The notes under the pieces are model-generated. The model worked only from the letters and a program-made list of their open reading frames with translations, made no database searches and had not been told where the DNA came from. DNA of 50,337 nt. It comes from a virus. A program made the position numbers and the translations under genes. The stretch lies in the IMG/VR virus record IMGVR_UViG_3300047510_001456, positions 1 to 50,337 of that record. One strand, 5' to 3'. Positions 1 through 50,337 of this stretch are shown here, in pieces. Each line of letters starts with the position of its first letter. Positions within the stretch are counted from its first letter, which is position 1.

Positions 1-387
1 ATAATAAATTTTGTTAGGTAATATATTCTTACTTTTTAAAAATTCTATTAAATTTATCCAAGGTTTTTTATAATAAAAATAAGTGTTAGGTTCAGTAGCC
101 TGATATATCAATAAAAAAACTTTAGGATTATCTCTAATAGTATCCCATACCGAAGGAGGCAACAAGTTAAGATCAGAATATGATTCAGGAGAATTTAAAT
201 TAAAAAAATAATAATATTTTTTATCTGAAGATTCTATGTTTGTTGATTTTGAATATTTTATTTCGCAAGTATCGAGTAGCCACTCAAAGCTCCAGGGATC
301 TGCAGGATCGTTTTTTGTAAATGTGATTTCTTTTTTATTAAAAACACTGTAATCAAAACGAAGATCGGGATACAATAAATTAATCAT
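1..387 (-). CDS. Unknown protein, partial (C-terminus beyond window)
   Basis: An open frame of 129 codons starts with ATG at 387-385 and runs without a stop to base 1, so the C-terminus lies outside the window. Its ATG overlaps the TAA stop (382-380) of the SGNH-like gene, matching the tight coupling in the rest of the cluster. The protein starts MINLLYPDLRFDYSVF and is rich in aromatic residues (a YYYFF run, several Trp), with no signal peptide or obvious membrane segment in the visible part. I do not recognise the family. Its place at the end of the radical SAM and glycosyltransferase cluster suggests it belongs to the same process, but that is inference only. The frame is convincing as coding because of its length, codon use and junction. 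Confidence 0.7.
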   Translation of the reverse strand, partial: MINLLYPDLRFDYSVFNKKEITFTKNDPADPWSFEWLLDTCEIKYSKSTNIESSDKKYYYFFNLNSPESYSDLNLLPPSVWDTIRDNPKVFLLIYQATEPNTYFYYKKPWINLIEFLKSKNILPNKIYY

Positions 388-1168
388 AAAAACAATTTTT
401 AAAAATCTTATTTGCTAGTTCATCGTGAGATTCTTTTGGCTTGTGGCCGAATCCGCAAACTTCTTTTTTATTATCTAAATAAGAATCTTTTAATAAAAAT
501 TTATCTTCTAAATTTTTCCATATGTCGTTTATATAAAAACTTATCTTATCTATAGTGTATACATTATGACTAGGATTAACTCCGTGCACCACTGGTTGAA
601 ATTTTAAATTGATAGGTAAATCGTTTAAAGCTAACAATGTCTTATTGTAGTTCCATATCATATACGAATCATTGAAAATGTTTTCAACACACCAGTTACG
701 AATTTCTTTATTAGGCCAATGCCAATCTAAAAATAATCTTGTTTTCATATCGCCGTGTTTATCGAAAATAAAAGTTCGATCCGGCTTAGTTAATCCTAGA
801 ATTACTAAATCAGTATTTGTAATGTCTCCATTATAATAATCTTTGGTAATTCGAAACAAGTGTTCATCTATTCCTGTGCCGCCTTTGCCTCTGTTTTCAA
901 AATTTTTATTTAATTTAGATGCTAATTGGCCTCCCCAGGAAGCCCGATGATATAATATTATATTTTCGTCAATTACATTCTTAACACTCTTATCTTTAGA
1001 AATTTTAGATTCTAGCCAAAGAGGTAATGTTTTAAAATTTTTTTTCCATTTGTTACATTCATCGAATGTCATTCGAAATACTTCGTGATCGACTATTTCT
1101 TGACCCATTGACCAACTACAGCCATAAATTAAAATACGATCAAAGGAATCTTTTTTAATTTTTTCCAT
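380..1168 (-). CDS. SGNH/GDSL-hydrolase-like protein
   Basis: This 262-residue protein has the hallmarks of a divergent SGNH hydrolase. Near the N-terminus, ILIYGCSWSMG (residues 13-22) matches block I, with the nucleophile serine after G-C instead of G-D. A middle segment around GKGGTGID may supply the oxyanion-hole glycine. The C-terminal ESHDELANKI, with His248, fits block V. The family includes esterases, acyltransferases and carbohydrate deacetylases, usually acting on acyl groups of sugars or lipids; the substrate here is unknown. There is no signal peptide, so it should act in the cytoplasm of the infected cell. It sits four bases downstream of a radical SAM gene and overlaps the next gene, at the end of a cluster with several glycosyltransferase-like genes, so a role in glycan tailoring is plausible. 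The missing Asp of GDSL and the weak DxxH context keep this tentative. Confidence 0.55.
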   Translation of the reverse strand: MEKIKKDSFDRILIYGCSWSMGQEIVDHEVFRMTFDECNKWKKNFKTLPLWLESKISKDKSVKNVIDENIILYHRASWGGQLASKLNKNFENRGKGGTGIDEHLFRITKDYYNGDITNTDLVILGLTKPDRTFIFDKHGDMKTRLFLDWHWPNKEIRNWCVENIFNDSYMIWNYNKTLLALNDLPINLKFQPVVHGVNPSHNVYTIDKISFYINDIWKNLEDKFLLKDSYLDNKKEVCGFGHKPKESHDELANKIFKNCFYD

Positions 1169-1172
1169 AATA

Positions 1173-2381
1173 TTACTTTACAAAAATTTTATCTATCTGA
1201 CTTTTCTGCCCACAGGTCATTGCACAATACGCTAATTTTCCTTCTTGTACAGTTTTCTTTTTCCAGCTATCAGTATAAACATTGTCAAGATAACCGCCAT
1301 TTATAATTTCTTTTAACGATCGTTTGTTTAAATCAAATAGATCTTTTCCTTCTTGATTAATAGCATATCTTAATTGAGTATCTTCATATAAATCAATAGT
1401 GCTATCAACCCTTGTTCCTACATAACAACACGGAAAGACAACGCCATGACAACTTACATATATCTCAGTTTGTTTTTCTAATAAACTAGAACAATTACTT
1501 TTACAATTTATTTCGTGGTTGTTGTAATCTAAAACATAACTACTCCAATCAGGTATTTCTCCATGAGAGAATTTTTCTAACTTATCTTTTACGCCCGGAT
1601 GTATTTTAGTTTTTTTAATTTCTTCAAGATATCCAATGTCTATTTTTTGTGGAATGACTTTTTGAATAGATTTAAACTCGTTTGTATTAATCAATGATTC
1701 GTCCGTAGGAGGTTGTAAGGTATATGACAAATCTCCGTTCTTGTCATATACTCCCCTGTCTTTATAACCGCCTTTGCTATCCTCGAAGCCTAGAGCTCTT
1801 TTTACTAAAAAGTTACTAAAATTTAAAGACTTCGCAAGATTTCTCGCTTCTTCGATCTGATGCTCATTATGCTTAAAAGTTAAGTAATCCCAGTACGCTT
1901 GAGCACCTGTTGAAGTATATGCTTTAACATTTTCCATCAGCACAGACCATTTTACATTTCTTCTATAAAGATGATTTGTATCTTCTAAACCATCAATACT
2001 AAAAGTAACCCTTCCATTATTTTTCAACAGGTTTCCTAACTCTTCCCAAAATTCTGGTTTTCTTAATCCGCCATTTGAATGAAATATTAACGTTGTTTCT
2101 GGACTAGAAGATCTTATATATTTTACTATTTCTATAAGATCTTTGGCCATCATAGGATCTCCGTGTGTTCCGCAAAACAATATTCTTTTAAGGTCTTGTA
2201 AAACATCAACAGGAAAATATTTCATGAATCGTTCTATAGTTATCTGATCTAATTGTAGATCCGGTCTCACGATATCTGTAGAATCAACAAACCTAGGACA
2301 GAATGGACAGGCAGCATTGCAATAATTTGTCAATTCTAAATGTAACAAAGATACCCTATTATTTTTCCACTGATACGTCAT
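1173..2381 (-). CDS. Radical SAM protein with SPASM-like C-terminal cysteines
   Basis: From ATG at 2381 this is a 402-residue protein. The radical SAM [4Fe-4S] motif C-x3-C-x2-C is seen in NYCNAACPFCPRF (Cys21, Cys25, Cys28), followed by the TIM-barrel elements GTHGDPM and VTFSIDGL. The C-terminal third carries more cysteines (CKSNC, YVSCHGVVFPCC, CAMTCGQ), as expected for a SPASM/twitch domain binding auxiliary clusters. SPASM enzymes commonly modify peptides or proteins, and some act on sugars or other small molecules; which applies here is not visible. An upstream in-frame ATG at 2453 would overlap the preceding gene by 95 bases and lacks a ribosome binding site. ATG 2381 has AAGGA eight bases upstream and overlaps by 23, so it is preferred. 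It is the last of five radical SAM genes and the only one without an N-terminal twitch-type segment. Confidence 0.85.
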   Translation of the reverse strand: MTYQWKNNRVSLLHLELTNYCNAACPFCPRFVDSTDIVRPDLQLDQITIERFMKYFPVDVLQDLKRILFCGTHGDPMMAKDLIEIVKYIRSSSPETTLIFHSNGGLRKPEFWEELGNLLKNNGRVTFSIDGLEDTNHLYRRNVKWSVLMENVKAYTSTGAQAYWDYLTFKHNEHQIEEARNLAKSLNFSNFLVKRALGFEDSKGGYKDRGVYDKNGDLSYTLQPPTDESLINTNEFKSIQKVIPQKIDIGYLEEIKKTKIHPGVKDKLEKFSHGEIPDWSSYVLDYNNHEINCKSNCSSLLEKQTEIYVSCHGVVFPCCYVGTRVDSTIDLYEDTQLRYAINQEGKDLFDLNKRSLKEIINGGYLDNVYTDSWKKKTVQEGKLAYCAMTCGQKSQIDKIFVK

Positions 2382-3561
2382 ATCCGTTTTCCTTAACAAT
2401 CTTATAAAATTCGTTGAAAGTTTCTTTAAAATTTTGTTTTCTATATTCATCATGCCACGCTGTTGTTCTTAAAAATTCATTCCAATACTTTATATCACAT
2501 TCTGAATTGTTCATAAATTCCAATACACCGTTTACAAAATAATATCCAGACAACTCAGGATTTATTGATTGTAAAATTTTTTCAGTAATAATTTTCTTAA
2601 TATTGTTAGGAATATTTACAATACACAAATGAGTAGGACCATGTACTAAATTAAGATATAAATTTTTTGTGTAATCATTAAAAAATTTCATAATTTCATC
2701 GATGTAAAAAATATTCAAAGTGCTAACAGTACAGCAAATCGAACAATGAAACTTATCATCTTTTTTAGAAATCTCTAATACCTTTAAAAAATTTTGTAAA
2801 ACTGTATCCCAGTCTGCTGGATATCTAATATATGTTAGTTGATCATATATTCCGTCTATACTAAAATCAATGTATACTTTTTTAAATTTATCAAGGACTT
2901 CAAATTTTTTGTCATCCCATATTGTTCCGTTTGTATTGTAATGAACTGTGATATTTTTTGCGACTCCTTTATCTATAGCATATTGCATTATTTCCCATTG
3001 CTTTTTAACTAAGAAAGGTTCACCGCCATAAAAATCAATATGTTCTATATTATGCAGATTATTTTTAAATTCTTCCCAGAATAAACTATCGTCGTCAAAT
3101 GAATGATTATGTTCTAATATAAAAGTTTTGTATTTTTCATCCGAACCTTTAAAATAACCAGCTGCTTTCCATTCGTCGTTCCACAGGCTACTATTAAAGG
3201 GACCGCAGGTACGACATTTAATATTACAGGTAGTTCCCATACTAATATCAAAAAGCCGAGGGCCGTCATATTTTTTTTCTAACAGATAACTATAAGTTTT
3301 GTTATCTCGCAATCTCTTGCTTACTTTTCCAGCTGCTTCTTCTTTCCAACAATATTGACAAGCTGCGTTCTTGATTCCATTTTCTAAATCTTCTCTAATT
3401 TTTTTAGAATCAGCACTTTCGATTATATCCTCAAAAGAATCAGTTCGAACATTTAACTTTTTTCCTAGTTTTTTAAAATGACCTTTTTGCATACAACAAT
3501 GACTACAACTACCGTCATTATTAATTCTTAGTCCGTACAAGGCGTTAACACATTTATTCAT
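2359..3561 (-). CDS. Twitch-domain radical SAM protein (copy 2)
   Basis: A 400-residue radical SAM enzyme. The N-terminus carries a cysteine-rich twitch-type segment (Cys4, CSHCC at 19-23, CQYC at 68-71), followed by the radical SAM motif TTCNIKCRTCGP (Cys112, Cys116, Cys119) and the SAM-contacting YGGEPFL near residue 178. DFSIDGI marks a later barrel strand. The order N-terminal twitch, then radical SAM barrel, matches the family known as twitch domain-containing radical SAM proteins. The N-terminal cysteines probably hold an auxiliary cluster or shape the substrate site. The C-terminus contains HDEYRKQNFKETFNEF, a motif shared with the next three genes. Start ATG 3561 overlaps the preceding stop by eight bases. 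No classical RiPP precursor gene is seen beside it. Substrate unknown. Confidence 0.87.
   Translation of the reverse strand: MNKCVNALYGLRINNDGSCSHCCMQKGHFKKLGKKLNVRTDSFEDIIESADSKKIREDLENGIKNAACQYCWKEEAAGKVSKRLRDNKTYSYLLEKKYDGPRLFDISMGTTCNIKCRTCGPFNSSLWNDEWKAAGYFKGSDEKYKTFILEHNHSFDDDSLFWEEFKNNLHNIEHIDFYGGEPFLVKKQWEIMQYAIDKGVAKNITVHYNTNGTIWDDKKFEVLDKFKKVYIDFSIDGIYDQLTYIRYPADWDTVLQNFLKVLEISKKDDKFHCSICCTVSTLNIFYIDEIMKFFNDYTKNLYLNLVHGPTHLCIVNIPNNIKKIITEKILQSINPELSGYYFVNGVLEFMNNSECDIKYWNEFLRTTAWHDEYRKQNFKETFNEFYKIVKENGYDVSVEK
2390..2394 (-). promoter_or_regulatory. Ribosome binding site deciding the 2381 start
   Basis: AAGGA on the minus strand ends eight bases before ATG 2381. The upstream alternative ATG at 2453 has no purine-rich sequence at that distance, so this site argues for the shorter protein. 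Confidence 0.6.
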
Positions 3562-4747
3562 AATATTTTTTTAGCTCTGGAAAAAAATTTAAGATGTTTT
3601 GATTTCTACGTTCGTCTGTTTTTTTAGTATATTCTACAAATCGTTTCCATAGATTGTCGGTTGAATCTTCTTGCAGGTTAGATATCAGTTGTTCGAACTT
3701 TTTAGGATACAAAGAGAACCATTTAGAAATTTTGATTTTTTCTATTGCTTTTTCTTTAAGTTCTTTCGGTAAAACTTTAGGTTGCAGAAATTCAGGACCT
3801 ATTAAAAGTTGAGTGTACACATTAGAAATTAGAACCCAATCTTTTGTTGACATTTCATCGAAGAACTCAGTAGCGAAAAAAGCATTATATGCCATAAATG
3901 TACAGTTTACAGTTATCTCTTTATTGTCGCCCATAAATTCGGCTATCTTAGATAGATTTGTATTCACTGTCTCGGTTTTAAATCCGGTCCTAATATATTC
4001 TCCCATATAACCTAGGCCATCTATAGAAACGCTAAAAGTAACTTTTTTAAATTTTCTCCACAGGTCAAAAATTTCGTATTTTCCGTACTTAACAACACTG
4101 CCATTGCTTTGATAATAAATCTCAGCATCGACTTGGTTTTCGATGCACCATTCTAAAAATTCGTAATGTTGTTGCTGAACCATTGGTTCGCCGCCAGCAA
4201 AATAAATGTATTTTATTGATTTTAAGTACTGCGAGTTGACTTGACAGAAATTTTTAATATTGTCTATACTGACAAAGTTATCAGTTGGTTTAATTTTCCA
4301 ACCTAACAAATCAGCATCTTCGTACCATTTAGTACTGTATAAAGGACCACACATTGTACATTTATAGTTACAAACATTACTAAATCTTACATCAAAATAT
4401 AAAATGTTTATTTCCGACAATGAACCATCTTCTCTAGTATTATCAACTACATTTTTTAACTGAGGTTCAAAATATCTATAATTACTGTGTTTTCTATGAG
4501 AATGACTTCCATACTTTTCTAATTTGTAACAATATTCACATACTGATGAAGGAATATCATTTAACATATTTTGTCTTAACTTGTTCATCGGTTCTGAGTT
4601 ATAAACCTGTTCGAATGATCCGTCAGTAACTAACGGAAAAGATGCTTTATCGCTAGCGACACAACAAGGTAACACTTTACCTTTTGGATTGATATATAAG
4701 TGCATCCAAGGTAAGATGCAAAAATATGGTTTATCTTGATAATTCAT
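3554..4747 (-). CDS. Twitch-domain radical SAM protein (copy 3)
   Basis: A 397-residue protein showing the clearest family signature of the group: FCILPWMHLYINPKG followed by a CC pair (Cys10, Cys28, Cys29), then CEYC (Cys70, Cys73). This N-terminal block resembles SPASM/twitch C-terminal blocks but sits ahead of the barrel. The radical SAM cluster motif is SNVCNYKCTMCGP (Cys126, Cys130, Cys133), and FAGGEPMV near residue 183 is the SAM-binding GGEP motif. The C-terminal KKTDERRNQNILNFFPEL is shared with its neighbours. It overlaps the genes on both sides by 17 and 8 bases, implying coupled translation and a common role. The reaction would begin with reductive cleavage of SAM to a 5'-deoxyadenosyl radical; the target is unknown. 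Confidence 0.9.
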   Translation of the reverse strand: MNYQDKPYFCILPWMHLYINPKGKVLPCCVASDKASFPLVTDGSFEQVYNSEPMNKLRQNMLNDIPSSVCEYCYKLEKYGSHSHRKHSNYRYFEPQLKNVVDNTREDGSLSEINILYFDVRFSNVCNYKCTMCGPLYSTKWYEDADLLGWKIKPTDNFVSIDNIKNFCQVNSQYLKSIKYIYFAGGEPMVQQQHYEFLEWCIENQVDAEIYYQSNGSVVKYGKYEIFDLWRKFKKVTFSVSIDGLGYMGEYIRTGFKTETVNTNLSKIAEFMGDNKEITVNCTFMAYNAFFATEFFDEMSTKDWVLISNVYTQLLIGPEFLQPKVLPKELKEKAIEKIKISKWFSLYPKKFEQLISNLQEDSTDNLWKRFVEYTKKTDERRNQNILNFFPELKKYYE

Positions 4748-6131
4748 ATAGCTGCTTACAATCGTTCAAAAATTCTGTATATTCTGGAAATGTATTATTA
4801 AAATCTAAATTACTTCTTTTATCATATTCGGTGAAAAACTTATAAAAATCAATTCTACCATTTCTAATTAAATCCTCAGTGATTTTTTGACCGCCTTCAT
4901 AAAAATAATCTTTTACTCGTTTTAATTTTTCATATTCGTGTTCGCTGAATTGATTAAAATTATAAAACGTTGGAATGTTTTTTCGTATAAATTCTAGATC
5001 ATTATCAATAAATTTTCCGAATTCCTTAGGCAAAATGTTTATCATCCAATGAGGTGGTTCTTTCAAATACGGTGTGTCAAAATGTATTCTATTTTGTCCT
5101 TTATTGAATTTTTTCCTTAACTCTAATATTTTTTCTAGTAAAGGACGAAAATATGCTACTGATAAAATGTTATACGTGATCATAAAAGATATTTGAAAAT
5201 TAATATTGGTATTTAGATACGTTTCTAAATTCTTTTCCCACAAATTAATATCTAATCCTCGACGTATATATTCAGCTTGTGAACCCCAAGCATCAATAGA
5301 AGTATATAAAAAGAATGATTTTATTTTTCCTTCTGTTAATAACTTATTGATTTTTTCGCTAAGACGTTTAATTTTTTCATTGCTAACTCCAAGATTGCTA
5401 TTCATATTCAATTCTAATTCTGGGCAAGGATCATTGTCAATCATATCTAACAATTTCCAGGTATTAGAGTTCATCAACGGTTCACCGCCGGTGATTCGAA
5501 ATACTTTTAAATCTTTTTTAAGATTTGGCCACCATTCCCAAAATGCATCAATATAAGGATTAGTTTCCTCGTCCGAATATACCTTCATCTGATCTAAGAA
5601 CTCAATACCGTACTGATTATAACTTATATCATAGTTACCATGTTTTTTGATTTCATCTATCCATAAACTACTGGCCTGAGGGCAACAGTAACCGCATTTA
5701 AAATTACAACCGTTACCAAAACTAACTTCTAAAAACATAGGATTAACGTTTGTATCCCAAGGAATAGATTTAATATATGCTGTTTCTTTTTGGGCATCTA
5801 ACCACTTACTTGCGCTATGAAACATTCTGTCACTGTAATGTTCTCCAGGAAGATCTTCTATGTTCCAACAGTAATAACATTCATCTGGTCGGCCTCCCTC
5901 GAGCATAATTTTACGCTGTTCTTTTTTCCACTTAGTGTTATGTAATGCACTAACATCAATTTTTATTTCTTCAAGTGGAATCTTCTGCGGTCTCGGATGA
6001 TAACAACTATGGTTATCCCCCATATGAAGATACAAGGTTTCATTTCTCCATTTCATTAAACAAAACCCAGGACCCACTGAGTTGAGTGTATCTCTGGTCT
6101 TTCGAACCCTATCCATATAACTATTAGACAC
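4731..6131 (-). CDS. Twitch-domain radical SAM protein (copy 4)
   Basis: From a GTG start this is a 466-residue protein. The N-terminal cysteine block (FCLMKW, HSCYHPRPQ, ECYYCWNIED) precedes the radical SAM motif GCNFKCGYCCPQ (Cys142, Cys146, Cys149) and FRITGGEPLM. It is a close paralogue of copy 5: both share CYHPR, IPxEEIKIDVS, LHNT and a WGSQAEYIR segment in the barrel. The C-terminal YDKRSNLDFNNTFPEYTEF matches the shared tail motif. The GTG start at 6131 is chosen because AAGGA lies seven bases upstream and the overlap with the previous stop is eight bases. The in-frame ATG at 6116 would leave that site too far away. The enzyme is expected to be cytoplasmic and oxygen-sensitive. Confidence 0.88.
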   Translation of the reverse strand: MSNSYMDRVRKTRDTLNSVGPGFCLMKWRNETLYLHMGDNHSCYHPRPQKIPLEEIKIDVSALHNTKWKKEQRKIMLEGGRPDECYYCWNIEDLPGEHYSDRMFHSASKWLDAQKETAYIKSIPWDTNVNPMFLEVSFGNGCNFKCGYCCPQASSLWIDEIKKHGNYDISYNQYGIEFLDQMKVYSDEETNPYIDAFWEWWPNLKKDLKVFRITGGEPLMNSNTWKLLDMIDNDPCPELELNMNSNLGVSNEKIKRLSEKINKLLTEGKIKSFFLYTSIDAWGSQAEYIRRGLDINLWEKNLETYLNTNINFQISFMITYNILSVAYFRPLLEKILELRKKFNKGQNRIHFDTPYLKEPPHWMINILPKEFGKFIDNDLEFIRKNIPTFYNFNQFSEHEYEKLKRVKDYFYEGGQKITEDLIRNGRIDFYKFFTEYDKRSNLDFNNTFPEYTEFLNDCKQLYELSR

Positions 6132-7554
6132 TGTTAATTCCTTTGCATTTATTGTAAAAATCTTCTAATTCTGGAAATACTTCTAAAAAATTTGTGTTTC
6201 TACGTTCGTCATGTTGACTAAAAAACGTATAAAAGTTTTCCATAGCTAGATTTTTATTAAATCCTGTATCTGATTTTATCCAGTCAATTAATCTTTGAAC
6301 TTTACTAATTTCAAAATCGCTAAATCCTTTAAACTCGTTCCGCCGTGTTTCGGGATTCTTTTTCATAAATTCAATAGTTTTTTCTAATTCAGAAACTAGC
6401 TCAGGAATTATTTTAGGATTTAAAAAATCTGGATCAATTAATTGAGGAACATCAAACCAAATTAATTGACGACTTGTATTATATTTTTTTCTCAGATTTA
6501 AAATATTTTCGATGTAGTTGTAAAATCCTGTATAACTCAACGCATTAAAAGTAATTATAAATGTAAGACTATGTTTGTCTGCATTTGCTAGAAAGTCTAT
6601 AACATTGTTATATAACATATCAAAGTCCATACCATTACGTATATATTCAGCCTGTGAGCCCCAACTATCTAAGCTACAGAACAGCATAAAATGATCTATA
6701 GCATCAGTGTCAGTAATCTCCTTTAGAGCTATCATAAACTTCGACCATTGATCTCCAGGAGGGCAACAATTACTAGTGATACTTAAATGTAAATCCTTTT
6801 TGGGATTATTTTTAACGTAATCAAACATTCTAAAGGTATTCTTATCCATTAATGGTTCACCACCGGTCATACGGAATGTTTGTAATGTAGGATATATTGT
6901 AGGTAACCATTCCCAAAATGCCAACAAATACGGATTGTCTGGTCCGTTGTTTATAGACATTTCATTTTCAATCCATCTAATATCGTTGTGAATCCTGTCC
7001 GTTAATTTGAAAGGTCCTTGTTTTTTAATCTCGTCCATCCAAGCAGTACTTAGATGAGGACTGCAATAACTACATTTAAAATTGCAGGCTTGATTAAAAT
7101 TAACTTCGACATATCTAGGTTTAGCATTTCCTTTACTGCCTAACTCTAACGCTTCTTCAATTAGTTCTGGTTCCCAAACATCTTTACTTCTATATGCTCG
7201 ATCACTAAGTTGAGAACCGCTGTCCTCAATCTGCCAACAAAATTCACATTCTTGAGGACGCACTCCGTTCAACATCAACTGTCTTTGATTTTTTTTATAC
7301 GTTGTATTATGTAATGAGCTTACATCAATTTTTATTTCTTCGATAGGAATTAAATGACTTCTAGGATGGTAACAACTATGTGTGCGACCTGTGGGAATAT
7401 GTATACTCACATTAAACCATTTAGCTAAACAAAAACTATTGCTAACCTCATTCAATTGTTGATGAACGTATTCTGCGTCAAGCAGATATCTCGATTGATA
7501 TCGTCCGTCTATTTTTCGAAGTTCGTTACCTTTAATATTTCTGTTATATTCCAT
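6124..7554 (-). CDS. Twitch-domain radical SAM protein (copy 5)
   Basis: From ATG 7554 this is a 476-residue radical SAM enzyme, the first of five in transcription order. The N-terminal cysteine segment has FCLAKW, HSCYHPR and ECEFCWQIED. The cluster motif is ACNFKCSYCSPH (Cys157, Cys161, Cys164), followed by FRMTGGEPLM and FCSLDSWGSQAEYIR. The C-terminal HDERRNTNFLEVFPEL is the clearest copy of the tail motif common to four of the five enzymes. A TTG at 7575 could extend the frame, but the ATG at 7554 gives the normal short overlap (11 bases) with the preceding gene; neither has a strong ribosome binding site. It follows the transferase-like genes directly, linking the radical SAM block to them in one transcription unit. 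Confidence 0.88.
   Translation of the reverse strand: MEYNRNIKGNELRKIDGRYQSRYLLDAEYVHQQLNEVSNSFCLAKWFNVSIHIPTGRTHSCYHPRSHLIPIEEIKIDVSSLHNTTYKKNQRQLMLNGVRPQECEFCWQIEDSGSQLSDRAYRSKDVWEPELIEEALELGSKGNAKPRYVEVNFNQACNFKCSYCSPHLSTAWMDEIKKQGPFKLTDRIHNDIRWIENEMSINNGPDNPYLLAFWEWLPTIYPTLQTFRMTGGEPLMDKNTFRMFDYVKNNPKKDLHLSITSNCCPPGDQWSKFMIALKEITDTDAIDHFMLFCSLDSWGSQAEYIRNGMDFDMLYNNVIDFLANADKHSLTFIITFNALSYTGFYNYIENILNLRKKYNTSRQLIWFDVPQLIDPDFLNPKIIPELVSELEKTIEFMKKNPETRRNEFKGFSDFEISKVQRLIDWIKSDTGFNKNLAMENFYTFFSQHDERRNTNFLEVFPELEDFYNKCKGINSV
6139..6143 (-). promoter_or_regulatory. Ribosome binding site deciding the GTG start at 6131
   Basis: AAGGA on the minus strand lies seven bases before GTG 6131. From ATG 6116 the gap would be 22 bases, so the GTG is the better start. 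Confidence 0.55.
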
Positions 7555-8884
7555 ATTGTTGTTTGAGCCAGTCAAAGTCGTTGATTTTTGAAAGCATTAC
7601 AGGATTATTTTTATTCTCTTCTCCGAATTTTTTTCCTTCCAATGCTCCTCTTATAGCATCTTCGCCAAACTTTTTATCTATACCTGTAGTACACCATGCT
7701 TCTAATCTAGTTGCAGTTTCTTCTTCGAACTGCCTTTCGATGGATCGACTTGCTAATTTTACACATTCTCTAAATGCAGATTTCCAAGTATTAAAAGAAT
7801 CTGTATTAAATGCTGTAATATTTGAAATCGATTCCATCGCTTTAAATTGATTGCTAATAGACGTAGTCATATCCGGCGTTGACACATCCATATTCAATGT
7901 AAGATCTCGAGGAAGAAGTTTAACACCGCCGTAGCCATAAACTAGATCATTAATAGGATTTTTACTGCGCCATACGTGTACAATGTCTTTTTCCCATCTA
8001 GAAACTTTAAAATCAAAATTAAAATCTCCTTCTATAATCGCATCTCCATCAACTACCCAAAACATAAACGTCGAAGCTATTTCTGCAGCTTTTATATGTG
8101 CTTGATGTATTCCCTTCACTCCGTGAATTCGTTTGGCTTTAGGAAATCTTGTTATCAAATTTTCGTAATTCTCTTCAGCATTGGGTTCTTCGTAACTTAT
8201 AAAAATAATATCATAATCTGAACTCTTTGTAGCTACGATATCATATTCTTTTTTATCTACAGCGTATCTTAAATTAAATTCTCTTTTAGACAACGGTTTG
8301 TATTTGCTGCACAGCACCAAACCATTTATGTAAGAATGAGTTTCATTAGAAGAATTTTTAAAAATGTGATTTTCTCTTCTATCATAAACATTGTGATGGC
8401 TGAAATATAAATCTAATACAGCATCATCAATAACTTCGATCTCAGGCCATTTTAACCAAAAAATTTCATCGTCAATAATTTGATATTCTTCAAATGTCGA
8501 AGGGCTATAGATGTTGTACCTTTTAGGATTACTAACAACTATATCTATTTCTTTCTTGTCTGTAAAAAATCTATGATGAAACTCTTTCTGAGATATTTTT
8601 AACGATTTAGGAAATAAACAGATTCCATCATAGTGTTTTCCATTTTTAAAAACGTGAACATACATATCATCCCATTTAGTAGCTTTATATTCTAATAGAT
8701 TAAGATCGTCGCCGATCTCAAGATCGTCCCATATAACCCAAAACATTTTTGTGAAAGCGCGAGATCTTATGTCTTCGTATGATTCTATATTACATAGTCT
8801 CTGAGCAATAGGATACTTAGATTTGAATTTTTTCCAATCCTCATCCGATCCTTTAGTTCGAGAAACATAAAAAATATCATACAT
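7544..8884 (-). CDS. Tandem-domain glycosyltransferase-like protein
   Basis: A 446-residue protein built from two related domains. Residues 1 to about 220 begin MYDIFYVSRTKG, and residues about 223 to 446 begin YDIIFISYEEPNAEEN. Each has a beta strand, a helix with K-x-x-x-x-P-x-A-x-R, an alanine-rich helix and then a hydrophobic strand ending in acidic residues (FWVIWDDLE in the first, FWVVDGDA with Asp279 and Asp281 in the second). The second domain closely resembles the gene just upstream, including HGVKGxxxAHxxAAE and a later W-K/R-A-x-F-R-E segment. This looks like a GT-A-type fold with a DxD-like metal site, but no donor or acceptor can be inferred. ATG 8884 overlaps the previous stop by eight bases and is preferred over ATG 8917, which would overlap by 41; neither has a strong ribosome binding site. 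Confidence 0.6.
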   Translation of the reverse strand: MYDIFYVSRTKGSDEDWKKFKSKYPIAQRLCNIESYEDIRSRAFTKMFWVIWDDLEIGDDLNLLEYKATKWDDMYVHVFKNGKHYDGICLFPKSLKISQKEFHHRFFTDKKEIDIVVSNPKRYNIYSPSTFEEYQIIDDEIFWLKWPEIEVIDDAVLDLYFSHHNVYDRRENHIFKNSSNETHSYINGLVLCSKYKPLSKREFNLRYAVDKKEYDIVATKSSDYDIIFISYEEPNAEENYENLITRFPKAKRIHGVKGIHQAHIKAAEIASTFMFWVVDGDAIIEGDFNFDFKVSRWEKDIVHVWRSKNPINDLVYGYGGVKLLPRDLTLNMDVSTPDMTTSISNQFKAMESISNITAFNTDSFNTWKSAFRECVKLASRSIERQFEEETATRLEAWCTTGIDKKFGEDAIRGALEGKKFGEENKNNPVMLSKINDFDWLKQQYGI

Positions 8885-9791
8885 TTGCGGGCACAGGAAG
8901 TCTAAAATAAGTATCATTTAAATTCATTGTTTCATTATATAAATCTAACGTATACTTACTCTGTATAGAATCTAAATAAGGCCAATGTAGACCTAATTGT
9001 ACTTTAATTTTTTCTCCGAGATCTTTTGTAGCTTCAATTAATCCCGTATGATCGATTTCGTAACACTTTACATTTTCATTATAGATGTTACGCAGAATCT
9101 CAAAATCTCTTACATCAATATAATTCCAATCCGTACAGTTAGTCATCCAGGTGCCTAATCTAGCTCCCATAACTGCAAATAACCCATTTTCTTCATGAGC
9201 ACCTACTGTAGACCACATACGAAGTCTATGGATATTGTGCCACCATATGCGTTCTTGTATCTCTTGAGGCTGAACTTTTACTCCGTCAAGTAATGTCATC
9301 TTAACTCCTTCTCTAAAACCTGCTCTCCAGGCTTGGAAAGGACTACCCGTTATTATACTATCACTGAAACTTAAAGGAAAGTTTTTATATCCGTCTTCCC
9401 AACAAAAATCAACCTGTCCTCTATCGCTGTCAGAATTTTCATGTGTTTTCATTTTTAACACAAATTCTTTATTCCAGATTTTTAATCCTCCATTGCCATA
9501 ACGGAGTCCATTAATCACGTTGCGACCGCACCAGCCGTAGACTTGTATCTTAGGATCTTTCATATCAAGATCGATATTAAAAAATCTGGTATCTACTATG
9601 TTGTCAGCATCAACTGTAACAAACCAATTAGTCTCAGATTTTTCAGCGGCAGCTTTGTGTGCGTGGTCGCTGCCTTTAACTCCGTGAACACGTTTAGCCC
9701 AAGGAACTTTATTGCACAAGTCTGCATAATGCAGATCTGCATTAGGTTCGTCGTAACTTAAAAATACCACATCAAATTCTATAACTTTCAT
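8877..9791 (-). CDS. GT-A-type glycosyltransferase-like protein
   Basis: A 304-residue protein of a type I recall as common in T4-like marine phages. After an N-terminal strand (FDVVFLSYDEPNADLHY) come HGVKGSDHAHKAAAEK and WFVTVDADNIVD, in which Asp61-x-Asp63 fits the metal-binding DxD of GT-A glycosyltransferases. Downstream segments include GGLKIWNKEF, FQAWRAGFREGVKM and MWSTVGAHEENGLFAVMGAR. The family function is unproven; transfer of a sugar from a nucleotide sugar is the natural reading of the fold. It overlaps the upstream gene by four bases (ATGA) and the downstream tandem-domain paralogue by eight, so the two are probably produced and used together. No signal peptide or membrane segment is visible. 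Confidence 0.6.
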   Translation of the reverse strand: MKVIEFDVVFLSYDEPNADLHYADLCNKVPWAKRVHGVKGSDHAHKAAAEKSETNWFVTVDADNIVDTRFFNIDLDMKDPKIQVYGWCGRNVINGLRYGNGGLKIWNKEFVLKMKTHENSDSDRGQVDFCWEDGYKNFPLSFSDSIITGSPFQAWRAGFREGVKMTLLDGVKVQPQEIQERIWWHNIHRLRMWSTVGAHEENGLFAVMGARLGTWMTNCTDWNYIDVRDFEILRNIYNENVKCYEIDHTGLIEATKDLGEKIKVQLGLHWPYLDSIQSKYTLDLYNETMNLNDTYFRLPVPANV

Positions 9792-10384
9792 TTAATTTCC
9801 AAAGTATAATTAGAAAATAGTCTTCTAGTAAAAATACTAAATTTACTGCGTAATTTACACTTAAATTTTTGTGGATATGCTACTAATTCATCTATAGAAA
9901 ATTTTATCATTTCTTTTAAATTATTAGGATCATTATAACCAGTAATTAAAAATATCATTTCTTTTTCTCCCGGCCACGACATTTCTTTTAACGACGGATT
10001 GATTTTAAAGACGAGTTCTTCTTCTTTTCTACTGTACGTTATCTGAATATCAGGTTTAGATATGTTTGACCATTTTTTTTCAATTACTCTATGCAATACA
10101 TTATCAATCTTAGTTAATACGAGATCGTAATCTTGATTTTCTAAAATCTTAAAAGGAGTTTTACTGATATCTACTTTTATTGAAGATAGTGTTTTAACTC
10201 CGATTAATAAATCATCAGCCATATCAGAATCAATTTCTATACAGTTATTATCCATTATATCATTATGACTAGGAAAGACTTCTGTAACTGTTCCTGATTC
10301 TAAAGTAAATCGAATGTAGTATTTTATTACAGGAATGTCTATTGTTAAGTCGAAGTAATCTTCAACTACTGTTTCTTGGACCAT
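9788..10384 (-). CDS. Unknown 198-residue protein in the transferase cluster
   Basis: I do not recognise this protein. It is acidic in its first half (for example IEIDSDMADDLL) and basic at the C-terminus (FKCKLRSKFSIFTRR), with alternating hydrophobic patterns that suggest beta structure. There are no cysteine clusters, signal peptide, membrane segment or catalytic motif I can name. The start ATG 10384 has GAGGA about seven bases upstream and overlaps the preceding gene by 19 bases; the stop overlaps the next start by four. Its fixed place between two pairs of glycosyltransferase-like genes suggests an accessory or scaffold role in the same process, but that rests only on context. Confidence 0.7.
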   Translation of the reverse strand: MVQETVVEDYFDLTIDIPVIKYYIRFTLESGTVTEVFPSHNDIMDNNCIEIDSDMADDLLIGVKTLSSIKVDISKTPFKILENQDYDLVLTKIDNVLHRVIEKKWSNISKPDIQITYSRKEEELVFKINPSLKEMSWPGEKEMIFLITGYNDPNNLKEMIKFSIDELVAYPQKFKCKLRSKFSIFTRRLFSNYTLEIK

Positions 10385-11211
10385 AAAATATCCTCTAGAA
10401 GGCTCACATATTCATTAGTCATTAGATCTTTTTCAACGTAATGGATAATGTTTGTTTGTTCAAAATTTCCTATCTTTAAATTTCCTTGATCATTTAAATA
10501 AAATCCTACGTGATCAGTAACTTTATCTGAAGAAAATGACCAGTCTTGTATCCTAGGTTTTAAATGTGTTACTCGAGGAAAATCTAAATTATAACTAATT
10601 TTGTCTGAGATATCTAAAATTTTTGCACTGAGAGAAAACGCTTCATCGGTACCTAAAATTTTTGGAATGTGGCTACTTAAAAATAAGTTTGAAAATTCTA
10701 TAGGATTTTCTATAATAAATCTTCCTAGAGTAAAAAATTCTTTTGCTAGGTCAGAATTTTTTTCAAAATAAGTGTAGAAACTATAAAGGTTAGGAAGTTC
10801 ATTTTTTTCAAAAGTTTTTCTATAAAAATTGTCTTTAACAAGCTCGTCTCTAAATGTATAACTTTTGCTCGGTAGATATAATTCTGTTTTATTTTCAATA
10901 AAATAATCTACCCAATGACTGTAATCTCTTAGGAATAACATATCTGCGTCTAAACATACTGTGTGTTCGAACGGTGTTAATTCATCCATCCATGACCTGC
11001 CATCCCATCCTTGCTTTTCGTTCCATTCTATTACATTGTCAAATACCCACGGTGAATTAAGATCTCTAACTTTAGATTTGTCATCTATCACCAGTGCTAC
11101 TTTATCGTACCCTGCTTTTTGGGTATTTTTAATGCTAATGGCTAAACAATAGGCCATCTTAAGATAGTCTACATTTTCATTAGATGCAAATATTAGGTAT
11201 CCAAAATTCAT
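10366..11211 (-). CDS. Glycosyltransferase-like protein, GT8-type DxD
   Basis: A 281-residue protein with the outline of a retaining GT-A (GT8-like) glycosyltransferase. The N-terminal MNFGYLIFASNENVDYL forms a nucleotide-binding strand and loop. VALVIDDKS is a second strand. HTVCLDADMLFLRDY carries the DxD motif (Asp88, Asp90), which normally binds a metal and the nucleotide-sugar diphosphate. It is paralogous to the upstream gene (LIFAxN near the start, then L-x-D-x-D followed by hydrophobics). The start overlaps that gene by four bases. The substrate cannot be read from sequence. Candidate acceptors are host surface glycans or virion proteins made from the adjacent fibre genes. Confidence 0.62.
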   Translation of the reverse strand: MNFGYLIFASNENVDYLKMAYCLAISIKNTQKAGYDKVALVIDDKSKVRDLNSPWVFDNVIEWNEKQGWDGRSWMDELTPFEHTVCLDADMLFLRDYSHWVDYFIENKTELYLPSKSYTFRDELVKDNFYRKTFEKNELPNLYSFYTYFEKNSDLAKEFFTLGRFIIENPIEFSNLFLSSHIPKILGTDEAFSLSAKILDISDKISYNLDFPRVTHLKPRIQDWSFSSDKVTDHVGFYLNDQGNLKIGNFEQTNIIHYVEKDLMTNEYVSLLEDILWSKKQ

Positions 11212-12068
11212 ATTAATTCCATTAAAATATCTTTATTTCTAATAATGCTCTGTTTATTCATGATATGAACATCGGTGTTTATAATTTTTGCAGATTTGTA
11301 ATTTCCATCATCATGCGGATTCATTAAAATTATCATTTTTCCATTGCTGTCAATTTCTAATACTGTATCTTTATCTAATACAGAAGTTATCGGAGGAAGA
11401 TTATAAACATTTTCGACCTCATAACCACTTAATATATGCTTGGCAATGCTGAAAGCAATATCATTTCTAAACTGAGACGGATTGAATCTAAAAAGATCGG
11501 CAAAATAAACATAATTTAACTTTATAAATTCTACCAATTTAAAGAAAAACTCACTTTCTTTATTTTTTTTGAACATAACTGTCGTAGCCCACAACAAGGG
11601 AATACTCGATTCAGAAATTCTTTTATCTAAATATCCCGGACGATCTTCTAAGATATCATTCAAAGAATCTCCAATCATAACACTAGATTCGACATTCCAA
11701 AATTCGTTTAGTCTATTGGTAAAAATTAAAAAATCGCTGTCTATTAATAATGTATTGTTATACGGAGTTAACGAATATGCATCACATCTATTAGAATTCA
11801 AAAATGGTACTGTCTGATGATGAAATCCGTCATGGAGTTTTCTTGTATTTTCTGTATAGGGATATTCTATTTCTATGATATTTTCAAAAATATCATTTAA
11901 CTTTTTCTCCAGTCCACTTTTTATTAACCAATTCAAAGTTCCGTTATCTGTTACTAACGATACTGGCAATTGAAGATTTTTCTTGGCTAGCCCGCCCGAT
12001 ATCATTGCCATCACTCCGTAATCAATAAAAGGACTGTTGTGAGCAAAAATTAATATGCCATTGTTCAT
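11208..12068 (-). CDS. Glycosyltransferase-like protein with DSD motif
   Basis: A 286-residue protein starting MNNGILIFAHNSPFIDYGVM and containing VSLVTDNG, then NTLLIDSDFLIF, where Asp110-x-Asp112 is a DxD-type metal site. The order of elements parallels the downstream 281-residue gene, and the two look like diverged duplicates. A later IIEIEYPYTENTRKLHDGF block probably lines the acceptor side. No membrane anchor is seen. It overlaps its neighbours by four bases on each side (ATGA junctions), which is typical of translational coupling. I read it as a GT-A fold enzyme of unknown specificity; the alternative is a degenerate, non-catalytic sugar-binding relative. Confidence 0.58.
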   Translation of the reverse strand: MNNGILIFAHNSPFIDYGVMAMISGGLAKKNLQLPVSLVTDNGTLNWLIKSGLEKKLNDIFENIIEIEYPYTENTRKLHDGFHHQTVPFLNSNRCDAYSLTPYNNTLLIDSDFLIFTNRLNEFWNVESSVMIGDSLNDILEDRPGYLDKRISESSIPLLWATTVMFKKNKESEFFFKLVEFIKLNYVYFADLFRFNPSQFRNDIAFSIAKHILSGYEVENVYNLPPITSVLDKDTVLEIDSNGKMIILMNPHDDGNYKSAKIINTDVHIMNKQSIIRNKDILMELI

Positions 12069-12415
12069 AGTTCTAAAAGTTTTTCCAACGATCTAGTTTT
12101 TTTAACTTTTTCATATTCTTTATAATATTCCAAAGTAGAGGTAAAATATCTGTCTAATATTTCATTTTTAAACTCATCTAGATCATTAATTAAAATTGGA
12201 TTATTATTAGAATCTAAAAGAGGTACATCATTTTTTCTACCGTTATTAATAAGCATATCGACAAAAGTTATCAATGTCATATCTATTTTAAACACACCTC
12301 CACCATGGCCGTAGGTAAGCCTAGCTTCATTCTTTTCTTTTAAAATTTTTCGTTGAATTGAAAACGTATGCCTGAAATTAGAAAAATCTAAGGCTTTTCG
12401 AAGACGTTCATCCAT
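12065..12415 (-). CDS. Small conserved-type unknown protein, first gene of the accessory operon
   Basis: A 116-residue protein with a charged, helical look, containing ARLTYGHGGGVFKIDMTLITFVDML near residues 31-56 and ending in a helical KKTRSLEKLLEL. I think similar small proteins occur in T4-like marine phages, but I know no function for them. It is the first gene after a late-promoter-like box (12444-12451) and has a strong G-rich ribosome binding site (AAGGGGG) a few bases before ATG 12415. Its stop overlaps the start of the DSD transferase by four bases, so it leads the accessory polycistron. Confidence 0.72.
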   Translation of the reverse strand: MDERLRKALDFSNFRHTFSIQRKILKEKNEARLTYGHGGGVFKIDMTLITFVDMLINNGRKNDVPLLDSNNNPILINDLDEFKNEILDRYFTSTLEYYKEYEKVKKTRSLEKLLEL

Positions 12416-12443
12416 CTATACCCCCTTAATTAAAGTAGCACAT

Positions 12444-12451
12444 TATTTAGT
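12444..12451 (-). promoter_or_regulatory. Late-promoter-like box ACTAAATA before the accessory operon
   Basis: On the minus strand the bases read ACTAAATA, close to the T4 late consensus TATAAATA and to the CTAAATA form I recall for cyanophages. It lies 28 bases before ATG 12415, leaving room for a start site and the G-rich ribosome binding site. It overlaps a perfect dyad. Confidence 0.5.
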
Positions 12452-12461
12452 GCCACTAAAT
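12445..12461. repeat. 17-base perfect dyad overlapping the late-promoter box
   Basis: ATTTAGTG and CACTAAAT form eight-base arms around one central C. The dyad lies in the 60-base gap between the 339-residue structural gene and the accessory operon. It could be an operator or simply a symmetric promoter. A terminator is less likely because no T-run follows on the minus strand. Confidence 0.6.
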
Positions 12462-12475
12462 TTAGGGGTACAAGA

Positions 12476-13495
12476 TTATGAACCGGAGATTGCAGTATTG
12501 CTGTATGTAGGTAAAGTAATTGTCCAAACTGGTTGAACAGTAGGCGGAGTTACTATAGGTAATAAATTGATTCCTGCTGTACTTCCAGCATAAGTTTGGG
12601 TAACTGTTAAATTCAAAGTTCCATCCACTACATCCGCCGGCGGGTTAGTCAATGCCGGATTTCCAGCGTTCGTATCAGGATCTGTATATCCGTCAGTCCA
12701 GGTAATTGTGAAAACAATAGATGTTGCTGTGAACGTAGAAGTGCCTACCGCTCCACTTACTAATCTGGCTCGTAATCTCCATGTGTTTGAAGCATAAGGA
12801 GCCGAAGACGTAATTGAATACCAAATTTGATCAGATGTTGTGAGATTATAAAAATTAACTCCCTGATTTCCACTGTTAGCTGCACCTAACCCTTGTGTGC
12901 CAGCAGACGTTAAAGTACTAGACCAAATAGTATTTTGAGAGGACGAGGCGCCGCCTGTTCTACTACTATTAAAATTTACTCTGCCTCCGCTGTTAAAAAA
13001 GTAACGCATTGCATCTGAGCTAGGAAATGTAACTGTAACTGTACAAGAAACTGCAGAACTCCAGCTAGTAGTTCTTGTAATAGGCATAACAAGATCTGTG
13101 CCACCACTATCTTTAACTGCTACTGTACTAAAATATCCGGTTCCAAGATTAAATTTGTTGGCAATTGCCGTAGTAGTTAAAGAATCATACTGTGTTATAG
13201 GGTGTGTAGCTCCGTATCGGATAACATCGCCGCTATTCACAGTTGTTACTGTGGGGCTAGTTCCGTCTTGGTGCAATCTAGCGTTAAGTATATCACTTTT
13301 TAGATTTTCAAACTGTGCCTTAGTAATAGATTGTCCTTCTGATACAGAGGAACTCATTAACTGCTGTCCATAGCCAAATGTATAATCAGTCACTCCGGTA
13401 GTGGGATTCGTTGTACCTGTGCCCATAACAGCTATGATTTTATTTCTAATAGCGTTATAGTCCGCTGCTGATATTTGTGATCCGACTGATGCCAT
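12476..13495 (-). CDS. Putative virion/tail structural protein
   Basis: A 339-residue protein rich in Ser, Thr, Gly and Asn with few charged residues, as in extended phage fibre or decoration proteins. The N-terminus has a helical ISAADYNAIRNKIIAVMGTG followed by FGYGQQLMSSSV and FENLKSDILNARLHQDG. This pattern is familiar to me from marine T4-like structural proteins, but no name is secure. The middle is beta-rich (CTVTVTFPSSDAMRYFF, SNTWRLRARLV). It is the last gene of the fibre block, twelve bases from the gene before it, with AAGGAAG upstream of ATG 13495. It probably assembles at the tail or fibre tip. No enzymatic motif is seen. Confidence 0.6.
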   Translation of the reverse strand: MASVGSQISAADYNAIRNKIIAVMGTGTTNPTTGVTDYTFGYGQQLMSSSVSEGQSITKAQFENLKSDILNARLHQDGTSPTVTTVNSGDVIRYGATHPITQYDSLTTTAIANKFNLGTGYFSTVAVKDSGGTDLVMPITRTTSWSSAVSCTVTVTFPSSDAMRYFFNSGGRVNFNSSRTGGASSSQNTIWSSTLTSAGTQGLGAANSGNQGVNFYNLTTSDQIWYSITSSAPYASNTWRLRARLVSGAVGTSTFTATSIVFTITWTDGYTDPDTNAGNPALTNPPADVVDGTLNLTVTQTYAGSTAGINLLPIVTPPTVQPVWTITLPTYSNTAISGS

Positions 13496-13507
13496 TTTTA
13501 TTCTTCC

Positions 13508-15256
13508 TTATATTACAATACATTCAACAAGTTTTTGCTGTACTTCATCGTTGGTTTCTAAGGCTATAGCAAACACATCAGAATGCGAATGATGGGTAGC
13601 TTTTTGAGCAGTACCGTTATTGACTGCGATTAGACGATCGCCCTTTTTAATTGATCCTACAACTTTAACAGGGACTCTTCCCTTAAGTGCTACTGCTACA
13701 CCACCAGATAAATTGTTGTTCATAAGATATGCAGGGAACTCTGAAATAACTCCTATCGCTCTATCTCCAAATTTTGATGCTGTGATCTCTTTTTCGCCGC
13801 CTACAGACACAACTGTTCCTACTTCATAATCTTGATCTGGTAGGTATTTTTCTGCTAAATCGCCGTATTCTGCTGCTGTGGCTGTGCCTCTAAACTTAAC
13901 AGCATATATATCACCGGATGCATCTCTAGCTGCTATAGTACTGGCTGTTGCTGTAGTCTTTGCTGAACGATAATTTGGATCTGTGTCGGACGCACCATCA
14001 TTAATTCTTAATCTATCACTTTTATCCGAAATTCCTACAAATTGATTTGCTAAAATATTTCCTGACGAGTTTCTTATAGGAATAGTGCTGTTAGCCACAG
14101 CTTCGGATGCAGAAACACCTCCTAACGTAGATGCTGATGTTGCAGTTCCTGTAACGCTACCTGTGACGTTACCTGTGACATTACCTGTAAGACTACCAGT
14201 ATAAACTTTAGTGGTAGCATTATATGCCACAGAATTGTCGCTGGCTAGCACATTTCCTTTATGAACACCAGTTGTGTTTCCGGTAACATTACCCACTAAT
14301 GAACCGTTAAATGTTGAAGCAGTAACCTGTAGCCAGGATGAACCCGTTGTTCCTAAATTAAACGTTGCATCTGCTGCTGGAAATACTCCAGTAGTTCCAA
14401 TTCTTAAAACATCAAGATCTATCGCTGTCTTAATTCTAAATGTTATGTTATCACCAAGCTGATTTTCTAACAAAACATTATTACCATCTTCAACCCAAAT
14501 TCTCAAATCGTTTTGATCACCGATAGTTATTCCCGAATCAGCTACAGACAAACCTGTTGAAAAAGTAGCTGCGCCGGCTCTTACAAAATCTGTAGCAGAA
14601 AAACCACCTAACTTTAAAGCATTAGAAGAAGTGCCCCAAAAATAATGATCTGTACTGGTAACTCCTGTAGTTCCGTTGGTGTTAACTAAGTTAATGCCTT
14701 TCTTAATATCTAGAAAACCTGTGATAGGGTTAGATGTATTCAATCTAAAAGCATCGGCACTTAGGATCGCAACAACTTCTCCTTCGGAAACTAATTTTAA
14801 AATAGAGTGATTATTATTAACATCATCTTTTACTGTATCTTGAACTGCTGCAGATTCACCGGTAGTAGGGCTGGCTTCAGGTCCAATTAATATGTATTCT
14901 GTTCCGTTCCAGGTATAAAGCTGTTCTGCACTTGTGTCAAACCACATATCTCCTGGTTGTAATCCTGGAGGGGGTTCAACTCCAATCTCTGCACCACTAG
15001 CAGTTCTGAATCTAGTACCGTCAAAAAACTTAAGCTTTTTACTACCAGTATCAAACCAAATTTGACCTGTAATTCTTTTTGGAGGGGCTGTCGTATTGGC
15101 AAAATTCTCTAGCAAGTGAAGAAAATTTTCATTTTGCACTTCGCCATAACCAGCATAATTTTTACCAACAAATCTTAGATCTGTAGTAGTGTCAATAGTA
15201 CCGTCATCGACTGATACTAAAAAAGTGCCGTTAAATTTATCAACTTGATATGCCAT
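13508..15256 (-). CDS. Tail-fibre-type protein with G2-peptidase-like C-terminus
   Basis: A 582-residue fibre-type protein. Residues 1 to about 130 form the module shared by four consecutive genes: VDKFNGTFLVSVDDGTIDTT, GYGEVQNENFLHLLENFAN, ITGQIWFDT, then a second WFDTSAEQLYTWNG ending LIGPEAS. The middle has glycine-valine-threonine fibre repeats (TGNVTGNVTGSVTG). The C-terminus (from about residue 455) starts AEYGDLAEKYLPDQDYEVGT and contains AIGVISEFPAYLMN. This arrangement resembles the G2-type autoprocessing/intramolecular chaperone domain of phage appendages. If correct, that domain may help trimerise the fibre and then be cut off; I cannot assign the catalytic residues. Its own late-promoter-like box and CGGAG site lie upstream. 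Confidence 0.72.
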   Translation of the reverse strand: MAYQVDKFNGTFLVSVDDGTIDTTTDLRFVGKNYAGYGEVQNENFLHLLENFANTTAPPKRITGQIWFDTGSKKLKFFDGTRFRTASGAEIGVEPPPGLQPGDMWFDTSAEQLYTWNGTEYILIGPEASPTTGESAAVQDTVKDDVNNNHSILKLVSEGEVVAILSADAFRLNTSNPITGFLDIKKGINLVNTNGTTGVTSTDHYFWGTSSNALKLGGFSATDFVRAGAATFSTGLSVADSGITIGDQNDLRIWVEDGNNVLLENQLGDNITFRIKTAIDLDVLRIGTTGVFPAADATFNLGTTGSSWLQVTASTFNGSLVGNVTGNTTGVHKGNVLASDNSVAYNATTKVYTGSLTGNVTGNVTGSVTGTATSASTLGGVSASEAVANSTIPIRNSSGNILANQFVGISDKSDRLRINDGASDTDPNYRSAKTTATASTIAARDASGDIYAVKFRGTATAAEYGDLAEKYLPDQDYEVGTVVSVGGEKEITASKFGDRAIGVISEFPAYLMNNNLSGGVAVALKGRVPVKVVGSIKKGDRLIAVNNGTAQKATHHSHSDVFAIALETNDEVQQKLVECIVI

Positions 15257-15276
15257 CTATAAACTCCGATATTCAG

Positions 15277-15284
15277 TATTTATG
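15277..15284 (-). promoter_or_regulatory. Late-promoter-like box CATAAATA
   Basis: CATAAATA on the minus strand, seven of eight bases matching the T4 late consensus TATAAATA, lies 20 bases before ATG 15256 in a 41-base gap. A CGGAG ribosome binding site (15264-15268) sits between box and start. It would give the last two fibre-block genes their own late transcript. Confidence 0.55.
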
Positions 15285-15297
15285 CGTTAAACTATTC

Positions 15298-17430
15298 TTA
15301 TAATTTACAAACAACCACTTCTATAACTCCGTCTGGGCCATCGAAATCTTCAAGAGCTTTTCCTACAATAGTTCCAATTTTTGGATCAATTGACGGTCTA
15401 GCATATCCATTTCCTCCGCTGGTAAGCAAATCGCCCTTGCGTATTTTTCCCCTGACTTTGCAAGGAACCCTACCTTCTAGTGCTAAAGCTACAACGTATT
15501 TTCCCTTGCATTCAGAATTCATTAAATATCCAGGATTAGTTGATACGATTCCGGCTACTCTTCTGGTTTCGTCCTCTGCTACAGTAACTTCAAACTCTCC
15601 ACCAAAATCTAAAACTGTACCAGGTTCGTACAGTCTATCTGCTACATAGTTTTCGGCTAAATCTGCGTATTCGGCTGATGTTGCTCTACCTCGAAATTTA
15701 TTTGACCCTACATCTATATCTTTATTAGAAACCCATTTATCGCCTGTTGCTCTATAATAAAATTCAGCAAATGATCCGTCAATTAATAGTCCTGATTGAT
15801 CTGCTGCTGCAGAACTTGGAGATCCAGATGCAAGAGTTAAAGTTTTATCTGCTACATTTACAACAGTCGAATTAACTGATAATGTTGTACCTTGAATAGT
15901 AAGATTACCTGTTATAATAACGTCTGCATTAGCAGTAATTGTTGTTCCGCCTACTGTAGGATATAAAGATCCTACTCTTGATATACTACCTTGATATTCT
16001 GTAGCATACACTTTGTTCCATTTAAAATCTGGTAAACCAAGATTTATAGTTCCGCTTTTTGTCTTGGTAAATGCAGGATAATTTTCACCACCAAGTACCA
16101 CTGACTGAGCTGAGCTTATAAAGGAAACTGAAGGATTGTTTTGACTCTGAGGGGAATCATTAATTTCAAAACTTAAACCACCGCTTACAACTGTGGATTC
16201 AATGATTGGGTTATTACTGTCTAAATATAATTTTAGTTGTTGGCCGCTACCAATTTTTACACCAAATTCTCCTACATTTAAATCGGCCAATGTTCCTATA
16301 GAAGTTAAACTTGATTGTGTAACATTTGAAGGTATTGTATTTCCTGTTAATGTATTAGCGGAGGCAGGAACCGTGATATTCGCACTACCGTCAAAAGAGA
16401 CTCCGTTAATTGTAACTGATGTAGCCAATCTAGATGCAGTTCTAGCATTACCTGTTAAAGTGTTTCCAACGAATGTGTTCGCCTCTACTACATCAAATCT
16501 ACTTGTGCCTGAAATAGATGTAACATTACCTGTAACATCTCCTATTAGATCAGCAGTAACAGTACCCGCACTGAAATTTCCAGAACTGTCTCTAACCACT
16601 ACCTTTCCTATTATATTAGACGAGGATGCATCGACTGACCATGTAGTAGCGGAGCTACCGTCAAAATTACTTCCTATAAGGTATGTTCCTCTTGAAAGAG
16701 TATTAGTTGTAGAAGATTTTATGTTTATACTTTGTGTACCATTAAAAGGAATTCCGTTAATGTTTACATAATTTTCTAACCTAGTGGCGCTGGTAGAATT
16801 ACCTAATACGTTTCCGTTTAAACTTGTTCCAGATTTTAAATTTATTCCTCTTACAAGAGCAGTATATCCGACCAAATTTTCTGAAGTATTAATCGTAAAT
16901 GAATCACTTGTATAGATCGCAATAGGTTCATTATTACTGTAAAATAATGCCGCTGGATGTTGTACTCCGTTAACATCTGAAATGGATTTGCTTATTAATT
17001 TTGTTATTCCAAAATTTTCAATAGCTTCCGGGCCTATGAGGTTCCATTCGACACCATCCGAAACATACAATTGATTAGTATTATTTTTAAACCATAATGC
17101 TCCGGGAATAGGATTAGTAGAGGCAGCATCTATGGCTGAATTTGGTGCTGTATTAGAAACTGCGGCTCCACCAGCAGGTGCCCATCCGGTTCCGCTATAA
17201 ACATTTAATGTTTTAGTCGATGTGTTATACCAAGTTTGCCCAGTTATGGGTTTAGATGGAGCTGTTGAATTAGCAAAATTCTCCAATATAAACACAAAAT
17301 TTTCATTTTGTATTTCTCCATACCCAGTATAGTTTCTTCCTACAAGACCTAAACTCGTAGAACTGTCTAAGGTTCCATCTTCTAGAACTGTTAATCTTTC
17401 ACCGTTGAATTTATTAATTACATAAGCCAT
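15298..17430 (-). CDS. Tail-fibre-type protein with G2-peptidase-like C-terminus
   Basis: A 710-residue paralogue of the preceding fibre genes. The shared N-terminal module reads INKFNGERLTVLEDGTLD, GYGEIQNENFVFILENFA and ITGQTWYNT, then LWFKNNTNQLYVSDGVEWN and LIGPEA. A middle module (ITGNLTIQGTTLSVNSTVV followed by DKTLTLASG) has a counterpart in the next gene upstream. From about residue 580 the C-terminus (AEYADLAENYVADRLYEPGT, VAGIVSTNPGYLMN, ALEGRVPCKVRGKI) parallels the 582-residue protein and resembles G2-type autoprocessing domains. It most likely forms a trimeric fibre fixed to the baseplate by its N-terminus. A GGAGC site precedes ATG 17430, eleven bases after the previous stop. 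Confidence 0.74.
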   Translation of the reverse strand: MAYVINKFNGERLTVLEDGTLDSSTSLGLVGRNYTGYGEIQNENFVFILENFANSTAPSKPITGQTWYNTSTKTLNVYSGTGWAPAGGAAVSNTAPNSAIDAASTNPIPGALWFKNNTNQLYVSDGVEWNLIGPEAIENFGITKLISKSISDVNGVQHPAALFYSNNEPIAIYTSDSFTINTSENLVGYTALVRGINLKSGTSLNGNVLGNSTSATRLENYVNINGIPFNGTQSINIKSSTTNTLSRGTYLIGSNFDGSSATTWSVDASSSNIIGKVVVRDSSGNFSAGTVTADLIGDVTGNVTSISGTSRFDVVEANTFVGNTLTGNARTASRLATSVTINGVSFDGSANITVPASANTLTGNTIPSNVTQSSLTSIGTLADLNVGEFGVKIGSGQQLKLYLDSNNPIIESTVVSGGLSFEINDSPQSQNNPSVSFISSAQSVVLGGENYPAFTKTKSGTINLGLPDFKWNKVYATEYQGSISRVGSLYPTVGGTTITANADVIITGNLTIQGTTLSVNSTVVNVADKTLTLASGSPSSAAADQSGLLIDGSFAEFYYRATGDKWVSNKDIDVGSNKFRGRATSAEYADLAENYVADRLYEPGTVLDFGGEFEVTVAEDETRRVAGIVSTNPGYLMNSECKGKYVVALALEGRVPCKVRGKIRKGDLLTSGGNGYARPSIDPKIGTIVGKALEDFDGPDGVIEVVVCKL

Positions 17431-17441
17431 CTAACGCTCCA

Positions 17442-19460
17442 TTAAACGAATGTTTCACTGATATATTTCCAACCGACACCAATTTGTACTTGAAAGGTTT
17501 TAACTGTTCTAGGTGAAACTTGGATGGTTTGTGCTGGTACAGTAACCGATGTAAAAGAAACAGACGATATCCCCGGTGATGTGCCTGGCGATCCGCTAGG
17601 CGGTGTTAAGAAATTAGTAAACGATACAGACTTAGAAGATTCCACATCTGCTGTAGAATTGGCATTTGTTAATGATGTACATAATACTCGTGCTACTGTT
17701 CCTACTTCATATTCTGTGATAGGAGCCAATGTGGCTAATATTCCTTCGATTGCCGGATTTGTTAATCCGTCTGAAATATCCATACTAAAAACTAACGCCC
17801 TAGTTCTAACAAAATTTAAAACATATTGTTTGTTAGTGGCTTCTGTTAATTCTGTAGAAGATAATAATGTTTTTGATTCACCAGTTTGACTTGGTGTCAC
17901 CTGCGATGTTGTTGCAACACCTCTTAACAAGGGAAATCCTACATTAGTCTGTGTTCCATAGGTAGCTCCTGTGACCTGTCTTAGCTGTACATTTCCTGTA
18001 CCGTTGGGCGTGATCTGTATGTCAGAGTTTACAGCAACAGCAGATAATCTATTTTGCTCTATTCTCAATATCGGAGATCCTGCAGAAGGACCAATTTGAA
18101 CAAATATCTGAGGACCAAAACTGGTTACTCCTGGTATACTAGTAATTCCTGGACCTAAGCTACTACCATCTATTACAGTAGTTCCATTTATTTTAAATGC
18201 CTTACCTGCTTCTAAATTTATATGTTCGGAACTATTCCAGGCGTCGTCTGCTAGGGCCATTCTTGTTCCTGAGACTGCTTTATTTCCATTGCTCCATTGG
18301 AATATATGATCTCTTAATACCCAGGTATTATATGTAGGGCTGCTTACCTCTTCATCGAAGTATGCCCCTTTCAATACTACGCCGCCTTCGTCAGCATATT
18401 CATCTCTATTAAGACTGCTGTCTCCTGTCTGTGCCAAGACAATTAACTTATCTTCAACATTTAATTCGGTAGTTTTTACAATAGTTACATCGCCATCATT
18501 TACTGTAAGGGAGCCGTTAATTGTTATATTTCCTGCTATAGATAAAGATCCACCGATATTAACCTGACTACTGATATAATTGTTATTATCATATATTCCT
18601 ATAGTTCGTGTAATAGGATCGATGGTTATAGCATCTTCTGATTCTAGATCTTTTTTAACAGATATTTTAAAACTCTTATTGTTGGCAATGTTAGCCATTT
18701 GTACATTCGAGTTATCTACAACTAACTGAAATTGTTCGTCGCTTCCTACAAGAAGATTATCTCGTATACTAAGATCACCTTCAATAGATCCGCTTGTATC
18801 GCTTCTAACATAAGAAGATGCTGGTTGATTTCCTAATCTATCTGAATTTGTTGCTGTAACTGCAAATTTGATTCCTGCTGCGGTAGCTTGATTAAATCCT
18901 GGTATAATTTCAATTCGGCCAAATCCCGAGATTTCTGTTTTTGGTGTAAATGTATCTTTAGAAAAAATTCCTAATAGAACTGCATTAACATATAATAAAG
19001 TTACGATTCTTGTTTGATTACGATCATCTAATACATTTACTACTTTTAATCCGCTTAGTCCTTGACTTTGAGAATAATCAGGGCCTAATAAAATAGGATT
19101 AGTACCATCATAAAAATAAAGTTGTTTGTCAGTGCTATTAAAAAACAAATCACCAATAGCAATGTCAGTAGGAAGAGAATCGGCTATAGTTGCACTAGAA
19201 ACTGGTTGGAAAGAGGATCCATTGTAAACTTTTAACTTAGATTCAGAAGTATCAAACCATATTTGACCTCGAATAGCATTTGTTGGGATCGCCGATCCGG
19301 CAAAATTTTCTAATAGCTTTACAAAATTTTCATTTAATGCATCTCCAAAACCGCTGTAATTTTTTCCTATAAGAGTAAGATCAGTAGTTACATTATCTAA
19401 CTGACCGTCAGCTAGAGTAGTTAAAATTGTTCCGTCAGTTTTATTAATTGTATACGCCAT
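17442..19460 (-). CDS. Tail-fibre-type protein, paralogue 3
   Basis: A 672-residue protein with the shared N-terminal module (INKTDGTILTTLADGQLD, GFGDALNENFVKLLENFAG, AIRGQIWFDT, then LFFNSTDKQLYFYDGTNP and LLGPDYS). The middle has ITINGSLTVNDGDVTIVKTT followed by DKLIVLAQTG, the module also seen in the 710-residue protein. The last third differs: it has ITEYEVGTVARVL like the other two but lacks the AEYxDLAE start, and ends in a Ser/Pro/Gly-rich stretch and VGWKYISETFV. The maturation domain is therefore replaced or decayed. AAGGTAA precedes ATG 19460. Probable role: host-recognition fibre or fibre tip; it could coassemble with the sister proteins. Confidence 0.7.
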   Translation of the reverse strand: MAYTINKTDGTILTTLADGQLDNVTTDLTLIGKNYSGFGDALNENFVKLLENFAGSAIPTNAIRGQIWFDTSESKLKVYNGSSFQPVSSATIADSLPTDIAIGDLFFNSTDKQLYFYDGTNPILLGPDYSQSQGLSGLKVVNVLDDRNQTRIVTLLYVNAVLLGIFSKDTFTPKTEISGFGRIEIIPGFNQATAAGIKFAVTATNSDRLGNQPASSYVRSDTSGSIEGDLSIRDNLLVGSDEQFQLVVDNSNVQMANIANNKSFKISVKKDLESEDAITIDPITRTIGIYDNNNYISSQVNIGGSLSIAGNITINGSLTVNDGDVTIVKTTELNVEDKLIVLAQTGDSSLNRDEYADEGGVVLKGAYFDEEVSSPTYNTWVLRDHIFQWSNGNKAVSGTRMALADDAWNSSEHINLEAGKAFKINGTTVIDGSSLGPGITSIPGVTSFGPQIFVQIGPSAGSPILRIEQNRLSAVAVNSDIQITPNGTGNVQLRQVTGATYGTQTNVGFPLLRGVATTSQVTPSQTGESKTLLSSTELTEATNKQYVLNFVRTRALVFSMDISDGLTNPAIEGILATLAPITEYEVGTVARVLCTSLTNANSTADVESSKSVSFTNFLTPPSGSPGTSPGISSVSFTSVTVPAQTIQVSPRTVKTFQVQIGVGWKYISETFV

Positions 19461-19470
19461 TTTCTTTACC

Positions 19471-21588
19471 TTAGAATTCTGTTGGTCCTGATCTAATAAT
19501 AAAATTTAATGTCAAAAACGGATTCATTGTAGAAAATGCTGTTGACAAAGTTTCACTAGTTTTAATGCCTCCACTCGATGGAAGATATTGAGTCTGAGAA
19601 GGTGTTGTACCACCTCTTCCTGGAAAAGATCCAAGATCTGTAGGAACCGCACTATCTGCTCTTGTTGCGTGATATTGTTCACCAGCAGATCCAATCATAT
19701 CGTGCTCATGATCAGGCAAATTAGCTACCGTTAGAATTTGATCCGAAGATCCTCCTGTACCGCCAATTGTCTGTGCTTCGACACCTTCTACTCTGCCAGA
19801 AGGTCCAGAGGATTTGCCTGCGACTTGTCCCGTAGCAGGAGGCGCTGCCTGCACTAATCCAGGAATAACACCGTCATCTTTGTTATCCATATCATCTCTA
19901 CCAAGGACAAATCTTCCTCTGAGATCCGGAAGTTTAAATGTCTCAAAACCTAATGTAGAGGCGCCATAGGCGTTTCCAATCACATTGTATAAAGTTCTAT
20001 ATCTAGATATTTCAATTTCTCTACCATCGCATAATAAGTAACCAACAGGAATAGTTTCGCCTGCGAAAGGAATAATACCTCCAATAGGTATAATTGCATC
20101 TTGCAAAAATTCTTGTTTACTAACCTTGAATAATCCAGTTGATCCGCCTGTAACAGATGGTGAAGATCTAAAAATTAATAAATCGTCATTCTTATCTAAA
20201 GGATATCTTTCAGTAGGGGCTCTTGCTTGACCGCTAATTATTTCACTGGTTAGCGAAGTTTCAAGAGTGATAGATCCTTCAGTACCTGTAAATGTTTCTA
20301 CAGTCGATGTAACAGCTCCTGTAGTTTTAAACAACGTTGGAAACTTTAAATTAGTTGCTGTTGTAGCATTGCCGGTGATATTCCCGGTTAAAATTCCAAA
20401 AAGATTTTGAGCATATAAATTTTTAGTATAGACAGCATTGTATCGTAAATCAGCACTTTGTCCTAAACTATATGTGTCAGTAACAGACGGTTTTACATTA
20501 CTAGTTGTAATAATACCCGTAACACTGAGCGTAGTGCCGACTAAAATATTTTTTGCTACAGCTATACCGCCGGCTGTTCTAATCGTTCCATTATTAAAAT
20601 TAGTACTTTCGTTTGTAGAAGTTAAAATTATAGAACCATCTAATTTAAAATTGCCGCTGACATCTAATGCTTCATCTGGAACATTTTTATTAATAGCTAT
20701 CTTATTATCAATTACTCTAAGTACTGTGACTGGTCTATTATCTTGATTGGTTTGTATATCAATACTGCTTCCGGCCGAGGAATTATAAATTTTTCCTGCA
20801 CCCGACGAAACGCTTAGACTAAAAGTACCATCAACACCTAATGTCAGACCCTGATTATTTTTAATATTAAAACCTTGTTCAGTGGTGTTTAAAACATCCG
20901 ATCTTAAAAATCTAGTGGCGGGGATCTCTGCTCCTGCTACATTCAAAGAATCTGAATTTAGTGCTGCTCCATAAAATTTAGGAGAAAAACTACCTGTTCC
21001 AATATCGCTGACAGAAGAAATATTTACACCAGACTTAATCGTCGCAAAACCAGTGATAGCTATCTTAGGTGTAAAACTGTCTTTAGAAACAATTATCACA
21101 GGAGTATCTTCTATGTAGAAAACAACAATCACTCGATTTTGATTAGTACTATCGACGATTTGTTCAACTAGAGGACCACTTCTTAATCCTGTAGAAAAAT
21201 TTGGTCCAACTAGAATCCAGCGTTCTCCGCTGAAAATATAAAGTTGTTGATTATTAGTATCTACCCATAACTCACCGGTTTCTGCTGTAGCCAGGCTAGG
21301 TTCATTATTATCGACTCTGATATTACTAGCTGATTTCCAGTTAGTACCATCATATATTTCTAAACTTTTATTAGTTGTATTAAAATATAGTTGTCCCTCT
21401 ACTGGATTTTGAGGCTTGGATGCACTGGCGAAATTTTCTAAAAGACGTAAAAAATTTTCTGCAATGTTTTGACCGTATCCTGTAGTATTTCTACCTGGAA
21501 ATATTAAACTTGTTTCTGTATTATTAGTGCTGTCGTTAACGGTAATAGGTAATTTTGCACTATCAGTAAAATTTACATTATATGGCAT
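19471..21588 (-). CDS. Tail-fibre-type protein with tail-collar domain
   Basis: A 705-residue fibre-type protein. The N-terminal module is a more divergent copy (TGYGQNIAENFLRLLENFAS, PVEGQLYFNTTNK, LWVDTNNQQLYIFSGERW, LVGPNFS). The C-terminal part carries a phage tail-collar domain: GGIIPFAGETIPVGYLLCDG and FKLPDLRGRFVLGRDD at about residues 500-565, then a Gly/Ser-rich end with LTVANLPDHEHDM and TMNPFLTLNFIIRSG. The tail-collar family occurs in T4 gp12 short fibres and other receptor-binding tips, so this is the best candidate here for the short tail fibre or receptor-binding protein. A GAGGT ribosome binding site precedes ATG 21588. It is the first of the four paralogous fibre genes to be transcribed. 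Confidence 0.78.
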   Translation of the reverse strand: MPYNVNFTDSAKLPITVNDSTNNTETSLIFPGRNTTGYGQNIAENFLRLLENFASASKPQNPVEGQLYFNTTNKSLEIYDGTNWKSASNIRVDNNEPSLATAETGELWVDTNNQQLYIFSGERWILVGPNFSTGLRSGPLVEQIVDSTNQNRVIVVFYIEDTPVIIVSKDSFTPKIAITGFATIKSGVNISSVSDIGTGSFSPKFYGAALNSDSLNVAGAEIPATRFLRSDVLNTTEQGFNIKNNQGLTLGVDGTFSLSVSSGAGKIYNSSAGSSIDIQTNQDNRPVTVLRVIDNKIAINKNVPDEALDVSGNFKLDGSIILTSTNESTNFNNGTIRTAGGIAVAKNILVGTTLSVTGIITTSNVKPSVTDTYSLGQSADLRYNAVYTKNLYAQNLFGILTGNITGNATTATNLKFPTLFKTTGAVTSTVETFTGTEGSITLETSLTSEIISGQARAPTERYPLDKNDDLLIFRSSPSVTGGSTGLFKVSKQEFLQDAIIPIGGIIPFAGETIPVGYLLCDGREIEISRYRTLYNVIGNAYGASTLGFETFKLPDLRGRFVLGRDDMDNKDDGVIPGLVQAAPPATGQVAGKSSGPSGRVEGVEAQTIGGTGGSSDQILTVANLPDHEHDMIGSAGEQYHATRADSAVPTDLGSFPGRGGTTPSQTQYLPSSGGIKTSETLSTAFSTMNPFLTLNFIIRSGPTEF

Positions 21589-21590
21589 CT

Positions 21591-22262
21591 TTATACCTCA
21601 TTAAAACCGGTTAGACTTTGTATTCTAATTGTATAATCAATCTGCAATAATCTATTCAATGATTTTTGTACTGGATGAAATACAACATGAGTTAGTAGTT
21701 TTCCTGAACCTGACGGATCGTAGGATTTTAATCCTAGTTCGTCAAATACAAAATCTCCAGACAATGTCTGACTATTATCAAAAGCTTCTTGACCGTCGGG
21801 CTCTCCATAGTCTAGTAAACAGGTTATAATCACATCTGAATAAGTTGCACCACTGATATGTCTAATTTCCATTTTATTTCTAATAGGGTCTGTATTAGCA
21901 GTAGCGTTTTGATCTACTATTTTACTGTAGGTTTGATTATAAAGTCCTGTGTTAGTACCAATGGTGTTTGGTGTCAAGTAGGAAATTAATCCAGTAGGGT
22001 CTACTGTTGTGCCACCTGATCCAAAAACCATTTCATAAATCCATCCCTTGCCCTGGTTACTGATACTATTAACCATAGCAATACTCATATTTTCATAATG
22101 AATGGCATTTCTTTTATCAATTAATACTTCTTTAGTATCTGGATCCCAGATTTTAATATGCCCTTCGTAATGAAATCCACCGATTTCATTAGGCTTTTTT
22201 TCTGGAATTTGGATGTTTTCTGGCATTGGCTGCTGTTCCATATTGTTCTCTTCTAAATCCAT
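21591..22262 (-). CDS. Small tail-associated structural-type protein
   Basis: From ATG 22262 this is a 223-residue protein. After a Pro/Glu-rich start (PMPENIQIPEKKPNE) it has FHYEGHIKIWDPDTKEVLID, NAIHYENMSIAMVNSI, WIYEMVFGSGGTTVDPTGLI and FVFDELGLKSYD, ending VQKSLNRLLQIDYTIRIQ. I recall similar proteins beside tail genes in T4-like marine phages but know no defined function. An upstream TTG at 22313 would extend it into the giant gene and is unlikely. A late-promoter-like box ends only four bases before ATG 22262, so the true start could be the second ATG at 22241. It sits between the giant gene and the fibres, suggesting a connector or chaperone role by inference. Confidence 0.62.
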   Translation of the reverse strand: MDLEENNMEQQPMPENIQIPEKKPNEIGGFHYEGHIKIWDPDTKEVLIDKRNAIHYENMSIAMVNSISNQGKGWIYEMVFGSGGTTVDPTGLISYLTPNTIGTNTGLYNQTYSKIVDQNATANTDPIRNKMEIRHISGATYSDVIITCLLDYGEPDGQEAFDNSQTLSGDFVFDELGLKSYDPSGSGKLLTHVVFHPVQKSLNRLLQIDYTIRIQSLTGFNEV

Positions 22263-22266
22263 AGTG

Positions 22267-22274
22267 TATTTATT
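22267..22274 (-). promoter_or_regulatory. Late-promoter-like box AATAAATA at the end of the giant gene
   Basis: AATAAATA on the minus strand overlaps the TAA stop of the giant gene (22272-22270) and matches seven of eight bases of TATAAATA. It would drive the small structural gene and the fibre genes separately from the 14.6 kb gene upstream. It lies very close to ATG 22262. Confidence 0.4.
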
Positions 22275-25200
22275 CTGGCAACTCCGTAGTCTTTTGAGAC
22301 AAGAATACCGCAATTGGTGTATTATTATCTAGTAAACTCTGACCTGTAGTTGCTGTTGTTTGCCCTCGTTCGTACCAAGATTTTCCAGTTCTGCGAACTA
22401 TTGTGATTTTGGTTCCCGCTTTTACCGGCTCTGAAAGTCTTACGTAATTTGAATCTCCATCAACACTAAACTCTGCCTGTAACGTTGCGTCGGCAGATGG
22501 GCTCGATGGTCCTAAATCTTCTTTGTAAATCGTAATAGGATCTTTTCTTAATCTCGTACCGCCCACAAAAACTTCTATCTGATCGCAAGGACCATATTCC
22601 GCAGGGATATCGTTTCTATACCAAGAATTTCTGCTCGATTTACTAGGAATATAAGACAACGGTCCTACTAACAAAGTGCTGCCATCGCTGATATAATTGT
22701 TCTTATCTTGAGACTCAACATACGGTATATTTTCAGACGATCCTAGATTAATTATGTGACTTCCTTGTCTGTGTATTGTAGCTATGGATGTACCAAAACT
22801 TCCTCTTCTTAATTGAGACAGCGTATTTCCATTCAATGCCAAATACTCGATCTTTTCACCATTAATTTCTACAATTCCTGGAATATTTCTTGAAGTAACA
22901 GGAATCGAAAGATTAGATGCATCGGTTACTTTTATAGTTTGATCGTAATAATTTAAATCTTGAACCAGTTTAACATTACGATCGATTGAGTAGCGTTTGT
23001 AATGATAGACATTTAGCATATCCTTAAATATCTGATATGCAGAAGATTTTTTATAAATTCTATTACCAAATTGGAATATTTTAATTTTATCCGATACTGT
23101 GGTTTCGTCGTTTAGATATAAAACTGCTCTAGGTAATGATATTGAATAATCTTTATTTCCGGTCAATCTTACACCATTTTTATAAACCCAAACATAACTG
23201 GAATTAATAGGCATAGTAGGCAATCGATAGATTGATTTTCCTCCGGTATATTCGTCACTGATAATATCAAATGTTGGATATTCGCTGAACCAAGTTACTG
23301 TAACAGAATCTCCAGAAGTTAAACTTACAGAATCACTTATTAATATATCATTGTTAGCTATGCTATATTCGCTCCTTACATCATTCTCAATTTTGATTAT
23401 ATCGCCTATCTGAAGAACGGATGTTGAAACTGTAACTACACTGGTTATACCATTATAGGTCCAGGCAACTAAAAATGGCTGTTCAACATTGTTTATAAAA
23501 ACTTTAATATTATTAGAAGTAATGGTTCCAGATATCTCGATAGGGTCAACACCTACTGTCAAAATATTATTTGAACCGTCATATACTTGTACTTCTGTGT
23601 CAACTCCTTTTAGCTGCACATTATTAACTTCTACTAACATAGCAGACCTAGAACTATTTCTTGTTAAATTTACAAACTTATCTAAGTCAAATCGACGAAG
23701 ACTTCCATTATAGGTAAATGTCTGTTGATTAGATCGAATCACTGACTGTTGAGTGCTGTCTGTGTCTAAAGAAGATCCTAAAACTACAATTTTAACAATT
23801 TGATTTAAGTCTGGGCGTGTACCAAATTCTACCAGAGTTTTTCCTGTAGTTCCTGTAACCGTTGAACTATTAACAAATCCGGTATCTACTTCAATGCCAT
23901 CTACAGTAACTAATACTGATTGAGTATCTGAATAGTTAGCTTTAGTAAGGAAATGTGAAGTTTCTCCATCTCCTGTAAATTCAGTATAATCTAAAATTGA
24001 TACACCACCTACCCCAATTGAAATAATTTCAATTAATGATCCAGCAATCGGAGCATCGTTAAATTCTATTTGATTTGTCAAATAATTTATAGAGTAAATC
24101 ACGCTGCTTTCTTCAACAAAATTTTGTTTAATCTTATCTATATAAACAGCAAGAGACTCTCCCTCCAGTATATGTAGCCCTATGTCAAAATTCTTCTGTA
24201 TACCATCAGCAAAATATAATCTTAAATTAACAGGAGCTGCTCCTGTAAAAGTTGAATTAAAAACTTTAATACTAAGACTTTCTAATACCTGCCCAGGGAC
24301 ATTTTCTTCCGGTGCTGGCACCTGATCCGGATCAATTAATTTTCCGCCATCAATTGAAATATCTTGTGCTAGTGTGCCTTGAGCAGTTGAATAAGAACCG
24401 GCTACAGAATTAGAACCTACTAAAGTGTCAGTCCATGTTCCTGCAAAAGATCCGCCACTGATTTCTGTATCTAAAAGATTAGGATCTTTAATTGAAACTG
24501 TGCCGTCACTCTCAAAATTTCTAAATATTAGAGTATCCCCTGGGAAGGTCTGCACTCCGTATTCATCAAATACTACAGTTCTATTTTCACCGTCACCGAT
24601 AAATGTAGGCATTAATATATTTTCCGGAAGGGTAGTTCTACCGTTAGGCATTATTGTACTACCGTCATACATTCCGTAATATGGATCATCGATTCTAGCG
24701 ACTGCTGGTTCGTCAACCGCCTCATCATAAACTACTACCGGATTTCCATTTACATCTAATGTTTCTATGCTTCTCAGTTCTTTAGAACCGGCACGTTTTA
24801 GATATATCGATACACGTTGTCCTGCAGCAGGCGCAGTAGGTAATAATACTGTAATAGTGCTACCGTCGTTTGAAGTAGGAACAACATAGTAATAATCGTT
24901 ATTAGATTCCACACTATCCCATGCATCGGTAAACCACGGCAAAGCATCCCATCCTCCGCTAACATCAAATGTTGTTCCTTGAATCTGAACTCCGCCGTAA
25001 TCTATACCCGTCATTAGTTGGCTGACAACTTTGCCTTTCATTCCCTCTGATGGATTATAATAAGCATTTATTCTATTAACACTATCATAAATTTCGTTGG
25101 ATTTTTCATACACGACTGTAATTACATCGTTCTGTTCGAGTTGTATTAAAAATTTAATTTTAGCCTTAGTTAAAGAATAAGTGTCTACTGTAGAAGTATA

Positions 25201-28200
25201 ATAAAGGATTTCATACTCGTTATTAAAAACAATCTGATCATTTCTTGTAACTGATATCGCGCTTTTATCTTTGCTAGGAGCATATTTTAAATCAAACACT
25301 GCAGATGATGCTGTAGCAACAAACGTCTGCGAAAAATTAAATTCAGATAAAATTCCATTTTTGCTTATTCTGTCAAATTTTAGTGTTACATCAAACGTTC
25401 TAATCGGAGACTCACCTAAAATTGCTACTGCTTTAGCAACATTAGAATTAAATCCGTTACCGCCTACTAAAGAAATCGTAGGAGCTTTAGTATAACCTTT
25501 TCCTCCTGATATTAATCTAATAGATCTTACCTGTCTATTGGTTATAAACGCTATAGCTTCTGCTCCTGTCCCGTCTCCTTCGATTAGTACTCTAGGCGCA
25601 GCGGTATACCCCTCTCCTCTAGAAGAAATTACGATTTCTTTGATTTCAAATCCTAGATTGTCTTTCCAGTGTTTCCAAGGATATTGATCTGTCAAATCAT
25701 AAGAACTGTTAACCGGTAGAATTTTTCCACTGTTTATAGAATACGATGGTGGTAAATCAAAATCAGTTAAAACTGAATTGTCTATATCAAAATTAGTGTA
25801 TCTACTTGTATATTGTCTAATAGTTGTTCGATAAGGTTTAACTTCTTCTACATAATTTCTAAAGCTATCTAAACTATCGTTTTTATAATTAACTTTCTGT
25901 TCTAACGATCCAACATTATGAGTTGCATTTAAGAAACTTGTCTTAAATGCCCAATCGATATATTCTTGTTCTGAGAAAGCGTATCTTAACGAGATAAAGA
26001 ATAGATTGTTCCATTCATTTCTTAAATCTTCTATAAAAATATCTTGTTTAACTGCATTCAAAATATTTCTTAATTCTAAAGACGGTAATAAATCGTATTC
26101 ACTTGTGTCATAAGAACTAGTAGCATCAAATCCTAATATTTGGGATTCCTTGCTGTATAATTTTGTAGATAACTCAATAGTTCCATTTTGTCGACCAACT
26201 AATTTATAGTTAGATAGGATATCTCCTTCGCCGTCTTTAACTTTGCTAATCAGAGCCCAGCCACCGGTTCCAAATTCTCTAACTTTTAATAAATCTCCTT
26301 CTTGCACAGATAAAGAACTTTCCTCATAGAGAGCCCCTATCTCTTTAGAGATCCTAGAAGTTTTAGAATATTCTTTTTCGTACCAATCAATCTTTGACCA
26401 ATACTTAGTAGTGTCAAAGCCTTGAGATTTGCTTCTAAAGAAATCTTTTCTTACATTATCATAAGAATACACACTCCAAAAATTATTAGCAGTTTCATCA
26501 TTGTTTACTAAAACTGCGTAACTTCTTACCTTTGCTATTGCCGAAGTATATTTTTTTCCTTTAGAAATAACTGTGACTGAATCTACTCTTCCTTGATTGT
26601 CAATCGTTAATACTGCTTTTGCTCCTATTCCATCTCCTTCGATCTCTATAGGAGGAATTACTTTATAACCAAATCCCGAATCTAAAATATCAATAGTGTC
26701 AACTTCCGAGTCTACTATGTTTACATTTAAAATGGCTTGTTTAATTCTGACAGTATTAACATTTTGTAAATCAATAAAATTTTCTACTTCTTCGTCAAAT
26801 CCATTCAAGCTTTGTTCGGGTTTTGTATCTATCAAATTTAAATTTTGATAATTTAAAGTATCTGCAAAAGGTCGAAGTAATAAATGTTCATTAATTCTGT
26901 CAATTATTATAGATAATATTTTATTATTATCCTTGAACATTCCTTGTCTTGGTCTGAAAGATAATCCATATTTTTGCTTTTGTGGAATCTTAGGATCCGG
27001 AACTGAATTTCCGGCTTGGTCAAAACCAACCAAACTATCAATCCATTTAGTTTCAATATCTTGATTCGGTATGCTACCTATTAAATTTTCTGATAATAAC
27101 ATATATTCCGAATGACTTAGATTATTAGATTTTTTAGTTTTTCTATATTGAATATTTAAATATGCGCTATCATTTTTCAATAAAGAATTAAAATTGTAAG
27201 CTAAGAATTTATCAGAATCTATTAATGCTAAAATTGGCAATCCAGAAGCTGCAGGATTAATGATTAATGATGCAACATCAGAAGAGGGCAGTCTTCTTCC
27301 TGCTACTTCAGTTGGCAATAACGCTTTATTTTTAACCCAGAAATAATATCTAGTTCCGGTTAACTGTCCAGTGTTTACATTATAAATTTCTTTTATACTG
27401 TAGACGGTATTATCGGCATACAAAGGTTGGCCAGAAATTCCTTCAGCCAATCCTTCATTCGTGTCAGCAAGTACACTCCAATCTGACGGTAATAAAGAGG
27501 ATTCTACCCATTCATAAATGTCAATTGACGATCCGTACGCTAGTTCGTTCCAGTTACCTGATCTAAAAATATCGTCACCTTGTTCATAATCTATCCACTT
27601 TACAGTAGACAAATTCCACCACAGCTTGCCTACATTTTTTTCAAACCAGGCTGTGGTTTCGTCTACCACCTGCTCTCCTGTTCCGTTGGTGTAAATTGCG
27701 GGATCATAAACAGTTTTAAAACTTATTTCTTGTTCAGCTATTCCTAAAATTTTTAATTTTGCGTGATCTACTATATCAACATCTGCTAATTTAATATTTG
27801 TAGTTTCGTCATAAACTTCTATTGAAGTCAGTAAATTGATATCAACCTTTGGGGTTTGTTGAGCTAAGGTATTCCAAGATTTTACATTAGGGTCTTTTCT
27901 AAATATTCTTGTTATTCCTATCGGATGAGAACTTAAAACCTGACCTTGTGTTTCTAAAGGAGCTCTATAATTAGGTGAGCCTGTGACAATCACAGAACCA
28001 AAAGTATCAATGCTGTAACCAAAAGATTCAGCGTTTTGCAGATCAGCTTCTAATTTTTCTGCCAATAGATATATGTTAGACTTCTTTTCAAATACATATA
28101 CCTGTCCTGTATAGCCTTGCGGTTCGCTAAAGCTAGTAGCATTACCGTCAAATGTTGTGCCGACTGAGATATCAAATCTCACAGGAATTTTGTAAGGGGC

Positions 28201-31200
28201 GTTCTTAGCCCCTACAACAATTTTTTCAGCATTGTAATCAACACTGACAGAAAATCCAAACTGTTCGTTATTATAAGATTCATAACTAGAAATTTTCTGG
28301 TCTAAATTATAGGTAGGAGAAGCTAAGTTGGTAGTCGAAAATACATACACCGATCCCTGATTCTGTAAATTACTGTCTGCATCTGGACTCGAAACTACCA
28401 ATGTGGTTCCTGCCTCGTCTAAATCTAAACTAAATCCAAATTTATCTCCAGAATAAATTCCTATATCTAAACCAGAATCTGTATTATTATAGTTTTCTAT
28501 GTTTTCAGAAGTGATAACCTGAATTAAATTATAAACTTCGTTTGCATCTCTTTTATAGATGTGGATTTTTCCTGAGCTAACTGTGCTGAGGTTCCCTATA
28601 GGTAGCCAAGGTGTCGAATCCGATAATGTCGATTCTGTTATTCCAAGAACAGGCACATCTCCCTTACTGACTATAGAAGAATCAACTGGTCCTGGAGTTG
28701 AGGTATCCATAAGCCTGTAATAGTTGTCGTCGTATTGAACTACATCAGATTCTGTATATTCCTGAAATTGGCTCCAGACTCCTCTATAATTTACAAAAAA
28801 TTGACCGTCGCTGTTTGGAGAACCTACAACTAAAATACTTCCATCTTTGTTCATTGCTAGGCTGGATCCAAAAAGATCTCCTGCTTTGACTAATTCTGCT
28901 ACTTGATTTTTATCTAATAACCCAGCCGCTAATGTAGATCCATCATCACCTAACGCAATATTAGTTGGTAACGAAGATTGTGTCGATATGGAATCTAATT
29001 CGATCCAATCATTTAATCCTAAATACAACGAACTGCCGTCGTCACTTAAATCTGTGTCTACTAATGCCTTCCACAATTTATTATCCCACCATATTACACT
29101 ACCTGCTGGATAAAATCTTACAGCACTGGCTGTTTCAAAAGCCCCAGTATACGGGTTATATCCTCCATTAGGATTGAATACCCCTCTGTAATTTATATCT
29201 TCTAAATGCCTCCATCCTTTAGTAATCCTTTCTCTATACACAATAGATAAAGTAGCGCCTGATCCGTATGAAGGTTCTACAGTGGTGCTTGCAGGCGAAG
29301 TTCGAATTGTTGTGAATCTTCCCCTACTAATAGGCTCGACTGAAATTACTTCGCCGGCGGAAACCGTACCAGAAAATGTAGCAATTTGTCCTTCATAATT
29401 AACTGTTAATACTGTTGCTCCGACATCTACTTCTCTAAATGTCAATCTTAAAATACATCCAGAGCTTAATGTCGAACCATCCGAGCTAAAAGTTGGTTCG
29501 GCCGTTGCTATTAGAGGACCAGCAGGAAGATTGTTCCATAATCCTCTATCTAGAGGTGCTATCGTTTTTATTGGAAATAATAAATCAACGTCCCCTGGAA
29601 CTATAGTTTCAGTATCAACTGTTGCAGTGAAGGTTGCTGTTTGTCCTAGATAATTAACAGACAAGGTTATTCCAGCTGAATCTATATTATAATTAGATCC
29701 AGGTTCAACTATTTCAACATCTGCAACTTCGTAGACAGAGTATCCCGATCCGCTGGTTACTATAGAAGCACTATCAACTTCTTGAACTGTTTCATTGTCG
29801 TAGACATAAAGATAAACCCTACCTCTGCTTTCTAAAGCACCAGGAGCAGAGATGGATAGATAATATTTGTCTCCGCTTTGTCCAACTGAAATTGCACTAC
29901 CATATAATTCATCCGCGGAAGGTCTTGGACTAACTATCGAAATAAATTCAGTCCACCTATTAGATTCAAATTTATAAATTGTTACCATTCCCTGATTATT
30001 ATAACCAGGTAATCTGCCAGTAGAATTGGCTTCTATTATTGTTACAGGTTCCCAGTCCACTGAATAGATATCTATGTATGAAGAATCTGTAGGAACTTCG
30101 CCATTTCTTATTTGTTCAAGTGTGGGGGCAGAAGGATTTCCCGGAACATCTGTTACTGCCTTCCATAATTTACCGTTATAAATTACTATTTCACTAGCAA
30201 AATAATCCTGTCTGGGATCAAATTCTCCCATAAATTTACTCTTGATATAACTAGCATTAGGTGAACCTACAATTAAAAACTGACCATCTGGTGTTGCTGC
30301 AACTGCTGATCCAAACACTCGAGATAACTGACTTCTAAATTCGCTAGGCGAAGTAATTATCTGATAAAGTTCTAGTCCTCTAGATGTTTCTACATACGAG
30401 TAAAGATACCCAGTGTTAGGCATACTACTAATAATCTGTTTTAAACTATTGATGTATAGTACTGCTGTGCCGCTACCGACAGGCTCTTGAATACCGTACT
30501 CTATAAGATTTTTATAAGAATATGATTTTTGTTTTTGAATTACTTCCCATCTATTATTCTGATCATTGTCTAACCATAATTTAGTATCTTTTTTTAGTGC
30601 TGCTATTTCAGCAAGATCTAAAGTATTATAACTATCAAGACGAGCAGGAACTAACAAATTTATTGTTTGTATAGCACTATCATCTATAGCAGGTGAATCA
30701 GCGTCTTCTCTTTTTTCTACTATAATCGATCTAGCTGTTTTAGATTTTACAAAGAAGAATCCTTCTAAATCGATTATATTTCTTAAACCTATTATATCAT
30801 TTTCTTGTATTTCATGAACTCTATTAAATCTTATTTCTATTTCAAGATCGATTAATTCAGTTACAGATTCGATGATTAATAAAGGTTGATTTTCAAATCT
30901 TACAACATTCCAACTTTGATCATCATAGGTGATCCATATATAATTGTTTTCTTGAACAAGATTTATGTCTAAATCTAAAATTTCATTTTTATTTTTTACT
31001 ACAAAATCAACCTGGTCGGGCTTAACATAGCCCGAAATTCTTGAATTTAATTCGTAATATTTTACAGGATTAATATTCGTAGTAAAAAATCCGTCAGCTG
31101 ATTTTATAATGTCATTAGAATTAATTCTATATTTTTGATCTATTTTAACATTGCTAATTTGTTCGTCAACTACTAACATTGGCTGAGGATTGACTTCAAA

Positions 31201-34200
31201 ATTAGTTTTGGCGATTTGAATTTCAGTTTCTAATAACTCGTTGATGCCGCCGAACCGGCCGGTTCGAATAGCCCATTCTTCATTCAATACTATACTATCG
31301 TCGTCTGTTTTGCTAAGTTTGTCAAAAATCTTAGTTATAGCATTACTAGTGCCTTTTTCTCTGATAAATCCTTGGTACAGTTGAAACTGTGTAATTTCAT
31401 CTTCTGCAATATTTTGAAGATAATTTCTCGCTTGATATCCGATCGAATGTCGACCTAACTCTCTCTGAGTGGTTCCTAACCCTTCGGCATCGAGATTATA
31501 ATAATCTTCAAATAAATTAATTCTATAATCAAAATTTGAAACTAGTTGTTTCTGAGGGGTCGAATCTAATTTGCTCCATTTAGATTCATCAAATAATTCT
31601 GTTCCTTTTTGATTTGATTGGCTAGTCCAATTAAAAGATTTGTAGACTACAATATCGCCCAATCTATAATCGGTAAATGGTTGCCAAGATTCAATACTTA
31701 CATTATCGAATAAAAATCCAGGGCTAGTGTAGTCACCGTCCCAATCCACTGTGCGGAATCCGCGACTCTTAATACGCTCTTGACGATAACCTGTTGGCTT
31801 ATCATAGATAACATCATTAAAAACTGTCCTATCAGAAAATATAGTAACGTGTTCTTTGAGAACAAAATAAGTTTTTAAGAAATAAATTCCGTCAGTTGTG
31901 TTATTTGTTGAAACAGTGATATTTTGAAAATCTCTTTTGATATCTATAAACGCAGGCTGTAAAACTTTGCCGTCGGCACGTAAAACCTGATAAGGATAAA
32001 AGCTATCAAATAAATTATCTGCTACTCCTAAATCTATATTAATATTAACTTTAGCTGCTGACGGGCTTAAACTTAGAATAGCGCCTTCCTCCCAATTATG
32101 TTTTGTCCAAAACATAAACTCTTTGGCCGAAGTAATCCAATCTTGAGCAGTTTTATTTTCTTTGTCATATAAATCAAAAACAAATCCGCTGGCTTTTAAA
32201 AATTCACCGTATCCAAAAAGAAAATCAACTACAGCCTGGATAGTAGGTAAAATTGTTCCGTAAGTTAAAGTTTTTTTACGCAGACGATTGAAGGTTCTTC
32301 TGTATAATGCAGTGATTGAACCTACAGTAGCAGGTCCAGCAATCTCTTTAAGATTTTCTGTATTAAAATCTAATCCACTTCTAAAACTTTTTATAGTTCG
32401 ATAAAAATTATTCTGATAACTTATGCAAACACCGTTACCGTAAAATTTTTCTTGTTCCCAGCGAAGAACATCTTCACTAACTCCCCCTACTGACAATGTA
32501 GGATCATTACTAGAAATCGCAGCCTCGTAATAATTGAAATAAGGAAATTGATTATCATATCCGTTTATCTTCCATCCTCGATTAACCTTTTCTATTAATA
32601 CCCCACTGTAAGAAAGTGTAAAAACAGGAGTACTTACATTAAAAATAATTTCATAATTTTCTTGAGGTATGAAAATACTACTTGAAGTAGAGCTAGGAGA
32701 TTTACTATCTAAAAGATACTTCTGTTGACCCTTGTCAACAAACCCAGACAATCGTGTGCTAAGATTAACATCGATATTATTAATAAGCTCTTGTAAAGAA
32801 GACTCATCCAAAGCAAGGCTTCTTGCATAGTCCATTAATAGAGAAATAAGACCGTAAGTCTGATCTTCTCCTACTTTAGGAATAACAATATTTTCTAATT
32901 TTACAAAAATATCAGTACTTGAATGAACATATTGTCCTGCAATATTTTTTTTAATTCTTGTAAAATCTAAACAAGCGTTAATGTACTCAAACGGTCTTAA
33001 TAAACAAAGAGCCTTGACTACCGCAAATGGAAACTCCGAACTAGACCTCCACGCATACTCGACAGGGCCAACATCTCCCAATACAAAAGGACCTTGATTG
33101 TTTATTAAGGCAAAATTACTGGCTAAAGATGAATCCAGTGGACTTAATAAATTTCCGTTATTATCTACAGGAATTTGTTTGGTTAATCCGGGTCTTTTAT
33201 ACCTATCATAGATTCCTTGTCTATTTCCTTGTCTGATAATTCCATTCTCTAAATCTTCCCATAGTAACAGATTACCGCTAGTATAAGGTGCCGACCCGTA
33301 TTGAGATTCCCACCAGTCTGGTTGTTCGGTGAACCCTAAAAGTTCCCAAGGGCATACATGAGGTCTATACGAATCATAGAACCAATTGTAAACTCCTCTC
33401 CAGTATCCAGGTAACGATGTTTTTCCTGGCTTATCAGCCATATCGCTGTAGGTATATGTAAAACTATTCTCAGAATCAAAATAGTTGTTATTAGTATAAT
33501 CAATGTTAGTACCAGAAACCCATTTTAGAAAATCTTGAATTAGCAATGGATCTATTTGACTTTTGTCAAATTTTCCGCCGCCGTAATAACTTGAAAAAAT
33601 CAAATCTATATCAAAAAGAGATGCATTGTATTGGATTTTTATATTGTTATAAATTCTTAATTCAAATTCCAAGATAACGTCATCTCTATAATCATTATAA
33701 GCCCTAGTAATACTTCCGTCGTGGCCTTGAATGACATACACTGGTTCGACATAGGTATCATCTAAAAATTTTCTTGGTAGGTATTTCTTATATAATCCTA
33801 AGCTTGTAGGAGTAGGCGGAACAAAATTATAGCTCGACGAATTGTATTCTCTGATCTGAATCAAATCGTTTTCTTGAAGATCAATTTTAAGTGTAACGAA
33901 AGAAAAAGATTTATTAAAATAATAATCTTTTTCAACAATTTTTTGCTGTCCGTTAACATAAACGTAAACAGCTTTTCTGCTTGCGGTTTCTAGATCGAAG
34001 GGAGTTGATAACGTATAAGTTTTAATTCCCGGATCATCTACTACATATCTAATTTCTGTAAATGCACCCGATCCTATCATATCCGAATCTACGAAAGAAC
34101 TCGCCGATGTTTTAGTTCTACCCATTTCAGATATTATCTGATCTACAAATTCGGTCGGGTCGTCATTATAGATAGTATCTGAAATTAATTCAATAAATTT

Positions 34201-36876
34201 ATTTTTAAATTCCGAATAAGACTGTTCGCAATATTCTATAGATTTAATTAAATTAAGTTTTTTGTCGCATAATAATGCTACGGCTAATGGCGTAATACCA
34301 GAATGTTTAACAAATCTTTTAGTTTTGTTTTGATAATCATTTAAATCTCTCAGATTACTAGGACCTGGATAATCTCCAACGACTCTGTCGTCGATTTCAA
34401 TAGCAGTGGATAAATGATCGACCGCTTGCCCTAATGTAAACTTTTTAAGATCTTGATTTAATGGATTTTTTTCTAGGCCGATGGGTATCTCATAATATCC
34501 TTCTTCGGGCATTATATTACTGTATAATTTAAGACTTACAACATCATCTTGATTTAATGTATCTGTAAAAATGAATTCGCCTCGATTCAAGATTCCAGAC
34601 AACACATCAATCTTGTCGCTAGAAACTTTTTTACCGTTTATATAAAAAATGATTTTATAATTTTCAGTATCTATCTCATTCCACTGTACAGTATTAAATG
34701 TTATTTTGTTAGAAGCCTCCTCAACAATTTTGCTATCAATTATCGGCTGTAAAATTTCCTTATCAGTCGTAGTCCAACAATTATGGTACGTATCAGTTAG
34801 GTTATTTTGTAAAAATCCGGTATTAATATTTTTTGTAAATTTTTCTCTTTGAATATAATAAGAAAAATTTTCATTATCCCAATTAAAATCAAATTCTATA
34901 TCACCTACATTATTAATGTTTAGATAAGAAATAGAGAAACCTAATTCTGAATCAACCGGTCCATTGCCTACAGAATAACTTAAAATTGTTGACCCGGTAA
35001 AAGAAGAAGTTTCATATGCTGTTTGATCAGAAAAACTTTCTTTGTTCTCATTAAAAATATCAAACAAGGGGGCCTGTTGAACAGAGGTTTTATCTTGGCA
35101 GGATTTCCAACTAGTACCATCGTAATAAAACATCTTTCCTCTATTTTCAATTCCTCGACTTATTAATATCGATTCTCCAAAATTAGAAATAGTATCTTCT
35201 GTTTCTCTTAATGTAATTTGATTTCTTCTCTGTCCTGTTACAGGATCCGGATGTTGAATGAACTCAACTTTATAAATTTTATTGTTAGACAACGAATCTT
35301 TGTCAGCTATAATTAAGATTCTTGCGCCGTCAAAAAGATCTTCACCATCTATGTTATAACCTTTGCTTCCTTCGATTTTTGAAAATATATCGTCAGTGAA
35401 GGTATCAATATAATCTACTGTCTGTTTAGCAATTCTGCCGTGATTGAATAATTGCAATCCGGCATCAAATTCTATAATAGGCCTTTTTGCTCTAGATGTT
35501 TCTATCGAATCAAAATCTGAACCGTTTACTTTATGAGCATATTCTAAAATCGATCTATGAAACCATCGATTGTACCTACTCCAAGGATTAAGATCAGGAC
35601 TAGCTCGATTGATAGTAATATAATCCTTGTCTCCTGGATACTCGCTAGCATCATCAAACGGATCAGTGTCGAATCCTGCATTATCAAAAAGAACCTCTGG
35701 AACTTTAGTTGATAGTACAGGTACTATTAGATCTGTAAATTTTGTCAGTGTGATAGCAGATCCTACTCCCTCAACTAACCAAGTATCTCTTGAATATTTT
35801 TCAGGGATTACTTGACCTATGAACTCCACTATCATTCCGTTTGAGAACTCAACACCATTACTGCTTTTATAGGTTTTTTTGCCTACTATTTCTTTAGTAA
35901 CATTAATTTTTGTTGCTGTATCCGCATCGGCTATAATAAAACGACCGAATCTATTTGGATGAACCGTGCTCTGGTAAAACAATACATCAGGTGCATCGAA
36001 CGGCACTGAAAATGTAACAGTTCCTATATCTACGTTATTGTTAGTAACTCCATTATTATAATCAAAAATACTCTGGTTGGATACGTCTTCAATATATTCC
36101 CAATCCTGCGACTCAAAAGTTATACTGCTTCCGTCTGCAGGAGATATGAAAGTTTTTGCCTTCCATAGCTTTCCATCATATACAGCTAATTGATTAGCAT
36201 TGTACGGAAGTGTAGGATTATAAATTAAAGGTCCGGTGTCATAATTGGTTCTTATCGAAAATCCTTCGCCCGGCAATGAAACATTAAAATTATAAATCTG
36301 TCCTCTGTATAATACTATTGCAGGATTATTTGATAATCCGTCAGGAGTAAAAATCCAATTTTCTCCAAGACCTTGTTTTACCTTGTATGTGCTTACAATA
36401 TTCTGAGACTGGCCGGTTATTTTTACACTAGGCGGCCCGCTTGGTACCCAATAATATTCTCTGTAATTTACAAACTTATCCCAATTAATAGGAGGATTCC
36501 AGGAATAATGATCTGATTCTGTGATTAAATTATCTGTTTCTACATTATTATTAAAAAATTTAATTTGATTTTTTAAATCAATATAATCATAAAATTTTTC
36601 AATGACAGAATTTTTTCTTACAACTACACCGGGCTCTAGCTGGTATCTGGATCTTAAGGTTTGATCGCTATCCAAATATACATCTTTACCATTATAAGTT
36701 TTGCCAAATCTTCTACCTACATATCCTACTGTTTTTTGTAAGGTTCCCGGTTGAATAAGCGGATCTAATACTGCTCCTAAAAACTTAGCATTAGAGTCAG
36801 TCTGAAAAACAGTTGGTAGAAGATCTACTGATCTTCTAATCGGTAATTGGCTATCTGGAAAAACATTTTTACTCAT
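22270..36876 (-). CDS. Giant virion/baseplate-associated protein, 4,868 residues
   Basis: One uninterrupted frame of 4,868 codons directly follows gp6, where T4 has gp7. The N-terminus (RRSVDLLPTVFQTDSNAKFL, GYVGRRFGK) looks like a tail-assembly domain. Seen along the chain: chitin-binding CBM5/12-like modules, for example near residues 222-256 and 1727-1770; a segment near 1812-1855 (FQLYQGFIREKGTSNAITKI) recalling part of T4 gp7; six FG-GAP-like repeats between about 2185 and 3000; paired GxGYTxxP beta-hairpin repeats near 3395-3453 and 3745-3803; DWAFKTSFLNATHNV near 3640; and an INGEKIEYLALNG-type module near 4666-4710. There is no signal peptide. Likely role: a giant baseplate-attached, host-contacting structure; the exact location in the virion is inferred. 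AAGG precedes ATG 36876. No stop or frameshift is seen. Confidence 0.8.
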   Translation of the reverse strand: MSKNVFPDSQLPIRRSVDLLPTVFQTDSNAKFLGAVLDPLIQPGTLQKTVGYVGRRFGKTYNGKDVYLDSDQTLRSRYQLEPGVVVRKNSVIEKFYDYIDLKNQIKFFNNNVETDNLITESDHYSWNPPINWDKFVNYREYYWVPSGPPSVKITGQSQNIVSTYKVKQGLGENWIFTPDGLSNNPAIVLYRGQIYNFNVSLPGEGFSIRTNYDTGPLIYNPTLPYNANQLAVYDGKLWKAKTFISPADGSSITFESQDWEYIEDVSNQSIFDYNNGVTNNNVDIGTVTFSVPFDAPDVLFYQSTVHPNRFGRFIIADADTATKINVTKEIVGKKTYKSSNGVEFSNGMIVEFIGQVIPEKYSRDTWLVEGVGSAITLTKFTDLIVPVLSTKVPEVLFDNAGFDTDPFDDASEYPGDKDYITINRASPDLNPWSRYNRWFHRSILEYAHKVNGSDFDSIETSRAKRPIIEFDAGLQLFNHGRIAKQTVDYIDTFTDDIFSKIEGSKGYNIDGEDLFDGARILIIADKDSLSNNKIYKVEFIQHPDPVTGQRRNQITLRETEDTISNFGESILISRGIENRGKMFYYDGTSWKSCQDKTSVQQAPLFDIFNENKESFSDQTAYETSSFTGSTILSYSVGNGPVDSELGFSISYLNINNVGDIEFDFNWDNENFSYYIQREKFTKNINTGFLQNNLTDTYHNCWTTTDKEILQPIIDSKIVEEASNKITFNTVQWNEIDTENYKIIFYINGKKVSSDKIDVLSGILNRGEFIFTDTLNQDDVVSLKLYSNIMPEEGYYEIPIGLEKNPLNQDLKKFTLGQAVDHLSTAIEIDDRVVGDYPGPSNLRDLNDYQNKTKRFVKHSGITPLAVALLCDKKLNLIKSIEYCEQSYSEFKNKFIELISDTIYNDDPTEFVDQIISEMGRTKTSASSFVDSDMIGSGAFTEIRYVVDDPGIKTYTLSTPFDLETASRKAVYVYVNGQQKIVEKDYYFNKSFSFVTLKIDLQENDLIQIREYNSSSYNFVPPTPTSLGLYKKYLPRKFLDDTYVEPVYVIQGHDGSITRAYNDYRDDVILEFELRIYNNIKIQYNASLFDIDLIFSSYYGGGKFDKSQIDPLLIQDFLKWVSGTNIDYTNNNYFDSENSFTYTYSDMADKPGKTSLPGYWRGVYNWFYDSYRPHVCPWELLGFTEQPDWWESQYGSAPYTSGNLLLWEDLENGIIRQGNRQGIYDRYKRPGLTKQIPVDNNGNLLSPLDSSLASNFALINNQGPFVLGDVGPVEYAWRSSSEFPFAVVKALCLLRPFEYINACLDFTRIKKNIAGQYVHSSTDIFVKLENIVIPKVGEDQTYGLISLLMDYARSLALDESSLQELINNIDVNLSTRLSGFVDKGQQKYLLDSKSPSSTSSSIFIPQENYEIIFNVSTPVFTLSYSGVLIEKVNRGWKINGYDNQFPYFNYYEAAISSNDPTLSVGGVSEDVLRWEQEKFYGNGVCISYQNNFYRTIKSFRSGLDFNTENLKEIAGPATVGSITALYRRTFNRLRKKTLTYGTILPTIQAVVDFLFGYGEFLKASGFVFDLYDKENKTAQDWITSAKEFMFWTKHNWEEGAILSLSPSAAKVNINIDLGVADNLFDSFYPYQVLRADGKVLQPAFIDIKRDFQNITVSTNNTTDGIYFLKTYFVLKEHVTIFSDRTVFNDVIYDKPTGYRQERIKSRGFRTVDWDGDYTSPGFLFDNVSIESWQPFTDYRLGDIVVYKSFNWTSQSNQKGTELFDESKWSKLDSTPQKQLVSNFDYRINLFEDYYNLDAEGLGTTQRELGRHSIGYQARNYLQNIAEDEITQFQLYQGFIREKGTSNAITKIFDKLSKTDDDSIVLNEEWAIRTGRFGGINELLETEIQIAKTNFEVNPQPMLVVDEQISNVKIDQKYRINSNDIIKSADGFFTTNINPVKYYELNSRISGYVKPDQVDFVVKNKNEILDLDINLVQENNYIWITYDDQSWNVVRFENQPLLIIESVTELIDLEIEIRFNRVHEIQENDIIGLRNIIDLEGFFFVKSKTARSIIVEKREDADSPAIDDSAIQTINLLVPARLDSYNTLDLAEIAALKKDTKLWLDNDQNNRWEVIQKQKSYSYKNLIEYGIQEPVGSGTAVLYINSLKQIISSMPNTGYLYSYVETSRGLELYQIITSPSEFRSQLSRVFGSAVAATPDGQFLIVGSPNASYIKSKFMGEFDPRQDYFASEIVIYNGKLWKAVTDVPGNPSAPTLEQIRNGEVPTDSSYIDIYSVDWEPVTIIEANSTGRLPGYNNQGMVTIYKFESNRWTEFISIVSPRPSADELYGSAISVGQSGDKYYLSISAPGALESRGRVYLYVYDNETVQEVDSASIVTSGSGYSVYEVADVEIVEPGSNYNIDSAGITLSVNYLGQTATFTATVDTETIVPGDVDLLFPIKTIAPLDRGLWNNLPAGPLIATAEPTFSSDGSTLSSGCILRLTFREVDVGATVLTVNYEGQIATFSGTVSAGEVISVEPISRGRFTTIRTSPASTTVEPSYGSGATLSIVYRERITKGWRHLEDINYRGVFNPNGGYNPYTGAFETASAVRFYPAGSVIWWDNKLWKALVDTDLSDDGSSLYLGLNDWIELDSISTQSSLPTNIALGDDGSTLAAGLLDKNQVAELVKAGDLFGSSLAMNKDGSILVVGSPNSDGQFFVNYRGVWSQFQEYTESDVVQYDDNYYRLMDTSTPGPVDSSIVSKGDVPVLGITESTLSDSTPWLPIGNLSTVSSGKIHIYKRDANEVYNLIQVITSENIENYNNTDSGLDIGIYSGDKFGFSLDLDEAGTTLVVSSPDADSNLQNQGSVYVFSTTNLASPTYNLDQKISSYESYNNEQFGFSVSVDYNAEKIVVGAKNAPYKIPVRFDISVGTTFDGNATSFSEPQGYTGQVYVFEKKSNIYLLAEKLEADLQNAESFGYSIDTFGSVIVTGSPNYRAPLETQGQVLSSHPIGITRIFRKDPNVKSWNTLAQQTPKVDINLLTSIEVYDETTNIKLADVDIVDHAKLKILGIAEQEISFKTVYDPAIYTNGTGEQVVDETTAWFEKNVGKLWWNLSTVKWIDYEQGDDIFRSGNWNELAYGSSIDIYEWVESSLLPSDWSVLADTNEGLAEGISGQPLYADNTVYSIKEIYNVNTGQLTGTRYYFWVKNKALLPTEVAGRRLPSSDVASLIINPAASGLPILALIDSDKFLAYNFNSLLKNDSAYLNIQYRKTKKSNNLSHSEYMLLSENLIGSIPNQDIETKWIDSLVGFDQAGNSVPDPKIPQKQKYGLSFRPRQGMFKDNNKILSIIIDRINEHLLLRPFADTLNYQNLNLIDTKPEQSLNGFDEEVENFIDLQNVNTVRIKQAILNVNIVDSEVDTIDILDSGFGYKVIPPIEIEGDGIGAKAVLTIDNQGRVDSVTVISKGKKYTSAIAKVRSYAVLVNNDETANNFWSVYSYDNVRKDFFRSKSQGFDTTKYWSKIDWYEKEYSKTSRISKEIGALYEESSLSVQEGDLLKVREFGTGGWALISKVKDGEGDILSNYKLVGRQNGTIELSTKLYSKESQILGFDATSSYDTSEYDLLPSLELRNILNAVKQDIFIEDLRNEWNNLFFISLRYAFSEQEYIDWAFKTSFLNATHNVGSLEQKVNYKNDSLDSFRNYVEEVKPYRTTIRQYTSRYTNFDIDNSVLTDFDLPPSYSINSGKILPVNSSYDLTDQYPWKHWKDNLGFEIKEIVISSRGEGYTAAPRVLIEGDGTGAEAIAFITNRQVRSIRLISGGKGYTKAPTISLVGGNGFNSNVAKAVAILGESPIRTFDVTLKFDRISKNGILSEFNFSQTFVATASSAVFDLKYAPSKDKSAISVTRNDQIVFNNEYEILYYTSTVDTYSLTKAKIKFLIQLEQNDVITVVYEKSNEIYDSVNRINAYYNPSEGMKGKVVSQLMTGIDYGGVQIQGTTFDVSGGWDALPWFTDAWDSVESNNDYYYVVPTSNDGSTITVLLPTAPAAGQRVSIYLKRAGSKELRSIETLDVNGNPVVVYDEAVDEPAVARIDDPYYGMYDGSTIMPNGRTTLPENILMPTFIGDGENRTVVFDEYGVQTFPGDTLIFRNFESDGTVSIKDPNLLDTEISGGSFAGTWTDTLVGSNSVAGSYSTAQGTLAQDISIDGGKLIDPDQVPAPEENVPGQVLESLSIKVFNSTFTGAAPVNLRLYFADGIQKNFDIGLHILEGESLAVYIDKIKQNFVEESSVIYSINYLTNQIEFNDAPIAGSLIEIISIGVGGVSILDYTEFTGDGETSHFLTKANYSDTQSVLVTVDGIEVDTGFVNSSTVTGTTGKTLVEFGTRPDLNQIVKIVVLGSSLDTDSTQQSVIRSNQQTFTYNGSLRRFDLDKFVNLTRNSSRSAMLVEVNNVQLKGVDTEVQVYDGSNNILTVGVDPIEISGTITSNNIKVFINNVEQPFLVAWTYNGITSVVTVSTSVLQIGDIIKIENDVRSEYSIANNDILISDSVSLTSGDSVTVTWFSEYPTFDIISDEYTGGKSIYRLPTMPINSSYVWVYKNGVRLTGNKDYSISLPRAVLYLNDETTVSDKIKIFQFGNRIYKKSSAYQIFKDMLNVYHYKRYSIDRNVKLVQDLNYYDQTIKVTDASNLSIPVTSRNIPGIVEINGEKIEYLALNGNTLSQLRRGSFGTSIATIHRQGSHIINLGSSENIPYVESQDKNNYISDGSTLLVGPLSYIPSKSSRNSWYRNDIPAEYGPCDQIEVFVGGTRLRKDPITIYKEDLGPSSPSADATLQAEFSVDGDSNYVRLSEPVKAGTKITIVRRTGKSWYERGQTTATTGQSLLDNNTPIAVFLSQKTTELPE

Positions 36877-36887
36877 TAAATTCTACC

Positions 36888-39800
36888 TTAATTCGTATCG
36901 TTAACAATTGTAGTAGACGAAGCTCTTAACTCTACAGCATTAATGCTAGAGACTATTTCTATATCGTCTACTGTGGCTCCGCTCACAAAAATTTCATCTG
37001 ATCTGCTTTGTATTTCAAACAGGCTTCCAAAAACTTGTGTAGATTGCTTAGGTAATATAACTAAATTGCTAATATCTGGTGCGACAGTATTTGTTACATA
37101 GGTTATTAATTCTCCTAAATAAAATCTATCACCGAAGTCCCAATTATTAACATCAAAAAATTCATTAATAGCTGTTATTATTCTAACTTTTAAATCATTG
37201 TCGTTCACGGATCTTACATTATTCTTAACTACTTTAAATACTACCTGAAATTTTGTATCTGCCGTTGCTCCAAACAATACCTTATAATTCACCGGATGAT
37301 ATATAATCTCATCACTGATAGATTTAATAGAATTTAAATTAGATCCAAAGCTGATCCTAAGACTCTCGCTCGAGGGAGGTTCGGGTTTAGAAACTGCACC
37401 TGCTAGATAGTTTCTAAAATCAGTGTCGTACGATCTAGTTAAGAGATACACATCTATAATATTACTAACACTAGGATCTATTCTTCTGTCAACATTGGCA
37501 TTATGAATATATTGAAACTTAAGGTGGTCTCGACCTACCGCTCCGATGTAAGAAGGTTCTAGTTGAAATGTTCTGTTGTTGTTGCTAGTTCTAACAACAC
37601 GTTTTATAACATTTTCGCTGCTGGCCGAAAAATAAATTAACTGTTCTAACTCATAATTGTCCGGGTTTTCATTCGATTCATTAACTCTTACCAATATACT
37701 TTCTACTGTAGTATCGATAAATTGAAACACTTGATTTCCAGCGTCGTCCACGACTTCTTTAAAAAATAAGAAGCTGCCCGAATCCGTGCCCACAATTGAT
37801 TCGAAAGAATCAGGGTCGTCAATCACTCCGTCGTCGTCATTGTCTGAAAATTTAATTTTGATTTGATCCGATGCCTGATATCCATCATCGTATCGGATTG
37901 TATCAGATACTTCAAAATCTATATCTCTTTTTAATTCAGTAATTCTAGAACTATCTGTATTAATATTTAAAACTACTACTTTGTCTTTGATAGCTTTACC
38001 GGTAGTAGAATCAAAAGTTTTCTGATTGGTATCTAGATAAAATCTATTTTGATTTCTAGATCCAAATATGTAATCTAAGCCCCTAACGGTAATAATGTAT
38101 GTACTACCTTCTTTTATAAAAGACATGATCCACGATGAATCTAATGAGCTACTAGTAGTATCGCCTGCTTTACCAAGAGAAAACTCGGATAGTGTATTAA
38201 GATTGGCGGCAGAAATAATTTTCCAGGCTGAATCTATTTGATCATATCTCAAACCAAAATTTAATCCGTTAGTTATTAAATTTACTATTTCATTTTCCAA
38301 AGGCGTAGAAAGATTTGTAACAAATCTTGGAACTATACGGGAAGCAATAGCTCCTAAAGGAATAACATCATTAAACTCGATTGGCCCTCTACCGTTAGGT
38401 AGTGCTCCCCTATCGGCATTTGTTCCGTCGCCGGCAGCTTTAATTACCTTAGTCCAGATATAATTTCTGTAATCTGTATCCTGAGAAGTTTCATCAACAA
38501 GAACTAACTTATTTTCATAAAAAACATATTTCTTACCTACCACAGTAGATTCTGGCACGATAAATTTAATCAGACTGTCTATTTTAGCATATTTTAAAGT
38601 ATTACTAGTATATGTGCCTATTTTAAATTTTGTACCGTCTTCTTTATTTCTAAAATAGCCCGTGCTGTTATTAACATCGTTAGTTAACTGCACCCATTCT
38701 GTTAGTGTATCAGAAAATGTTATTTTTGTAAATTTAGAAAAGTAAAAATTATAAACATCAGTATCATTGAATATAGGTTCAATATTATTTCTTATAAAGT
38801 TTACTATTTCTAATCTATTAGAAAATTTAAAAGTTAAAGTTCTTTGAATATCTTGTTTGTAAATGTACCCGTCGCTAGCAAATACGTTTACAGAACTGTA
38901 TTTGCCGCTAGCATCGATTATGTCAAAATTTCTAGAAACTCCGCTAGAGGTTCTATTCACTGCTTTAACTTTTACAATATCTTGAGATGCACTTAACGGT
39001 GCTAAATTATAATCTTCTCCCGTTATCATTCTATTTTGTGTATAATATAAAGCAGGAGCATTATTTCTTATAGTATCAATATCTTCAGACGAGGAAGCTG
39101 AGCTCACCGTAGATTTCAAGCTCATGGATACCGTTAGAGTATGTTCAACTCCTTGTTTATTTCTATAAGGGATTGATACGTTTATTCCTCGCATCTCTGG
39201 CGGTGTTACAGCATAAGTTAGTCCGTTACTAATTCTATAAAAAATTCTAAATGTGCCTTTAGGCAAATTTCCGTAAACTCCGTCACCAAAAATTAAATCT
39301 ATTTGATCATTACTTTTCGTCACTACAGAAAATATATTTCTCACATCATTTACTGTACTGTTGTATGCAATATTGCTACCGGATAAAGAAGAAACTTTAG
39401 TCCATTGTTCTAGAGGGGATCCGTCGCTGTTTAATTTAAATAACCAGACATCATCGTTGTTTACGTTTTCGCTGTCTACACTGATCTTTTCATTAGTAGT
39501 AGGGGCGGTGATTGAAAAATCAGCTAACTCTAAACTACCTTGTTTAAACAATGCAAAGAATCCTGTGTTAGGACTGGCTGCGCCTCTGCTATCATTTCTA
39601 TATACAAAACCAAACTGATTGCCCGGAACCGGGGCTTCTTCGTATATAGATTCGCTGTTTGCAAAAGAAGTGCTTAGAATTTCAAAAGCCATCGACCGAC
39701 CAGCTACAGTTTTAGAGAACGTAAAGATAGGCACATCAGCTGAAGTGGTTCTAAATCTATATTGCTCAGTCGGAATATTCTGTATAGTGGCTTGCCCTTG

Positions 39801-40319
39801 GCTTCGACCAAATTCTGTATTGTCACTCATTGCAGAATTTAATACTAAAATAAATTGTTCTAGCCAATTAATATTCGTTGGATCGTTCCATATAATTGTT
39901 TGAGATTGTAGATTTCTTCCGTTGCTATCTAATAGATCTTCTGTTGTACTTACTGTGTCAAATTTCAATAATCCCTGTGCAGGGATATTTCTTTTAGCAT
40001 TATAGCTTAACATTCTAGCTAATCGGAGAACACTTTCTTTTTTCTCGGCTAATTCTAAAAAATTTTCTCTGCTTGCTAAATCTATACGGAACGCTAGACT
40101 TTGACCTATAAATGCTATCGCATCAATTAGAGCAAGATATTCGGAACTTTCAATATAGTCATTGAAATCTTCGGGGTAGTTTTCCCTTAGATAGGTAATC
40201 ATTACCCTTCTTAGATTTTCAAAATCATAGCTGGTAAAATCAGCATTTTGAAAAGTCTGATAGATAGTTTTCCAGTCTTGATTTAAAATTAAATTTGTTT
40301 GTCTTAGCGTAACTGACAT
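36888..40319 (-). CDS. gp6: Baseplate wedge protein gp6 (baseplate J-like)
   Basis: A 1,143-residue protein assigned to gp6, the wedge subunit whose dimers form the inner baseplate ring. The N-terminus has LRRVMITYLRENYPEDFNDY and an FRIDLASRENFLELAEKKES helix pair with LARMLSYNAKR. Further on come FGDGVYGNLPKGTFRIFYR and NNAPALYYTQNRMITGEDYN, a hallmark of baseplate J/gp6 proteins, and near the end FYLGELITYVTNTVAPDISN with LVILPKQST. It is considerably longer than T4 gp6 (660 residues), with extra sequence in the middle. It lies between gp25 and the giant protein, as expected for a wedge operon. A weak late-type box (GGTAAATA) and GGGAC site lie before ATG 40319. Confidence 0.85.
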   Translation of the reverse strand: MSVTLRQTNLILNQDWKTIYQTFQNADFTSYDFENLRRVMITYLRENYPEDFNDYIESSEYLALIDAIAFIGQSLAFRIDLASRENFLELAEKKESVLRLARMLSYNAKRNIPAQGLLKFDTVSTTEDLLDSNGRNLQSQTIIWNDPTNINWLEQFILVLNSAMSDNTEFGRSQGQATIQNIPTEQYRFRTTSADVPIFTFSKTVAGRSMAFEILSTSFANSESIYEEAPVPGNQFGFVYRNDSRGAASPNTGFFALFKQGSLELADFSITAPTTNEKISVDSENVNNDDVWLFKLNSDGSPLEQWTKVSSLSGSNIAYNSTVNDVRNIFSVVTKSNDQIDLIFGDGVYGNLPKGTFRIFYRISNGLTYAVTPPEMRGINVSIPYRNKQGVEHTLTVSMSLKSTVSSASSSEDIDTIRNNAPALYYTQNRMITGEDYNLAPLSASQDIVKVKAVNRTSSGVSRNFDIIDASGKYSSVNVFASDGYIYKQDIQRTLTFKFSNRLEIVNFIRNNIEPIFNDTDVYNFYFSKFTKITFSDTLTEWVQLTNDVNNSTGYFRNKEDGTKFKIGTYTSNTLKYAKIDSLIKFIVPESTVVGKKYVFYENKLVLVDETSQDTDYRNYIWTKVIKAAGDGTNADRGALPNGRGPIEFNDVIPLGAIASRIVPRFVTNLSTPLENEIVNLITNGLNFGLRYDQIDSAWKIISAANLNTLSEFSLGKAGDTTSSSLDSSWIMSFIKEGSTYIITVRGLDYIFGSRNQNRFYLDTNQKTFDSTTGKAIKDKVVVLNINTDSSRITELKRDIDFEVSDTIRYDDGYQASDQIKIKFSDNDDDGVIDDPDSFESIVGTDSGSFLFFKEVVDDAGNQVFQFIDTTVESILVRVNESNENPDNYELEQLIYFSASSENVIKRVVRTSNNNRTFQLEPSYIGAVGRDHLKFQYIHNANVDRRIDPSVSNIIDVYLLTRSYDTDFRNYLAGAVSKPEPPSSESLRISFGSNLNSIKSISDEIIYHPVNYKVLFGATADTKFQVVFKVVKNNVRSVNDNDLKVRIITAINEFFDVNNWDFGDRFYLGELITYVTNTVAPDISNLVILPKQSTQVFGSLFEIQSRSDEIFVSGATVDDIEIVSSINAVELRASSTTIVNDTN

Positions 40320-40339
40320 CTTAAAGTCCCATATATCAA

Positions 40340-40347
40340 TATTTACC
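40340..40347 (-). promoter_or_regulatory. Weak late-promoter-like box GGTAAATA before gp6
   Basis: GGTAAATA on the minus strand matches TATAAATA at six of eight positions and lies 20 bases before ATG 40319 in a 44-base gap. Spacing agrees with the better boxes in the window, but the match is weaker. Confidence 0.3.
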
Positions 40348-40363
40348 CGAAAAAGTTAACTAG

Positions 40364-40801
40364 TCAGTTAATGATAGAATTGTTTTTATCAAACTCAAAA
40401 GTCATTCTTTCATTAATGTTAAAAGGAATATAAACAATATCTGCTTCTATCCTTATTCCCTGATCTGTAGTGTCAACTAGAATAGAATTAATAGCTATCC
40501 TCGGATCATAATTTATAATAGTTTCTACATCTTCAGAAATTAACCGTTTAACTTCATCTGTAAAATTTTCAAACAACATATCCCAGATTATAGTACCAAA
40601 TTCTGGGTTTTCTAATTTCTCGCCTTTTCTTATATAAAAGTGATTAATGATATCTTGTTTTACTAAGTCTATGTCGTAGAGTTTAAATCCTCGTTTTGAT
40701 TCAAGAGAGCTGAATCCTTTATAGGTAAAAGAACCAGTATTTTGATCCCCTACACTGGCCTTATTTTTGGCCACTGTTTGATTGTTATATAATTTTGCCA
40801 T
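40364..40801 (-). CDS. gp25: Baseplate wedge protein gp25
   Basis: A 145-residue protein of the gp25/GPW family, close to the T4 size (132 residues). Diagnostic parts are GFKLYDIDLVKQDIINHFYI, then KLENPEFGTIIWDMLFENF (the conserved pattern around the wedge core bundle), and VETIINYDPRIAINSILVD. The domain has a lysozyme-like name in databases, but in T4 it is a structural wedge component that binds gp6 and contacts the sheath. It is followed by gp6 and preceded within 14 bases by gp5, a normal baseplate order. GAGAGA precedes ATG 40801. Confidence 0.9.
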   Translation of the reverse strand: MAKLYNNQTVAKNKASVGDQNTGSFTYKGFSSLESKRGFKLYDIDLVKQDIINHFYIRKGEKLENPEFGTIIWDMLFENFTDEVKRLISEDVETIINYDPRIAINSILVDTTDQGIRIEADIVYIPFNINERMTFEFDKNNSIIN

Positions 40802-40815
40802 TTTTTATCTCTCTC

Positions 40816-43083
40816 TTAAACTTTCTTTTCGCCGGACATAATTTGCGAAATTTTAATCGATCCGTTTTTAACAGCGGACGGTACACCTACAGGCATTTGA
40901 ACTGGGACAAAGTGACCGCTATCGTTAGCGCCAGCATTATTATGAATACCTTGTTGTCGTAAAAACTGTTGGGCGAAACCAGTATAGGCACCAAGTTTAT
41001 TCAACGAATCCCACTTACCATCCTTGTAAATTAAGATATCTGCTGCTGCTCCGTAATTGTGCCAGCTATTACCCGGACTTGCTGCTTGAGGACCGGTACC
41101 CGCTTTAAATGCTTCATATAGTGCCTTACTTCTTTCTAAAGGACGAAGACATTCTGATACACTCATATCCCAGCCATCTTTAAAATATTGCTGTATGAAT
41201 GCTTTTATTGCTTTGGCAAATACTACCCTCACTGTGGGGTCTAGAGTATTTAGATTATCAGCTGTACGTTTTCCGTATTTGCTAGGGGCAAAGAAATCAG
41301 CAGTTAGATTTACACCGCCTGGAGGAATATCGATCTTGTCAGGGAATGAAGCTTTGCCAGTAGTTGGATCTGGTTTAACTGCATCGTAATCATTAATTTC
41401 TGCTACGTGAGCAGCGGAAGCAGATACTTGGCTGGCTGCTGTAGTAGACTGATGCTCGGTAGGTAAATCTCCGCCGTCGTCTCTATCAGTGGCAGGCGGA
41501 TTAACCTGTTCGGGCGCATTACTTTCGTGCAGTGCCCAAGGTTCGTGCATAGGTATCCTTTTCATAATGCTAGGGATCGTTCCTGATTGATATTTTGTTT
41601 TTGCCCAATCACCGACCGCAGTAGCAATATTGTCGTGGGTACTAAGTGGTGGGGCTGTAGCTGCTGATGTTGCTTGGGCAGCGGTAGCAGCTTTAGGTCC
41701 ATTAATATCTACTCTAGAACCAGAAATAACGATTTTTCCCGATGCCCCAACATCTATAGTAGCTCCAGAGGTAACTTTAAGACTTGAAGAAGAATATATG
41801 TCAGTGGTGCCTAGCGCAGTTAATTTTGCACTACCCCCAACAGCTAGATCAAAATTATTTCCTGTGGTGAATTTTGTGTCTGTACCAATTTTATAGTCTA
41901 ACGATTCAGCTACAAATACCTTCATGTCCAGTCCAGATCTTAAATGTATATTTTGTAAAAAATCTCCGTTAAAGCGACCTTTGGCTTTTATATTAACATT
42001 CCTTCCACACTCTAAATTAAAATCTCTATCGGCATAAAAATTAAAATCGTTTTTTGTATGAACACTTACACTGTCTTCAGCATAGATATCTATTTTGCCA
42101 TTGCTAGTAAGTTCTACCCAAGTCGTTCCTTTTGAATTAGCAATATAGATTAAGTCTTCAGTATTGTGTAAAAGGATCTGATGCCCAGTTCTTGTTCTGA
42201 CTCGAAAATATTCATTAGCAGGGATCGTAGGATCTCCTTTTTCTCCTGCCAGTGTGTCCGCATATTCTCTAGGGCCTTGCCCAGCAGGTTTTTTCCTTTG
42301 TAATTGGTCATCTCCATCATCGAAAACTAATTGGGTGCCACCTAATCTACTTACCGGAACAGGACTAGGTGTTTGGCTCTGTTTTAAACCTATAGATTTT
42401 CTTATCGCTCCGTCTCTGCGATCTAATGGTCCGGGAGTGGAAATTCCAAAAACCATGTTAGGAACATTTCTTCTAGGAGTACTCTGCGCAGGACCTCTCA
42501 CATCATCTTCTAATAATCCCTGTTCTAAGAATCGTTCAACTATTGGATGCACTGGTTTTTTAACCTTATCGATTTGCATATTGGTATCTAACGTATTAGC
42601 CAATCGATTAACTTCGCCTACAGGCAAAGGTTGGGTAGTATTAAATCTTGCTTTATCTGCATCAGTAAGTTCAACGTCAGTGGATGCTCCGATAGCAGGA
42701 ACCATATGGTTCATGAATCTGCTAGGAATACAACCCATCCAATACCCCTGTGCAGGATCTCCGTTAATGAAGAAACAAATTACAGTTACTCCAACGTCTG
42801 GAGGAACAAACCACATTCCGTATGATTTTTGTGTGTCATTAAAATCGGTTTTATTTGCTCCCATAAATTCGTAGGCGGTGCTTCCGTAAAACGGAGTAGC
42901 AAAATGTACTGAATATGTTTGGTTAGCATCACCTATTAAGTTACCGTCTCTTCTTAAAAGAGTAACTTGCAATCCTCCCATAAACGAAGGATCGAGATGT
43001 CCTACTACCTTGGCTAAAAAAGGTCCAGGGCCTATGTTTTTTCTTGCTGCTGGTGCAGCTGACTGTCTAGTTTCTCTAGGCAT
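40816..43083 (-). CDS. gp5: Baseplate hub gp5 (spike) with C-terminal M15-type peptidase domain
   Basis: A 755-residue hub protein. Residues about 18-135 form the OB-fold (GPFLAKVVGHLDPSFMGGL, SYGMWFVPPDVGVTVICFF, GYWMGCIPSRFMN). A region with YFRVRTRTGHQILLHNTED, TTWVELTSNGKIDIYAED and repeated beta strands fits the triple beta-helix spike. The C-terminus has SECLRPLERSKALYEAF, then SWHNYGAAADI with His675 and Asp682 and NDSGHFVPV with His724, the zinc-ligand pattern of M15 (VanY/L-Ala-D-Glu type) peptidases. In T4 gp5 the lytic unit is a glycoside hydrolase between OB-fold and helix, so here peptide cross-link cleavage probably replaces sugar cleavage during entry. It shares one base (TAATG) with the preceding stop, with a GGAAGGTGA site. 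Confidence 0.88.
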   Translation of the reverse strand: MPRETRQSAAPAARKNIGPGPFLAKVVGHLDPSFMGGLQVTLLRRDGNLIGDANQTYSVHFATPFYGSTAYEFMGANKTDFNDTQKSYGMWFVPPDVGVTVICFFINGDPAQGYWMGCIPSRFMNHMVPAIGASTDVELTDADKARFNTTQPLPVGEVNRLANTLDTNMQIDKVKKPVHPIVERFLEQGLLEDDVRGPAQSTPRRNVPNMVFGISTPGPLDRRDGAIRKSIGLKQSQTPSPVPVSRLGGTQLVFDDGDDQLQRKKPAGQGPREYADTLAGEKGDPTIPANEYFRVRTRTGHQILLHNTEDLIYIANSKGTTWVELTSNGKIDIYAEDSVSVHTKNDFNFYADRDFNLECGRNVNIKAKGRFNGDFLQNIHLRSGLDMKVFVAESLDYKIGTDTKFTTGNNFDLAVGGSAKLTALGTTDIYSSSSLKVTSGATIDVGASGKIVISGSRVDINGPKAATAAQATSAATAPPLSTHDNIATAVGDWAKTKYQSGTIPSIMKRIPMHEPWALHESNAPEQVNPPATDRDDGGDLPTEHQSTTAASQVSASAAHVAEINDYDAVKPDPTTGKASFPDKIDIPPGGVNLTADFFAPSKYGKRTADNLNTLDPTVRVVFAKAIKAFIQQYFKDGWDMSVSECLRPLERSKALYEAFKAGTGPQAASPGNSWHNYGAAADILIYKDGKWDSLNKLGAYTGFAQQFLRQQGIHNNAGANDSGHFVPVQMPVGVPSAVKNGSIKISQIMSGEKKV

Positions 43084-45416
43084 TATTCACCTTCCGATCC
43101 ATATATAAATGTAGTGGGATCTTTTTTCTCAGTCTCTGGTTCTTTGTACAACAGAGTCTGTGTTTTAACAATACTTTCTTTACCAACGTAATCTTGAGGT
43201 TGTCCTGTCATTCTAATACATCTTATAGTTTGTGTGAAAATTCCACCGCTGAATTTGTTGTCGCATTTAGTGACTTTATAGATTCCACTGAACGGACTGA
43301 CTATTTCTCCTTTAGGAAAATTATAAAGACCGCCCTGTCCAGTTGTTCCTAAATTAGGTTCTATAGGTGTTCTAAAAGTTATGTATACATATACATCGCT
43401 GCCTTCATAATTCATCGTTAAATCAGAATTAGTTTGACTATTTGGTCCTTTGTCTGCGATATAATTTCCCAATCCTGTATCCACTAACCAATAAGGATCT
43501 CCTAATATTTCTATGTTTAAATTTATTAAGTCTGCGCTGTTTTTTAAGAAAGCATTTTGAAAAGCATCCGCTACTCGTCGCTCGGTAGATATATCATTAG
43601 ATCCGCCAACAGCCGGAGGCAGGCCAGCATCGGGGTCAGGCTTAACTGGTTTAGAACCGGCGGTATTAGATACGCCTCCGGGCGCAGCACCTTCCTGTAG
43701 CTCTGTTGTTTTTTTAGGATCTTTAGAAGCATCATTCAGATCTCTATTTTGATTATTAGCTGTTTCACTCGGAGGAGAAATCGGTCTTCCTGTGTAAAAC
43801 ATATTATCAATATCAATATCAAATTTTAATAGATCGTTGTTCAATCCAGTATAGATGTAATTGTATTGTTTGGCGATAATTTTTTGAAGTTCTTGAAATC
43901 CTGGAGGAGCCGCAGTAGGGCTTTTAAATATGCTACTATGTACTTTAAATGGTATTAATCTATAAATTATTCTCTTGGCATAATCATTTCTTTTAATATC
44001 AAAATCTAACAACTGTATCTGAGCATCTATCCTAAACCAATTAATGTGTCCTGTTTCATCAAGATATTTTGCATCTATGGCACGCTTGGCATAATCACTA
44101 CTTAACACGCATTGGGTTATGATTTCTGTTAGTGTTTGTCCTTGAGCGAATCTAAATTCTCGGATCTTAGGATCAATGGTCATTTTGTTTCGTTGCACTA
44201 ATCCGGTCTTTTCGTCTCGAACATCGCCTTCTAATTTACTAACATAATTGCCGCCAGACGTAGGTTGAAATCCCATTGAGTTTTTACTGTCCCCTAACGG
44301 CCCAAAGCCATAATTTGAAGGCTCTTGAGATTTAGATCCTATATTTTGTTCGCTAATAATCGTCGGTGGGGCAGATGCTTTGTCAATAGTAATATTTTGT
44401 GTTGGTTCTAATCCTACTTTGTCGCTGGCATCAGTAGGAAATACAATTTCATATTTGTCAGGGATTCCACCTTCTTTTGCTTTGGTCGCTTTTTCTCTAG
44501 AATTTAAAACTGCGGCAAGACTTTTAGGACCACTAACTAATAGTTCTTTTAGATTATCTCCTGTGATCGCAATATCGCTAAACGATTGATTTATAGTATT
44601 TGAAAATCCCTGATGACTGTAAGGAACACATTCTACTTTATAACTACTTCCGCCTTCGTTCACAGAAAATTTTACTTTCTTAAGTTTCACTGTCCAGTAT
44701 CTTGCAAGGGCATCTGAGCTTGAAAATATTTTTCCATCGTCGGTATATCCTACAAATTCTAATTTTAATAAGTACGGAGCATTGTCTAGGTAAGAAGGCC
44801 AGCCTGCATTTATAGCTGCTGTCTGCATACTCTGTAAAAGCAGACCCATACTGTAAGGTTCAATAATATCAAAACTATAGGCTATAGCATTTGAATTTCC
44901 TGTCTTTTCCGTAGCTGCTACGAAGGTATTCATAACAAAATTATCTACGTAATATTCAGGTTGACCATTTACTGTATTAGATCTATTAGAATCAAATCTT
45001 CCTGCAGATGCAAAGACTATAGACGACTGTGTTTTTTTACCGTCTTTATTAGTGTAAGATTCATTTAGCCACATAGAAGAATTACCTCTATAGCTTCTAG
45101 GATCGTTGTACTGTTTAGGAGTTAAACAGGCAAAAGACCAAAGGTAATTATAAGATGCAAATCGTTCTAAAGGGTTTATAAAAGGAGGGCCGTTAGGAGC
45201 CGAATTCTGTCCTACCGCTGGCAGTGATCCTGTTTTGTTTTTATCTTGCTGAAATGCTACTCCAGGAGCCATTGTAGCTCCGGCGATAACAGTTCCGCTA
45301 GTTCTCGATACTGAATTTTGTGGAACTGTGATATTTTCTAAAACGCTACTCACAGCAGGAGAACCGTCAGGTCTTAGATATGTTGCTACTTCTCTTCCTA
45401 AGTTTCTAGCAGCCAT
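43083..45416 (-). CDS. Baseplate hub candidate (gp27 position)
   Basis: A 777-residue protein lying between gp53-like and gp5 genes. Recognisable stretches include FASYNYLWSFACLTPKQYND near the N-terminus, YLLKLEFVGYTDDGK with YWTVKLKKVKFSVNEGG (tube-like beta structure), and a C-terminal YVYITFRTPIEPN, IVSPFSGIYKVTKCDNKF and FTQTIRCIRMTGQP. Two spacers rich in Pro, Asn and Asp (for example PPSETANNQNRDLND) separate domains. The location and the beta-rich, tube-like parts fit a hub subunit bridging the tail tube and gp5, the job of T4 gp27, but it is about twice that size and sequence identity is not obvious to me. AGGAG precedes ATG 45416. Confidence 0.55.
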   Translation of the reverse strand: MAARNLGREVATYLRPDGSPAVSSVLENITVPQNSVSRTSGTVIAGATMAPGVAFQQDKNKTGSLPAVGQNSAPNGPPFINPLERFASYNYLWSFACLTPKQYNDPRSYRGNSSMWLNESYTNKDGKKTQSSIVFASAGRFDSNRSNTVNGQPEYYVDNFVMNTFVAATEKTGNSNAIAYSFDIIEPYSMGLLLQSMQTAAINAGWPSYLDNAPYLLKLEFVGYTDDGKIFSSSDALARYWTVKLKKVKFSVNEGGSSYKVECVPYSHQGFSNTINQSFSDIAITGDNLKELLVSGPKSLAAVLNSREKATKAKEGGIPDKYEIVFPTDASDKVGLEPTQNITIDKASAPPTIISEQNIGSKSQEPSNYGFGPLGDSKNSMGFQPTSGGNYVSKLEGDVRDEKTGLVQRNKMTIDPKIREFRFAQGQTLTEIITQCVLSSDYAKRAIDAKYLDETGHINWFRIDAQIQLLDFDIKRNDYAKRIIYRLIPFKVHSSIFKSPTAAPPGFQELQKIIAKQYNYIYTGLNNDLLKFDIDIDNMFYTGRPISPPSETANNQNRDLNDASKDPKKTTELQEGAAPGGVSNTAGSKPVKPDPDAGLPPAVGGSNDISTERRVADAFQNAFLKNSADLINLNIEILGDPYWLVDTGLGNYIADKGPNSQTNSDLTMNYEGSDVYVYITFRTPIEPNLGTTGQGGLYNFPKGEIVSPFSGIYKVTKCDNKFSGGIFTQTIRCIRMTGQPQDYVGKESIVKTQTLLYKEPETEKKDPTTFIYGSEGE

Positions 45417-45417
45417 A

Positions 45418-45717
45418 TTAGACTCCTAAATATTTTTGAAGATTAGATTTTTTAGGACAAAAAATTTTAACCCCTGGTTCAAAATCAAAAATAGGATCCG
45501 AAAGCACTGTCATATTTCTTTGTGTAAACACCCACCATAATTTCGTGTCACCGTATAAATCATAGGCTAATAAATCTGGTCGGTGTTTATATTGATTTTC
45601 TATAGTGTATAAGAAATCATCAGTTTCTGCAGGCACTGGTCGAATCTCTAAAAGTTCAAGATAAAGATTATTTTGTTTGGTATTATACCAAGGAGAAGAT
45701 TTCTTATAATTGGCCAT
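45418..45717 (-). CDS. gp53: Baseplate wedge protein gp53-like (LysM-type)
   Basis: A 99-residue protein. The stretch YKHRPDLLAYDLYGDTKLWW, followed by VFTQRN, then DPIFDFEPGVKIFCP, is the typical pattern of small LysM-like baseplate proteins, including T4 gp53 and P2 gpX. It is shorter than T4 gp53 (196 residues), with essentially only this domain. In T4, gp53 clamps wedges to the hub. It has one base between its start and the upstream stop and AGGA upstream, and is followed one base later by the hub candidate, consistent with balanced production of baseplate parts. Confidence 0.78.
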   Translation of the reverse strand: MANYKKSSPWYNTKQNNLYLELLEIRPVPAETDDFLYTIENQYKHRPDLLAYDLYGDTKLWWVFTQRNMTVLSDPIFDFEPGVKIFCPKKSNLQKYLGV

Positions 45718-45718
45718 A

Positions 45719-46798
45719 TCAGATATATCCTACAGCTTCGCCGTTGGCAAATTTTTTCAAATCAAACTGTCGTAATTTTGCTCTATTATAGATAGGAGAA
45801 ACTACCACTGAAATTTCGCTGAATATTGGCACCCAAGTAGGCTTTCCACCTTTCATACATTTTACGTAATTAACATCACTAGGTAATGTTACTGAAAAAC
45901 TTTTTATAATAACTGGAACATTGTTAAAGATTCTTGATCCATAGCCAGATAAATTACAGACGACCGGAGGATTGCCTACATTATCTCCCGAACCAAAAAA
46001 CATTTTTGTCGCTGTTTTAAAAAATGTTGTAGCTTCTATCCAATATTCTGCATCTGTTTCTGTTTCACAACTAAAGTCTCCGCTGATAGTGATATCATCT
46101 ACCTGACTATTTTTGTATCCGTAAAAAGGTTGATTGTTATGAACGACATCAACTGTTGAATAGTTTGCTTTAGTTGCCACAGTTATATTAGGTGTGTAAG
46201 GCCAAACTACACCGTTAGTCGCTACTAATCTGTCAAAGGCATTACCAAATAAGCCAAAGTTACAATTAATTCTTACACGCCAGTCATCTTGCGTTCCGGG
46301 AGTCACCGAAACAAATGCTCCAGTCTGTTTGAACAATTCTCCGCCGCTGGGTAAATTTTTACCTCTACCCAAACTAAGTATATTATTAAGAGCGCCGGCT
46401 GCTCCGGATATAGAGGAAGCAAGATTTCTAATGCCTGTTCCTAACCCTCCCGATGCCAAACCTAATTTATCTATAGACTGTCCGATCTCTGCTGCTCTCG
46501 TAGAAATTGTTCCTGCCGAAGGAAGGCTTTGCACAACATTGCTAACACCTCCCATTGCAGTTTTCACGACTCCGGCGGCAGCGTCATATCCGCTTTTTAG
46601 TCCGCCTGACAGGCCACCTAGAGGACCCACACCGCTATTCAGCGAGCCACTTAATTGTCCTACTTTAGCATTTAAATCTGCTTTGATTGAACCAAATTTT
46701 TCCGGAACAGCGGTAGTATCGGCGGACGACGACGCTGCTGATATCTGAGAAGACACTGTTGCAACTAATTTGGATAAAGGATTTATAGACAAAGGCAT
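45719..46798 (-). CDS. gp48: Baseplate tail-tube cap gp48-like protein
   Basis: A 359-residue protein, near the T4 gp48 size (364). Residues 1 to about 130 are rich in Gly, Ser and Ala with short helical repeats (LNSGVGPLGGLSGGLKSG). The C-terminal half is a tube-like beta domain: DDWRVRINCNFGLFGNAF, WPYTPNITVATKANYSTVDV, DITISGDFSCETETDAEYW and IFSEISVVVSPIYNRAKLRQ. The end resembles the final strand of gp48 (LEIT-type strand followed by NRA). Its likely role is to cap the hub and start tail-tube polymerisation; gp54 is the alternative assignment. It is the first gene of the minus-strand unit, with a late-type box and CGGAG site upstream. Confidence 0.6.
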   Translation of the reverse strand: MPLSINPLSKLVATVSSQISAASSSADTTAVPEKFGSIKADLNAKVGQLSGSLNSGVGPLGGLSGGLKSGYDAAAGVVKTAMGGVSNVVQSLPSAGTISTRAAEIGQSIDKLGLASGGLGTGIRNLASSISGAAGALNNILSLGRGKNLPSGGELFKQTGAFVSVTPGTQDDWRVRINCNFGLFGNAFDRLVATNGVVWPYTPNITVATKANYSTVDVVHNNQPFYGYKNSQVDDITISGDFSCETETDAEYWIEATTFFKTATKMFFGSGDNVGNPPVVCNLSGYGSRIFNNVPVIIKSFSVTLPSDVNYVKCMKGGKPTWVPIFSEISVVVSPIYNRAKLRQFDLKKFANGEAVGYI

Positions 46799-46817
46799 TA
46801 AAAATCTCCGTATAGTC

Positions 46818-46825
46818 TATTTATT
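46818..46825 (-). promoter_or_regulatory. Late-promoter-like box AATAAATA before the baseplate operon
   Basis: AATAAATA on the minus strand (seven of eight matching TATAAATA) lies 19 bases before ATG 46798. A CGGAG ribosome binding site (46806-46810) sits between them. It is placed to start the long minus-strand late transcript. Confidence 0.6.
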
Positions 46826-46837
46826 TCTTTAAAAATG

Positions 46838-46846
46838 TGCTATTAT
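46838..46846 (+). promoter_or_regulatory. Extended -10-type promoter candidate before gp55
   Basis: TGC followed by TATTAT looks like an extended -10 element on the plus strand. The expected start site (about 46853) is followed by an AGGAG ribosome binding site (46856-46860) and ATG 46872. No clear -35 is seen. It is divergent from the late box a few bases away. Confidence 0.35.
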
Positions 46847-46871
46847 ATAAGTATTAGGAGATCCTTAAACT

Positions 46872-47714
46872 ATGACACTTGTACCAAAAATAAAATATCT
46901 AACAAACAAAGACCTATTAAAAGAAATACATTTAAGCAAAAACACATACTGCATTTTTGAAAAATCGGAATATTCTGACTACGATCTTATAGTTTCAAAT
47001 TTAAGCAAAGTTAATGTAAGAACAGTAGCAGAAGCTAAACGCAATCGAGCATCTAAGCTCAGTAAACAAGCTCACGAACAAGCACAGGCAGCAACAGGAA
47101 AAAAAGCGCCTGCTAAAGATTTCGAAATAGATTACAAAAAGATTTCGAAACAAGATGTAGTATTTCGTGTAATGACATTTGATCACATACCGCTGGCTCC
47201 TGGTCGTAAGAAGACTCTAAAGAATACTGCAGATAGTCATGACAAGGTAAATTTTCCTCCTTTCCAACATTGGAAGTTTGATGACAACGACAACCTTATC
47301 TGTGTAGGAAAAAGTCATTGGAAGGGAACTATTAACAACGGGCAATTTTCAAAAGATCATGGTAAGATGACCGATAATTTAGCTCGGATGTTTTTAAAAC
47401 TCTGTGAACGATATGCTACTCGTGGTAACGTTCGAGGATATACTTACAATGATGAAATGCGTGGACAGGCTATTCTTCAACTAACTCAAATAGGACTTCA
47501 ATTCGATGAAAGTAAATCAGATAATCCTTTTGCTTACTATACTGCTGCTGTTACTAATTCATTCGTTAGAATTATCAACATTGAAAAACGCAATCAGAAT
47601 ATTAGAGACGATATTCTAGAAATGAACGGAATGAATCCAAGTTGGACTCGTCAAAACAGCGGACCGGGAGTAAGTTCAGGTCCCGTAGTTGCAGACGGAC
47701 AAGATTGGGATTGA
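46872..47714 (+). CDS. gp55: Late-transcription sigma factor gp55, with long insertion
   Basis: A 280-residue protein homologous to T4 gp55 (185 residues), the minimal sigma that directs host RNA polymerase to TATAAATA-type late promoters. The N-terminus (KYLTNKDLLKEI) matches gp55's YVNNKELLQAI. The sigma core follows at about residues 160-240: MTDNLARMFLKLCERYATRG, YNDEMRGQAILQLTQIGLQF, SDNPFAYYTAAVTNSFVRII and EKRNQNIRDDILEMN. Between them lies an extra stretch of roughly 100-110 residues with a basic Ala/Lys/Gln part (RASKLSKQAHEQAQAATGKK) and FPPFQHWKFDDNDNLICVG. The T4 clamp-binding tail (LDFLYE type) is not obvious; the end is GQDWD. AGGAG lies eleven bases before ATG. Confidence 0.85.
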   Translation: MTLVPKIKYLTNKDLLKEIHLSKNTYCIFEKSEYSDYDLIVSNLSKVNVRTVAEAKRNRASKLSKQAHEQAQAATGKKAPAKDFEIDYKKISKQDVVFRVMTFDHIPLAPGRKKTLKNTADSHDKVNFPPFQHWKFDDNDNLICVGKSHWKGTINNGQFSKDHGKMTDNLARMFLKLCERYATRGNVRGYTYNDEMRGQAILQLTQIGLQFDESKSDNPFAYYTAAVTNSFVRIINIEKRNQNIRDDILEMNGMNPSWTRQNSGPGVSSGPVVADGQDWD

Positions 47715-47739
47715 TTTTTCAAATTATAACCTGTATAAT
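47711..47739 (+). promoter_or_regulatory. Sigma-70-type promoter before gp47
   Basis: TTGATT at 47711-47716 and TATAAT at 47734-47739 are separated by exactly 17 bases, near the bacterial consensus. The element overlaps the gp55 stop codon. The expected start site is only a few bases before ATG 47749, which would give an almost leaderless gp47 message. Confidence 0.6.
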
Positions 47740-47748
47740 ATTCATTAT

Positions 47749-48759
47749 ATGAATCTATTTAAAAAAGCAGCCTGTTTCACCGACATACATTTTGGATTAA
47801 AAAGCGGAAGTAGAACTCACAATATAGACTGTGAGGAATTCGTCAAGTGGTTCTGCAAAGCTGCTAAAGAGAAAGGTTGTGAAACTGCAATCTTTCTAGG
47901 TGATTGGCATCATAACAGATCGACTACTGATGTCAGCACAATGAATTATACTCTTTCAAACTTAGAACGACTCAGTGCTAATTTTGAACGTGTATATTTT
48001 ATATTAGGAAATCACGATCTTTTCTATAAAGACAAACGAGAAATTAACTCGGTTGAATTTATGAGGTTGTTTCCTAACGTAGTGCCAATCAAAGATCCTT
48101 TTACAGAAGGCGATGTGACGATTCTTCCTTGGCTAGTTGCAGATGAATGGAAAGACATCCCTAATATCAAAAGCAAATATATTTTTGGACATCTAGAACT
48201 ACCTAGCTTTTATATGAATGCAATGGTACAGATGCCGGATCACGGTCAATTACAAAGAAATCATTTTGTAAATCAAGATTATGTGTTTACAGGACACTTT
48301 CACAAACGTCAACAAGCCAATAATATTGTGTATATCGGTAACGCATTTCCTCATAATTATGCCGACGCCGGCGATGATGAAAGAGGAATGATGATATTAG
48401 AATGGGGCGGTGTTCCGGAATATCAAACTTGGCCGGATCAGCCTGTATATAGGACTTATAAACTAAGTCAGATCATCGATTCTCCAGACAAACTGCTTAA
48501 AGAAAAAATGCATTGTCGTGTAACTATCGATCTACCTATTACCTTTGAAGAAGCAAACTTTATTAAAGAACAGTTTATTCCTCAATACAATCTACGAGAA
48601 TTGATGTTGATACCAGAAAAAGTAGAAGTCGAGTCAGCACAAGTAGCTGTAGATATTCAGTTTGAAAGTGTAGACACTATCGTTATGAATCAAATTAACG
48701 CTATCGAAAGCGACAGCTATAACAAAAGTCTGCTATTAGATATCTACAAGGAACTATGA
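47749..48759 (+). CDS. gp47: Recombination nuclease subunit gp47 (Mre11-like)
   Basis: A 336-residue metallophosphatase-fold nuclease (T4 gp47 has 339 residues). All metal motifs are visible: FTDIHFG (Asp12, His14), GDWHHNR (Asp52, His54), LGNHD (Asn88, His89, Asp90), GHLELPSF (His148) and TGHFHKR (His183, His185). With gp46 it resects DNA ends for the recombination-dependent replication typical of T4-like phages. ATG 47749 is chosen because the core domain begins immediately after it. An upstream in-frame ATG at 47689 would lie inside gp55 and add 20 non-conserved residues. There is no clear ribosome binding site, but a good promoter sits just upstream. Its stop overlaps the gp46 start (ATGA). 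Confidence 0.95.
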   Translation: MNLFKKAACFTDIHFGLKSGSRTHNIDCEEFVKWFCKAAKEKGCETAIFLGDWHHNRSTTDVSTMNYTLSNLERLSANFERVYFILGNHDLFYKDKREINSVEFMRLFPNVVPIKDPFTEGDVTILPWLVADEWKDIPNIKSKYIFGHLELPSFYMNAMVQMPDHGQLQRNHFVNQDYVFTGHFHKRQQANNIVYIGNAFPHNYADAGDDERGMMILEWGGVPEYQTWPDQPVYRTYKLSQIIDSPDKLLKEKMHCRVTIDLPITFEEANFIKEQFIPQYNLRELMLIPEKVEVESAQVAVDIQFESVDTIVMNQINAIESDSYNKSLLLDIYKEL

Positions 48760-50337
48760 TTAAAATAAAGAATCTCACTGTTAAAAATTTTATGAGCGTG
48801 GGCAATCAAACCCAGGCTATTGATTTTGATCGTGGACAGCTGACCTTAGTCTTAGGTGAAAATCTAGATCTAGGAGGTGATGACTCTGGTGCCCGCAATG
48901 GTACAGGCAAAACTACAATCATCAACGGACTGAGCTATGCTATCTACGGTCAAGCCCTAACTAATATTAAACGTGATAATCTTATTAATAAGATCAATTC
49001 GAAAGGTATGCTATGTACTGTTACCTTTGAAAAAGATGGTCTAGAATATCACATAGAAAGGGGTCGTAAACCTAATCTTTTAAAGTTCTCTATCAATGGC
49101 GAAGAACAAGAACTTAAAGATCTCGACGAAAGTCAAGGCGATTCAAGAGAAACACAGAAAGCTATCGACGAAATGATCGGTATGAGTCACGAGATGTTCA
49201 AGCATCTAGTGGCTCTTAACACCTACACTGAACCGTTCCTTTCTATGAAGTCGTCTGATCAACGGTCGATCATCGAACAATTATTAGGTATAACACTGCT
49301 ATCAGAAAAAGCAGAAGCACTAAAAGAACAGATCAAATTTACTAAAGATGCTATTGCTACAGAAAACACACGTATAGAAACAGTAAAAGCCTCTAATGAT
49401 CGCATACAACAAAGCATAGAATCTTTAGAGCGCAAACAAAAGCTGTGGGAAGATCAAAAAGAAACTGCTCTAGAGAATCTTAGAAAGAATATCGATAGAC
49501 TCAGCAATATTGACATCGATAACGAAATTATAAATCAACGTGCATTAACAGAATGGAATAAAAACAAAAAAGAAATTGACAGCCTAACATCGTTAATTGC
49601 TAAACAAACTTCTACTCTAGAAAAAGAACAAAAAAATCTAGAAAAACTTAAAAAAGAACTGCTGTCTTTGGCGGAACATAAATGTCATGCCTGTGGACAA
49701 GGTATTCATGATCACAAACACGACGAAATGATGTCTTCTAAATCCAAACAGGTAGATGACAGTCAGAAAATAATCGTAGAATACTCTGAAGAACTTTCAA
49801 CTCTTAACGAAGCAGTGTCTTTATTAGGTGAATTAGGTGTCTGTCCAAAAGTAATCTACGAAAACTTAGAGCAGGCATTAGACCATAAGAATGCAGTAGA
49901 TCGATTAGAACGAGACATCACATTCAAAGAAGCCGAAACTAATCCTTACGCTGAACAAATCGAAGAACTTAAAAAAACTGCGGTACAGGAAATTGACTGG
50001 GATGCTGTAAACGAGCTGACTAGACTGAAAGATCATCAAGAGTTTTTACATAAGCTACTAACAAACAAAGATAGCTTTGTTCGCAAACGTATTATTGATC
50101 AGAATTTAGCATTCTTAAATCAAAGACTAACCTATTATCTAGATAAAATTGGTCTTCCTCACATAGTAGAATTTCAAAATGATCTAAGTGTAATCATAAC
50201 TCAGTTAGGTCAGGACTTAGATTTTGATAATTTGAGTCGTGGTGAGCGCAACAGATTAATCTTGAGTCTGAGTTGGGCATTCCGCGATGTATGGGAAAAC
50301 CTGTATCAAAGCATTAATCTATTGTTTATCGACGAAT
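48756..50337 (+). CDS. gp46: Recombination nuclease subunit gp46 (Rad50-like), 3' end outside window
   Basis: The frame from ATG 48756 stays open for 527 codons to the window end, so the C-terminus is missing. It begins MIKIKNLTVKNFMSVGNQ, as in SMC/Rad50-type ATPases. The Walker A region at residues 34-54 is expanded: GENLDLGGDDSG then ARNGTGKTT. A Q-loop-like and coiled-coil arm follow (heptad-rich Lys/Glu, about residues 190-300), then a zinc hook CHAC with Cys310 and Cys313, a return coil, the signature LSRGERNR at 493-500 and Walker B LLFIDE at the very end. It pairs with gp47 to process DNA ends using ATP. The ATGA overlap couples the two genes. Confidence 0.95.
   Translation, partial: MIKIKNLTVKNFMSVGNQTQAIDFDRGQLTLVLGENLDLGGDDSGARNGTGKTTIINGLSYAIYGQALTNIKRDNLINKINSKGMLCTVTFEKDGLEYHIERGRKPNLLKFSINGEEQELKDLDESQGDSRETQKAIDEMIGMSHEMFKHLVALNTYTEPFLSMKSSDQRSIIEQLLGITLLSEKAEALKEQIKFTKDAIATENTRIETVKASNDRIQQSIESLERKQKLWEDQKETALENLRKNIDRLSNIDIDNEIINQRALTEWNKNKKEIDSLTSLIAKQTSTLEKEQKNLEKLKKELLSLAEHKCHACGQGIHDHKHDEMMSSKSKQVDDSQKIIVEYSEELSTLNEAVSLLGELGVCPKVIYENLEQALDHKNAVDRLERDITFKEAETNPYAEQIEELKKTAVQEIDWDAVNELTRLKDHQEFLHKLLTNKDSFVRKRIIDQNLAFLNQRLTYYLDKIGLPHIVEFQNDLSVIITQLGQDLDFDNLSRGERNRLILSLSWAFRDVWENLYQSINLLFIDE

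Follow-up and report, generated by a model that had tools for sequence, protein, structure and literature searches.

A conserved block of glycosyltransferase-like and radical SAM genes behind a predicted late-promoter hairpin in a T4-like phage

The window, by which we mean the whole 50,337-nucleotide stretch analysed here (IMG/VR virus record IMGVR_UViG_3300047510_001456), carries five adjacent, overlapping radical SAM genes among its minus-strand open reading frames between positions 1173 and 7575. In the direction of transcription these are R1 (6124-7575 from a TTG start, with the likely ATG start at 7554), R2 (4731-6131), R3 (3554-4747), R4 (2359-3561) and R5 (1173-2453, alternative start 2381). 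All five place C-x3-C-x2-C within the core domain, as expected of the radical SAM superfamily, with profile scores far beyond chance, and their junctions overlap by 8, 17, 8 and 23 nt, the last value assuming that R5 starts at 2381. A GGEP motif and, at the N-terminus, a twitch block of four cysteines are found in R1-R4. A sequence-only reading of this DNA had described five such genes, four of them with twitch cysteines and GGEP, and overlaps of 8-23 bases, and each of these points was borne out.

R1-R4 belong to the NCBIfam family NF033640 (N_Twi_rSAM; cut-off 170 bits), scoring 310, 301, 357 and 309 bits over nearly the full profile length, and conserved cysteines are seen in alignments A2 and A3. 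R5 falls outside this family (59 bits, core only): it has neither the twitch block nor GGEP, which is replaced by GDP, and it combines a radical SAM core with a C-terminal SPASM-like block that scores slightly short of the SPASM cut-off. With the Pfam Radical_SAM profile (PF04055, cut-off 29.5), R5 scored 42.5 bits and R2-R5 all exceeded the cut-off; R1 fell below it (25.4) yet passes NF033640. R1-R4 are therefore one family and R5 a different architecture, and the "five distinct paralogues" of the earlier reading are four plus one by family rather than five alike. The annotation consulted for NF033640 assigns no reaction to the family, and our searches recovered no known substrate for any N_Twi_rSAM member. 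An AF2 model of R1 (pLDDT 79.7) gave weak, core-level fold matches to viperin, QueE, AprD4, SuiB and DesII; we rejected any reading of R1 chemistry from these matches, which stem from the shared core and do not discriminate among sugar, nucleotide and peptide substrates.

All five genes are under strong purifying selection, with dN/dS against the related locus L006 of 0.018-0.044 (dS near saturation). They are old, separate lineages rather than recent duplicates: R2 is the sister group of R1, the R1/R2-type clade has a support of 100, and recent tandem duplication of a single gene was rejected, as R1-R4 fall in separate clades common to several phages. On this tree the label for high-identity R1 proteins (R1hi) required two changes, not one, because lower-identity R1 rows and a Bdellovibrionales protein share that clade.

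The radical SAM genes had been placed immediately downstream of the fibre block, but six genes (7544-12415), all on the minus strand, intervene. The first, H116 (12065-12415), encodes a conserved 116-aa protein of unknown function with no significant match in Pfam or PHROG; its identity is 57-100% among the best relatives listed and 37-63% in a wider alignment. It is followed by GTA (11208-12068), GTB (10366-11211; weak match to PHROG 1903, of unknown function), H198 (9788-10384; an unknown protein whose position is conserved, at 29-100% identity), GTC (8877-9791) and GTD (7544-8917; 444-973 aa in relatives). GTA is homologous to GTB (hhalign 99.9%) and GTC to GTD (hhalign 100%), and a D-x-D metal motif is conserved in all four proteins (alignments of 71-75 sequences each; 73 for GTA). 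GTC is the best conserved of them, with a mean column identity of 87% and an invariant DXD, and Foldseek searches with its poor, low-confidence model (pLDDT 46) returned mainly GT-A and related nucleotidyltransferase folds, with GtrB, HddC, ArnC and SunS at the top. The earlier description of these neighbours as glycosyltransferase-like thus holds as far as the conserved DXD and the GT-A matches of GTC go, but no glycosyltransferase profile in Pfam, NCBIfam or PHROG recognises GTA-GTD. An assignment of GTA-GTD to GT8 or GT2 through proteins of Vibrio phage K566 and Halobacteriovorax was also rejected (hhalign probability at most 17%), although the profiles grown from the fetched loci held two sequences each and this negative is therefore not strong.

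Beyond R5 lies a gene (380-1168, minus strand) for an SGNH-hydrolase-like protein, a call made from motifs only (GCSWS, and GH...H near the C-terminus) in a 16-sequence alignment, with no Pfam match. The incomplete gene Z (1-387, minus strand) follows. Its counterpart in L006 encodes a 398-aa protein, and there the next gene encodes a B12-dependent, KedN5-like radical SAM protein.

A search of deposited phages for DNA-level relatives found none. Related viral contigs commonly carry runs of four to eight radical SAM genes, for which the literature that we surveyed gave no substrate. Among relatives only R1 and R2 are near-constant; some have R1 and R2 alone, or R2 with one R3-like gene. R3-R5 come and go as a variable cassette, and therefore five is not the conserved unit; the idea of a fixed run serving one five-step pathway is not supported in the form proposed. 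We anchored a colinearity test on H116, a non-radical-SAM gene, in the 39 loci that extend 7 kb or more downstream of it: GTA, GTB, GTC and GTD followed in every one, and a radical SAM gene in 37. The conserved unit is a colinear block of fibre genes, H116, GTA, GTB, H198, GTC, GTD, R1 and R2, followed by variable genes.

The head of this block is marked by an RNA hairpin (12417-12472, minus strand; MFE -26.1 kcal/mol, z -5.6) that sequesters the Shine-Dalgarno sequence GGGGG (12421-12425) and carries TAAATA in its loop (12444-12449). RNAalifold found no structure on a MAFFT alignment of the hairpin because the positions of the arms shift, and the hairpin was evaluated instead by single folds and an arm-swap test. 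Across 70 relatives, native arms folded at -14.2 kcal/mol and swapped arms at -8.8 kcal/mol, a result that none of 500 permutations reached. The ribosome site is thus hidden, as in T4 gene e, in a hairpin that compensatory change maintains. In folds of RNA beginning past TAAATA, the Shine-Dalgarno sequence is free or weakly paired. On the minus strand, 4 of 13 TAAATA sites lie within the 285 intergenic bases ahead of genes (P ~7e-7), and the window encodes a gp55-like late-transcription sigma factor (46872-47714, plus strand; phrog_12791, 271 bits) that is the likely reader of this motif. Together, the hairpin with its TAAATA loop and the late sigma factor imply that the block is probably expressed late in the window's lineage, and the same features uphold the late-operon setting first proposed. 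In distant relatives, consensus sigma70 promoters drive the block.

Late promoters inside hairpins that hide the ribosome site have been described for the leaders of T4 gene e and I-TevI (PMC3014915). The layout predicted here from sequence is the same and appears to be new for such a block: it heads enzyme genes rather than a lysis or homing gene, and its motif is TAAATA, not the full TATAAATA. Radical SAM islands of this general type, in contrast, have been described before in aquatic phages and in those of Campylobacter. The Campylobacter phages CP220 and CPt10 carry an interchangeable five-gene radical SAM module (2010; PMC2853527), which is similar in these respects: a T4-related phage, five radical SAM genes per module, and a position near baseplate genes (gp5-like lysozyme, PAAR). 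However, the five CP220 proteins tested are shorter and have weak or no scores against R1-R4 profiles, neither H116 nor GTA-GTD turned up among the tested CP220 proteins, and CP220 has an amidinotransferase, whereas none was identified in the window's block. The block is thus not a CP220-type module, taken as a homologous radical SAM set with an amidinotransferase. A T4-like genome from Tara with 12 radical SAM genes (PMC5332604) resembles the window as a marine T4-like virus rich in such genes. Another precedent is the host recognition cluster of pelagimyophages and cyanomyophages, a variable island amid structural genes in which fibres, glycosyltransferases and radical SAM cassettes occur together (2020; PMC7029224). 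The window's group is itself marked by the conserved order fibre-H116-GTA-GTB-GTC-(GTD)-R1-R2 and the predicted late-promoter hairpin.

Radical SAM runs also lie beside sugar-related genes in unrelated settings. Those of Vibrio phage K566 are accompanied by two GT8 genes, a weak GT4 and PagP, and those of CP220 by two nucleotide-diphospho-sugar transferases, as annotated. One locus (L101) has two GT7 galactosyltransferases with lectin-like domains followed by seven radical SAM genes, two others (L172 and L177) have NodU/CmcH-type carbamoyltransferases nearby, and on a Halobacteriovorax chromosome (L202) the neighbours are GT1, GT2 and an NAD-epimerase. These recurrent associations make glycan tailoring the best reading. 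The proposed link to fibres and glycans found support on both sides, but K566 and several IMG/VR loci have radical SAM clusters with no fibre genes detected nearby; most such loci whose neighbours were examined keep sugar-related genes. The counter-evidence that the earlier reading named, related clusters with no link to fibre or glycan genes, is thus found in part.

We therefore favour, tentatively and at somewhat less than even confidence, R1-R5 as the tailoring enzymes of a glycan module expressed late, whose acceptor would most likely be the fibre proteins. The gp55-like sigma factor would start late transcription at TAAATA before H116. In transcripts begun there the 5' arm of the hairpin would be missing, leaving the ribosome site open and the block translated, while read-through RNA from upstream would, on the pattern of T4 gene e, remain closed. 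GTA-GTD, as putative GT-A sugar or nucleotidyl transferases, would build or attach a short glycan. R1-R4, each with one SAM cluster and one auxiliary cluster, and R5 could then carry out separate radical steps on the sugar or its precursor, for which epimerisation, dehydration, dehydrogenation and cross-linking are candidates. The SGNH-like gene and, in L006, the B12-dependent radical SAM gene may contribute acyl or methyl-type changes, and newly made fibre proteins would be the acceptor in the window's lineage. The acceptor is the weakest part of this mechanism, and the failure of profile libraries to recognise GTA-GTD, with the poor model of GTC, also counts against it.

Less probable, in our view, is that the same glycan enzymes alter host lipopolysaccharide or capsule, excluding other phages or stopping progeny from binding debris. 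This is the published reading of the glycosyltransferases in pelagimyophage islands (PMC7029224); PagP near the K566 cluster is a lipid A enzyme, the Halobacteriovorax homologue sits among polysaccharide-type genes, and co-adaptation to a single receptor may explain the linkage to fibres. The sigma70-driven blocks of distant relatives are no less compatible with a role at the host surface than with virion modification. In the window's clade, however, late gating of translation would leave scant time for exclusion, and nothing in the block was recognised as a membrane transporter or a lipid-linked sugar gene.

We think it improbable that the radical SAM enzymes directly modify the side chains of virion proteins, those of the fibres or others, by epimerisation or by thioether or C-C cross-links, with no sugar involved. 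The upstream fibre genes share the orientation of the block, and the weak structural and sequence neighbours include the peptide-modifying enzymes EpeE/YydG, SkfB and SuiB, but within the main clade GTA-GTD match R1/R2 in constancy, K566 and others have lost the linkage to fibres, and neither a RiPP-recognition partner nor a precursor gene was seen. A RiPP cluster was rejected, the block having no noted precursor-like small gene. Very improbable is a small-molecule or peptide natural product, or the low-oxygen auxiliary metabolism suggested for CP220 (PMC2853527), for although CP220 carries an amidinotransferase and L006 a downstream KedN5-like B12 methyltransferase, the tightly overlapping genes had no noted small precursor ORF between them, neither carrier-protein nor export genes were recognised, and the block keeps a constant place by the fibres in the main clade.

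Carried to its full extent, the preferred glycan-tailoring reading would give T4-like aquatic phages a dedicated assembly line, timed to late infection, for decorating their own fibres with radical-modified sugars, with a radical SAM cassette swapped between phages so that the virion glycan diversifies much as hosts diversify O-antigens; we regard this wider picture as doubtful. The constant unit from H116 to R2 and the late switch reduce the problem to a small number of genes and a testable time window, and H116 can serve as an anchor gene in the search for more islands. Should the virion be the target, these genes would represent a new class of phage protein modification; with the host surface as target, they would be phage-encoded glycan editors.

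The radical SAM (rSAM) island of the window is a variant of islands already described; its block order is conserved and its late-switch hairpin covaries. Published examples are the interchangeable module of five rSAM genes in CP220/CPt10 (2010; PMC2853527), a T4-like genome from Tara that carries 12 rSAM genes (2017; PMC5332604), and pelagimyophage host-recognition islands combining glycosyltransferases with rSAM cassettes (2020; PMC7029224). Compared with CP220, the block in the window has different rSAM families, and we found no description of a covarying late-switch hairpin for such islands in the open-access literature searched.

The source of the window is a 50,337-base IMG/VR virus fragment of a T4-like myophage, in which ORFs were called mechanically. 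Its gp6-like baseplate wedge protein is about 34-36% identical to the closest relatives on deposit (Sinorhizobium phage Phosso, Salicola phage SCTP-2 and Agrobacterium phage Atu_ph07). Other products include proteins resembling gp25 and gp5, an SbcD/gp47-like nuclease and a gp55-like late sigma factor. A 4868-aa protein encoded between gp6 and the fibre genes (22270-36876) matched both a family of virion structural proteins and a wedge subunit of the baseplate; it is possibly a giant replacement of gp7/VrlC. Four consecutive fibre-type proteins (13508-21588) have a similar N-terminal region in common, which suggests that they are paralogues attaching to the same site.

The five rSAM genes, R1-R5, lie on the minus strand at 1173-7575, and their overlapping junctions and rSAM motifs are as the sequence-only reading had described them. 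R1-R4 encode N_Twi_rSAM proteins (301-357 bits; cut-off 170), and R5 has the rSAM core only, plus a C-terminal SPASM-like block. Six genes separate the fibres from R1: the conserved block proteins H116 and H198 and the candidate GT-A-like proteins GTA-GTD, in the order H116, GTA, GTB, H198, GTC, GTD. Relative to the related locus L006, dN/dS was 0.018-0.044 for the five rSAM genes, an imprecise estimate with dS >1. In a tree of 121 R1-R4-type proteins, R1, R2, R3 and R4 of the window each belonged to a different clade, in most cases well supported, and Bdellovibrionota proteins of chromosomal origin were interspersed among these; some deeper branches were long and unsure. The Bdellovibrionota loci L198, L202 and L203 carry R1/R2-like rSAM genes on the chromosome, with a similar unknown protein (KDVKIWxRNS) nearby in L198 and L202.

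Relatives comprised about 270 loci from five viral-contig scans, taking at most the best 80 loci per similarity search. Most close relatives keep the order H116-GTA-GTB-H198-GTC-GTD-R1-R2 with fibre genes upstream. One scan took the non-rSAM gene H116 as its anchor, so that circularity was avoided; its loci are the 80 best matches to the window and therefore represent only part of the overall diversity. Of the 39 that extended 7 kb or more downstream, every one carried GTA, GTB, GTC and GTD; an rSAM gene was present in 37, and the other two ended about 7.1 kb downstream. Gene content 3' of R2 varies: L036, L045 and L160 have no rSAM gene beyond R2; L006, L015, L155, L175 and L184 have the R3-R4-R5 set; and others have further genes. 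Loci of at least 15 kb anchored on the rSAM-protein alignments A2 and A3 hold one to eight rSAM genes. GTD (7544-8917 in the window) ranges from 444 to 973 aa among relatives, apparently through repeats of a GTC-like domain. The fibre-H116-GT-rSAM block also occurs on the Neomarinimicrobiota MAG contigs L199 and L200, which are probably binned phage sequence.

The minus strand of the window contains thirteen late-promoter-like TAAATA sites, and four of these (46823, 40345, 15282 and 12449), each ahead of a gene, fall within its 285 intergenic bases (binomial P about 7e-7). The site at 12449 occupies the loop of a strong hairpin spanning 12417-12472 (-26.1 kcal/mol, z -5.6), and the Shine-Dalgarno sequence of H116 is part of the hairpin's 3' arm. 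TAAATA occupied the hairpin-loop place in 70 of 100 non-redundant H116 upstream regions; in 61 of these 70 the ribosome site was paired, and in 42 the predicted fold put both features where expected. Native arms paired more strongly (mean -14.2 kcal/mol) than arms swapped between loci (-8.8; best of 500 permutations, -9.7), which shows compensatory change. Once the 5' arm was removed from the fold, which mimics initiation just after TAAATA, the ribosome site was unpaired or paired only weakly. A review describes this arrangement for T4 gene e and I-TevI: RNA initiated at the late promoter is without the 5' strand of the hairpin structure, and read-through RNA made early is translated poorly (PMC3014915). 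In the window and many relatives, the leader hairpin would thus be a late translational switch of the gene e type, in a setting other than lysis or homing genes.

The hairpin is absent from many distant relatives, which have sigma70-type promoters with up to 12/12 consensus matches; the predicted late timing is therefore a property of the window's lineage and not of the module everywhere it occurs. Sigma70-type promoters upstream of H116 head the block in L174, L176, L180, L181 and others. At this place L191, L193-L196, L110, L112 and L118 show a terminator-like hairpin and then a -10-like box, whose nearness to the start codon could indicate leaderless mRNA.

GTA-GTD gave no match to glycosyltransferase profiles; their DXD is conserved, and GTC, in a low-confidence model, has GT-A-type fold matches. 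The R1 model was good (pLDDT 79.7), its structural matches being to the generic rSAM core. Vibrio phage K566 has N_Twi-like rSAM genes next to PagP, two GT8 genes and a weak match to GT4, and its annotation shows no fibre gene in that neighbourhood. The CP220 rSAM cluster, near gp5-like and PAAR genes, includes two annotated nucleotide-diphospho-sugar transferases; L101 has two GT7 galactosyltransferases and then seven rSAM genes; carbamoyltransferases come after the rSAM genes in L172 and L177; and in Halobacteriovorax L202 the neighbouring genes include GT1, GT2 and NAD-epimerase. Because sugar-related genes accompany rSAM genes in several settings, we favour glycan tailoring as the function of the block. 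As its target we favour the virion over the host surface, solely on the grounds of the late switch and the linkage to fibre genes.
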